A stretch of 64,000 bases of DNA from Opisthocomus hoazin (lineage: Eukaryota; Chordata; Aves; Opisthocomiformes; Opisthocomidae): positions 11,728,531 to 11,792,530 of the forward strand of contig NC_134422.1 in the NCBI RefSeq assembly GCF_030867145.1, read 5' to 3'. A program made the position numbers and the translations under genes. The notes under the pieces were generated by a model that was not told the origin of the DNA, searched no databases, and saw only the letters and a program-made list of their open reading frames with translations. Below are positions 1-64,000 of the stretch, one piece after another (position 1 is the stretch's first letter; each line of letters begins with the position of its first letter).

Positions 1-1740
1 CTGCTGTGGGGCAGGTGCTGCCAGGGGGTCACTGTGGGGTCTGGGGGTAGGTACGGGGAGCAGGCTGCCCTGGAGAGTCTTTGGGGCCAGAGGGGCAAAG
101 GAAGATGCAGGAAAAACACCCCAGGGTTTAGGCTCGGCACCCTGAGGAGGTCCGTGTGGCAGGGTGCAGAGGGACGAGGCCACTCGCTCCCCATTACAGC
201 AGAGAGGCACCCAACCATTTTTGCTGCCCGTAAGCCACAGATGTTTCCTGGTTCAGTGCAAGTTAAAAGTTTCGAACAACTCTAAGCTCAGGAATGACTT
301 CAGTAATACTTCTGGTCACTCCCACCCTCCTACATACAAGGAGAGCCACCCTCTGAAGATATGAAATTAGTATGCAAGACTGCATGTCTCGTTCTTAAAA
401 CAGCAGATCAAACAAAAGCAGATGAAGGGAAGGGAGAGGCATTTAACACACGGAGCTCTTACTTTGCTTTTGGAAACCTGTTCCTAACCTGCCAGTGTTG
501 CTGGCAGCAGAGTTTGCCAGAGGAGACCACCTCCACAGCCATTTGAGGTGGCTTTGTGGGGTTACACCGATGGGTTAGTCATCCTTCTTGTCCATGTCTG
601 ATAATGACAGGATAACCTGTGTTTATTTCACAGAAAGACTTTGCTGGCAGTTGTGGCAAGATCCAGGGTCACCCAGACCTTCAAAGTGAGAGAAACGACA
701 CCTTTGTCTGAAAAAGAGGAACTGGAAACGACTGTGGCCCATCCTATTTCTAAGGGTCTCAAGCAGTGAATTTTGTTGGAGCACAAAGCAGAACAAACAC
801 ACTGCTCAGCTAGAGAACTCGGGCAGGTGAGGCAACTAAAAATAAGAGGCTTTGGGAAAACCAGATCCTGCCCACAGAGACCTTTTTTCCCACCTTAGTC
901 TCTAGTTAACAATTTTCAGAGGCTTCATGGGATGCAATGTGAAAAAGTCTCTGTCTCCCACCCATTTTTCCTGCCTCACAGCTGTGTGACCTGCTCCACG
1001 GCCTTCTGGGCTATTTCTCATTTCTAGATCTGCTGCAGGCTCCCTGCCGCAGCCTGACCATTCCTGCTTCCAAATGTCTCCCCAGCACAAACATGCTTCC
1101 TCTCAGGAAAGGAGGGCTGCCACCCAGATAAATTCAAACACCCACAGGCTGTCCTGTCTGCTCCCCCTTCTCTTGCCTCACCACTTTAGTGAGCCTGTAA
1201 CACACATAAGATGGCAGCAAACAAAACAGCCGTAATCGGTGTCAGAAGGGCCAAGGTCAGTCCTGTCTCTTTGATGCCAAAGATGCAGGTATTGTTTGTT
1301 GCTTTTTACCCTGATGAGCAGTAAGAACTGCTTTTGGTGTAAAATTTGGCTTATAAAGAAAGAACAATTGGGATCTGAGGCAGAGAGCTTGTCTGTATTG
1401 GTAATTTATCGCAAAGGAAGTGAGCATGTGGATCCCAGGTACTCTGCTCCAAGTGCATAATTAGGATGCCTTGGGGTGGGATAGCTTCTTCCACTTTAAG
1501 AACAGATTATACAGCACCCTCCATTTAATTTGCACTGAAGGTGTCAGTATGGAGAGCTGGCAGGGGATAGCTAGTGTGCTGTCAGTTCCCACATCAGTTT
1601 ATTTAGCAGTAACTTCCTTGTACCAACAGGTCTCAAGCATTTATGACTTCAGGGAAGAACACTGCATGTTCAGAAATCTCCTCCCAGCCTGAGGAGGAAA
1701 AAAAACACAGCTTGGGTCTATCATTTGCTGCTTGCCACCG
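1..1740. other. Upstream flank of MUC13, no gene recognised
   Basis: I see no open frame longer than about 80 codons, no splice-framed coding exon of a known family and no recognisable repeat here. In other vertebrates the gene on this side of MUC13 is HEG1, but nothing in this stretch reads like HEG1 coding sequence. It is best treated as intergenic DNA. Confidence 0.5.
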
Positions 1741-1861
1741 TGACGTCAGCTCGGGGCTGAACCCTCTACCTGTGGCTGGGACCTTAAATGAGCTGACGCC
1801 AGAAGTGAAAAGCACTTTCTCTTAGGTTTAGCAGCAAGTAGCAGCAGCAACAGAGGCGGCA
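1741..1861 (+). promoter_or_regulatory. Probable MUC13 promoter and 5' UTR with a consensus CRE
   Basis: A perfect palindromic cAMP response element, TGACGTCA, lies at 1741-1748, about 115 bp before the start codon. A weak TATA-like CTTAAAT lies at 1783-1789, and a second half-site-like TGACG follows at 1794-1798. The stretch 1830-1861 is rich in AGCAG and probably forms the short 5' UTR. CREB/ATF binding is the known role of the palindrome. Control of this gene by it is inferred from position only, and the transcription start is not defined by the sequence. Confidence 0.5.
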
Positions 1862-1919
1862 ATGAGACGCTGTGTATTCCTCGCTGTGTTGCTCAGCCTG
1901 GTGCTCAGCGTTTCCAAAG
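1862..1919 (+). CDS. MUC13: MUC13 exon 1: start codon and signal peptide
   Basis: The exon encodes a basic start (MRRC) followed by a hydrophobic core ([12 protein letters not shown]) and a small-residue region (VSKG), a typical secretory signal peptide. It ends with a consensus GTAAGA donor at 1920 in phase 1, matching the phase of all following PTS exons. The start is the first ATG of this frame after the presumed promoter. Confidence 0.85.
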
Positions 1920-4900
1920 GTAAGAAACACTATCTTCTGTTTTGGGATCTATCAGGGCAGCTATTCTGTGGCAGTGAATGGATTGCTTAGTACATTCAGC
2001 AGCTGCTGAGAGGCTGGAGGTCAGTGATGAAACACAATTCAGCATGTCTAGATTTTGATTAATTAACGATGAAAAAGTCAACAGTTTTCCTTGTTCACAG
2101 AACAATGCAAAATCACTGGTGCTTGTGATTAACCTAATTCAGCCTATTCCAAGAGCACTTTTCAGGAGCTGCACACTAAACCCAGGTAATTCAAGCTCTA
2201 TTACAGTCATAACAAAAGGTGTGACTGTTCCACCCCGGTACCCAGGGAAAGGAGCACTGCTGCTGGTCTTCCGGCCAAAGGCTGCTTAAACAATCAGTCT
2301 GGAAAGCAGCGCTGCCCGAGCTAACTCACAGAGCATTTGTTCCCTCCTGTTGAAATTAATTGATGGCAACTTCACCACCAACTTGGATGGCAGAGGGTTG
2401 CACCATGGTCTATTCAAATGGAAGGGCAGTTATCATTCCTTAAGCCACTTACCACTTTTTCTGGCACTGTGACAAACTTGGTAGTAGCGGGCCAGAGCCT
2501 CTGCCCAAACTTGCCTATCCCCGATATTCAGTGACAGATACGAGGGAGCGAAGGTATTAGCCGAAGTAGAGTTAAGGCAACTATACGAAGAGTTTTGTGG
2601 CAACTGATAGCTGTAAGAGGACAGGTACTCCCAGCTAATACGGAGATAAAGTTACAGAGATATAAGCCAAATTAAGACCTTCACTGATGCTGCTGAGCTT
2701 CCAACTGGTGACAGTGGTTGTGGGTCTCTGTTGACTACTGTGAGTGAACATGCGTGTGGCATGTAGCAACATCTACAACATGCTACAGACCAATTTTTGG
2801 CTATAAAATATAAGCACAGAAGTCTCCAAGATTGTCTGTTGGTTGGTTTTCTCTTTGGAGGCTTGTATGTAACAGCAAGATGTGAAAAATCTTGAACCAA
2901 GAGCTACTGAAAGCAATGTGAGTCTTTCAGTTACGTGAACAGACTTTGCATGAGGATGGGCCTGCCCAGAAACCTTTTGCATTCTAAGCAAACATTGTAG
3001 CAGCTTTGCAGGATGTGCCATTTGAATAACACTGGCAAAGGCCCTGCCCTGCTCAGCAGCCGGATGTCTCTGTTATTCCATAACCTTGGTCTTAACATCC
3101 ATTTCTTCATCTCCGCTGGAAACGCCTAAGTCTATTAACACCTCCTGGTTCCTTACAGAGAAGGTTGGGTCTAGGCAGAGCCGTAAAATAGCCACCTTTG
3201 CTCAGGTTACCTTTGAGAAGCCCATCAGCAATGTTCAATTGCAGCTCATGTGATCTGCTGTCACCACGAATGTGACTCTTCCTGGGTGCAAAGGGTGCTC
3301 CAGGACAACTGTAAGCCAAAGCCTCTACAAGGCTAACAGTTGTTGTAGATGAAGGACTAGCGCTGTAGGAGGTTACTGCCCCAACATCTGTTTTGAGAAG
3401 GCAGTCTAAACAATGCTCCAAAACCATGGATTGTGGCCAGCATAGATTCATATTATCATGGCTATAGGAAAAATGTACATTTCTTTACCTTGCCTGGGGA
3501 ACAAATAATGCTCCCTATAGGACTCAGTGACCAGTGGAGGCAGAAGGCTTGGCAAACTGGCACCGTTACTCGTGTTTTCCTTTCACCTAGAGGTCACTGA
3601 AGGATTACTTCAGGTGTTGTCTTTTTGATGTGCCTTTTCTACATCACCTTTCTTGATCAGAAGAAAAAAGTTTATTAAATCTGCCTCACTTTGAATTTTC
3701 AAAGCCCTACAAAGCTCTTGAAAAGTGGGGTTTCTTTTTCAAATGTGTGCTGAGATTTGCAATTTTTTTTCTTTTTGTATACCAGCTATAAGAGTGTGTT
3801 AGTGCCAAAGATTTCAGCCACAAATGCATTAGTCTTCCAGCTGCATGCTCTTAATGACTTACATTAAATTATGATTGCAGCGGCATTAACTCAGAGTAAA
3901 TATATTTATTCCTAACTCATGTATTAACTGGTTCAGATTAAAGTTCAATCATATGATCCAAACTGGCCATTTGTCAGTATCACACATTTATCAGCAAGGT
4001 TGTTTTACTATTTGTTCTCCTTCCAGGCAAAAAACATCCCAAATGTTCCTTATATCAAGAGTTAAGAATGACACAGTTTAAACATAAATTAAACATCCTA
4101 AATAAAATAAAATAAAATACTTTGGAAGACTAAACACAGTAATAGGAATTGCTGAAACCAAAATGTAAGGAAAATTTTTTTTAGTTGTTGTGTGGTATCA
4201 GCCAAGTTTCTCTTTATTCAGAAAGAATTAAAACAAGGAAGGAAAAGAATGAAAAAAAATAATATATACTATCATAAATATGTGGTAGGGTAGTTCTGGA
4301 AGGAGAGTGTTGATAAAACTGATGATAATTTAGCAGAATATGCATTCTCTGAATAAAAATACTCTGCTTTCAATGTTCACTTGAATTTGATTCAGCACAG
4401 AAGAACATGTTAGCAAAGGCAGTCATTCTTCTAACGCTGCTCTGAAAAAGTCCATAAAGAATTTTTAATGATGCCTTTCCTGACACCATCTTACATAGCT
4501 GCAAATTATCTACATATGTATATATTGCAGCAAATGTGTTTTTGGTGGATTTAGCCGAGCTCAGGAGCAGAATCTGAAAAGTCAGTGTGAACATGTTAAC
4601 TGTAGAGTGTTAGTCATGTAAATGTAATTAAAAACTGTGCAACTTCTGAACAAGCATCATGGCGAAAGGGCTGCTGGTTTAAGGGAGGAGAAAAGCCAGC
4701 TGACATAGCAAGAGAAGGTGGCAACACTAGCCCTAGGGCAGACCAAAGCTCCACTAGCAATTGGGCAGGAGCATGCATGCAAGCTAATGGAGTGCCCTTG
4801 ACCCTGCTCCAGCAGCCAGTACTGGCTGTGCGGGGCTGCCTTGAAGGCAGAGAGAGCTTTCCCATGTGGACACGTGTGTGTGCCGGCAGCCCAATGTGCT

Positions 4901-7900
4901 GCAATTGCCAGGAGGAGAAAGGCATGAAGGGTACAAAATGCTGTTTGTTGGGAGGAGCTGAAAGCCAAGGTATGGGGGAGAAGTACTATGCAGGAAAACA
5001 TGACACCAATGCGGCATTGAGCCTGAGGAGAGCCCAAAGGCAAGGCAAGGCTGCCCTGGGCTGTGGCTGCTCAGCCCCATGCAGGCCCCCCACCTACCTG
5101 CCCAGAGGTTGTCCTGCACACACAGAATTCCCCAAGGCTTTTTCTCTGCTCAACGCTAATCAGTGCTGCCATCTCTCTTCTTTTCCCTTCCTCAGGAACC
5201 GCCTCTGACACAGTGACTGCGTCAAATTCGACAGACACATCGACTGCAGGTAAGGAGCAAAAGCCCTCGGTCATCCTCTTATGAGGAGAGGTTGGGGTCA
5301 CTCATTGTAGGGAGCTCTGCAGCCCCAATAGGCAGGGACGAGTTCCCCTGGCCAGGTTTCCCCGAGTTGCTCTCCTGGGGTAGAAGCACAGCCCCACATG
5401 AAGTCTGCATCCTCTCCGTGCCTTCTTTCTCTGACCCTCCTGGTATTTGCTGCAAGGTCAAAGTGTTGGTGATGAATTCAGCAACTCAGTCCCATTCTTC
5501 TTGGTGCTGTTGCCTCCTCAAGCTGACCCCAAGACCCTCATCTGTTTCACAAATCCTTGCCATGGAGAAACAGTGCTGCTGACTGTTCTCCCAAGACAGT
5601 GTCGCCAATGAGGCCATCATGGGGAGCATGTTCAGGGGCTGATGGGTGCCCTCGGCCTGCTCTGTCAGCCGGTCCTGGACATGCAGTGCTGCCTTGGGCA
5701 GCATGTGTGCCCATGCCTGAGCCACCAGTGGCCAGCGAGTGCAGCTGAGCTGGGGGCCATACACTGCCGTGGGGGTCACATGCTCAGGTGCTGGGCTATG
5801 GGGGACAAGTGGCCATGGACACACCAGACTACACAAGCATCATGGTCAGGGAGAGCCCGAAGGCAGAGGGCAGGGTTGGCCTGGGTTGTGGCTCCTCAGC
5901 CACACGCAGGCCCCCCACCTACCTGCCCAGAGGTTGTCCTGCACACACAGAGTTCCCCAAGGCTTCTCCTCCACTCAGTGACAATCAGTGCTGCCATCTC
6001 TCCTCTTTTCCCTTCCTCAGGAACCGCCTCTGCAACAGTGACTCCGTCAAAGTCTACTAACACATCGACTGCAGGTAAGGAGCAAAAGCCCTCGGTCATC
6101 CCCTTATGAGGAGAGGTTGGGGTCAACCATCGCAGGGAGCTCTGCAGCCCCAATAGGCAGGGACGAGTTCCCCTGGCCAGGTTTCCCCGAGTTCCTCTCC
6201 CAGGGGAGACAAAGGTTCCAGGTCAAGGCTATGAATCCTCTCCACTCTTCCCTCTGCCCTGCTGGCCTTTGCTGCAGGGGGAATGTGTTGGGGAAGATGT
6301 GAAGAGGCTGTTCTTTTCCTGCTTGGCGCCTTTGCCTCTCGCAGCTGTCCCGGGTGCAAGCAGATCGCTGCAGAGGAGGTGCCCAAAGCAAGCTGGTGCT
6401 GGGGCTGTGCAGGAACTTGTTCCTGTGACTGCTTGGAGCATGGTCAGGGAGGGAGCCGGGGCACACACCAGCATGGGGCTGAGTGCCAGGGCCGTGGTTG
6501 GGCACCATGGAGCGGTCCCTGCCTGGAATCCTCCATAGCCAGCCAGCCCCATCCCAGGTGGTGCTGGGGAGCCCCAAGGAAGTGGGTCGAAGCTCCTGCT
6601 GGGATCACCCTGAGGAGGGGAAGGCTTCTCGCCCTTTATCTCTTCCTGCATCATGGGCTTGGAGGAGCTCATCCTTCCTGGAGCACCCGACTTTCCCATC
6701 ACGCCCACCCACCCACCGTCCCGAAGGGCCAGCTGCCGCAGACTTTCACCCGAATGATTGTGGGGAGAAGGTTATTGAGAGGGAGTGAGGCATGTGCTGG
6801 CTGTATGCAGTCTGATGGCACCCCTTGACCTGCTCTGGCAGCTGGTCCTGGCCATGAGGTGCTGCCTTGGGCAGGCGGAGGAAGTGTTCCTGCAGGGAGA
6901 CACACGTGTGCCTGTGGCTGAGCTGACGGTGGCCAGCGAGTGCAGCTGAGCTGGGGGCAATACACTGCCGTGTGGGGCACGTGCTCAAGAGCCAGGGTAT
7001 GGGGGGGAAGTGGCCATGGACACACCAGACTATACAGGCGTCACGGCCAGGGAGAGCTGAAAGGCAGAGGGCACGGCTGCTCTGGGCTGTGGCTGCTCAG
7101 CGCCACGCAGGCCCCCCACCTACCTGCCCAGATGTTGTCCTGCACACACAGAGTTCCCCAAGGCTTCTCCTCCACTCACTGACAATCAGTGCTGCCATCT
7201 CTCCTCTTTGCCCTTCCTCAGGAACCGCCTCTGCAACAGTGACTCCGTCAAAGTCTACTAACACATCGACTGCAGGTAAGGAGCAAAAGCCCTCAGTCAC
7301 CCCCTTATGAGGAGAGGTTGGGGTCAACCATCGCAGGGAGCTCTGCAGCCCCAGTAGGCAGGGACGAGTTCCCCTGGCCAGGTTTCACAGAGTCACTGAA
7401 TCACCGAATCACAGAATGGTAGGGATTGGAAGGGACCTCTGTCGGTCATCTAGTCCAACCCCCCTGCCCAAGCAGTGTCACCTACAGCAGGCTGCACAGG
7501 ACCTTGTCCAGGCGGGTCTTGAATATCTCCAGAGAAGCAGAATCCACAGCCTCCCTGGGCAGCCTATTCCAGGGCTCCGTCACCCTCAGAGGGAAGAAGT
7601 TCTTCCTCATGCTCAGATGGAACTTCCTATGCTTCAGTTTGTGCCCGTTGCCCCTTGTCCTGTCACTGCACACCACTGAAAAGAGTCTGGCCCCATCCTC
7701 CTGACACCCACCCTGCAGATATTTAGAGGCATTTCTAAGGTCCCCTCTCAGCCTTCTCTTCTTCCGGCTGAACAAGGCCAGCTCCCTCAGCCTTTCCGCA
7801 TAGGAGAGATGCTCCAGACCAGTCACCATCTTTGTAGCCCTCCGCTGGACTCTCTCCAGTAGTTCCTCATCTTTCTTGAACTGGGGAGCCCGGAGCTGGA

Positions 7901-10900
7901 TGCAGTACTCCAGACGGGGCCTCACTAGGGCAGAGTAGAAGGAGAGGGGGAACCTCCCTCGACGTGCTGGTCATGGTCTTCTTAGTGCACCCCAGGATAC
8001 CATCGGCCTGTTTGGGTGCCAGGGCACACTGCTGACTCATGGTTAACCTGTCATCCACCAGGACACTCATATCAGTCTCTGCAGAGCTGCTCTCCAGCAG
8101 GTCTGCCCCAAGCCTGTACTGGTGCGTTGGGTTGTTCCTCCCCAGATGCAGGACCCTGCACTTGCCTTTGTTGAACCTCATCAGGTTCCTCTCTGCCCAA
8201 CTCTCCAGCCTGTCCAGGTCTTGCTGAATGGCAGCACAGCCTTCAGGTGTATCAGCCACTCCTCCCAGTTTGGTGTCATCAGCTCTTCCTGCATCATGGG
8301 CTTGGAGGAGCTCATCCTTCCTGGAGCACCCGACTTTCCCATCACGCCCACCCACCCACCGTCCCGAAGGGCCAGCTGCCGCAGACTTTCACCCGAATGA
8401 TTGTGGGGAGAAGGTTATTGAGAGGGAGTGAGGCATGTGCTGGCTGTATGCAGTCTGATGGCACCCCTTGACCTGCTCTGGCAGCTGGTCCTGGCCATGA
8501 GGTGCTGCCTTGGGCAGGCGGAGGAAGTGTTCCTGCAGGGAGACACACGTGTGCCTGTGGCTGAGCTGACGGTGGCCAGCGAGTGCAGCTGAGCTGGGGG
8601 CAATACACTGCCGTGTGGGGCACGTGCTCAAGAGCCAGGGTATGGGGGGGAAGTGGCCATGGACACACCAGACTATACAGGCGTCACGGCCAGGGAGAGC
8701 TGAAAGGCAGAGGGCACGGCTGCTCTGGGCTGTGGCTGCTCAGCGCCACGCAGGCCCCCCACCTACCTGCCCAGAGGTTGTCCTGCACACACAGAGTTCC
8801 CCAAGGCTTCTCCTCCACTCAGTGACAATCAGTGCTGCCATCTCTCCTCTTTTCCCTTCCTCAGGAACCGCCTCTGCAACAGTGACTCCGTCAAAGTCTA
8901 CTAACACATCGACTGCAGGTAAGGAGCAAAAGCCCTCAGTCATCCCCTTATGAGGAGAGGTTGGGGTCAACCATCGCAGGGAGCTCTGCAGCCCCAGTAG
9001 GCAGGGACGAGTTAACCTGGCCAGGTTTCACAGAGTCACTGAATCACCGAATCACAGAATGGTAGTGATTGGAAGGGACCTCTGTCGGTCATCTAGTCCA
9101 ACCCCCCTGCCCAAGCAGTGTCACCTACAGCAGGGTGCACAGGACCTTGTCCAGGCGGGTCTTGAATATCTCCAGAGAAGCAGAATCCACAGCCTCCCTG
9201 GGCAGCCTGTTCCAGGGCTCCGTCACCCTCAGAGGGAAGAAGTTCTTCCTCATGCTCAGATGGAACTTCCTATGCTTCAATTTGTGCCCGTTGCCCCTTG
9301 TCCTGTCACTGCACACCACTGAAAAGAGTCTGGCCCCATCCTCCTGACACCCACCCTGCAGATATTTAGAGGCATTTCTAAGGTCCCCTCTCAGCCTTCT
9401 CTTCTTCCGGCTGAACAAGGCCAACTCCCTCAGCCTTTCCGCATAGGAGAGATGCTCCAGACCAGTCACCATCTTTGTAGCCCTCCGCTGGACTCTCTCC
9501 AGTAGTTCCTCATCTTTCTTGAACTGGGGAGCCCGGAGCTGGATGCAGTACTCCAGACGGGGCCTCACTAGGGCAGAGTAGAAGGAGAGGGGGAACCTCC
9601 CTCGACGTGCTGGTCATGGTCTTCTTAGTGCACCCCAGGATACCATCGGCCTGTTTGGGTGCCAGGGCACACTGCTGACTCATGGTTAACCTGTCATCCA
9701 CCAGGACACTCATATCAGTCTCTGCAGAGCTGCTCTCCAGCAGGTCTGCCCCAAGCCTGTACTGGTGCGTTGGGTTGTTCCTCCCCAGATGCAGGACCCT
9801 GCACTTGCCTTTGTTGAACCTCATCAGGTTCCTCTCTGCCCAACTCTCCAGCCTGTCCAGGTCTTGCTGAATGGCAGCACAGCCTTCAGGTGTATCAGCC
9901 ACTCCTCCCAGTTTGGTGTCATCAGCTCTTCCTGCATCATGGGCTTGGAGGAGCTCATCCTTCCTGGAGCACCCGACTTTCCCATCACGCCCACCCACCC
10001 ACCGTCCCGAAGGGCCAGCTGCCGCAGACTTTCACCCGAATGATTGTGGGGAGAAGGTTATTGAGAGGGAGTGAGGCATGTGCTGGCTGTATGCAGTCTG
10101 ATGGCACCCCTTGACCTGCTCTGGCAGCTGGTCCTGGCCATGAGGTGCTGCCTTGGGCAGGCGGAGGAAGTGTTCCTGCAGGGAGACACACGTGTGCCTG
10201 TGGCTGAGCTGACGGTGGCCAGCGAGTGCAGCTGAGCTGGGGGCAATACACTGCCGTGTGGGGCACGTGCTCAAGAGCCAGGGTATGGGGGGGAAGTGGC
10301 CATGGACACACCAGACTATACAGGCGTCACGGCCAGGGAGAGCTGAAAGGCAGAGGGCACGGCTGCTCTGGGCTGTGGCTGCTCAGCGCCACGCAGGCCC
10401 CCCACCTACCTGCCCAGAGGTTGTCCTGCACACACAGAGTTCCCCAAGGCTTCTCCTCCACTCACTGACAATCAGTGCTGCCATCTCTCCTCTTTTCCCT
10501 TCCTCAGGAACTGCCTCTGCAACAGTGACTCCGTCAAAGTCTACTAACACATCGACTGCAGGTAAGGAGCAAAAGCCCTCAGTCATCCCCTTATGAGGAG
10601 AGGTTGGGGTCAACCATCGCAGGGAGCTCTGCAGCCCCAATAGGCAGGGACGAGTTCCCCTGGCCAGGTTTCACAGAGTCACTGAACCACCGAATCACAG
10701 AATGGTAGGGATTGGAAGGGACCTCTGTCGGTCATCTAGTCCAACCCCCCTGCCCAAGCAGTGTCACCTACAGCAGGGTGCACAGGACCTTGTCCAGGCG
10801 GGTCTTGAATATCTCCAGAGAAGCAGAATCCACAGCCTCCCTGGGCAGCCTGTTCCAGGGCTCCGTCACCCTCAGAGGGAAGAAGTTCTTCCTCATGCTC

Positions 10901-13900
10901 AGATGGAACTTCCTATGCTTCAGTTTGTGCCCGTTGCCCCTTGTCCTGTCACTGCACACCACTGAAAAGAGTCTGGCCCCATCCTCCTGACACCCACCCT
11001 GCAGATATTTAGAGGCATTTCTAAGGTCCCCTCTCAGCCTTCTCTTCTTCCGGCTGAACAAGGCCAGCTCCCTCAGCCTTTCCGCATAGGAGAGATGCTC
11101 CAGACCAGTCACCGTCTTTGTAGCCCTCCGCTGGACTCTCTCCAGTAGTTCCTCATCTTTCTTGAACTGGGGAGCCTGGAGCTGGATGCAGTACTCCAGA
11201 CGGGGCCTCACTAGGGCAGAGTAGAGGGAGAGGGGGAACCTCCCTCGACGTGCTGGTCGTGGTCTTCTTAGTGCACCCCAGGATACCATCGGCCTGTTTG
11301 GGTGCCAGGGCACACTGCTGACTCATGGTTAACCTGTCATCCACCAGGACACTCATATCAGTCTCTGCAGAGCTGCTCTCCAGCAGGTCTGCCCCAAGCC
11401 TGTACTGGTGCGTTGGGTTGTTCCTCCCCAGATGCAGGACCCTGCACTTGCCTTTGTTGAACCTCATCAGGTTCCTCTCTGCCCAACTCTCCAGCCTGTC
11501 CAGGTCTTGCTGAATGGCAGCACAGCCTTCAGGTGTATCAGCCACTCCTCCCAGTTTGGTGTCATCAGCTCTTCCTGCATCATGGGCTTGGAGGAGCTCA
11601 TCCTTCCTGGAGCACCCGACTTTCCCATCACGCCCACCCACCCACCGTCCCGAAGGGCCAGCTGCCGCAGACTTTCACCCGAATGATTGTGGGGAGAAGG
11701 TTATTGAGAGGGAGTGAGGCATGTGCTGGCTGTATGCAGTCTGATGGCACCCCTTGACCTGCTCTGGCAGCTGGTCCTGGCCATGAGGTGCTGCCTTGGG
11801 CAGGCGGAGGAAGTGTTCCTGCAGGGAGACACACGTGTGCCTGTGGCTGAGCTGACGGTGGCCAGCGAGTGCAGCTGAGCTGGGGGCAATACACTGCCGT
11901 GTGGGGCACGTGCTCAAGAGCCAGGGTATGGGGGGGAAGTGGCCATGGACACACCAGACTATACAGGCGTCACGGCCAGGGAGAGCTGAAAGGCAGAGGG
12001 CACGGCTGCTCTGGGCTGTGGCTGCTCAGCGCCACGCAGGCCCCCCACCTACCTGCCCAGATGTTGTCCTGCACACACAGAGTTCCCCAAGGCTTCTCCT
12101 CCACTCACTGACAATCAGTGCTGCCATCTCTCCTCTTTTCCCTTCCTCAGGAACTGCCTCTGCAACAGTGACTCCGTCAAAGTCTACTAACACATCGACT
12201 GCAGGTAAGGAGCAAAAGCCCTCAGTCATCCCCTTATGAGGAGAGGTTGGGGTCAACCATCGCAGGGAGCTCTGCAGCCCCAATAGGCAGGGACGAGTTC
12301 CCCTGGCCAGGTTTCACAGAGTCACTGAATCACCGAATCACAGAATGGTAGGGATTGGAAGGGACCTCTGTCGGTCATCTAGTCCAACCCCCCTGCCCAA
12401 GCAGTGTCACCTACAGCAGGGTGCACAGGACCTTGTCCAGGCGGGTCTTGAATATCTCCAGAGAAGCAGAATCCACAGCCTCCCTGGGCAGCCTGTTCCA
12501 GGGCTCCGTCACCCTCAGAGGGAAGAAGTTCTTCCTCATGCTCAGATGGAACTTCCTATGCTTCAGTTTGTGCCCGTTGCCCCTTGTCCTGTCACTGCAC
12601 ACCACTGAAAAGAGTCTGGCCCCATCCTCCTGACACCCACCCTGCAGATATTTAGAGGCATTTCTAAGGTCCCCTCTCAGCCTTCTCTTCTTCCGGCTGA
12701 ACAAGGCCAGCTCCCTCAGCCTTTCCGCATAGGAGAGATGCTCCAGACCAGTCACCGTCTTTGTAGCCCTCCGCTGGACTCTCTCCAGTAGTTCCTCATC
12801 TTTCTTGAACTGGGGAGCCCGGAGCTGGATGCAGTACTCCAGACGGGGCCTCACTAGGGCAGAGTAGAGGGAGAGGGGGAACCTCCCTCGACGTGCTGGT
12901 CGTGGTCTTCTTAGTGCACCCCAGGATACCATCGGCCTGTTTGGGTGCCAGGGCACACTGCTGACTCATGGTTAACCTGTCATCCACCAGGACACTCATA
13001 TCAGTCTCTGCAGAGCTGCTCTCCAGCAGGTCTGCCCCAAGCCTGTACTGGTGCGTTGGGTTGTTCCTCCCCAGATGCAGGACCCTGCACTTGCCTTTGT
13101 TGAACCTCATCAGGTTCCTCTCTGCCCAACTCTCCAGCCTGTCCAGGTCTTGCTGAATGGCAGCACAGCCTTCAGGTGTATCAGCCACTCCTCCCAGTTT
13201 GGTGTCATCAGCTCTTCCTGCATCATGGGCTTGGAGGAGCTCATCCTTCCTGGAGCACCCGACTTTCCCATCACGCCCACCCACCCACCGTCCCGAAGGG
13301 CCAGCTGCCGCAGACTTTCACCCGAATGATTGTGGGGAGAAGGTTATTGAGAGGGAGTGAGGCATGTGCTGGCTGTATGCAGTCTGATGGCACCCCTTGA
13401 CCTGCTCTGGCAGCTGGTCCTGGCCATGAGGTGCTGCCTTGGGCAGGCGGAGGAAGTGTTCCTGCAGGGAGACACACGTGTGCCTGTGGCTGAGCTGACG
13501 GTGGCCAGCGAGTGCAGCTGAGCTGGGGGCAATACACTGCCGTGTGGGGCACGTGCTCAAGAGCCAGGGTATGGGGGGGAAGTGGCCATGGACACACCAG
13601 ACTATACAGGCGTCACGGCCAGGGAGAGCTGAAAGGCAGAGGGCACGGCTGCTCTGGGCTGTGGCTGCTCAGCGCCACGCAGGCCCCCCACCTACCTGCC
13701 CAGAGGTTGTCCTGCACACACAGAGTTCCCCAAGGCTTCTCCTCCACTCACTGACAATCAGTGCTGCCATCTCTCCTCTTTTCCCTTCCTCAGGAACTGC
13801 CTCTGCAACAGTGACTCCGTCAAAGTCTACTAACACATCGACTGCAGGTAAGGAGCAAAAGCCCTCAGTCATCCCCTTATGAGGAGAGGTTGGGGTCAAC

Positions 13901-16900
13901 CATCGCAGGGAGCTCTGCAGCCCCAATAGGCAGGGACGAGTTCCCCTGGCCAGGTTTCACAGAGTCACTGAATCACCGAATCACAGAATGGTAGGGATTG
14001 GAAGGGACCTCTGTCGGTCATCTAGTCCAACCCCCCTGCCCAAGCAGTGTCACCTACAGCAGGGTGCACAGGACCTTGTCCAGGCGGGTCTTGAATATCT
14101 CCAGAGAAGCAGAATCCACAGCCTCCCTGGGCAGCCTGTTCCAGGGCTCCGTCACCCTCAGAGGGAAGAAGTTCTTCCTCATGCTCAGATGGAACTTCCT
14201 ATGCTTCAGTTTGTGCCCGTTGCCCCTTGTCCTGTCACTGCACACCACTGAAAAGAGTCTGGCCCCATCCTCCTGACACCCACCCTGCAGATATTTAGAG
14301 GCATTTCTAAGGTCCCCTCTCAGCCTTCTCTTCTTCCGGCTGAACAAGGCCAGCTCCCTCAGCCTTTCCGCATAGGAGAGATGCTCCAGACCAGTCACCG
14401 TCTTTGTAGCCCTCCGCTGGACTCTCTCCAGTAGTTCCTCATCTTTCTTGAACTGGGGAGCCCGGAGCTGGATGCAGTACTCCAGACGGGGCCTCACTAG
14501 GGCAGAGTAGAGGGAGAGGGGGAACCTCCCTTGACGTGCTGGTCGTGGTCTTCTTAGTGCACCCCAGGATACCATCGGCCTGTTTGGGTGCCAGGGCACA
14601 CTGCTGACTCATGGTTAACCTGTCATCCACCAGGACACTCATATCAGTCTCTGCAGAGCTGCTCTCCAGCAGGTCTGCCCCAAGCCTGTACTGGTGCGTT
14701 GGGTTGTTCCTCCCCAGATGCAGGACCCTGCACTTGCCTTTGTTGAACCTCATCAGGTTCCTCTCTGCCCAACTCTCCAGCCTGTCCAGGTCTTGCTGAA
14801 TGGCAGCACAGCCTTCAGGTGTATCAGCCACTCCTCCCAGTTTGGTGTCATCAGCTCTTCCTGCATCATGGGCTTGGAGGAGCTCATCCTTCCTGGAGCA
14901 CCCGACTTTCCCATCACGCCCACCCACCCACCGTCCCGAAGGGCCAGCTGCCGCAGACTTTCACCCGAATGATTGTGGGGAGAAGGTTATTGAGAGGGAG
15001 TGAGGCATGTGCTGGCTGTATGCAGTCTGATGGCACCCCTTGACCTGCTCTGGCAGCTGGTCCTGGCCATGAGGTGCTGCCTTGGGCAGGCGGAGGAAGT
15101 GTTCCTGCAGGGAGACACACGTGTGCCTGTGGCTGAGCTGACGGTGGCCAGCGAGTGCAGCTGAGCTGGGGGCAATACACTGCCGTGTGGGGCACGTGCT
15201 CAAGAGCCAGGGTATGGGGGGGAAGTGGCCATGGACACACCAGACTATACAGGCGTCACGGCCAGGGAGAGCTGAAAGGCAGAGGGCACGGCTGCTCTGG
15301 GCTGTGGCTGCTCAGCGCCACGCAGGCCCCCCACCTACCTGCCCAGAGGTTGTCCTGCACACACAGAGTTCCCCAAGGCTTCTCCTCCACTCACTGACAA
15401 TCAGTGCTGCCATCTCTCCTCTTTTCCCTTCCTCAGGAACTGCCTCTGCAACAGTGACTCCGTCAAAGTCTACTAACACATCGACTGCAGGTAAGGAGCA
15501 AAAGCCCTCAGTCATCCCCTTATGAGGAGAGGTTGGGGTCAACCATCGCAGGGAGCTCTGCAGCCCCAATAGGCAGGGACGAGTTCCCCTGGCCAGGTTT
15601 CACAGAGTCACTGAATCACCGAATCACAGAATGGTAGGGATTGGAAGGGACCTCTGTCGGTCATCTAGTCCAACCCCCCTGCCCAAGCAGTGTCACCTAC
15701 AGCAGGGTGCACAGGACCTTGTCCAGGCGGGTCTTGAATATCTCCAGAGAAGCAGAATCCACAGCCTCCCTGGGCAGCCTGTTCCAGGGCTCCGTCACCC
15801 TCAGAGGGAAGAAGTTCTTCCTCATGCTCAGATGGAACTTCCTATGCTTCAGTTTGTGCCCGTTGCCCCTTGTCCTGTCACTGCACACCACTGAAAAGAG
15901 TCTGGCCCCATCCTCCTGACACCCACCCTGCAGATATTTAGAGGCATTTCTAAGGTCCCCTCTCAGCCTTCTCTTCTTCCGGCTGAACAAGGCCAGCTCC
16001 CTCAGCCTTTCCGCATAGGAGAGATGCTCCAGACCAGTCACCGTCTTTGTAGCCCTCCGCTGGACTCTCTCCACTAGTTCCTCATCTTTCTTGAACTGGG
16101 GAGCCCGGAGCTGGATGCAGTACTCCAGACGGGGCCTCACTAGGGCAGAGTAGAGGGAGAGGGGGAACCTCCCTCGACGTGCTGGTCGTGGTCTTCTTAG
16201 TGCACCCCAGGATACCATCGGCCTGTTTGGGTGCCAGGGCACACTGCTGACTCATGGTTAACCTGTCATCCACCAGGACACTCATATCAGTCTCTGCAGA
16301 GCTGCTCTCCAGCAGGTCTGCCCCAAGCCTGTACTGGTGCGTTGGGTTGTTCCTCCCCAGATGCAGGACCCTGCACTTGCCTTTGTTGAACCTCATCAGG
16401 TTCCTCTCTGCCCAACTCTCCAGCCTGTCCAGGTCTTGCTGAATGGCAGCACAGCCTTCAGGTGTATCAGCCACTCCTCCCAGTTTGGTGTCATCAGCTC
16501 TTCCTGCATCATGGGCTTGGAGGAGCTCATCCTTCCTGGAGCACCCGACTTTCCCATCACGCCCACCCACCCACCGTCCCGAAGGGCCAGCTGCCGCAGA
16601 CTTTCACCCGAATGATTGTGGGGAGAAGGTTATTGAGAGGGAGTGAGGCATGTGCTGGCTGTATGCAGTCTGATGGCACCCCTTGACCTGCTCTGGCAGC
16701 TGGTCCTGGCCATGAGGTGCTGCCTTGGGCAGGCGGAGGAAGTGTTCCTGCAGGGAGACACACGTGTGCCTGTGGCTGAGCTGACGGTGGCCAGCGAGTG
16801 CAGCTGAGCTGGGGGCAATACACTGCCGTGTGGGGCACGTGCTCAAGAGCCAGGGTATGGGGGGGAAGTGGCCATGGACACACCAGACTATACAGGCGTC

Positions 16901-19900
16901 ACGGCCAGGGAGAGCTGAAAGGCAGAGGGCACGGCTGCTCTGGGCTGTGGCTGCTCAGCGCCACGCAGGCCCCCCACCTACCTGCCCAGAGGTTGTCCTG
17001 CACACACAGAGTTCCCCAAGGCTTCTTCTCCACTCAGTGACAATCAGTGCTGCCATCTCTCCTCTTTTCCCTTCCTCAGGAACTGCCTCTGCAACAGTGA
17101 CTCCGTCAAAGTCTACTAACACATCGACTGCAGGTAAGGAGCAAAAGCCCTCAGTCATCCCCTTATGAGGAGAGGTTGGGGTCAACCATCGCAGGGAGCT
17201 CTGCAGCCCCAGTAGGCAGGGACGAGTTCCCCTGGCCAGGTTTCACAGAGTCACTGAATCACCGAATCACAGAATGGTAGGGATTGGAAGGGACCTCTGT
17301 CGGTCATCTAGTCCAACCCCCCTGCCCAAGCAGTGTCACCTACAGCAGGGTGCACAGGACCTTGTCCAGGCGGGTCTTGAATATCTCCAGAGAAGCAGAA
17401 TCCACAGCCTCCCTGGGCAGCCTGTTCCAGGGCTCCGTCACCCTCAGAGGGAAGAAGTTCTTCCTCATGCTCAGATGGAACTTCCTATGCTTCAGTTTGT
17501 GCCCGTTGCCCCTTGTCCTGTCACTGCACACCACTGAAAAGAGTCTGGCCCCATCCTCCTGACACCCACCCTGCAGATATTTAGAGGCATTTCTAAGGTC
17601 CCCTCTCAGCCTTCTCTTCTTCCGGCTGAACAAGGCCAGCTCCCTCAGCCTTTCCGCATAGGAGAGATGCTCCAGACCAGTCACCGTCTTTGTAGCCCTC
17701 CGCTGGACTCTCTCCACTAGTTCCTCATCTTTCTTGAACTGGGGAGCCCGGAGCTGGATGCAGTACTCCAGACGGGGCCTCACTAGGGCAGAGTAGAGGG
17801 AGAGGGGGAACCTCCCTCGACGTGCTGGTCATGGTCTTCTTAGTGCACCCCAGGATACCATCGGCCTGTTTGGGTGCCAGGGCACACTGCTGACTCATGG
17901 TTAACCTGTCATCCACCAGGACACTCATATCAGTCTCTGCAGAGCTGCTCTCCAGCAGGTCTGCCCCAAGCCTGTACTGGTGCGTTGGGTTGTTCCTCCC
18001 CAGATGCAGGACCCTGCACTTGCCTTTGTTGAACCTCATCAGGTTCCTCTCTGCCCAACTCTCCAGCCTGTCCAGGTCTTGCTGAATGGCAGCACAGCCT
18101 TCAGGTGTATCAGCCACTCCTCCCAGTTTGGTGTCATCAGCTCTTCCTGCATCATGGGCTTGGAGGAGCTCATCCTTCCTGGAGCACCCGACTTTCCCAT
18201 CACGCCCACCCACCCACCGTCCCGAAGGGCCAGCTGCCGCAGACTTTCACCCGAATGATTGTGGGGAGAAGGTTATTGAGAGGGAGTGAGGCATGTGCTG
18301 GCTGTATGCAGTCTGATGGCACCCCTTGACCTGCTCTGGCAGCTGGTCCTGGCCATGAGGTGCTGCCTTGGGCAGGCGGAGGAAGTGTTCCTGCAGGGAG
18401 ACACACGTGTGCCTGTGGCTGAGCTGACGGTGGCCAGCGAGTGCGGCTGAGCTGGGGGCAATACACTGCCGTGTGGGGCACGTGCTCAAGAGCCAGGGTA
18501 TGGGGGGGAAGTGGCCATGGACACACCAGACTATACAGGCGTCACGGCCAGGGAGAGCTGAAAGGCAGAGGGCACGGCTGCTCTGGGCTGTGGCTGCTCA
18601 GCGCCACGCAGGCCCCCCACCTACCTGCCCAGAGGTTGTCCTGCACACACAGAGTTCCCCAAGGCTTCTCCTCCACTCACTGACAATCAGTGCTGCCATC
18701 TCTCCTCTTTGCCCTTCCTCAGGAACCGCCTCTGCAACAGTGACTCCATCAAAGTCTACTAACACATCGACTGCAGGTAAGGAGCAAAAGCCCTCAGTCA
18801 CCCCCTTATGAGGAGAGGTTGGGGTCAACCATCGCAGGGAGCTCTGCAGCCCCAGTAGGCAGGGACGAGTTCTCCTGGCCAGGTTTCACAGAGTCACTGA
18901 ATCACCGAATCACAGAATGGTAGTGATTGGAAGGGACCTCTGTCGGTCATCTAGTCCAACCCCCCTGCCCAAGCAGTGTCACCTACAGCAGGGTGCACAG
19001 GACCTTGTCCAGGCGGGTCTTGAATATCTCCAGAGAAGCAGAATCCACAGCCTCCCTGGGCAGCCTATTCCAGGGCTCCGTCACCCTCAGAGGGAAGAAG
19101 TTCTTCCTCATGCTCAGATGGAACTTCCTATGCTTCAGTTTGTGCCCGTTGCCCCTTGTCCTGTCACTGCACACCACTGAAAAGAGTCTGGCCCCATCCT
19201 CCTGACACCCACCCTGCAGATATTTAGAGGCATTTCTAAGGTCCCCTCTCAGCCTTCTCTTCTTCCGGCTGAACAAGGCCAGCTCCCTCAGCCTTTCTGC
19301 ATAGGAGAGATGCTCCAGACCAGTCACCGTCTTTGTAGCCCTCCGCTGGACTCTCTCCAGTAGTTCCTCATCTTTCTTGAACTGGGGAGCCCGGAGCTGG
19401 ATGCAGTACTCCAGACGGGGCCTCACTAGGGCAGAGTAGAAGGAGAGGGGGAACCTCCCTCGACGTGCTGGTCATGGTCTTCTTAGTGCACCCCAGGATA
19501 CCATTGGCCTGTTTGGGTGCCAGGGCACACTGCTGACTCATGGTTAACCTGTCATCCACCAGGACACTCATATCAGTCTCTGCAGAGCTGCTCTCCAGCA
19601 GGTCTGCCCCAAGCCTGTACTGGTGCGTTGGGTTGTTCCTCCCCAGATGCCGGACCCTGCACTTGCCTTTGTTGAACCTCATCAGGTTCCTCTCTGCCCA
19701 ACTCTCCAGCCTGTCCAGGTCTTGCTGAATGGCAGCACAGCCTTCAGGTGTATCAGCCACTCCTCCCAGTTTGGTGTCATCAGCTCTTCCTGCATCATGG
19801 GCTTGGAGGAGCTCATCCTTCCTGGAGCACCCGACTTTCCCATCACGCCCACCCACCCACCGTCCCGAAGGGCCAGCTGCCGCAGACTTTCACCCGAATG

Positions 19901-22900
19901 ATTGTGGGGAGAAGGTTATTGAGAGGGAGTGAGGCATGTGCTGGCTGTATGCAGTCTGATGGCACCCCTTGACCTGCTCTGGCAGCTGGTCCTGGCCATG
20001 AGGTGCTGCCTTGGGCAGGCGGAGGAAGTGTTCCTGCAGGGAGACACACGTGTGCCTGTGGCTGAGCTGACGGTGGCCAGCGAGTGCAGCTGAGCTGGGG
20101 GCAATACACTGCCGTGTGGGGCACGTGCTCAAGAGCCAGGGTATGGGGGGGAAGTGGCCATGGACACACCAGACTATACAGGCGTCACGGCCAGGGAGAG
20201 CTGAAAGGCAGAGGGCACGGCTGCTCTGGGCTGTGGCTGCTCAGCGCCACGCAGGCCCCCCACCTACCTGCCCAGAGGTTGTCCTGCACACACAGAGTTC
20301 CCCAAGGGTTTTTCTCTGCTCAACGCTAATCAGTGCTGCCATCTCTCTTCTTTTCCCTTCCTCAGGAACCGCCTCTGACACAGTGACCGTATCCAGTTGG
20401 ACAGACACGTCGACTGCAGGTAAGGAGCAAAAGCCCTCAGTCATCCCCTTATGAGGATAAGTTGGGTTCTCTCATTGTAGGGAGCTCTGCAGCCCCAATA
20501 GGCAGGGACGAGTTCCCCTGGCCAGGTTTCCCCGAGTTGCTCTCCTGGGGTAGAAGCACAGCCCCACATGAAGTCTGCATCCCCTGTCGTGCCTTCTTTC
20601 TCTGACCCTCCTGGTCTTTGCTGCAAGGGCAAAGTGTTTGTGATGAATTCAGCAACTCAGTCCCATTCTTCTTGGTGCTGTTGCCTCCTCAATCTGACCC
20701 CAAGACCCTCATCTGTTTCACACATCCTTGCCATGGAGGAACAGTGCTGCTGACTGTTCTCCCAAGACAGTGTCACCAATCAGACCATCATGGGGAGCAT
20801 GTTCAGGGGCTGATGGCTGCCTCAGCCTTCTCTGTCAGCCGGTCCGAACTGCGGTGCTGCCTTAGGCAGGAGGAGGGAGCGTTCCTGCAGGAAGACACGT
20901 GGCTGAGCCGGCCACGGCCAGCGAGTGCAGCTGAGCTGGGGGCAATACACTGCCGTGGGGGTCACATGCTTTGCTGCTTGGTATGGGGGAGAAGTGGCCA
21001 TGGACACACCAGACTACACAAGCATCAGAGGCAGGAAGAGCCCAGAGGCAGAGGACCGGGTTGCCTGGGCTGTGGCTGCTCAGCCCCACGCAGGCCCCCC
21101 ACCTACCTGCCCAGAGGCTGTCCTGCACACACAGATTTCCCCAAGGCTTCTCCTCCACTCAGTGACAATCAGTGCTGCCATCTCTCCTCTTTTCCCTTCC
21201 TCAGGAGACAACACTAAACCAGACAGTGCCTCAAATTCGACAGCGACACCGGCTGCAGGTAAGGAGCAAAAGCCCTCAGTCATCCCCTTATGAGGAGAGG
21301 TTGGGGTCAACCATCGCAGGGAGCTCTGCAGCCCCAATAGGCAGGGACGAGTTCCCCTGGCCAGGTTTCCCCGAGTTCCTCTCCCAGGGGAGACAAAGGT
21401 GCCAGGTCAAGGCTGTGAATCCTCTCCACTCTTCCCTCTGCCCTGCTGGCCTTTGCTATATTGGGAAAGTGTTGGGTAAGATTTCACAAGCACTGTTCTT
21501 TCTGCTTGGGGTTTTGCCTTCTGATACAGAATTTGGCTTTAGTAGGAGCTCTGGAAACACAATATCTGGAGATGATTCCTCTAGCCAATGAAACTTTGTT
21601 ACGTGTTTTCCTTTCCATTTTTGGGGGGCTGAAACAGAGCTACTGTATTTTTCTGCATTGCACATAAAATCTCTACCTCATCTATGTGAATGTACCTATG
21701 GAGTTAAGTGATAGAAAGCAGGAAGGATGAAAATTAGAATTTGATGACTTGAAGAGAACTGTAATTGTCATCCTATATATAGTGTGTATTACTACATAAC
21801 TTTTAATTACTTATAAACTAATAAATTATGTATATATTTGAAATACATACTTCCAAATCCTTTCAGAATGTGTAATTACTTAGAGAAAGTATAACTGCTA
21901 CCATTTTAGGTGAAAAGTGTACCATATAAAAATTTAAATTTAAAATATATTTGAAGTTATTCTAATGTCCTTCTGCTCCCTAAATTTCTTTCTTCTGGTA
22001 GATTTGCTATCTCATCTTTTTATGAGTTTTCTCCTTATTGCTGTGCAAGGCACTGGCTAGAGTACAGGGCATGGTAGAAGCAGGTTTGGGAAAGGTTTTG
22101 AGGCATCATACCATGCTGCCTTCGATGGTCCCACTGTAGTCAAGGCACTAACAGGGCTGACATATTTAGACATTTTCCCTTTTCCAAGAATGAACACAAC
22201 CTCATCTTCAGCAACTACTCCAGCAAGTAAGTAGAAGGCAGCAGTCAGCGCAAATCGATGAAGTTTTACTGCTGTATGGTATAGTGGCCAGTTAATATAT
22301 TTAGTCTTATTATGGTGATAGCTGTAAACCTGCAACAAATTCCTTAGCAGCATACTCACATATCTGTTGTGGTATGTATAGAATGATGATTAACATGGTA
22401 GCCTTCATTTTATTAATGCATTTGCAGTAAAGGACCCTACCATGACACTGTCTTATAATAAGGCAAGTACATACCAGTGCAGCATTAAAGACGCACAGGC
22501 GATTGTAGTCTGCCATTTTCTAATTTAGTCACTGATTTTGGCAACCCTCAATAGACTTTTTTGTATGGTTTGGTTTTAGTTGTATTAAGCAGAGTTAGAT
22601 TGTGAGTGCTTGGCATGACAGATTGTGAATTTCAGTCTTACTCTGTGTCCTCTACTGTTATATCCTGCTGGATTTAGTAGGGAAAACAGTTACTATACAG
22701 ATAGTAAGCCAGCAAGACATAGTCATGTGGTCTTTAATTGTATCTACACTCTATAAAAGATACCTAGTAGTTTCCTTTAGTAGAAGTATACATGAAGTAT
22801 TTAATATATGAACTACTTTATACATGAACTGGCTATTGCAATTTCATATCTTACATCTTACATCGATATCTTACATCTTTGTATCAGGGGACTTCTGCAG

Positions 22901-25900
22901 CTCGAATCCTTGTGGAAGAAATTTGGTTGAATGTGTTGCTTTATATAGCACTTACACCTGCCTGTGCCCATATGGATACTACTATAGCGACAAGGATTGT
23001 CACAGCGGTGAGTTGCAGAAGGGCAATCTATATTTTTAGTTACTTCACAGATAGCTGCTCAAGCAATTTTTTCTTCTCATATCCCTTGTTCTCACATTAT
23101 AAATGAAAACAATCAGTCTTGGGAAAGTGACTGCTGAATAATGCCAGGCTTTGCAGACAGCCACTGCTACAGTCACCTAGATTGTTATCTCACAAAACAG
23201 TAACTGCCAAAGAGGTTAATGTGCTAGGAAAAGAAGGTGAGTTCTCTGTCAGGGATGCCTGAGATTTAAATGAGTGAAAAGCAGGAAAAAAATACAAATG
23301 TAAATCTGACATCAATATTTATGGCCAGGATATAAAAAGGCCCAAGCCCGTGAAGACCTCTGAACAACAGGCTTGGTTTTCCTTACTGGTAAACCCTCCT
23401 CACATTCCTGTTGAATTGTGTCTCTGAGATGCTGCTGAAGGCTAACCGTGTGAGAAAATGGGACTTACTTAAGTGCCAAGAGGCAGGATTCTCAATTTTG
23501 CTTGTGAGCCTAAAAAAGCAGGCAGATACTGAATCACTTTCTCAGATATGGTGAGCCACGTTAGCTGCTTAGTGGCTGTGACTGCGCAGATGAAGTCCTT
23601 AATATAGGCATGGTCTCACTGAATGCTGTAACCCCTCACATGGAGTCATCTGTTAGCTTCAGGCTGTGCTTACAGTTTAATGTTATTCAGTTTCATAGCC
23701 TGGCCAGTTTGATCGAGCCCAGGATCCTGCCTGCTTCCCCGGTAGCCAGAGTACGTTCCTCATTGTGGCTGAATTGATTGAACGAACATTTGTCCCCTAC
23801 TGATTCCTCCAGTATATGAAAAATAACACTGATCGATTCTACATTGTATTTCCCCATCTCTGAAGGCTGCAGAACTCTAAAGTGAAACTAGATGTACTTG
23901 AATGCCTTCTAATTAATTAATATTCTCTGTTCTTATTCCAGCGAAAATATTCCCAGGGGTCATTACACTGAGTGAATCTTACAGTAATAGTGTTCAAACT
24001 GTAAATTCTGTGGAGTACGAAGAGGTGTTCCAAAATGTAACGAAGTTTGTGAGTGACCTTTTTTTAAACCTTTTCTGTATATTTAATACTTTCCAGAATG
24101 TCAGGCAGACAGAGGGGATACATGCTGCCTTTAATGTAGAGCCTAGAATAGCTTCACTTGAGAAATCTAATTCTTTCAAAGAATGCTTCACACTGTTTTA
24201 GATGTATTCATAAAACACTTGAATTTTGCCCTCAGCTGAGTACATGAATGGCTCTTGCTGAAGTGAAGGGATGTACCTGAAATAAACAGTATCTGCATTT
24301 GTAATGCCACTTCTATTCTGGGAAGTTCTCACATAAATTGCTCTGTAAGTTTTCCAACCCATTTAGTTTCTGATCTTCACTGTTTGCTGAGGGCTCAGTA
24401 ATACTCAGTGGTATGAGTAAAAATGAGCAGTTTAAATTTTTTTGAAAGCAAGCTATGGTTTCCATACAGCAGAAACTTTTCAGAATGGTTGTCTAGCTGT
24501 GTCTAACTACCTAACTCATAAGCCTCTTCCATAAGCACACCACTATTAGTATTTTAATATTATTAGTGAAATGGATATTACACATTTTGAGCGTTCTATG
24601 ATCATAGATAAAATCTTGTAATGGATTTCCTGGAGAAATAAGATGAACAGTTTAATTTATACTGCCATGCTGAAACAAGTGGATTAGTTTATGTCACTTT
24701 CTGGAAGTAAGGAAGAAGTATGCAACTCTACCAGACAGCTGATCAAAAAATATTCACAAAATATTATTCATAATTCATCAAAAATGGTTATCAAACTCTT
24801 CTTACTATTATTTTGCTTCCTATGAATGTTTTCTCAGAAAGTAAACAAAAATTGTCCCTCCAGAATGTTAAAAAATATTTTCCTCAATTTTTTTGTCTAA
24901 TTTTTTTTCATGACATGGCTACTGAAGTGCACGATATGCAGCACTAGAATAGGTATTTAATAGCATGCAAAAGAGAAAATAGCATAGAAAACAATTTTTA
25001 TTTTATTGCAAAGGATAGTTTATCTTTCATTTTGGTTGACTTAGACATCTTACCCTTTTCTGACAGTGCCTCCTGCTTGTGTGGCTGTTGGAGGCAGCTG
25101 CCTCCACCAGTTGTTCCCTGCTTCACATGGGATGAGGGAGAGCAGTGACTTTTCTACCGACCCCATACAAACCCCAGTGCTTTCATCAGTGCCGTGCTTC
25201 TCCCCCTGTTGCACTGCCTTGACACTCACTCGAGTCTCTCCACCCCTCCCCTTCTCTCCTACATTCCCTGTTTTACAGCACCACCCCACCGCTCCACTTC
25301 TGCAATACCTTGCATGGTGGATGTGACTGATCAGCTCACTTTATTTGTGCCTGTAGTAGCATGTTCTGGATTAAAATTTTACAGCTGAAGCCTCAGTGCT
25401 TCCTGTGATTTTGGTCTATGTTTCTGCTTGCTTTTGACTCCAATTCATTTATCATTTACAGTTTGACTATGCCTTCCGCAGTTTCACAGACTACTATAAA
25501 CAGACTGTCATCGTGGAAATTCAGTAAGTGTGCCAGGTTGTCTTTTGTGCAATACGTGCTTCCCACACACCCCATTTTAATCTGTTCCCATGGAGTACTC
25601 AGTTCAAGAAAGGATGTGGGATGAGGTCAGTTCAGTATGCCTCCTGTTAGAGGAGGACATTCTTTTTGTATTTTTAAAGTTTCCAATATGTCTGTGAAGT
25701 CACAGACTGTCCTCCACCTCACCGGAGGAAGAATGCCTTCCAGCTGAACCCAACCCAGCTGGCATGCAGGTAGCATAGATACCTCTACATTGCAAACAGA
25801 CCCTTCTGAATTCATAGCGGTCATACCCTGAATTATCCTCACCACGCTTCAGGATTGGTTCTCCATGTTGTACCTGGATAACAAAACAGACTGTTGGAGC

Positions 25901-28900
25901 AAGTAAAAGTTAGATGAGGTCCTCCACACTGCAGCCGGGTTGAGGTTAGCCCAGTAAAAAACCAAGAGTTGCATGCCAACAGCACACAAAGGACTTATGG
26001 AGTTAGTGGTGAATCCAACAGCCTTTGCTTACCAGCTACCTATTTACATCTGGATCTATTGGAAAGACGGCCATTAATGGATTCCTAAGCAAGACTTGAA
26101 CTCATTTTCAGGTGTCATAGCAGCTGTCTACATTGTGGGGTGAAAGAAGCTAGGGTAGAGAGGGAGGTTTGGCAGAAATCTGCTGGTTTTGCATCTAGCT
26201 TGCTATTCATATGGATTATACAAGACTTTAAAATGATGCTTTCTGTACTTTTCAGACTTCAAAGTGAAAGCAGAGCTTCTCATCCAATAAGCATAATAGT
26301 GATAAACCTGTTTACAAACGACTCACCTATAAGCAATGACACAGTTATTTCTGCAATAGATAACGCAACAAATGAATCAACCTATGTCTCTCAGTATGAA
26401 GGTATGTATTTCCTTACTGTGAATGTAAATAACCAGTACAAACAGAGGTTCCTATCTTCAAAGCTAGTTAGAACATTTCTGTGTGTAGTAAAGCCCATCA
26501 GAGCACAACTTGTTGATTTTAAACAGCTGAATGTTCAGTCTTTGGTAATTTTGAAGACTCCGCCATTCAGTGTTGGACTCTTTTGTGTTTTTAAGGCTTT
26601 CTACTTCCTGCGTAAAGGAGAGAAGGAAAATCCTTTTACCTAAGTAAGCAATGGCATATTGATTTTAACCTGTGAGGGTTAAGTGGCTGGAAAAATCCGG
26701 ACGAAATATGTACAGACATAGATTTTTCTTCTGAGAATAAGCCAGTATTTTACTGGCAAAATAGGATTATAGTTATTACCATAAATAACCATGGTAATTG
26801 ACATGAGGCCTCACTGATTAGCTACTGAGCGAAGTCACTCATTGGTCTAAACCAGTAAAGCCTCACGTTACTCATGTGTAATGCTTGAAGAATGATTTTG
26901 CAAATAAAATATGGATTCTTTTTTTATCTTTTTTTTTCATGTGCTCCTATTTTGAAATCAGCTTTCGCAAAAGGCTTAGCTAGTTAAAGAAGTCCATTGG
27001 CATATAGCCTAAGTTTGGTCTCTGAAGGTGACTGTATCCACCTCAACCATGACATTTCCTGTGTGCTAGTCCTAAACATGAGAGGGAAATAGAAAATACC
27101 TGGGACCTCACTAAGCACCCCTACAATCACATCCCTCTACTGCATGCTACCCACCGAGGTGTGTAAACCGTTCCCACCACTTGGGACATGGTTCTAAAGA
27201 GCACCATGCTGGACAAAGAGCATACTAATATTGCTCATGAAATGAGCTGCATGCCCGTAAACATTTATATCTATGTAGGACTGTATGGGATCTGGGCTTC
27301 ACAGTTCAGTTGTAGAAAAAACTAAGGGAATAGTGCTGGTGTTTTTCTGTATGTTTTTCTAAAGTCAGTCACAAAGTCAGTGTTCAGAGTATGAACTTTT
27401 GGGTAGAATTTCCCTCTTCATGGACTGGGCGGCAGGAAGATTTTGAGGCAGTGAGAGGCTGAGAAACAGAAGGTCAGAAAATGTGATGGAAGCAGGACCT
27501 TAACTGGTAAAGAGCAAGGGAAAAAAAAAAGGGCTGGTTCAAATGCCTGCAGTATTATGTCCCCAAAAAGGGACTTCCAAGGGTTTTTTTCAGAATTACT
27601 AAATAGTTGGTTTATGATTTACTGGGCAAGTGCACTGCTTTCTGTGAAATTATAAGCACTCGGGTTTGCTTTCTGACTGTTTCTCTTTTGAAGCTACCAC
27701 CTATTGTGCTGTTTTTAAATGTGATGCTGAAACCACTGTATGTGAAGAAGATGTGTTTCCAAAATGCATATGCAAAAGCAATTACTCAATGACAGAATGG
27801 GATGTTCATTCTTGTTCAGGTAAGAACCTTCCTACTTTATCTGTCCCCAAAAGGCTGACCTGGTTGCTCCCTCTCTCAGTCCCTTTTTGAAAATGGCACT
27901 CTGCAAATGTGCTGATCTCTGAAAATCAGGGAATGTTTGTCTTATTAAGAAAGCCATGGAAACATGTTCTCATGTTTCAGTTTGAACACATCCATAATTC
28001 TATTCCAGTAGAATAAACTACTAAAGCCTGACAAAATTATCACTGAAAGCAGTAAGTGGGTCACTCCTTAAATGCATTGTTAAATTCTTGGTGAGAACTG
28101 AAACCTAAATAGGTAAAGGATGGAACAAGTTGAATCTTGCCTTCACAGCCTTCTCTGCTGGGACTTATTTTGGGAATAAATTCTGCATGCTACCTGGAGG
28201 CAGCTGTGGGCACGCTGACAGAGCTGGAAGTCTCCTGATGCACTGCAACGATCTGTTAAAGCTCTGTCCCTTGTTGGTCATTCTAGGGTTGCATTACCTG
28301 TGTTTAGACAGGTTTTTATGGGAAGAACGGTTTATGTGATTTTTAGGAATTGTTAATTGTTGTGGTTTTATTTGCTTGCTGGTTTTGAATCTCTTAATGA
28401 GTACCCTGATCAAATATTTAGCTATCCTCCACAGCCCTGAGATGTAGCTTATTTTCTTCTTATGAAAACAAAAATTTTCACACTACAGAAAAAAGTCTAA
28501 GACATGAGGTTTTAAGAAAAACCACAAATACTGCAAACACTCTTGATAAAATCGTGAAAGCTGGCTATAAGAAAGACCAGAGAAATGTGATCCAGTGTAG
28601 CCCTTTGTGGCCCCTAATTTCTCTAAATCTGATCCATTTTTGTATCAGTTGCAATACAAATCATCTGCTGTGAGATCAAACTGCAGGTCATTGCTTGCCT
28701 ATGTAAGATGCAGCCTAGCCAGATTTCCATTCTGCTGGGGCTGGACAGTTTGAACAAAGGCCGTTTACTTCTAATTTTGTACTTTCGTATTTCAGTTTCT
28801 GTTCTACATAGGTCTAGCTCTAGAAAATCCATTCTGGTACTTTGAAGCACAACAAAATTCTCTGTGTTTATAGTGCAAGAAAAAAAATGGGAGAGAGGGG

Positions 28901-31900
28901 GGAATTTTCTCCAATGTTGATTTTTGGGGCTATCTTCAATTCACTCTGTATCTTTTCTCTCTGAAAATATAGATTGCAATAACTGTTCTGCAGAAGAAAA
29001 CAAGTACTGTGCAAAAGAAAATGGGATTCCAACGTGCAAATGCAAGCCTAACTTTGAACCGAAGAATGGAGCATGTGTATCGTGAGTACTCAGCTTTTTC
29101 TTGCATTCCTATGTTCTAGGCAAAGCTAGGGGAGAAGACCATCTAAAACAGGGTCACCCTCAATCTAGAAGAACAGCCTGCAGCTATGTGAATCAGAGAG
29201 CTGCCTAAGGTGGACAAATTTCCATGGTGTCACAAGTTATGGGATTTTAACTGCTCGGTGTTAGCTGTTGGTGTGCGCTCATAGTACCTCAAAGGAAAGT
29301 CAGGGAGATCCAAGCTCATCTGTGAGTCAGCAAAGAGAATAAACTACTTCGTGCTTATTTTGTGGGTTGTCCACAAAAACATAAACTATTCCTTCAAAGT
29401 AATTGAGCCATGTGAACTGGTATGCTGAAGCATGTAGTAAGCAACAGATATTAGAGGAAAACTTGCCTCAAATCCCTGGAAAGTTTCCATGATATCAGTG
29501 GGGACTCTGTTTCCTGATAACTTTCAGACCTATGTTATTTCATCTTGGTTTTCCCTCTGTGGGTATTTCTGTCAGCTCAGGGTCAGAACAGAGCAGTGTT
29601 GTTTGCTGGTGAAGCAGAGTAGGTAACTGGTTGTGCTCTGCTCCCATGGATAAGCAGAGGGACCTTACTCCCCATATCCATTAATTCAGCTCTTTTTGTA
29701 GTTATTGCTGCTACACAATGAACACTTCTTACTGTAAAGTCAATATATTATAAATACAAGAAACTAGTACGGGAAAAGCTGCCAGTACTTATAGACCTTA
29801 CTGAGGCTTTTGATAAAGGCAGTGGGTAGAAATTCCAGAGGGCTCACAGATGTATGGCTTAGTTCTTTGGAGAAATTAGGCCTTTTTAACATGTTTCAGG
29901 CAGAGAACCTGAAACTTTGAGTGCCCAGCTCACCAATCATTCTGAAAATCTCAGACTGTTTTACTCTAACAATGAAACTAAACAGTTCAATATTAAGATA
30001 GCATTAAAGAATAAACCTGTGATGAACACACCTTGCACAGAAATTGCTGATAAAATGTGGAAATGTACTATTGTTTTGTGATCATCTGCTTAACAACATT
30101 GTATTTTCTTTCCTTCCTTTTTTTTTTCCTCTCGTATAGTTGTGCAGTGGGCTACTCTGGAGAGAACTGCACGAATAGTAAGTAAAAGAATTTCTGATCT
30201 TTAATTACAGCATGGAAAAATAACCAGTAATATTTAATCTGCCTGAGATAACAAAATTAACAAGTAGTAGCCTTTAGGGGTGCCACCATCCTGTATTGGT
30301 ACCGGGAAAATGTTAGAAAAAAATGAGAGAAATTCCACTGTTGCCTGGAGGGAAAAATCCTTCTTGAATGTCATGTTCAGACAGACAGTAGCATTTCCTC
30401 TGATGACCTCTGCATTAAGCCCAGTAGTTTTTAGTCAAACATAGGTTATTTGGCAGAAAACCATTTATTCCTCATCTAAAGGCACGTAATGCTGAACTCA
30501 GCACCACTAATGGATTAGTTCCTCCTGTAATTAATCACTCCTTCTATTAAAACTTCAGCAGATTACTCACATTTGAAATATTTCTGCTTTAATATCCAAC
30601 CACTGGTTCTTGTTTGTGCTTTACCTTGCAAGCAAGCGCTGCATAGTATCTAGTATTCTACAGTGGTGAAGAGATGATGGCACCGACTGTCTTATAGCTG
30701 TAATTGTCTGGACAAGCTAACCAGACTGGCCTTCCAAAGGTTATTCTCTTTTTGAGTCAGTTTTGCAGCTGTTTGCTGCACCTTCTCCAGCTTCCACCGT
30801 CATATAGGTTAGGAGAGGACATTCTTCATGCCTTCCAGTGTTTGCACGTGTCTAAACTCAGAACATCTAATACAGTTAAAGGCAGGTTGAAAAATGAGCA
30901 GTTACGGTTATTCACTTCTCAGAACTACTTTGGCTTTATTTGAGCAAAAGGTATATCCTCATGTGGCCCTTTGGAACCTCACACTGCTGCATTCTTAAAC
31001 TTACACGTTTAACATACCTGTGTCTGTAGCTATGAGATTTTCAAGGGTTTTCTTCTAGTTTTGCCTAAAAGTTTTGGATATTGGCTAATGGTAGTTATAA
31101 TGCAGCCCAGAGAATCTTGCCATGTGTAAATGTTTGGCAGAAAGCATATTTTTCATCACATGGAACATATTTTTCTTGAGAAAATTTTTGGAATTTTAAG
31201 GCCTATTTCATAAAGCAAATGGAAATGCTAAATTGGCACAAAATCAACACATTGTGAATTTAAACATGAATTTGACCTGCTAATAATGAAATCCATTAAT
31301 AGCCTCATTTTCTCCGTATGGCACTTGGTGGGTACTTTGCTGAACAATAACCAAGGAGACTTTACACGTGTTTGGCACAACGTTCTTTTGAGAAATCATA
31401 TTCGCTGTTGTCTCACTGTATGCTCCTATGATTCAATGCGCTGGATCGTTCTGCTGGTAATGGCACAGCTGGTGTTTTCATGTTGTGTATCTCCAGTATA
31501 GGCATTCAGTGTACTAAATGGCAAACGCATAAATACAAACTGGGACCTTCAAGTAGGTAACACACGTAAGGTTGGGTAGCTCAAGACGCTGGCTTACTCT
31601 TCACACTGTTGTCTAGAAATTATGCCCTGCAGAACACAATTCTCCCCTTTTTTTTTTTCCCCTCGCCATGGCTATGCAGAGCTAAGACTAGATGTCGGTA
31701 GCAATTCCATTCACAGCTGAAGGAAGATATACAGAATCCATGTCCTTCTCCCTTAGTCATGCTGGTTCTGCAGCAAGATCAGTGAAAATAACTTTTCCTT
31801 GCCAAACATTTATTCAGATAGGGGGTATTTATGCAGTGTTTGTAGTACCACATAGCAGACTTCCCAAATCGGTGTGCCTTATTTGCCTGGGGCATGGGAA

Positions 31901-34900
31901 CAGCCCATTTGACACCAAACTACATATTTTAACAGCAACACTAGTTTAAGCAACCTCCGTGCGCTCCCAGTTGCTCCTGTCACTCAGCTGTACTGGAGCA
32001 ACCATGTGTGAAGGCGTTCAGTGCATGGAATTAGGAACCTGAGCTGGGATCAAAATCGCCATCTAGAAGAGATGGTCTTTAATGCAGATCAGTTCCCTCA
32101 TTTACATCTTTCTGTGTCCACAGCCAGTTGTACTGAGACAGCACCACGATGAATAACTTCCTCCCTTCCTCCCTTCCTCCCTTCCTCCCTTCCTCCCTTC
32201 CCCCCTTCCTCTCCCCTCCTCTCCCCTCCCCTCCCCTCCCCTCCTCTCTCTCTTCCTCTCTCTCTTGCTTTTAAGAGACGGGACCTGTTTTGCAATATTT
32301 ACCTTGAGTTTTTAATTGCTGTTTCTTGTTTCTTTTGTGTGGTTTTCTTTTTCCCAGATAGTGAACTCATCCTTATAATAGTGGGTACAGTGTTTGGAGC
32401 AATTATCCTGAGTTTAGTGATAGCAGTCTCTGTTGTTTCAGTAAGGTAAGAGTATTTCTGAAAATTGAATAGAAGTTGCATTGCTACATATTCCTAGAGA
32501 ACTAAGCAGAAATTTAGAGAGGGGCAGGGCTGCAAATGTGTTTGCATGCCGAGTTTATTTAAGTTACGTAGCCATTAGAATTCGGTTTTGCCTGTGCACT
32601 CTTCCCAGAATTATTTATTCTCTTGCTGTGAATCTGGCCATGAAAGCTTCAGCCAAGTCTTTCAAAATACACACCTGACTCATTAATCCTAATCCTGCCC
32701 TAGCCAGTACTGATAAGGCATGTGGATGAGACTGAAGGAAGATGCTGATATCAGAAGACTGTGTGCCCCAAATTCAGATTCTCTGCAGCATTCCCTGCTA
32801 GAACTTCAGCTCAAGGCCTGGCATGCCCATTTCAGCTCAATACAGGTGGCTTTTCCAGCCAAGCATCTCTTTAAACTTTGCTATTCCTGGTGTACTGTCA
32901 AATTCCCAGTTCCAGTTGCACCTCCTCACTTCTCTCCACACAATAAACATAGCAACACTCAAGCAGCTCCTCTGCCTTTGCTCTCAGCAATGCCCAGGTA
33001 AAGATGCCTACAAGACCACCCATAGTAGGCATAGCTCACCAGCAGGTGCACAAGCTGGTGTTGAGTGTGTGTGCGATGGATGGACTTGTGATCACAGACA
33101 AGCCAAATACATTGTGTGAATGTCCAGCTTTGGCTGCAGGCATGATGGCAACTTTTATTAACCAGGCCTAATGAATCCCTCATTTCTTCCTCTAAATTGC
33201 CAGTTAGAGCTAGTGGTGGTGGAGGAAACTCCTTCACTCTAGGAACCAGCTGAAAGAGGCCAAAGTCCCTCTCTGTGTCTCCTGGCAGCTTAGCCCTGCC
33301 TATGATAAGAGATGCCAAACTTTGTACTCTATCATTGATAACAAGGGTTTTGCAATTGGTATGCTAGAAAAATCTGTTACGTGTTTCGGAACAGGACTGA
33401 GCATTCAAAATAAGGTGGGAGTGGACAACTCAGTAAGTTGGACTTACTTAATACATAAGGCACACTAAAAGGCCTTTCAAAACCTCCTTTATTCTTCCAT
33501 TTCCTCTGAAGAGCCAAACGCAGACAAGATCCAGGGAAGAAGAGTCTGATAAAGTCAGGATATTCCAACCCAAATACCTCTGATGATACACAGCCCTCAA
33601 TGTTCCCCAGAGTTCAGACCACTTCTGGCCATGTGAACCCAGGATATCAGCCTCACAACCCATATGAGATGCATCCTGCAAACAGAGGTCGTTTTCCAGA
33701 GAGGGATTATGACGATTTGGTAAGTGTTTCACATAGGCCTACGAGAATTGTGCTCCTAAACTGTAGTGTTGTGGGCTACAGACATTGTTGGAATCTAAAC
33801 AGCATTCCGTCCATCCTCTCTTAATCTAGAAGGCCAAAGTGATATAAAGGCAACCAAACAACTGTAGCTGCAGCTGAAAAAAATTCACTAATACAGAGAT
33901 CAGCACTCATGAAGACCTTTCTAAAGCCCCACTAATCATCTTGAGTCACAGGAGGTATATATGAAAAGCAAGGGTCAAAGCAACATCTCACCTGCCCAGT
34001 GGTCTGCTGTGGCGTCGGACATTTGTCTGCATTGACTGAGCACATCCTTCAGCACAGGCACGAATCACAGAATCATAGAATGGTTTGGGTTGGAAGGGAC
34101 CTTAAAGACCCTCTGGTTCCAACCCCCCTGCCATGAGCAGGAACATCTTCCACTAGACCAGGTTGCTGTGCTGCTGCACAGGCTGTTACCACCCGTGCTT
34201 CTTTGAAGCCAGCTGTAGGGTCACTAGTTGCTGCAGTGGCAATTCCCAGCTGCAGCCTCATGAGAGATTCGCAGTCAGCTTAAGCTGGCACAGCTGCCCA
34301 GAGGGTCGGTGTCCTCCCAGCCGCTCTGCCACCGCCTAGTTCACACCAAGATCCTCTGCCGTTGCTGCAGCATTGCCAAGGGGTGACAAGGGGTGAAGCG
34401 TGACGTGCCACGAAAAAGCTAGCGCGGTTTTTGCATTGGTGTAACCCAGAGGAGCCTCTTTAGCGGGACCATGTCATTAGCTGGGAGGTGTGTTCTGAAA
34501 AAGCCGCCTGTTTTATCCTCAACTCTGCAAGGGAGATGCGGAGGGAGCGGAGGCTTGAGAGGTGCTACGTACACTGTGATATGATTAATTTGCTGGGTTC
34601 TGCATGCGTCCGGTAAATGGGAAGCACATTGCCCATTCAAAACTCATTTAAGTGACATTTTAGCTCCACCTCTGTGGTGCTAGAAACTACCCCTGTTTTG
34701 TGAAGAAAATCTGTTTAATTGCAATACACTTACGTGTTTTGCAGAATTGAGGCCTAAACGGTGACAGAAGCAACACAGAAACCTGATGTTTAAAAAACAA
34801 ACCAAAACCTGCTTTAAAAAATCTGCCAATTAAGAGAAGAGAAAAGTCTATTTACCTCGGTCATTGATCAGATTTACATGGATTTTGGCATTTCTCACTT

Positions 34901-35126
34901 TCCAAAGATGTCAGCTTTTCACTGATTAAAATCTGCCTGTAAAATACATTTGGTTTTCCTTGAGGGCTAGTGTGTCACTTAGAGAGAGGGTTACCATGTG
35001 CTGAACTATTCTGTTAATGGAGCTTTCTCACCTAGAGCTACTCTTTATTTCTTTTCTTGTCCAAATTCTCTGTAGTATGCAACATCACGGGAGCCTGAGG
35101 GCTTTAGGATGCAGAGCACATACTAA
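1862..35126 (+). CDS. MUC13: Mucin-13, transmembrane epithelial mucin (whole gene span, exons listed separately)
   Basis: This is a cell-surface mucin of the apical epithelial membrane. Spliced coding exons are 1862-1919, twelve 54-nt PTS exons between 5196 and 21258, then 22888-23007, 23942-24048, 25462-25523, 26256-26401, 27694-27819, 28973-29081, 30140-30177, 32358-32445, 33512-33719 and 35076-35126. They total 1761 nt, giving 586 residues plus stop, with every phase compatible. The order signal peptide, PTS domain, EGF1, SEA, EGF2, EGF3, membrane segment, cytoplasmic tail is the MUC13 order, and ITGB5 lies downstream as in other vertebrates. The PTS part (about 216 residues) is unusual in being built from many single-repeat exons. 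MUC1, MUC3 and MUC17 are alternatives, but the EGF-SEA-EGF-EGF layout and the ITGB5 neighbour favour MUC13. A candidate exon at 22170-22226 would add 19 residues. Confidence 0.88.
1920..5195 (+). other. MUC13 intron 1
   Basis: The first 2.8 kb are AT-rich intron sequence with no exon I could support. From about 4730 the sequence is a diverged copy of the intron module that precedes each PTS exon: compare the CCCTTGACCCTGCTCC stretch near 4794 with the CCCCTTGACCTGCTCTGG stretch near 6821. No Ser/Thr-rich exon with splice sites was found before 5196. Confidence 0.6.
5196..5249 (+). CDS. MUC13: MUC13 PTS exon 1 (subtype A)
   Basis: A 54-nt phase 1-1 exon between TTCCTCAG and GTAAGG. It encodes [18 protein letters not shown], Ser/Thr-rich with one N-glycosylation sequon (NST). 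It is the first mucin exon after the signal peptide exon and differs from the array exons at several residues. Confidence 0.82.
6021..6074 (+). CDS. MUC13: MUC13 PTS exon 2 (subtype B, before the array)
   Basis: A 54-nt phase 1-1 exon encoding [18 protein letters not shown]: 10 of 18 residues are Ser or Thr, with one NTS sequon. The peptide is identical to those of the eight following exons, but the next intron (6075-7221) lacks the CR1 insertion, so this module keeps the ancestral structure. Confidence 0.85.
6075..7221 (+). other. MUC13 intron without CR1 (pre-insertion state)
   Basis: This intron aligns with the array introns on both sides of their CR1. It contains 454 bp (6186-6639) that are absent from every array intron, where 896 bp of CR1 stand instead. 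It serves as the internal reference for the ancestral module. Confidence 0.85.
7222..7275 (+). CDS. MUC13: MUC13 PTS exon 3 (array copy 1)
   Basis: Encodes the standard array peptide [18 protein letters not shown]. It has the ACC form of the first Thr codon. Its acceptor tract contains CTTTGCCC instead of CTTTTCCC, a variant shared only with the exon at 18723. Confidence 0.85.
7387..8282 (-). mobile_element. CR1 LINE fragment, array copy 1 (antisense, 5'-truncated)
   Basis: On the minus strand this reads as CR1 reverse transcriptase from DDTKLGG, just after the catalytic FADD box, through [11 protein letters not shown], the LEYC block and [14 protein letters not shown] to KVLC and the 3' UTR. 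The 3' end (ATTCTGTGATTC-like) is at 7387 and the 5' truncation is at 8282. Comparison with 6186-6639 fixes both edges. The first half is frameshifted relative to the second, so no functional enzyme is encoded. This copy alone has C at 7492. Confidence 0.92.
8865..8918 (+). CDS. MUC13: MUC13 PTS exon 4 (array copy 2)
   Basis: Standard array peptide with the ACC form of the first Thr codon, as in copies 1 and 8. Acceptor TTCCTCAG and donor GTAAGG are intact. Confidence 0.85.
9030..9925 (-). mobile_element. CR1 LINE fragment, array copy 2
   Basis: Same 896-bp antisense CR1 fragment. Private or shared variants include TAGTGATT at 9063-9070, shared only with copy 8. Confidence 0.92.
10508..10561 (+). 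CDS. MUC13: MUC13 PTS exon 5 (array copy 3)
   Basis: Standard array peptide. It has the synonymous ACT codon that marks the inner copies (exons 5 to 9). Confidence 0.85.
10673..11568 (-). mobile_element. CR1 LINE fragment, array copy 3
   Basis: Same CR1 fragment. From this copy inward G replaces A at the position equivalent to 7828 (here 11114). The copy also has a private GAGCCTGGAG variant near 11173 that changes Arg to Gln in the antisense reading. Confidence 0.92.
12151..12204 (+). CDS. MUC13: MUC13 PTS exon 6 (array copy 4)
   Basis: Standard array peptide with the inner-copy ACT codon. The upstream intron has CAGATGTTGTCC near 12059, otherwise found only before exon 3. Confidence 0.85.
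12316..13211 (-). mobile_element. CR1 LINE fragment, array copy 4
   Basis: Same CR1 fragment with the inner-copy variants. The antisense frame for the RT C-terminal part is open for 181 codons (12411-12956). Confidence 0.92.
13794..13847 (+). CDS. MUC13: MUC13 PTS exon 7 (array copy 5)
   Basis: Standard array peptide with the inner-copy ACT codon and intact splice sites. Confidence 0.85.
13959..14854 (-). mobile_element. CR1 LINE fragment, array copy 5
   Basis: Same CR1 fragment. It carries a private T in CTTGACGTGC near 14530, where the other copies read CTCGACGTGC. Confidence 0.92.
15437..15490 (+). CDS. MUC13: MUC13 PTS exon 8 (array copy 6)
   Basis: Standard array peptide with the inner-copy ACT codon and intact splice sites. 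Confidence 0.85.
15602..16497 (-). mobile_element. CR1 LINE fragment, array copy 6
   Basis: Same CR1 fragment. CACTAGTTCC near 16072 (others CAGTAGTTCC) is shared only with copy 7, marking these two as the most recently separated neighbours at that site. Confidence 0.92.
17080..17133 (+). CDS. MUC13: MUC13 PTS exon 9 (array copy 7)
   Basis: Standard array peptide with the inner-copy ACT codon. The upstream intron has a private GGCTTCTTCTCC variant near 17021. Confidence 0.85.
17245..18140 (-). mobile_element. CR1 LINE fragment, array copy 7
   Basis: Same CR1 fragment, a mosaic. It shares CACTAGTTCC with copy 6 but the GGTCATGG form near 17827 with edge copies 1, 2 and 8. Confidence 0.92.
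18723..18776 (+). CDS. MUC13: MUC13 PTS exon 10 (array copy 8)
   Basis: Standard array peptide with the edge-type ACC codon and a private synonymous CCA for Pro. The acceptor tract shares the CTTTGCCC variant with exon 3. Confidence 0.85.
18888..19783 (-). mobile_element. CR1 LINE fragment, array copy 8
   Basis: Same CR1 fragment with edge-type variants shared with copies 1 and 2 (for example CAGCCTATTCC near 19068 and TAGTGATT near 18920), plus private changes near 19503 and 19650. Confidence 0.92.
20366..20419 (+). CDS. MUC13: MUC13 PTS exon 11 (subtype A', right edge of array)
   Basis: A 54-nt phase 1-1 exon encoding [18 protein letters not shown]. It matches the first PTS exon (5196) in DTVT and TDTSTA but has lost the NST sequon and gained a Trp. 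Its upstream intron changes from array type to subtype A near 20308, so the last module is chimeric. Confidence 0.82.
21205..21258 (+). CDS. MUC13: MUC13 PTS exon 12 (diverged)
   Basis: A 54-nt phase 1-1 exon encoding [18 protein letters not shown], the most diverged member, with one NST sequon. Acceptor TTCCTCAG and donor GTAAGG are identical to the other modules. The downstream intron keeps the module similarity until about 21475. Confidence 0.8.
22170..22226 (+). CDS. MUC13: Candidate extra MUC13 PTS exon (weak)
   Basis: Between a poor acceptor (ATATTTAG, little pyrimidine tract) and a good GTAAGT donor there is an open 57-nt phase 1-1 segment ending in NTTSSATTPA, which is mucin-like. 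A shorter 15-nt version could start after TCATCTTCAG at 22212. The acceptor at 22189 (TTTTCCAAG) would put a stop codon in frame. Both phase-compatible versions keep the protein open, but neither acceptor is convincing, so it may be a relic exon. Confidence 0.3.
22888..23007 (+). CDS. MUC13: MUC13 exon: EGF-like domain 1
   Basis: A 120-nt phase 1-1 exon between TGTATCAG and GTGAGT. It encodes an EGF-like module with six cysteines in the order FCSSNPC, VEC, YTC, LC, KDC. It lies between the PTS domain and the SEA domain, as in MUC13. Confidence 0.88.
23942..24048 (+). CDS. MUC13: MUC13 exon: SEA domain, first part
   Basis: Phase 1-0 exon (acceptor CTTATTCCAG, donor GTGAGT). It encodes [16 protein letters not shown] and then [12 protein letters not shown], the first strand and helix of an SEA fold. 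It holds one NVT sequon. Confidence 0.82.
25462..25523 (+). CDS. MUC13: MUC13 exon: SEA domain, middle part
   Basis: Phase 0-2 exon (acceptor ATTTACAG, donor GTAAGT). It encodes [20 protein letters not shown]. In MUC1-type SEA domains the self-cleavage motif GSVVV stands where QTVIV stands here, so the glycine before the scissile bond is not conserved. Confidence 0.82.
26256..26401 (+). CDS. MUC13: MUC13 exon: SEA domain, last part
   Basis: Phase 2-1 exon (acceptor TACTTTTCAG, donor GTATGT). It encodes the end of the SEA domain, including [10 protein letters not shown] and [18 protein letters not shown], with NDT, NAT and NES sequons. Its reading frame stays open into the intron for about 80 codons, so intron retention would add residues before a stop. 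Confidence 0.8.
27694..27819 (+). CDS. MUC13: MUC13 exon: EGF-like domain 2
   Basis: A 126-nt phase 1-1 exon (acceptor TCTCTTTTGAAG, donor GTAAGA). It has six cysteines (TYC, FKC, TVC, PKC, IC, SC) and one NYS sequon, forming the EGF-like module directly after the SEA domain. Confidence 0.85.
28973..29081 (+). CDS. MUC13: MUC13 exon: EGF-like domain 3, first part
   Basis: Phase 1-2 exon (acceptor AAAATATAG, donor GTGAGT). It encodes [13 protein letters not shown], then [18 protein letters not shown]. The cysteine spacing continues into the next small exon. Confidence 0.82.
30140..30177 (+). CDS. MUC13: MUC13 microexon: end of EGF-like domain 3
   Basis: A 38-nt exon (acceptor CTCTCGTATAG, donor GTAAGT), phase 2-1. 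It encodes [14 protein letters not shown] across its junctions. The GYSGENC ending is the classic C-terminal half of an EGF module, and NCT is a sequon. It is too short for ORF-based detection and was placed by phase and motif. Confidence 0.82.
32158..32273. repeat. Polypyrimidine tract (CCTTCCCT)n / (CCCCT)n / (CT)n
   Basis: About 115 bp of almost pure pyrimidine on the + strand: CCCTTCCT units, then CCCCTCC units, then TCTCTC. It ends about 85 bp before the acceptor of the transmembrane exon. Such mirror-like homopurine-homopyrimidine tracts can form triplex DNA and vary in length. Confidence 0.9.
32358..32445 (+). CDS. MUC13: MUC13 exon: transmembrane segment
   Basis: Phase 1-2 exon (acceptor TTTTTCCCAG, donor GTAAGA). 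It encodes [17 protein letters not shown] followed by [13 protein letters not shown], one hydrophobic span of about 24 residues. The next exon starts with basic residues (RAKRRQ), consistent with a type I membrane protein. Confidence 0.88.
33512..33719 (+). CDS. MUC13: MUC13 exon: cytoplasmic tail
   Basis: A 208-nt exon (acceptor TTCCTCTGAAG, donor GTAAGT), phase 2-0. It starts with a basic stop-transfer stretch ([10 protein letters not shown]) and contains NPGY (an NPxY motif), NPYEM and the ending DYDDL. With the next exon the latter becomes DYDDLY, a YxxL sorting motif. An acceptor two bases downstream would shift into a frame that closes early, which fixes the start. Confidence 0.85.
34062..34168 (-). 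mobile_element. CR1 LINE 3' end fragment (antisense)
   Basis: AATCACAGAATCATAGAATGG followed by TTGGAAGGGACCTTAAAGA and TTCCAACCCCCCTGCC is the reverse complement of the CR1 3' UTR. About 105 bp, in the last MUC13 intron. Confidence 0.88.
35076..35126 (+). CDS. MUC13: MUC13 last coding exon
   Basis: Acceptor ATTCTCTGTAG. It encodes [16 protein letters not shown] and a TAA stop at 35124-35126. It joins in phase 0 to the cytoplasmic tail exon. A longer frame crosses this segment in another register but has no link to the gene. Confidence 0.82.
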   Translation, partial: YATSREPEGFRMQSTY

Positions 35127-36180
35127 GCGACCAGAGCAGAAGAATGGACGACTGCTGCAACCATGGGTCAGACCAAAGAGTTTCACAGCCTCTCACCAAT
35201 GCAGTTACTTCAGCAAAAGAGACAACAAAGTCCACAACCCCAAATTCTCTGAAGATTTTCTAAAGGAAGACCTCCGCTTGAAAGAGATCATGGACAAATC
35301 TCTGAAAGAAGGGGGAAATGAAGCAGAGCGCAGGGAGAAGAGGAGAACTTTTAAAAGAACTAGCTGGCTTTGATAAACAGACTTCTGTCAGGAGGCCGGT
35401 ACGTGGGCAAGAGAGTGAATGTAGACAAGAGACCAGGATTTTAACCCTGCTGGTTTTCAGTTCTGCTGGGAGGTGGTCCAGGCAAGACGTGATGCTGAAA
35501 AAAGTCAGCACCCAGAGCTTCGCCTGTATTTGTGCTCACTCTGTTTCAGCTACAGGCACCCTGTATGGCTTTGGGCAGATCAAAGTGAGATCAAAACTCT
35601 TCTTCATGAGAATCTAACCTGTTTCCCTTTACTGTAACAGATACAGTCTTCTTCCCCTCCTCAACACCCCGGTATTTCCTATCTGAAAGTATTCAGTTCA
35701 GATCTCTGCTGACATGTGTTGTGTGAGACAATGGTACTTGTCTGACCTTTTATGCAGCCTTCTTTCCCAATGCAATGGCAAGAAATTATATCCTCAAACA
35801 ACCACTATTATTCTCCATCTTGCATAACTATATTGATTTTACATTCTCAGCTCCTGTGCAAAATGTTAACATTTTTTTTCTCATACCCTATTTACATTTT
35901 GATTGAATCATCTTAAACCTTTTTATTTTTCATTTCTTACATACACTCAATAAATCTGTGCGTAAAGGAATCTACATTTTACTGTATTTTGCTGTATGCA
36001 TTTTCTATTGACTAGCCTTAACATTTCCTTATATATATAAAATATATATGTACAGATATGTACCTATATTTATGGATTAAGTTTGTTTAAAGAATCATTT
36101 AACTTCATGTTATATTTTGTGTTTTTATATATGCAGATTAATTTTTTCTATTAAACGTTATTGTTTCTCAGTACCAAGGT
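35127..36180 (+). other. MUC13 3' UTR and downstream flank
   Basis: Unspliced-looking, increasingly AT-rich sequence after the stop codon, with two poly(A) signal candidates. The AT dinucleotide stretch at about 36030-36060 probably lies beyond the main cleavage site. Confidence 0.65.
35949..35954 (+). terminator. Poly(A) signal AATAAA for MUC13
   Basis: Canonical hexamer about 820 nt after the stop codon, followed by GT- and T-rich sequence. A weaker ATTAAA at 36150-36155 is a possible alternative site. Confidence 0.65.
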
Positions 36181-38859
36181 TTTCTTAAGTTGCTGCCCAG
36201 TGGTATAAGCATTTGTGTTACAACTCCGGAGACTATTTTATACTGAAACTTGTGCAGAATTTAGACACAAGTGTGCACAGGCTGGTGGCATCAGCACCCA
36301 TCTTTCACTCAAAGGTTCCAATCAGAAATATTGTTAAGTCTTAATGAAGCTAAAATGTTTACTGTTGTAGGGCTGGCACCAGTTTTCTGTAATCATTTTC
36401 AATGGGAATTGCATAGTTAGTGCAGCTGGGTCTCCTTTGAAAATGCCGGACAAGGTTATCTCCATGATGGCAGCTTTGTGCATAGCAGTCTGTCAATAAC
36501 ACACAGCTAAAAAAAGGAGTGTCTTCCAAGTTAGGTGACAAGTTTGGGGGCCAGTGGTAGAGAACGCTGCATGTGGCTGTGGAGGTTACGAGGATGTGCA
36601 TGCAGATGGGTTGTTCCAGTGCTCTTGGTGATCTAAACCAGCTCCCACTCGCCAGTTACGCAGGTGAAATGTGGGAACTAAACAGTTCTGATCTTTCTCA
36701 TGTGGCTTCTGTAGCAAAAGAAGATAGACCCTGCTTTCTCTAACCGCCTGCGATGAGCAGTTCAGAGAAGTAGCCTGGTGAGAAAGGGTGCAAGGTATTT
36801 TCTGTTGTTTTCCTGCGTTTTCACTGTTAACTGGCAGAATTTCTTTCTTCTGGTTGAGTCCTGTCACCTTTGCTGCTGCCACCTGGCTGCACAGCGCCTG
36901 CCGTTGGCAGGATTCTGTAGGAGACCAGGTTCTGGTGGCCTTAGCCACCCTCCCCTGGCTGTGCGCAGCTCAAGATGTGCAAGGTGACCTTCCCTCCACA
37001 CGAGCAGGGCTGGCTGGATTTAGCTGTTCACGACACCTGATTCAAAGGATGGGAGAGATCTGGTCTTACTTTCTTGACTTTTCCTCTGAGAGTACTCACC
37101 CGTAAGGAGTGAAGCAAGGCTTGGTGGCTACCTTAGCACAAGAGACAGAGAGGCCCCGTCCTTCCTCCAGCTAAGAAAACCCTACAAAGGGGACCAGCTC
37201 CCTTCCGCAGCAGTTCCATTAATGTATGGACCCCCGTGCCTGTGGCTCCCTCCTTTTTCTTTGAGTCCTGCGTGTCCCCACCATTCCCTGGGTGAAGGAG
37301 ACCTCCCTGCTTCTAATCCCTCTGCTAAACCCTTTCCTTTTCCCCTCATGCCTGATTTTTCAGCAGCAGGAAAAGGTTCCGCTGCCAGCAGAACACTCTG
37401 GGGAGTTGGTACAGGGTGAGGGACTGAAAAACGGGTGGGATACAGGCAGAACAAACGGCAAAAATCCGCGAAGTTCAGTGTAGACTTCTCCTTCGTTCAG
37501 CTGATTGCTTTTGCTTTGCTACCCTCTCCTCCCCTTCTTTGTGTGGCAGACTGAAACTTGGGGTTACGTGGAGTCTAGCAGCAAGATTTCTCTTCATCAA
37601 GAGTAACAGCCCATGCATCATGGTCTTTTATGGAGGTAACTTGCCTGTTTCCATCAGCTTACTGCAGAGGATCCTTAAAACACATGTAACAGGAGCCTGC
37701 TGGGGAGGCACACGAGAAGGCTTTTCAGTGTTATCTCGTTCTTTCTCAAAGCAATAGGAGTTGGAAATACAGCTGAAAGCTCAACGACAAACAAAACTTT
37801 AATGCAGTAAAACTTTATTGAGGGTGAGATATCTAGACTTTTGCTGTCATTGACAATAAAAGCAGCAAAAATAGCCCAATGTTTGCGTCATTTAACTGCA
37901 GAGGAGTTTTTATTGCTCTAGTTCAAAGCTAATTTCTGCAGCCGCAACCCGTTCTCACTTCTCCTGTGCTGGGGAGGGGCTATCAGATACTACCGTAAGC
38001 CTGCTACTCTTTAGCATTTCAAAGGCTGCTACAGCTATTTTATCTGGACTGGAATTATGTACCGAAAGGGCAAATGTGCAGATATTTCACTGCTGTATGG
38101 CTGTTAGCAATGTGTGATTCTGCTGGGAAATGTGATCATGGAAAATAGCTCTTTGTGGTGTTTTATGACTGTTGCCGCTTGGCTCATGATTTGTTTCAGC
38201 TACCCATCCTTCAGAATCCAACTGGGCATGGGAAACGGAGCAGAGTGCGGCCCTCACCCATCAGTGTGAGAGAGGCTGTGCCTGCAGGCAGGGTGAGAGG
38301 CTTCAGGGAGCTGCCACGGCTCATTGCACATCCTGGGATCTCCCACCCGTCTTCTGCCCCAAGACACAGGGTGTCCTACTGGTACACGACCCGCAGAGGA
38401 GGTGGCAAGACGGTGCCACTCCAGTCTGCCACCTACTTCTGTCCTGACCAAAAATCTCACGAGAGAGGTTGCTTGGCAGCTCTGCGCGGGGTGTGCTAAG
38501 TAACGCTACAGGAGCTGGGACAGAGGTTTGCATGGTCATAGCACATACTTGTATGGAGGTGTTGGGATCACTTAAGTCACATGCCACTCATTATCTGGCT
38601 ACACCTGAGCATATTTAAGTGATGTGGGGTGGTAGGGGAGGGGTACGGTGCCATGGATGGCTGTGGGGTAAGAGCCTGGGTCTGGGCAGCTGCCTTAGAG
38701 AGCTGTCCCACATTAACATGATGGGACAGTGGGGTAAGGACGGGCTTAATCAGGCCTGACAGGTCTTGTGCTGTCTGCACTGCTCATGCCTGAAACCAGC
38801 CTCAACAACAAAGCGCTGCATCCACGCGCTCCCCAGCAAAGCCCAGCATCCAAACTTGC
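36181..38859. other. Intergenic sequence, no gene recognised
   Basis: Only short open frames with no recognisable domain. AATAAA-type hexamers occur on both strands near 37812 and 37854, but no coding sequence leads into either. Confidence 0.5.
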
Positions 38860-38985
38860 ACGTGAAAGGCAACACCTTTCAGACCTGAAAGCAGGAAGGA
38901 TTTTGCATTTTCTGGTTACCTGCTGATGAAAACCAGCCCTTATTTCCTTTAGGAGACTGTTTTTACACAGATCCTGCATGTGATG
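38860..38985. repeat. Left arm of an inverted homologous pair
   Basis: This segment (GTGAAAGGCA, then CTGAAAGCAGGAAGGATTTTG, then CTGTTTTTACA) matches the reverse complement of 40865-40990. It is probably a dispersed repeat of a family I cannot name. Confidence 0.6.
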
Positions 38986-39839
38986 ATGCGCCAGGCTGGA
39001 GACATAAGCAAGTAAGAGCAAGCAATGAAGGTAACACAGCAGACCTGAGGGCTGGACTTCTCCCTTCTTGTGTACTTCCTTTGACTTTGGGGGTCTGTCA
39101 TTTCCACGGTGAACAATAGCATTCCTTCCAACAGAAGGAACAGGGGTAAGGGAAAAGCAGCCTCCCCTCTAGGAAGAAGTGCTCGCCTGCTCGCTAGGAA
39201 CGGGTTCCTCAACAGAAACCCTCGGTATGGAGAGCTTTTAGGGAAACTCAGACAAGGGCTGCAGGGATTCAGGCAGATGTCCCAGTGAGCATCATTGTCC
39301 CGGGCTGGATCTGGGGAGACCACCTCGGCCTCATCCCAGGTTTAGGAGGGTGGCTGGACCCCAGGACAACCCAAGGACAGAGGATCCTGCCTGGAATTTG
39401 GGGTTCATTAGCCCAGGACCACAAACTGCAGAAAGGCAAGCGAGGCAAGCCTAGCACTGACTTACTCACCTGCCACTCCTGTGAGCAGAGGACTGTCATT
39501 TGTCAGGTTCAGCAGCTGCCAAGTCATCAGTTGCTATTTTTTCCCCGTTTCCCACCCTCCCCCTTATTTTTAACCCAGTAACGCTCTCTGTTTTTAAGCC
39601 TTGTGTCTAGTGTTTGCGGATGGAGCAGCTTTGCTTATCAAAAGTTCCCAGGAGGATTAAACTGGCTTCTCCTAGCTTTTGGGGGTGTAAGCTGAAGATA
39701 CTGATTTTTGCAGCAACTAGTCAAAAAAATCCCCAAACCCAACCCTAAAAGCCCAAAGTGGTCTAAGAACAGGGAAGACCATAAAACATGCCAGGTCACA
39801 ATTAAACAGGAAACAACTAGGGCTAAAAATAAGAATACA

Positions 39840-40080
39840 TAAGTTGCCTTGCAAGGGATGCTCTAACTGCTGGTAAAAGGCTCTTTAAATATATCAAAGC
39901 CACAAAGGCAGCTAGAAAATCAGTGGGAGTGCTGATGATAAGGGTATAAAAGGGTAATACGGGCATGATGAGGATGTAGCAGAGGAGCTCAGCGATTTCT
40001 CTGCTGCTGTTTTTACAGCTGAAGCTGCTGGGGAGCTTCCCACATCTGTCCCACTCTTCAGTGGATCAGCCGGAGGAGCC
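39840..40080 (+). mobile_element. Decayed non-LTR retrotransposon fragment (CR1/L2-like linker region)
   Basis: In shifting frames the sequence reads KRLFKYIKATKAARKSVGVL (39874-39933), then DEDVAEELSDFSAAVFTAEA (39968-40027) and GELPTSVP. This is the pattern found between the endonuclease and reverse transcriptase of CR1/L2-type LINEs (KYI..KK.RKSVGPL ... DEDKAE.LNDFFASVFT). Several frameshifts and stops show it is long dead. Confidence 0.55.
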
Positions 40081-40445
40081 TGAGCAATCAGAAATTAAAA
40101 GGTAACATGGAGTAAAGAGGTAGCAGGAATAAAGGAAATTAGGGGAAATAACTAGGTAACAGGAGTATGAGGTCAAACAGATAAAGTGGTTGTTAATGAG
40201 TGACCAGGACCAGGCAGCGCTGATCTGGGGAACCCAGAAGAGCGATGCGGCATGGGGCGGCTGTGGTGCCCAGCTGTGTTCCCAGGCACAGCCAGCCCAT
40301 CGCACCCCATAGACTCACTGCGGTGCGCTGAGCCATCGTTGAGGGTCTCCGAAGCCGTTGACTCGGGGCGGCAGCTAAACACCCACCAGAATCTGGGGGT
40401 ACACAAAGCTAAAGGAGGTCAGTGTAAAGCAGACGGAAAAAAATT

Positions 40446-40565
40446 ACTTTGCAGATGCAGGTGGAGAACTTGCTGCCACAGAGGGTTGTGGATGCTGTAT
40501 CTGCAGGTCCGAATAGAGATTAGGCAAATTCAAGGATGCAAATGCATGACACAGATGTACCCTCT
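40446..40565 (+). mobile_element. Decayed LINE 3' region fragment
   Basis: GAGAACTTGCTGCCACAGAG, then GTTGTGGATGCTGTATCTGC, and later TTAGGCAAATTCAAGGATG resemble the 3' part of reptile and bird CR1/L2-type elements, where a NL-LP..VVDA peptide precedes a degenerate 3' UTR. It may belong to the same insertion as the fragment at 39840, with a deleted middle. Confidence 0.45.
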
Positions 40566-40864
40566 GACAGCAGGGTGAGAAGGTGGGGGTGCTGGAGGAA
40601 AGGGCTGTCAAAGCAGCCAGACCCCTAGGACAGCTGCTCCTGTTGCAGTCCCTGGAGAAGAGCCTGGGGCTGGATGGACAACCTGGCCCAGAGGGACATT
40701 TCTCACCTGCTGAACTCCTTGACCTGCTTTCTTCAACTGCAGCACCGGCTGAAAGGTGATGCCTGGTGTGTGCGTACACAACCTGTCTTGTGTGCCTTAA
40801 TTATGCCCAGGCTGTTCATAAAGCGTGGAGAGGCAGGGTACGGTGCTGCACACCAGGCTCTTTA

Positions 40865-40990
40865 CAGTTTATGTAAAAACAGCCTCGTAAAGGAAACACG
40901 GACAAGTTATTGCAAACAGATAACTCAGAAAATGCAAAATGCTTCCTGCTTTCGAGCCAGAAAGGGGCTGCCTTTCACAGGCAAACTCCA
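40865..40990. repeat. Right arm of an inverted homologous pair
   Basis: Reverse-complement match to 38860-38985. Both arms in their shared orientation read LCKNSL(L/V)KE(I/T)R when translated, though no long open frame supports a protein. Confidence 0.6.
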
Positions 40991-43900
40991 AGAGCAACCT
41001 CTGGGGACTAAAGTTTATCCCTCTCCTCTCCACGAAAAGCAAACCAAGACCAACAGCTCCCACCCCCCCTCTCCCGGTGGAAGCAAAACAGCTTGCGAAG
41101 GAGCTGTGCCTCACCTGCTCCTCGCTGTCCCCAACCCCCGGGCAGCGTCCCCAAACGCCAGGCAGTGTCCTCCACGGCACCCGCCAAGGTAGGTGATATC
41201 AAGGGGACTGGAGGAAAATGATTGCCCAGCTGCTGGCCCAAACATGGCAGAGGTTTCCCCAGGGGAGCCGGGGGATTTGCAGGGCCAGGTAAGGAGGAAA
41301 AGGGAAAGTCAGGCATTGAGAGGAATAAGAAATTTTGCCCAAGACTCCAGAGAGGGCTGTGGAGAGTCTGACATTGCCTTTGGTGGGCATCTGTGGCAAC
41401 CGAGCATCTTCTTCACTTGATGTCTGGTCTAAAACATTAATACATCTGGCAGCACCTTGAAGGACATGTCTCCCAGCTGGTTTCCCAGTTGATCCATTGC
41501 TTTGGCAGACAGTTAACAGCTGTGACGTTAACAGCTTCCCAGAATAACGTCCGTCACCTCTCAGTAGGGTGGAGAGGGCGAGGAAAGCTCTCAGCCCTCC
41601 TGAGAAGGCTCCCCTTGACCCCTGCCGGTGCCATTGCTGCCTGCCCTGTGCCCGCTGACATCAGCCTGGTTAAACGTTAGGGAATGTCTGCCTCTCCTTT
41701 AGTCATAGATGTCCGGGTGCAGCTGGGGAAAGAAAGTCCGCTGCGTAAATGAGGCATTGGAAAAAAGGCTTTCTCTGAAGTCTTTTATCCGTAGAGATCC
41801 TTTTATGGCATAAATCAGAAAAAAATGTAAAAAAATATTTTATATCTGGGACATTCAACAGATTCAAGAGTTTATTGTAGTGCTAAGGTACCTAACTCCC
41901 TCTCAAGTAGAGGAATGTTTAAATTGGTGGGAATCAGGGGTCAAGTCCAGGCAAGAATTTCAGTGCCTAACTTGTACCGACATTAATGGGAATACGGGTC
42001 CCTGGGGAGAGATTGCGGACCTGGGCCTGTATGCCATTCCTGTAAATGAGAGCGGGCTTCTGCTGCACATGTGTAGCAGCACATTATTGTTCTTTCCAGA
42101 GCAAGGTCTTTCCTTGTGGATTTTTCATCATTTCTCACAGTTTTGTCCTTCCAAGGTTGGTGTGAACATATTCTGCAGCAAGCTCATGCTGGGCAGAAGC
42201 TGTTTGCCAGAAAAATAAGCAAAAAACACAGAGTCGAATGATTTATTTCAGATAGTGATTAAATAGCCAAGCATCAATGGAGATTTGAAAAAGCTGCATG
42301 GGCCATTGGGAGGCCCAAACTGCACAGACTCACGGTGAATTTCTTGGAAAGCCGTTGTACCTCCGGAGCGCTCTGCTGTCCCGGGGGACATGGGACCTGG
42401 GCTTTTACTCCATTCAGTGGGAATTTTGCTGAGATTTCAGTGGGGCTGATCCCAGCGAGCTCTACTTGCTGACATATTAAATCATATTTAATGATGCTTC
42501 CCCCACGCGCACGTGCATGAAGGGAATCTCTTCGGGCTTTCCATTTATGAGAAACCCTCTGCTAGATGTGCCCATAAATGCTCCTGGCTTTTGTGGCTCT
42601 CCCGGAGTCCTAATCAAAATGGGTCCAGCTTATTTGAGGCAAGATGTGCAGGATGAGAGAATATTTCTTGTAACGCCATGCCAGATGGTAGGGACGGACC
42701 TCCAGGCTACCAAACCCTCCTCCTGCTCCCTCCTCCCTGCCACTTAGCAGAGTCCCTGGCCACAAGATGGAGCTGGCTGGTCGCAGTTTCAGGAAAAGCC
42801 ACAAGGAAGGCAAAACCGTTTAATGAGCACATTTTAATTGGGGCTAACCATTAACAGAGACCACAGGCAGGTTTCCAGTGAGCTGCTGATTTTTAACCCT
42901 CTCCTGTGTCACAGCCTTGAGCATCCCCGTGCCCATCTGTTTTATGGCACGCTCCCTAATTCCGGGGATTTGGGCATACTTTTCGGGGTGGCTTCTGGCT
43001 GGAGACATCCATCACCCATTTCGGTTCAGCACGTCAGTGAGCCCCTCCTCAAAACAGTCGCCCAGGCAGCCAGGTGCCTCCCAGCCTGCTCTGGGAGCTG
43101 TAGGAGCACCAAAACTTGGCCGGTTTGGTCTGGCTCCATCGCCACTCTTTGAAGGACTCAGGTTTATGCACCTTAAAGGTGTGAGGAGAATCTCCCCTGT
43201 GTACCTCCCTTGCTTTTCAGCCCAGCAGCTCCAGGCGTGGACTTTCACAGAGATTTATTCTCAACCCTGCCTTTTTTCGTGTGGGAGAAGGACAAACTTG
43301 GCAAGATGACTTTAGGTGCCATTCTCTGCTTCCCAGCAGTACTGCAATGCTGCTTCTCAGCAGTTGGGGGGTGATAGCGATGCTCTCAAGTAGCTGAGAA
43401 CAGAGGTTGGTCCTCAGATGGTAAAAATAGATATATATATATATTATAGATATATGTAGACATTATAGATATACATAGATATTCTATATAATAGATCTAA
43501 ATATATATTTCTATATCTATTTTTATTGCAGGCAGCAGCAACATGAATGGCATCGTTAGCCAGAGGATAGCACATACTGGATAAGAATGGATGAAATTCA
43601 TGCTTGTAATTTTTTGGCACGTGATAGTTGCCTACTACTGACGAAGACTTTGTCTCAACTGGAATTTTTTTGTAGCTACCACGGAAAAGCAGGAGATAAA
43701 CTTTTTTGATGGTTGTGAAAACCCCAGCAGCCAGGTCTGTGGGCTGGCTTGGGGGAAGAGGCATCGTGGGGACGGCAAAACCTCAGCGGCCGTGGCAGAT
43801 GCCTCTGTGCTCCCACTTCCCATCAGGGCGCAGCCAGGAGGACCTGGCAAACAGCATGGGGAGGAACTGGGAAGGAAGAGAAAGTGTCTTCCTAGTACAA

Positions 43901-46900
43901 GAACTGTATGTAACATGGGGAGGTCCCCAACGTTCAAACAAATTTGCCTTTAATTTCATACCCCTGATCCTATGCCCCATCTTGACCCTAGCTCCCCCAG
44001 AACTCCTTTTTCTTGAAACCATAAATGAGCCCAGCTTGATCATCATCTAGGTTCCCATTTTTCCCATCGTTTGTTGTATGAAGAGCTGCTTGGACCAAAG
44101 GACTGAGGGATGTTCAGGTTCTGCTGCGCGTCGGCGGTGCCCGAGGCCAGGCTGCATCTGGATTCCTTTTCCAGACATACCCAGATTCATTGGGACTTCT
44201 GGAAATGGGTAATCTCAGCTCTTTCTGGCACATGAGAAAGCTGTGCTTGAGATCCTATGGCTTCTGAACTGACTGCGGATATGGTGGTTGCATGAGTTAC
44301 ATCCAGTAAAGAGCTTATAGCGAGTTAGAATATGCCTCTTCCAGCTGGAGCTGCTAGTAAGTAACAACCCTAAACATATGCCACAGAGTCTAGAAACGGG
44401 ACAAAGTCAGAGATGGCCCAGGATCTTGCGGCAGGATCAAGGCAATACCTTGTGAAACTTTAAGGCAGAGGTGGAGTGTCACCCTGAAACAGGCTGTGGC
44501 CATGGGCTGGGGCTCTGGGACCGGCATTTTGCGGGGGCTGGTGCAGAAGGAGGAGTCATCATTGAAAATCTAGAACATTTTCAGTGCCATGGCAGGTATC
44601 TAGATGTGACTCAGAGGCTTTTATCCACCCTCCCTGCCACGAGGAAGATATGACAATGAAAACCTATCTTTAAAACATCCAAAGTATATCTGACAAAGCA
44701 TTTTGTTTGTTTTGACTGATAATGAAGGAGCCAAACAACTCACAATTGCATCACTTGCAAATGCATGCCTAGGTCAGATACGCTGGGTTTATGCCCTGCT
44801 TTGACCATAGCTTTAAAATGCAAATGAGAAGAAAGCCAGCACAAAGATCAGGCCTTTCCAGCCTGGGGGTTTTCCTCTCTCTGTTCCATCAGAACTGTGT
44901 AATGATACTCAAAGCCCAAGTTCAAGGGCATCTGTGACACCTAAATACTTGAAGGAACCTGAACGACCTCACTCCCATGGACTAAGTGATCCTCGAATAT
45001 GGCGTTTTGTAGACAGGAGACATGACAGTCAAGCGAGGAAAGACAGGGACAGTGGTGATGGCTGGTCCTGGAGATCAAGAGTGACTTTGTTGCAGGTCAC
45101 CCTTTCACAGTCCCCAGGAGACAGAACGCTTCGTTGGGTTCCCATCCCAAAATCGTGGTACTGCCTCAAACCCATCTCCTACTGGTTTGTATGATCCCTT
45201 TGTCCTTAATAAGTTTGTCAACACATGGGCACTAAAAGCTCTTTTTTCTCAGTCCCTTATTCAGCACAAGGCAATCCCAGGAGGAAGATGAAGGACTTAT
45301 CTGATTTCACACATGGAGGCAATCTTCTTTTTGGGCATCTATTGTCACCCTGTCGCTGAATCCAGAACAGCAGCCAGCACACGTCAGTCCAGCACCCTCA
45401 TCATGGGTAAGCAGGTGGGATTAATGCAAACACCCTCTCCGGGGACCTCATTCCAGTGCATGAACTGGCTCTGCTGGTCCTGCATTTCTTGGTTTGCTAC
45501 CGACCTCGGGGACGCAACGCTGCCCGCTCGCTCTGGAGCTGAGCTGCCCGCCCCATGGTGGGTGCGTTCCCCATGTTCAACCATGTTCAACCACCGCAAA
45601 GTCCCCCTCCTGAGGTTACAGCTGCTCGCTTGATCTTTAGTGCAATTGCATCCCCTTCTCGCTGAGCGCGGGGGCAAGAGCATGGCGGTGGCTTTGGAGA
45701 AGGGTGTTGGTGTCGTTCTCGTCAGGGAAGCTGCAGCACTTCCTCCCCTGCAGCGCTGCAGGGTGTTTCCCTGTAGAGCCCCGGGCCCACACTGTGGTCT
45801 GTGGGTCAGCAGTGGTCTACTGGGATGAGACACACAGCCTGCGAGTCTGTGGGACCTTGGCTTGAGAAATGCGATGATAAGGATCCATGACTGATAGCAG
45901 ATGTTGAGCACCAACAACAGCCCATGGCTGAATAAATGTGCAGTAGCAGCTCCTGACCTTCTCCCTTCTCTCCGGAGTTTCTCGTGGGGGCCGCGTGGCA
46001 AGGTCAGCCTGGGCACGGCAGGAACGGGGTACTCGTGGCGATGCCGCAGGCGCCCACGGAAAGCAAGGGCAGGCGCTCGGCCTCGCCTGAGCCCGGCTAA
46101 ATATAACCGGTGACTGATGAGCTCCTGCGCCTGGCCTGGCTCCAGTCCCGTGGCAACACATTCCTTCTGAAAGCTGCTCCTCTCTTCCTCAAATCCATCC
46201 TCTCTGCTACTTGAGGTGCCACAGCTGGGTCTCACACGGTGGCTTTCTTTCCTCCGAGTGGTTTCCTTCTCCCATGGCCCCGCTTTTCCTTTCTCCCTCT
46301 TGCTCACCCTCCTCTTGCGCCTGTGCATCTGCTTCTCCTCCCCAGTGCTCCCTGCGCTGCACAGCAGGACAGAGGGACAAGGGATGAGGGACAAGGGTCT
46401 CCCTGCTCCTACGACCAAGGTGATTAAAGCTCTAGCACACAAGCGTATCCATCTATGTTTGTACGTGTGGTTGTGTCTCAGGGTACTTGGGCATGGCCAG
46501 AAGGACCAAGGAGGGACTTGCAGGTCTACACGAGGCTTCTCTGGGCATGAAGGCTCACGTCAGGTACTTCATCTCATGAAAACGCAGGATCTGCATCTAA
46601 TTTTCTTTCTTTCACAGAAATATTAGAAATGCACCCCGGAGGAGGAACCAGCTTTGAAGTCCCCGCACATCATGTGTTGCATTTCCAGGTCAGTCACAAC
46701 GTGGCCAGTATTACTTTTATTATTAATAAAGGATGATGGCATGCACCTTATCGCACTCATGGGATAAGAGGGAGAACTGGTGCTGCGCCTTCCCAGCTCG
46801 TAGGTGACAGCCCGGCCCACGTACCATGCTCCTGCTGCGGCAGCAGTTTTGGTGAGGCATCTACGTAATATTTTTGCACCGGTTGCAGGCGGTGTGGTTG

Positions 46901-47170
46901 TGATGCTCTTACTGCCTCACCGGGGGTTATTTTGATTTAGCAGCACCAGGACAGTTAAAAGGTTACAACCTTTGTAGGCGGGTGTTTCCCAGGGTAACAA
47001 ATAGTCACTTCAAACCCAAACCTGGTGTCTCCCAGGGATACGGAGAGGCTGAAGAAATCAGCGAGGTTTATGAAAGAAGCGTTGGAAATCAGTGCAAGCA
47101 AGGGGAGGTCTTGGCAGGTGGCATTGCAGCTGATGACTGCTTTCAGAGACCAGCAATGCAAAGCGTAGGG
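40991..47170. other. Intergenic sequence between MUC13 and ITGB5
   Basis: I see no exon of a known family. The longest frame (minus strand, 45384-46442, 352 codons) lacks any recognisable domain and has low-complexity composition from GC-rich DNA. The AT-rich simple stretch at 43425-43520 is listed separately. Confidence 0.5.
43425..43520. repeat. AT-rich simple repeat (ATAT/TAGATATA)
   Basis: Runs of ATATAT and TAGATATA variants over about 95 bp. Confidence 0.85.
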
Positions 47171-47606
47171 CTGTGAGGATGGTGAGGGGACTGGAGCATC
47201 TCTCCTATGAGGAAAGGCTGAGGGAGCTGGCCTTGTTCAGCCTGAAGAAGAGAAGGCTGAGAGGGGACCTTAAAAATGCCTACAAATATCTCAAGGGTGG
47301 GTGTCAAAATGACGGGGCCGGACTCTTTTCAGTGGTGCACAGTGACAGGACAAGGGGCAATGGGCACAAACTGAAGCATAGGAAGTTCCATCTGAGCATG
47401 AGGAAGAACTTCTTCCCTCTGAGGGTGATGGAGCCCTGGAACAGGCTGCCCAGGGAGGTTGTGGATTCTACTTCTCTGGAGATATTTAAGACCTGCCTGG
47501 ACAAGGTCCTGTGCAGCCTGCTGTAGGTGACCCTGCTTCGGCAGGGGGGTTGGACTGGGTGACCCACAGAGGTCCCTTCCAGCCCCCGCCATTCTGTGAT
47601 TCTGTG
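47171..47606 (+). mobile_element. CR1 LINE fragment (+ strand)
   Basis: Reads [20 protein letters not shown] through [20 protein letters not shown] to [19 protein letters not shown], ending KVLCSLL with a stop at 47524-47526. The CR1 3' UTR follows, with the terminal ATTCTGTGATTCTGTG at 47591-47606. It is 5'-truncated and only the last 117 codons of the reverse transcriptase frame remain. Confidence 0.92.
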
Positions 47607-48185
47607 TTGGATCAGGGGCGTGTGTTTTCAGGAAAATCCAGTAATGAAGTGGCGCGGAGGTCTTCAGGCCACAGCTGGTGAACTGTCGCTATAAAATGCC
47701 TTTAAAATCAATGATCAGCTCTACGGTGGATTTACGATTCCTTTCAAAAACGGCAGAAAACAGAAAGCTCCCCAGCAACCCAAACACGACCGTCAACCCG
47801 CCGCTTCCTTTCGCTCCGGAGCGTTGACGCCCCGTAACGCCAGGGACGGGCAGCGGGCAGGGTTCCATCACCCACAGAAAACCCCAGACCCAGGGAAAGG
47901 CCACGCGCCAGCGGCCGCCGACCCGCGGGACGTCGGGGCGAGGCGGGAGAGGAGCCCGGGCACGCGTCCATCTTGGCGCGCGTGTCCCCAAGTTACACGC
48001 GCGTTTGTGAAACGCACACGCGTGTGCCTGCGTGACCCGGGCGGGCGCGTGCGTGTGAACGCGCGGCTGCGTGTCCGCGCCCACGCGCGCAGATGCTCCG
48101 CGTGCCCGCGTCCACGCGTGTGCGTGGGCCCGGCCGTGCCCGCGGGAGCGGGTGACGCCTCCCAGCGCGGCGGGGCGGGGAGGCG

Positions 48186-48252
48186 GGAGCGGGACGGACG
48201 CGGACGGACGCCCCGACACGCACGGACGGACACACGGACGGACGGACACGCG
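48186..48252. repeat. GGAC-rich degenerate tetranucleotide repeat
   Basis: Repeated (C)GGACGGAC units with ACACG interruptions in the presumed promoter or 5' UTR of ITGB5. Confidence 0.8.
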
Positions 48253-48303
48253 GCCCCCGCCGCCCCCCGGGGCAGCTCCGCGGCGCCGCCCCCGCCGCCT
48301 CCT

Positions 48304-48342
<39 letters not shown>
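48304..48342. repeat. (CCG)13 microsatellite in the ITGB5 5' UTR
   Basis: Thirteen perfect CCG units about 70 bp before the start codon. The same strand class as CGG repeats known to form structured DNA or RNA and to vary in length. Confidence 0.92.
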
Positions 48343-48343
<1 letters not shown>

Positions 48344-48412
48344 GGCCGCACAAAAGGCGGCGGGGAGGGCCCGGCCGGGAAGGGCTGCCCGGCCGCCCCG
48401 GCCGCCCGCACC

Positions 48413-48521
48413 ATGCCCCGCCGAGGGGGGCTGCCGGCCCCCGCCGCCGCCCGCCGGCCCCCCCCGCTCCGCCTCCTCCTCCTCCTCCTCCTCCTGGCCG
48501 CCCCGCTGCAGCCCGGCAGAG
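48413..48521 (+). CDS. ITGB5: ITGB5 exon 1: signal peptide
   Basis: ATG in a good context (GCACCATGC) opens a 36-codon exon with a basic, Pro/Ala-rich start and a run of eight leucines encoded mostly by CTC. It ends at a GTAAGG donor in phase 1. The leucine run is itself a (CTC)n microsatellite. The N-terminus is longer and more Arg/Pro-rich than I expect for mammalian beta-5, but no closer ATG exists. Confidence 0.88.
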
Positions 48522-51500
48522 GTAAGGGCCGCTCCGCTCCCCGCCGCCCCGGGCCCCGCCGACGCCGCCCCGGAAGGCGGGCTGTCCCCCAGACCCGCCG
48601 CGCTGCGCTTTGCTCGGGCGGGGGGGGTTCCCCCCTCCATTCCCTCTCCCCCCGCTTTTCCTCAGCCCCGCTCCGTTTGCCCCTCCCGCCCCGCTGCCGG
48701 CGGGACGCGGCTCGCTGCCCCCGGGGCCGGCCGGTGCCGGGGCTCCCAGCGCTGCTCCCCCCGGCCCCGGGTCTGCGCCCCGCGTCCCCCCCGGTGCGGG
48801 GGGTGGGGGGGGACGGGACCCGCGCTCCGGCTGCGCTGCCGGGCATGGACCGCGCCTCTGGGCTGCGCGGTGCGGGCTCGTACCCCGCCGCCTGAAAACG
48901 CGTGGAGCGGCGATAGATCCAGCTCCCTCCGCACAGACACGCAGTGGTGGGAGCAGCGGGGACCGCTGCTGGCGGGAGCAGCGCTGCCCGGGGGTGTCTG
49001 CCCGAGCAGCGTGTGCTGATTGATGGGGTGAAGCCGCAAGCGTTCGCTCGGCCAGTGACCCATCTCCGCGCCCGCACCTTCCACCGCTCCCCCAGTCGCA
49101 CCTTCCACCGCTCCCCCAGTCGCACCTTCCATCGCTCCCCCACATACACGCTGGGCCCAGGGAGCCGTCCTCCTCCCCGGTGGGGATGCTCTCGCAGCTC
49201 CTGGACATGCTCGGAGACCCCAGCGCGGCTTGCGACTCCGCTCGGGCAGTGCTGGGAGAGGGGTTGCTCTCCTCTCCGAGCACTTGGGAAAACTTTTTTA
49301 GAGGAAGGTAGACCAGAAAGTGCCCGAGTCCACCATTCCGGTACTGATCCTCAGTGCGTAATGTTTTAATGAGTGATCTTAACGAGAGGCTCATCTTCCA
49401 GAGTGCTGTGGCACGTTGACTGCAGAAACTCCAAAGAGGTTTTCTTAGCTGTTTTTATTTATTAATTTCGTAGTTCTGATGCTTAAAATTGGTGATTCAG
49501 TAGCGCAGCAGACCATCTCGGGGACGAGGCTGTCAGAATGCATATTGGGAACATAAATAAAATGATCTTTTTTCACACTTAGCTGTATAAACAATAAAGT
49601 ACATCACTTCTTCCCCCCCCCCCCCCCCCCCCAAGCAAGCCAGTCTCAGTCTGAGGAGCTGCCCAAACTAGGATTTCTTGCAGAACAAGTTTAAAATGAG
49701 GTCTGATTGCCTGGAGCATCTTTATGAGTAAATTTGTGGAGTACCTTTCATGAGAGTTCCCTATCTTGCTCTGCATCAGCAGTTTGATGCATTAAGATCT
49801 CAGCTGTACAGTGGGATGCACTGTCTTCCTCTGCTTTTTGGGGCTCTCCTGCGGCCCATCCCGAGGGAAGGATGTTGTTTGGAGATGCTCCTCGTGACTG
49901 CTGGGTGCTGGTCTGCAAAATGAAACAGGGTGCAGGATTTAGGACTCAGTGGCATCAGTGTGAAGGGTGTATGTGGGGTGTGGAGCTCAGCAGTCGGGGG
50001 CGGGTGGATTATTCTCCTCCAGAGTAACCCCAACTAAATCCTGGATGGGATTTTCCCCATTAGAAGAAGTTGTGTTGAAGTACGGGAGTGGTTTCATTAA
50101 ACGTATCAGAATCGAGGAGCAGACTGAGGCTCTTCCAGTCTTACCGGGTGCCTTGTCCCAGCATCTGGAAGGATCTGGACGAGTACGAGCATCTTCAGGT
50201 CCTTCCTTTGCCCACTTCTTGAAAAACAGCGCTAAATCAACCACAGCAAAGACTTGTGTCTGGAAAATCCTGCATGGTTTTACTCTGACTCAAAAAGCTC
50301 AGGTTTCAGTCCAAAATCAGAGGGCTGCACAAAACTTTGTTTTCACAACAATGCTGGAAATGGTTTGGTGTTGCTCCAAAGTGGAAAAAAAACATACTTG
50401 GAAACTTCAAAAGCTGCCACCAGGAGGAATGTCACCCCGCGGCTGGCCATAGGAGCGTGGGCTGCTTTGGTCATGGCACCCAGTGGAAGGAGCAGACCTT
50501 GGTTTTCATTCAGGTATTACCGTTACCAAGTAAAGTCTCAAAAATCCATCAGTCAGGAATGGAGGTAATTATTGTCCTATTTCCGTGCAGATGGGCAAGT
50601 GAAGCCGCTGGAGAGCCAGGGCGGGGAAGCCAGGGTACGAGCGCAAGCGTTTGCTTCATAAGGCCCCTTATTTTTGCTGTGTTACCCCCCGTACTGCTAC
50701 CAGAGAGGAGAGGCTCTGGGCTGTGTTGCAGGGTTTCGAAGGTGCGTGTTAATCTCTGTGCAAGTTATAACTCAGTCGAACAAGTTACATTTTACTTTAT
50801 ATTCCCGATTTATATTTTGAGCTCTTGCAATGTCCAGGAGCTGCAATATAACTTCTGAATGTGAACAAGGAATGAAACGCCTGGGTATGTGGTAACAGCC
50901 AGCAAAAAAAAAAAAAACACCAACCCTAAGAAGGCTCTTGTTCGGTATGAATGAGCCCAAGCAGCCTGTCTGAATGAGAGCCATAGAGAAAGTCCAGGGC
51001 TTCGCGCTGCCGGGTTAGAGTTAACCACCTTGCGGGCAGCAGAGACCCGTCAGCGCAGGGCTCTGACACGGTCATGCCTCGGCGATGACTGAGAATTACT
51101 GACAGGACCTACTTATCCTCTTTTTGCTGTTAGCCTAGGGCACACGAAGTTTTCCTCCAGCTGTCCGGCTTGATTGACTGCTTCCTGCGCTCACAGCCCG
51201 GCCCTGTGCGGCAGCGACCCGGGCAGCCACCGCTATTCGTTTTTTGGTGCAATATTCACATGGGATACAGCAAAAATCCCTCTTCTGAGGCTTTTGGGGC
51301 AGAAAGTTCTTGCCACAGGAGGAAACTCCATAAGGCTCTTCAGCAGCCGTCGGCAAGTCCGCGCAGTCTGCGGATTGTACCCAGCAGTGGCGTGGTGCAG
51401 TGGTATCTGCGGATGCAACTGGCTGAAAATAAAGGCCTGACAATGCTTTTATTGACATTGGGGTAGGAAAAAATAGCAGACTCGGAGTTCAAGCCTGAGG

Positions 51501-54500
51501 CATTTCATGTGGAGTGTGCAGGCCTCTGTGCTGAATCCTCGGTTGAAGATTTGTTTAATGAGTTATTGGCAGTGGAAGTTATTAGCTGCACCCCGGGGTG
51601 CTGGGGCATCGGCGGTATCGAAGGGCACATTCGTAGCCACAGGCGTGCTGAAACAAGCTGCTGCATTCAAAGCCAATGCCATTGATGTGTGCTTCGGCTT
51701 AACTTGTGCGGTTTCACTTCATTTTCAAAGCCCAGATCATGTATTTTGGAAGTGAAACTTGCTCGGTACTCCTTGTGCGGCTGGACACTGGCAATCCAGG
51801 AGCAAAGAGCATCACTGCTGCCCTGATTGCTGCTGCCTCGGCGGGCGCCGTGGGCAGGGACAGCCCTCGGTCGTGGCGCGGTGGCTTCCACCCTGGCCAG
51901 CCTTGGATGTGCCCCAGTGCGAGTGTGCTGCCCGGCTTAACCTGGGTATCCTGTGGAAATGACCCCTGTAATAAATTAATAATCATTTGCTGTAACACAA
52001 GTCCACTATGGGAATGACCTATGTGGAAGGGGCAGATGAGTATCTTCCAAGGCTACTTTAAGATGAAAATTTTGAGGAGGGCCGCCCTATATATTCAGGT
52101 GGAAAAACTGAGCAGATGTGCCTAGTGTGACTTTAAAAGTTGGCATCTTGGCAGGTTTCGGACAGCCATCTCTGTATTTCAGACTGGTCAAATAGCTGTT
52201 GCCTTCTGCTCGCAGTGATGCAAGTATTTCCTTAGGAAGAGGAATAGATGAACTCTTTGATTAACCAGAAACCACTGAAAAAGAGGGAAGGAAAATCACC
52301 AGAGTCATATTTTGGTGGTTCTCAGCTCCCAAAACAAGTTTCTGTCCTTTTCGTTTTTCTTGGGGAAGGAAAAGAAAGCGAGAGCTCTTTACAGGCAAAG
52401 AGAGGTTTATTCCTTCTCCAGCCTTTTAAGCTCCCAGTAGATTCTTTGCTCTTGAAACTGTTTGAAGTTACGGTATGTTTAGCATGAAGAATATTTCAGA
52501 AGACCCCTGAGAACTGCTTTGGAGTGAAGTAACCGTTCAGCCCACCTCGCTCTCTGTCGCTCTCTTTTGCTGAAGGTCTCAATCTGTGCACAAGTGGAAG
52601 CGCCACGTCCTGCGAAGAGTGTCTCCTCATCCATCCCAAGTGCGCCTGGTGCTCCAAGGAGGTAGGTGGGCAGACCTCGTCTGTCTTGCATGCTCTTTGT
52701 AATGCAGGAAGGGAGCTGTTCCCCCCCCTCCCCTGTTCCTGACGCTGTCCCGTGCCAGACGGGGTGGGTGAGGGTGGCGGGGGCTCCCACGCCGAGCGCA
52801 GTTTGGGTGTACCGTGACTTCTCAGCTCTTTGACACTGGAGGAAATCAGTCTCCGACCCTGCTGCCCCCCCCACATCCTCAACAGAGCAGCACTGTTCCT
52901 TCAGTCCTTCTGTCCCTTCAATTACCTTCTTGTTTTTGGTGGGTGCAGGGTCCCTGCATGGGCTCTGTGTTGGCAGGAGCTTTGCTCGAAAGCTTCCTCC
53001 CTGAAAAAGCCCCAAGCCCCCAGCTGGTGTCCTGCTACGTGTCCCTTGCTGCGTGGCCTGGCATGGCACAGGCTCTTTGTCTGCAACAAAGATGATTCTC
53101 CTCTCCGAATCTATTGTGTCATTTTGGGAGCCAACCCATGCTTCTGGCATCCGCGCCACGGCAATGAGTTACACAGCTTAACTGCGTGCTTTGGGGTGAA
53201 AACGCATCCTTATGTTGGTGCTGAGGCTCCTCGCCCAAAATTTAATTGGGCCTCCTTGGTTTGTGAGAAATTGCAAGTATCTTTTCCTGCTCCCTAAGAA
53301 CTGCTCATGAGTTTAGGGAGAGAGATATGTATCTCTTATGAAATGTACATCTTATCTTGTATGATGTCTAGAGAACAAGGTGTGTGAAAGATCTGATAAT
53401 GTCTCTCACAGCTTTCTATAGATAGCTGTTGTCTGCTTAGGGCCTGCGTCTGTCCTAAGTGTTGAAGAGAGACATACGGATGCTTACAGGTGCAGGGAAA
53501 GACCCTGCCTACTTGAAGGCACAGCTGCTGTGCCAGGAACCAGCTTTGGGCTCTGGGAAACCCCACAGCAGTGGATGATCTTGAACCTCTTGATGGGCAT
53601 GGCCAGGGGTGATGCTCTCCTGTTCCCTACTGACTCCTTTTCCTCTTGTACAGCCGTCCCGGTCCCGTGTTGGGAGAGGCAAGCTGTGGGGCTGAGCACA
53701 CACTTGACCCGCCAGCTGTAGCTGGAGATGCTGAGCTGAGGATGCAGTGCTGGCTGCATGCTCCTCTGCTGCTCCCGTCCCTCCTCCTGCCAGCCCTGCC
53801 CGGGGTGGCTGCAGCCCCTCGGGGTGGAGGATGGTGATGGGGATGGAGGTGGGCGTAGGGATGGAGACAGGGATGGGGTGAGGGGAGCTCCCGAGCCCCA
53901 CGGTTTGGCTGGGTCTCAGGAGGTAGCCCAGCCTCTGGCTTTCCAGGTCTGTCTTAGTGGATTTCACTTACTTGTAAGCACAGCTGCAGCGCTCCAAGGA
54001 AAACCTCCTAACGCTGCTAACACCATGCTACCTGACAGCGTAATGGCTTTCGTGGGTTCTTTTCCAGCAAGGCGGATGGTGCGCAGGAGGGAAAGGGTAA
54101 AGCAATAGATCCTGCTTGTGAGACATCTTGTAAACAGCTGTAAGAGCTCCTCTTCCAGCCAGCTAATCCGCAGTGGTGAGACTGGATCCAGGAACGCTGG
54201 CTACGAAGCTATGGGTACCCGATAGCTTGTGCTTTTTTGTTTGTTTTTGTTTTGTTTTTTTTTTTCTTCTTGGCATCCAAAGACAACTTTTTGCAAACTG
54301 CTGCCAGTGGAAATGTTTGTCTGGTGGTCGCTGTGACCACTAATTGTGTGACAGCCTGTGGGACCGGCAGCCTGACGCTTATCTTGCAAACAGGAGAGTT
54401 GCAAAAAAGAAAATATTCCTAAGTGGGACAGAGGAACCACGAAGGAAGACGGGTGTTTACAGGGAAGTGCTGTAATACTTCCTGACCTTTAGCCTGCAGC

Positions 54501-57500
54501 AGCTATTTTAAAATACATTTCAAGGTGTTTCGTGCCAAGAGCTACATGTTTCAAAGCTGCCGTCCCCATTAAGTGCTGCATGCTAAAACTTCGTGGAGTT
54601 CTTATTCGAATTCTGTATTTTTTTTTTCCCCAAAATTTACTGTTTGAAACTAAATATTTCTCTTTAACTGAGGTCATCAGGTGAGATAATGGGATTGCGA
54701 AAGATATCTAGAGGTTTTCAACTTGAAAAATTTTAAAGTAATATTATAAACTCTTCATATCTGCTTTCTCTGCATAGTCATTTCACCACCTGATTTCCCT
54801 TCCCTCTGCCGCAGCCAGGTCAGGTACGCTTATCAAGTTACTTTTAGCCTGTTTTCCTTAGCTCTTTCCATGAGCTGTCGTTCGCTATGCATGTTGCCCA
54901 GGAGCGTGTACGCAAGTCAAATTCTGTAGCTGTGCTGCTGTTTAAGTATCGGGGCTAAGATATTGGAGTGGTTTCTGCAGACTCTACTTACGTTGCGGTA
55001 GAAACGCGATCAGCCGATTAGCGGGTATTTACTGCTCCCTTTGCATTTACTTAACAGTAAGGAGCAAACTGGGCCAGCTGTTGTCATCTTTGTAGGCAAC
55101 AGTTAATAATTTTGTCAGAAAGTATATATAGTAGAAGTCTGTAAGTATATACAATATCATTCTATATATAATTATACAAATTATAATGTGTGTATATGTA
55201 TTATATATGCAGAAAGTGTAGAGATGTCTATAATACATATAATATATATACACAAAATATCTATGTTATTATATCTGCTTGTGTATCTATACCTTCTCAT
55301 ATATAATATTCCTCCCTTTGGGGAATAACATCCCTCGGCGGTGTCATCATACCCGTTTGTTCTTTGTCCCCCTGGGTGCCCGGCAGTGCCGATGCTGTGA
55401 GGGCCCCCTCGGCCGAGGGAGAGGAGCAGTCTGAGCAGGAAAGCCGTGCTGTTTCCCAGAGACGGTCAGGCTTCGCGCAGCCTCCTGCGGTGTTGCATCC
55501 GCCTCCATCACCCTGTGCGCTTGCAGATCCACGCTCTGCGTGACCGCGGAGGAGCAGAAAGTCTCGAGCGCTCATGGGCTGCAACCAGGGGTTAGGAGTG
55601 TGTGAAAGCAATTCTGCGGATACAAGGAGCCTTGTTCTTGTGGGATGAGCTTTCTTGTATTTACATTGCCTTGAACTGTGAGGCTAAGAGCATGCGTATA
55701 GATAGGTGCTTACAGCAGAGCAGTCAAGATGCTGTAAATTTATGACTGCCACTTCCTAACCTGTTAGTACAGGGCGCGTCGCATCCCCTCGGCTTGAATC
55801 GGCCTCTGTTCACTTCTGCTTGTGTTCATCATCTCTGCTCCCATCTGAGAGGGTGATGATGGATGAGTTGTTGATAGCAGCTTCTGGTATCCGGCAGCCC
55901 TGGAGCCCCCGGGGGCTGCTGAGCTAACCACAAGTCTTTGGGCTGTTGTAAATTTGGAAGCAGCCATTGATTCTGTTGGCTCGTGGAAGAATACCTTGAA
56001 AGGCAGGACTTAAATGAGGTGGTCTGTTTAAATGGCACTTAAAAGAGGAGGTATGAATGTGTGGCCTTAACCATCACCTGAGCATGCCTTGGAACAGGGT
56101 TGTCTGGGGAAATATGTGACTCTTGGGTGATGGAGACTGCTGCGACCTTTCCATCCGTGCTGGAATCTCAGGAGATTCCTCAGCTTCTCATGAAAGCTGC
56201 AGAAGAAGCTGGAAATGACTGGAAATTGCTGGCATGATGCTGGTGAGAGACTCTGGCTGGGAACTGCACACTGGCCCATGGGGTTGCTGTGATCTCTGCG
56301 GCAGCCTGGTTTTCGTGGGTAGCAGAGGAGAATGCTCGTTCATCTTTTGCAGCAGCGTCAGGTTGCCCAGGCTCAGCGGGGCTTGCTGTGCTTGCTGGGG
56401 AGAGCAGGGAGCTCTGGAAGGGGCTTCAGCGCTGCCCGCTGAGCTGCCAGGTGGGGTGTGATGGACAGGTTTATCATGAACACAGACCTACCTGGAGTGA
56501 TTGCAGGGAGGATGCTCTCCAAAAGAGCACTCAGGGGTACCAGTACGGGGCAAAAAATGACGTTGCTGTTATCTTCTGTTTGCCGCTTTGGGGAGCAGCG
56601 TACCGATGTGCAGGGGCTCCTCTGGTTTGTTAGGTGCGTGTACACTGTGTGCTCATCCATGCATTACCTATGTGATTGCATTTGTGTGTGTACAGGCAAA
56701 ACAGATGCACGTTAATTACATTAATTAAACTGAAATTCCCGTTTTGATTAATTGAACTGAAATTTCTGCCTATTGGCACCATCTGTTTTCCAGCAGGTTG
56801 CTTGTACCCCGTCCTCTCCCATCTCAGAACTGTGTGCCTGGAGACTGAGGAAGGAAAGTCAAGGATGTTCCTAGAGGGAACATGTCCATTTTTTTCAATG
56901 GAGAAAGCAGGCATATTTCAGACTGAATTAATGCAGAACTGGACTGATTAAAGCAAAAAATGGTAGGGACATGTCTAGTCAGGAGTTGGTATAGTCAGTT
57001 AGATACAGTCAGTGCGATCCTCCATTTTTATGGCATGAACCAAGCAATTTGTCTCAAAACTGTCAAACTGATGAGCATGTAATTGTCACACTGTTGTTTC
57101 CATTCACTTCTGTCCGCTGGTGTGCATTTGCTTTTGTGAGCTTGTTAGTGCGGGGCCGGCCTGCAAAGTGCCCACTGGGCTGCGAGCAGCCAGCGTTCCT
57201 CACCAGGACTGGGACTGGGATCTTCCTGAGCCGATGCTCCTCTGCGGCACCAAGCAATGCCTGGGGCAGTTCCCGCTTGCTGAGGGGTACCTGCTCTGTT
57301 TCTCGCTGAAGCAGGCGTGCGGGCAGATGGGTGGCAGGCATTTGAGCGCGCTGAATCGCTTAACGAACTGTAAAGTGTCCTCTGCTCGGGGGCAGCTGGG
57401 GTTTGGACCGACGTGCTGTGTCTGAGCTGCTGTGGGGCTGCCTTTCGGCATGGCTGCTTGTGAAATATTTGGACCTGCTCAATACTCTTTGCTCCTCAAA

Positions 57501-60500
57501 ACTTCTCATCCCTTTCTCCTTTCATTTAACCTCCAGGAGCCTCGGTTTTCTCTGTTGTGGAACGCTTTGCGCTGGAGTTGGATGGTACCTGGTAGCCGCA
57601 GTTTTGGCTTTGGGGTTTGACCTGCGGGTGCGCGCGAGGGATATTTGCAGAGTGCTGCAGCAATTGCCAGGGCTTTCCCGAGGCCACTGTCACTCCCCTG
57701 CTCGATGTCACCCTGCCTGGGTTAGAAACCAAAGCAGAAGTCGGGATCCATCCTGCACCCCTGGGTGCTGAGCTTCACCCCCCTCCCCTGGGGTGGCTGC
57801 GCCCCTGAGGGGGGGGTATTTTCTTCCACCCCAGGTAATGCGGCATTTCGCCGAATGAGAGAAGGTCTGGATTTGTGTCCAGTTCTGGGCTCCCCAGTTC
57901 AGGAAAGATGAGGAGCTACTGGAGAGAGTCCAGCGGAGGGCTACGAGGATGATGAGAGGACTGGAGCATCTCTCCATCTATGACGAAAGGCTGAGGGAGC
58001 TGGCCTTGTTTAGCCTGAAGAAGAGAAGGCTGAGAGGGGACCTTAGAAATGCTTATAAATATCTCAAGGGTGGGCGTCAGGAGGATGGGGCCAGACTCTT
58101 TTCAGTGGTGCACAGTGACAGGAAAAGGGGCAACGGGCACAAACTGAAGCATGGGAAGTTCCGTCTGAACATGAGGAAGAACTTCTTCCCTCTGAGGGTG
58201 ACGGAGCCCTGGAACAGGCTGCCCAGGGAGGTTGTGGATTCTAGTTCTCTGGAGATATTCAAGACCCGCCTGGACAAGGTTCTGTGCAGCCTGCTGTAGG
58301 AGACCCTGCTTCGGCAGGGGGGTTGGACTAGATGACCCACAGAGGTCCCTTCCAACCCGGAACATTCTGTGATTCTGTGATTTGAGTGGAGCTGCAGCTT
58401 AGCGACTGCTGCCCTGTGGCAAGTCCTCTGGGCCCATTTTAGAAAGTTTAAGAGAAAATGGCTGGGTCAAGCGAGGGGGACCCGGGGACTGGAGGAGTGC
58501 AGAGCTTCTGCTGACCCGAGAGCCTGGTGCAGCTCCCATCAGAGAGAGTTGTGGCGGGGCTTCCCTCCAACCTCCTGGGCATCCTTTGAAGAACTTTTGT
58601 CACAGAGGCTGCAGAAAACCACACCGCAGCGGTAACCGTTTCTCGCTGCCACGCAAATGGACAGGCTTGCACATGCACGGGCGCCCTGCGCCAGAGAACC
58701 TCCTGGCAGGTCCCACGCGGGCGTGCTCCTCGCCCCGCGTGCTGGCGCCGTCTTGTCCTCGGCACGCGGATGCGGCTCGCATGTACGCCCCTTGCTGGGA
58801 CAACGAACATCGGTATAAACAGTACCATACCCAGAGCCGTCTCTCGTCGTGTTACGAGCTCGACTGCTAAAGAGTAGCAGCTGGGGGAGGAAGCCGCCAT
58901 CCTCCTCTCCCTGGGCTGCCCGCCTCTTCTGGCTCTTGTTCTGCTACCCCAGCCCCAGCCAGAAAATTAAGCCCTAATTCAAAGCCCTTTGAAGTCGAGT
59001 CTTTCCGTTCACATCAAGAGGCTATGGAGCAGACCCCAGGGAGGACTGGAAGTGCCTGATAAAGGCTGCAGTTGCATGAGCAGCCCTAAATATCGTCCTA
59101 CTTGGGTGCTTCTCTCCAGTGTTAATTCCCGCCTGCACTCCTGGTGCTGTTTGCGTTGCTTTTTGCACAACCAGAGCACCCTTGCTAGTAGGTGGCAGCA
59201 GAAATGAGCTAGCAGAGGTTCTTGCCTGGAGAGCAGGAGAGCATGAACCCGCAGGTGCCCTGCTGCTGGGTGGACTGGCCCGGGAGAGCGCCTGGACCCC
59301 GACAGCTTGTCACTGATTTTAGGTCAAACCACATCCCAGAGAAACTTTTCTCCGAGGCTGCCCTAAACGTGCTGTTCTGAAAGGCTGTGTGTTGTTTTCA
59401 GTTTTGTGAGGGATTCTGATTTTTATTTTGTCATGCTGGAGATGATTTAAATAGTCCCAGTCCTCCTTTCTGGAAGTTCATCTGTTTACACGGCGTGTTC
59501 CAAGAAATTCGAGTTCGTATCCATCCAACGTGCCGCCTCCTTGTCTGGACCCCGCTGCTGGATGCTGGAATGCAGATCTCGCATTTTTCAAATAGCGCAG
59601 GGACCTCATAGTGAGAAAATGCAGCAGAGAGCCTCTCTCTGTGTCCTTGGGCCCCGTGGCCAAGGCTGTCCTCGGGGGAACCCCGGAGCACCCTGTGGGG
59701 TGTGACAGTGAGATCTGTCAGACAACCTCTCCCTCCTTGATGTCTCCTGCATCCTCTGCCATGCTGGAGCATCAGCAAAAAGTGGGGTTTATTCAGTCCC
59801 ATGCTGCTTTTTGGCTGTGCAGCTGAAGGAGGGGCTGGCATGGCTGTGAGCATCTTCTCTGCATTATTTCATGTCATTTTAATCCGTCAGCCCTGGAGCA
59901 GAAGAAGGTTGTCTCTATTGTTATAGTGCAGAAAAAAGTAGGAATCAGCTGTTGAAAATACAGTAAGTTTTGGGCATGCGACTTGCTCCCTTTGGCCCTA
60001 TTGGGGAGAGAGGGAAAAAAAAAAAAGGCGTTCTAAGAAATGTGCTCTTTGCAAAAGGCTGCATTGTGCGGCCGGCTGTTCCTGAGCGCTGCCCCGCACA
60101 AGGCTGCATTGTGCACTGTGCGTGGGGCTCGCAGCGAGGGCTGGAGCGCCAGGAGACTCCCTGCCACGGCAGCCCGTGCTCCGGGAGCGAGCTGCTGCCT
60201 GCGCTGGGCACGGGCCGCCTGCTGACCACCTCCCATGCAGGCTCTCCCACCTCCCCTCTTCTGCAGGACAGCCTGCCCACCTCAAGCCGCCCCGGCTGTG
60301 CTCCGCCTCGGGGACCCCTTGCTGTGGTCACTTCTGTTTTCTCATGCGATGGTGTCGTACCAACGCCCGCTGTGCGGAGGTGCGAGGGTGGGGGCACAGG
60401 CGGTGCCTGCGCGGGGATGTGTGGCATCTTGCCTGGGGAAGAGGGCACAGGTCCCTGGAGCCACCCAGCCTCGGTCTCCAGCTTCACATCTTGACTTGGC

Positions 60501-61200
60501 TCTCTGGGTTGGTGGGTTTGGCCCGTGTCCCGTGGTGCCACCTTCTTGTCCTGCCCTCTCTCTTTTGCAAAGCTCCTTCAAGGCGATGATGTTATTTTTT
60601 GCACGTGCAAGAAATAACAGCTTCTCAACTTTTCCCCTCAAAGAGATGGCCGTTGGCTGTCCAGGCTGCAAACCAAACACTTTGCTGTGCTTTCACAGGG
60701 CTGGGAGCAAGCGCTGCTGCTGTGGCTGGGGTGGAAACCCAGGATTAGGTTTCTGCTTCGATAATCTGAGCGCAAATTCAATTTTCAAACCCTTGCAGGG
60801 TTTCTTTTTTGGTAGATCTCTTTGACAGGGTCAAGGCTCAGTGCAGGCTGCTTTTAGATACAGTCACCACAAATGACACCAGCTTCTCGTGTCATCTCCT
60901 ATTTGCTACAGATACCAGCATGTCAAAGCAGAGCTCCAGCTGTGGGACTGATGTTTCTCCCTCCCCTTCCCTTTTGTCCATTCTTCACCCGACAGGAGTT
61001 TGGCAGCACAAAGTCCATCACGTCGCGGTGTGACTTCCTGCAGAACCTGGTTGCAAACGGCTGTGCTGGAGCCATCGAAAACCCCAGCAGCAGCATCAAT
61101 GTGGTGAAGAACGTCCCTCTGAGCAGCAAGGGCTCTGGCCAGACCCACCTGGACGTCACGCAGATCACACCTCAGAAGGTCGCCTTGAATCTTCGTCCTG
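48413..61200 (+). CDS. ITGB5: Integrin beta-5, N-terminal part (three exons in window, gene continues to the right)
   Basis: Integrin beta-5 pairs with alpha-V as a type I membrane receptor for RGD ligands such as vitronectin. Coding exons visible are 48413-48521, 52576-52661 and 60996-61200, with compatible phases (1, 0, 1), giving about 133 residues. Exon 2 encodes [20 protein letters not shown] and KCAWCSKE, and exon 3 encodes [15 protein letters not shown] and NLRPG. These are characteristic of integrin beta-5 PSI and start-of-hybrid-domain sequence, which distinguishes it from beta-3 and beta-6. The I-like domain and everything after it lie outside the window. Its position downstream of MUC13 in the same orientation is the conserved vertebrate order. 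Confidence 0.95.
49073..49143. repeat. 24-bp minisatellite, three units
   Basis: CGCACCTTCCACCGCTCCCC plus CAGT repeated three times; the third unit has one C-to-T change. It lies in ITGB5 intron 1. Confidence 0.92.
49613..49632. repeat. Poly(C) tract, C20
   Basis: Twenty consecutive C on the + strand. Length is prone to sequencing error and polymorphism. Confidence 0.9.
52576..52661 (+). CDS. ITGB5: ITGB5 exon 2: PSI domain start
   Basis: Acceptor TTTTGCTGAAG, donor GTAGGT, phase 1-0. It encodes [20 protein letters not shown] followed by PKCAWCSKE. The cysteines of the plexin-semaphorin-integrin domain and the CAWC motif are present, and the sequence is nearly identical to known integrin beta-5. 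Confidence 0.96.
55115..55310. repeat. AT-rich simple sequence (TATA-rich)
   Basis: Degenerate TATATA and ATATAATA runs over about 190 bp in ITGB5 intron 2. Confidence 0.8.
57866..58382 (+). mobile_element. CR1 LINE fragment (+ strand) in ITGB5 intron 2
   Basis: Starts at GGATTTGTGTCCAGTTCTGG (CR1 RT), runs through [20 protein letters not shown] and [19 protein letters not shown] to KVLCSLL and ends in ATTCTGTGATTCTGTGA. A 3-nt insertion adds one residue in HLS-I-YDER. It is in the sense orientation of the host gene. Confidence 0.92.
60996..61200 (+). CDS. ITGB5: ITGB5 exon 3
   Basis: Acceptor TTCACCCGACAG, donor GTGAGT, phase 0-1, 205 nt. It encodes [20 protein letters not shown] then [28 protein letters not shown] and ending VALNLRPG. 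It covers the rest of the PSI domain and the first hybrid-domain strand. Confidence 0.96.
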
Positions 61201-61909
61201 GTGAGTCCCCAGTGGCTGTGAACCACGTGCTGAGGTGTGTTTGTGGGGGTAAGAAGGGGTGGCCAGGACATGCTGAGAGCGTGTTACAGCTCGTGACCTT
61301 GTAGCTCACTAAAGCAGGGGCTGCTGGCCCCTTCCAGAGCCTGTGAGCTTTGGTGGTGGATCGTGAACAAGTTTGGGGCTGAGGTGCATGTTCTCTATGA
61401 GATGACACTGGCATTAAGCAAGGTCCATCAAATCCCACCCAAAACTGTTGTCAGTACTAGTCTTAGCCTTTGCATCTGTTTAAAAGGAACCTGCTCGACT
61501 AAAAAAATATAGTCTTGGGTGGAAGGAGTTAAAATAACTTTGGATCCTCCACAAAGCTGACAGTGCTTGACTCTAAACTGAGACAGCTCCTTCTATAAAT
61601 TGGAAACAAAAGCGCATATCTGTTTTCTGTTGGTATGCAAAAGAGCCGTGGGATCAAGGCCGAAGGTGGAGATTTGAACTTGTGACTCAGGCCTTGGACT
61701 GTGGCCAGGTCCCTGTTTCATTCCCCTGAGCCATCACTTTTCTTCGATCTTTTCCTTTTAATTAAAAATCAGAAGGGAATGGCTGGACTGAGCCATGCGA
61801 GCATGCTTGTTATCAGAAGCTGTTGCATGGTGGGGGGAGGCTTTCATGTGTGTTCAGAATTCTTGCAAGAATTTGGCAGACGATATTTCTGAAGGGAAAA
61901 AAAAGGCGC

Positions 61910-61915
61910 TTTATT
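61910..61915 (-). terminator. Poly(A) signal AATAAA on the minus strand
   Basis: The + strand reads TTTATT. It lies 65 nt after the stop codon of the minus-strand frame ending at 61981. Confidence 0.35.
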
Positions 61916-61980
61916 GCATAGTTAAGAAGCAAATATAAAAGGTCGATTCATTATAAGCAATTGCTTTGTGTTTTTAAGGC

Positions 61981-62811
61981 TTACAGTTTTGCAACAACTC
62001 TCGTGAGCATACAGAAAAATGAATATGATGTTTTGCCCAAGAAAAACAGGAGTTTTGAACTGGTGCTCATGCTGCCAGTGCTCTCCCAGAGCCTACTAGT
62101 TGCTGCAGGATTTTTTGTTTTGATTCCATGGGTTGCATAGTCATCATGTCTCTGAATTAACTTTTCCTCAGCAGTAAGACTGCTGTCATCAGTCAGACCC
62201 TCAAACATAAAGAAATTTTGCTTCAAAGCCTTAAAATCCGGTACCCGAGGGTCGTGACCACTGGATGTACGGCGAGGTGCATGGCTTCTGCGACTGAACA
62301 TTGCTGAGGAGACAGGTTTGCTCCCATAAAAAAAAGGGAGTTGCTGTTCCTCCTGTTTCTTGCGGCAATTCCTGGCAGAAAGGGCTGGCTCAGCTTCCAC
62401 AGCTCGCCTCCCGCAGACCCTCCTGCACGCGTGGTGCCCGGTGCTCAGCACGTTCCCCTTTCCCGGTCCCCGGCAGTTCTGCCCAGCCGGAGGTGGGATG
62501 CCCACCGCTCCGGTCTGCGGCAGGGCGTGGGGTACCGTCTCCCTGCGGCTTCCGGGGGGCCACGCTGTCGGGTGCTGGGGGCTGCACAGGGCTGGTGTGC
62601 CATTCCTGCCAGGACCACGCTCGTGGCCATCTTCAGTTCTCCTCGGATGGCAGAGAAGCCCTCCAGGTCTGGGCTGAGCTTCAGGGATCTCCCCAAGGGC
62701 CCCCACAGCGATTCCCACGCTGAGCCGGCGAGCTCCCCTCCCTCTGTGCCTGTTGCAGAGCATCAGAGTCATGGCAGGAGGAGGGACATACCTAGCTGTT
62801 TGTAATAACAT
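61981..62811 (-). CDS. Unidentified minus-strand open frame inside ITGB5 intron 3
   Basis: The frame is open for 276 codons. The upstream half (about 62380-62811) is CpG-rich and reads like non-coding GC-rich DNA. The downstream half is unlike its surroundings. From the Met at 62299-62301 it encodes MFSRRSHAPRRTSSGHDPRV then PDFKALKQNFFMFEGLTDDS and SLTAEEKLIQRHDDYATHGI, a balanced, protein-like composition. A fair acceptor (CCTTTCTGCCAG) lies at 62372-62373 on the minus strand, and AATAAA follows the stop codon by 65 nt. It could be the last exon of an antisense gene, a retrocopy whose A-tail is lost, or chance. I do not recognise the family. Confidence 0.35.
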   Translation of the reverse strand: MLLQTARYVPPPAMTLMLCNRHRGRGARRLSVGIAVGALGEIPEAQPRPGGLLCHPRRTEDGHERGPGRNGTPALCSPQHPTAWPPGSRRETVPHALPQTGAVGIPPPAGQNCRGPGKGNVLSTGHHACRRVCGRRAVEAEPALSARNCRKKQEEQQLPFFYGSKPVSSAMFSRRSHAPRRTSSGHDPRVPDFKALKQNFFMFEGLTDDSSLTAEEKLIQRHDDYATHGIKTKNPAATSRLWESTGSMSTSSKLLFFLGKTSYSFFCMLTRVVAKL

Positions 62812-64000
62812 CTCCCATTTTTGCTCTCTGTTTGATGATGGGCAGCACTCCGTCTTAGGGCTGGTGACTTCCTAAACCCTTGTGTTAGCATCCCCAGTTT
62901 AAATTATCCATTAATCCTTGAGCTTGAGAATGAGTTTCACCCTGTGAACCCAAGACAAAAAGGAGACAATGTTGATTTAATTTTGGGCATGAAGAGTGTA
63001 CTATTTCAAAGATGAATTCACACGGCGGTCTGTGGCAGTGGTGATCTTTTATTCTTAGACTGCTAAGCAGAAGCAGAAGGGAGCAAATTGTCAATTGTTT
63101 GCCCTTCCCACCCAGGCAGTTTGATCTAATCGTCCCGCGGCAGAAGTCGCATCCCCAAATCTCTGTGCCCACAGCTGACTTCCAAAGGCCTTAAACTGGT
63201 GTCCTTACAGGGTAGCTTTCAGATTGCACATTTAGTTTTTGTAATATTGCTTTTGAATCTTAGCTCCAGCTGTAAAGCACTGTGTTGTGGCTAAATGAAA
63301 TATATGAATAGTGTAAAAGGAATTAAAAAAACTAATAGATGCAAGTTGTGCTGCCCATCAAGCTGTAAGCCTCACCAAGCACGAAAAGGAGCTTTTCCTG
63401 GATGAGCGCGATAGTCGAATTTGTGTTCTTAAATTGGCCAAAATCAGTTTTTCCAGTTTCTGCAATGCCTCTGTGTGACGGTATCCAAGAAACATTTCTG
63501 AATTCAGTGTTGAGTTTAAAACTTTTCAGTAAAAGCCCTGCGGAGGGGATGGTGGTGACAGTACGTGGGGAAGGAGGGGGCTGGGTTATCCCTACAAGTG
63601 TGAGAGTAATACTGCACACAGAGAATAATGAATTCTTTTGGACTTACATCTGGGTACATTAGCAATATTTTCTCTGAGATAATCGATTTGTGCAGCTAGG
63701 AGTGAAAGATTAACCAGGCCCAGGATCCTGTTATTTTTGGTGCTTCTCAGGGACTAATAAATTCAGAACTACTAAGAGACGGTTTGATCAGAGCATCTCA
63801 AAAACCCTTTCTGGCACAGGAACTGCCGTCTTAGGGCCGGCTCAGGAAGAACAGTGTTTTGGAAGCGGAAATGTTGGGAAATGCAGAAGGCCATGTCCTC
63901 TTTTTCTGAAAGGGTTGGGTATTCCATTGGGAAAAATATGTAGGAATGAAAAAAATAGGCATGGGAGTGAATTTTCCTGGAGTTGAACACATTCTTGCAG

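Follow-up and report, generated by a model that had tools for sequence, protein, structure and literature searches.

A tandem array of exon-intron units with a CR1 passenger in the PTS domain of a putative hoazin MUC13 gene

The window, by which we mean the whole stretch of 64,000 nucleotides analysed here (Opisthocomus hoazin, GCF_030867145.1, contig NC_134422.1, positions 11,728,531 to 11,792,530, forward strand), contains a tandem array of coding exon-intron units. We read it, with a probability of about 0.85, as the PTS domain of a bird MUC13 gene with one exon per repeat, in which an A-B pair was duplicated, part of one intron gave way to a CR1 element, and the resulting unit spread to eight copies. 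The array is real and well resolved in one assembly, and its kind, of which it is a clear example, is already known.

In the proposed mechanism, a 54-nt exon in phase 1-1 (18 residues) and the intron belonging to it would form the repeat unit. An older pair of such units, A and B, would have been duplicated, after which a 5'-truncated CR1 would have replaced 454 bp in one B-type intron. The CR1-bearing unit would then have reached eight copies via unequal crossing over accompanied by conversion among units. Gain or loss of one unit would lengthen or shorten the O-glycosylated stalk by 18 residues and leave the frame untouched, and CR1 would be a passenger that extends the homology common to the units.

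Results

Gene identity and reading frame

A tail of HEG1 lies upstream on the + strand, a little less than 10 kb ahead of the window; it matches PDB 3u7d_B along its full 26 residues (E 4.6e-13). An integrin beta exon lies downstream on this strand, and its best PDB match is integrin beta-3 (E 3.2e-45). We take the human gene order to be HEG1, MUC13, ITGB5. Muc13 and HEG are adjacent with equal polarity in chicken, and they are adjacent in mammals too (Lang et al. 2006, PMC1552070; this and the other papers are cited from parts of their text). A PTS-rich N-terminal domain follows a signal peptide predicted by eye, which matches the MUC13 layout. Pfam did not recognise a SEA domain in the gene, and its best matches there (E 0.058 and 0.016) fell below the curated cut-off and are meaningless. 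The gene fits MUC13, a name that we gave mainly from position and layout. Its parts outside the repeats are as follows (positions are those of the window).

1862..1919, + strand: first coding exon with the signal peptide (read by eye), ending in phase 1 by translation and phase bookkeeping
22212..22226, + strand: possible 15-nt exon, a guess; phase is held with or without it
22888..23007, + strand: EGF-like exon, from a weak match to EGF chains in PDB (E 0.002; Pfam EGF, E 0.072)
23942..26401, + strand: three exons at the place of the SEA domain in MUC13, assigned by position and frame alone
27694..30177, + strand: further cysteine-rich, EGF-like exons (translation, by eye)
32358..35126, + strand: transmembrane and cytoplasmic exons with a hydrophobic segment and the stop codon (translation, by eye)

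When 24 exons were joined, namely the signal-peptide exon, 12 repeat exons, and 11 downstream exons, 591 codons were read without a stop. The possible exon at 22212 has a length divisible by three, so that leaving it out also preserves the frame. Further downstream, a CGC run in a GC-rich stretch at 48284-48342 may represent the first exon of the integrin beta gene together with its CpG island.

One PTS repeat per exon

We located 12 exons, each 54 nt long, with starts at 5196, 6021, 7222, 8865, 10508, 12151, 13794, 15437, 17080, 18723, 20366, and 21205. Translation and phase bookkeeping placed all 12 in phase 1 at both ends, so that skipping any one of them keeps the frame. Their splice flanks are also common to 12 of 12 (cccttcctcag before, gtaaggagca after), and each exon is predicted to be spliced. 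Every exon encodes one repeat; the same 18 residues are encoded by nine of the 12, and Ser or Thr makes up 116 of the 216 repeat residues in the PTS domain (53.7%). The initial annotation had counted nine such exons: nine do lie in the 1643-bp register described below, but the repeat domain comprises 12, with the extra ones at 5196, 6021, and 21205. The exons whose units carry no CR1 are the following.

5196..5249, + strand: 54-nt PTS exon of type A1, 825 bp to the next exon
6021..6074, + strand: 54-nt PTS exon of type B1, in a unit of 1201 bp
20366..20419, + strand: 54-nt PTS exon of type A2, in a unit of 839 bp that is 89.8% like unit A1
21205..21258, + strand: 54-nt PTS exon of type B2

The exons of the eight CR1-bearing units vary at two sites only (unit positions 5 and 26), both silent. 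We considered whether exons are protected more than introns, which the differences in the non-array units did not support. Exon and intron differences were 7/54 and 56/766 for the pair 5196/20366 (Fisher P 0.18), 21/54 and 25/262 for the pair 6021/21205 (P 6e-7, the exon being the more diverged), and 7/54 and 5/110 for the pair 5196/6021. Divergence in the non-array PTS exons equals or exceeds that in their own introns, clearly exceeding it in the one pair 6021/21205, with the splice sites unchanged.

The 1643-bp array

From 7222 to 20366, the exon starts are separated by eight intervals of exactly 1643 bp. Both the exact spacing of nine exons and the eight-copy cassette array, as originally described, were confirmed by these starts and by eight complete units.

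7222..20365, + strand: eight complete units, each an exon with its intron and 1643 bp long
6640..20307 (end approximate), + strand: region with homology at 1643-bp spacing (about 8.3 units)

Compared pairwise, the eight units showed 1 to 25 differences per 1643 bases (98.5 to 99.94% identity), with 34 variable sites. Units 4 and 5 are a single base apart, and units 1, 2, and 8 are clearly distinct from the middle ones. The last 58 bases of the unit hold 11 of the 34 variable sites; eight of these 11 are changes in the last unit alone, and the private changes of this unit sit at the transition from the array to the unit at 20366. Eight exact intervals at this level of identity exclude chance repeats. 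The array is gap-free, and no N occurs within the 64-kb window.

When the CR1-free stretch 8284-9030 was compared with the 1.48-Gb genome (415 contigs) in a search that skips very common words, all 12 matches were at this locus. A dispersed segmental duplication is unsupported by this result.

The CR1 fragment

Copy-by-copy alignment revealed a CR1 piece of about 0.9 kb in each of the eight array introns.

7385..8283, - strand: antisense CR1 fragment in the first unit, a match of 899 bp; seven further units have it at the corresponding place, in steps of 1643
6186..6639, + strand: ordinary intron sequence of unit B1, 454 bp, in whose place CR1-bearing units have CR1

In the first unit, the 896 bp at 7387-8282 are absent from the CR1-less unit at 6021. 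An antisense 896-bp CR1 in every intervening intron, which the initial annotation had claimed, was thus borne out, with 896 bp being the part that the unit at 6021 lacks. The lengths agree, as 1201 - 454 + 896 = 1643. With its octamer-repeat 3' end at the low coordinate, the element runs antisense to the gene. Unit positions of about 164-1062 match CR1 copies elsewhere in the genome; among the 42 matches listed, 39 were long and 88 to 91% identical, and 3 were partial, in a whole-unit search that scored 39 of 12718 candidates and is incomplete, since the locus itself was missing among the matches listed. At the high-coordinate end, the array leaves CR1 where a CR1 copy continues in eight of eight inspected loci (at one, L002, the copy shown is the second one there). 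As the genomic copies go on in CR1 sequence at this point, the array CR1 is truncated at that end.

Comparison with the array unit found no CR1 in the units at 5196, 6021, 20366, and 21205, which excludes CR1 from the ancestral unit and makes it look like a late addition. In one alignment, the first part of the 454-bp intron stretch matches the unit at 21205 at 92% over 277 bp, so the CR1-less state looks ancestral. Elsewhere in the window, open stretches at 47137-47526 and 57859-58299 encode peptides like those of the array CR1 and are, by eye, further CR1 copies. At 34065-34140, in the last intron of the gene, another short stretch resembles, by eye, a CR1 3' end and has the octamer pattern.

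History of the array

The unit at 21205 is closer to that at 6021 (92% over 277 bp) than to those at 5196 (79%) or 20366 (77%). The likeness within the pairs 5196/20366 and 6021/21205 fits an older duplication of an A-B unit.

To place the CR1 insertion, we aligned the array copies with eight genomic CR1 copies, picked as best matches, and built an unrooted tree. In 49 of 831 columns where at least seven of the eight genomic copies agree, all eight array copies share a base unlike these (5.9% private change), and 45 of the 49 private bases lie outside CpG. Single genomic copies, in a slightly different count, had 9 to 32 private bases each in 832 to 842. The branch between the array and the genomic copies was 0.088, and the array tip branches were at most 0.006. 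Insertion first and amplification later is the most likely order on these alignments, and the private changes could partly reflect an unsampled CR1 subfamily.

On the right flank, the CR1-less unit at 6021 has 1 to 4 differences in 582 bases from each of the first seven array copies (0.2-0.7%), and 12 in 582 from the eighth, because this copy runs into the next unit. On the left flank, it has 2 to 5 differences in 165 bases (1.2-3.0%) from all eight. Set against 5.9% private change within CR1, these values suggest that exchange continued after insertion, and the case seems clearer on the right flank than on the left. Within the array, the mean pairwise difference was 1.5% in the left flank and 0.56% in CR1, and a single clean amplification would not predict a left flank more varied than CR1.

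At ten two-state sites the rarer base occurs in at least two units, and the bases are combined in a mosaic manner. The four-gamete test failed for 15 of 45 pairs of informative sites, eight of the 15 through one site, 1591; repeated mutation is a possible source of such failures.

Discussion

The general claim of the initial annotation, a mucin domain made of exon-intron cassettes that carry a CR1 passenger, is supported. The identity of units 4 and 5 save for one base is what would be expected if there were fewer true units that the assembler had multiplied. We consider such an artefact very improbable: the ten mosaic sites and the distinctness of units 1, 2, and 8 argue against it, as does a window free of N, and assemblers collapse arrays of this kind more often than they multiply them. 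The chicken gene, too, has at least 12 such repeats (PMC1552070). The same mosaic variants, together with the near-identity of the right flank between the array and its CR1-less neighbour, are consistent with an old array that is kept uniform through gene conversion and has a copy number fixed in the species. We regard this as rather unlikely; eight equal CR1-bearing copies need amplification at some time, and conversion alone adds no units. Recent amplification and conversion are compatible rather than exclusive.

Stalk length may also be set mainly by splicing that skips some of the equivalent phase 1-1 exons. In phase and splice sites, any of the 12 exons could stand in for any other, and splicing was proposed for chicken Muc13 by Lang et al. 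(PMC1552070). For DMBT1, by comparison, most transcripts in one cell line corresponded to the gene copy number, and splicing was minor (PMC9038570). We judge splicing as the main determinant quite improbable. The possibility of skipping and the 2006 proposal nevertheless make it too strong to say, as the initial annotation did, that copy number changes "only" by kilobase-scale unequal exchange.

Our preferred reading, amplification of a CR1-bearing unit within an exon-per-repeat domain, has close precedents. Chicken Muc13 has one PTS repeat per exon, with at least 12 repeats and EST support (Lang, Hansson and Samuelsson 2006, PMC1552070), and both recombination and splicing were proposed as ways to vary its length. 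The hoazin gene resembles it in having one PTS repeat per exon, near-identical exons, and an adjoining HEG, and differs in that the chicken repeats are of 20 residues and the assembly had a gap, whereas the hoazin array has 18-residue repeats and is gap-free. One repeat per exon, part of the design claimed at first, is not new, as chicken Muc13 already has it; the word CR1 is absent from the main text of PMC1552070.

Coding tandem arrays of exons with their introns are known from LPA KIV-2, whose 5.6-kb unit has two exons and is present in 1 to about 40 copies in people, with copy number changing protein length (PMC11462820). The hoazin unit, in contrast, is 1.6 kb long with one exon, and is known from one assembly. 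DMBT1, likewise a mucosal glycoprotein with tandemly repeated exons, has alleles with 7 to 21 SRCR domains (PMC9038570); its repeats are cysteine-rich binding domains with demonstrated polymorphism, unlike the short PTS repeat of the hoazin. In poultry, MUC13 is among the chicken small-intestine mucins in a review of mucus (PMC8521165), and it appears as a reference only in the part consulted of a chicken indel paper (PMC4136736). Neither a CR1-bearing MUC13 array nor a variable bird MUC13 was found among the matches listed in open-licence PubMed Central, mostly titles and abstract openings.

It is possible, with the odds leaning somewhat against it, that the array is a living, copy-number-variable coding macrosatellite, in which individuals differ by 18 residues per 1643-bp unit and CR1 promotes exchange. 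Each unit owes 896 bp of near-identical sequence to CR1 and is, on balance, 442 bp longer than the CR1-less unit at 6021.

The finding is partly new: the one-repeat-per-exon design is known from chicken, and added here are a gap-free array and its history. The hoazin array joins two known things, exon-per-repeat Muc13 and coding exon-intron arrays, with CR1 as a tag. It offers a complete sequence for this kind of array, which had a gap in the 2006 chicken genome, and the transposon tag helps to order insertion, amplification, and exchange. Possible population variation of the array is the interesting point; if the unit number varies, long reads could serve to type the length of a gut mucin and to examine its relation to host-microbe interaction, as has already been done for DMBT1.
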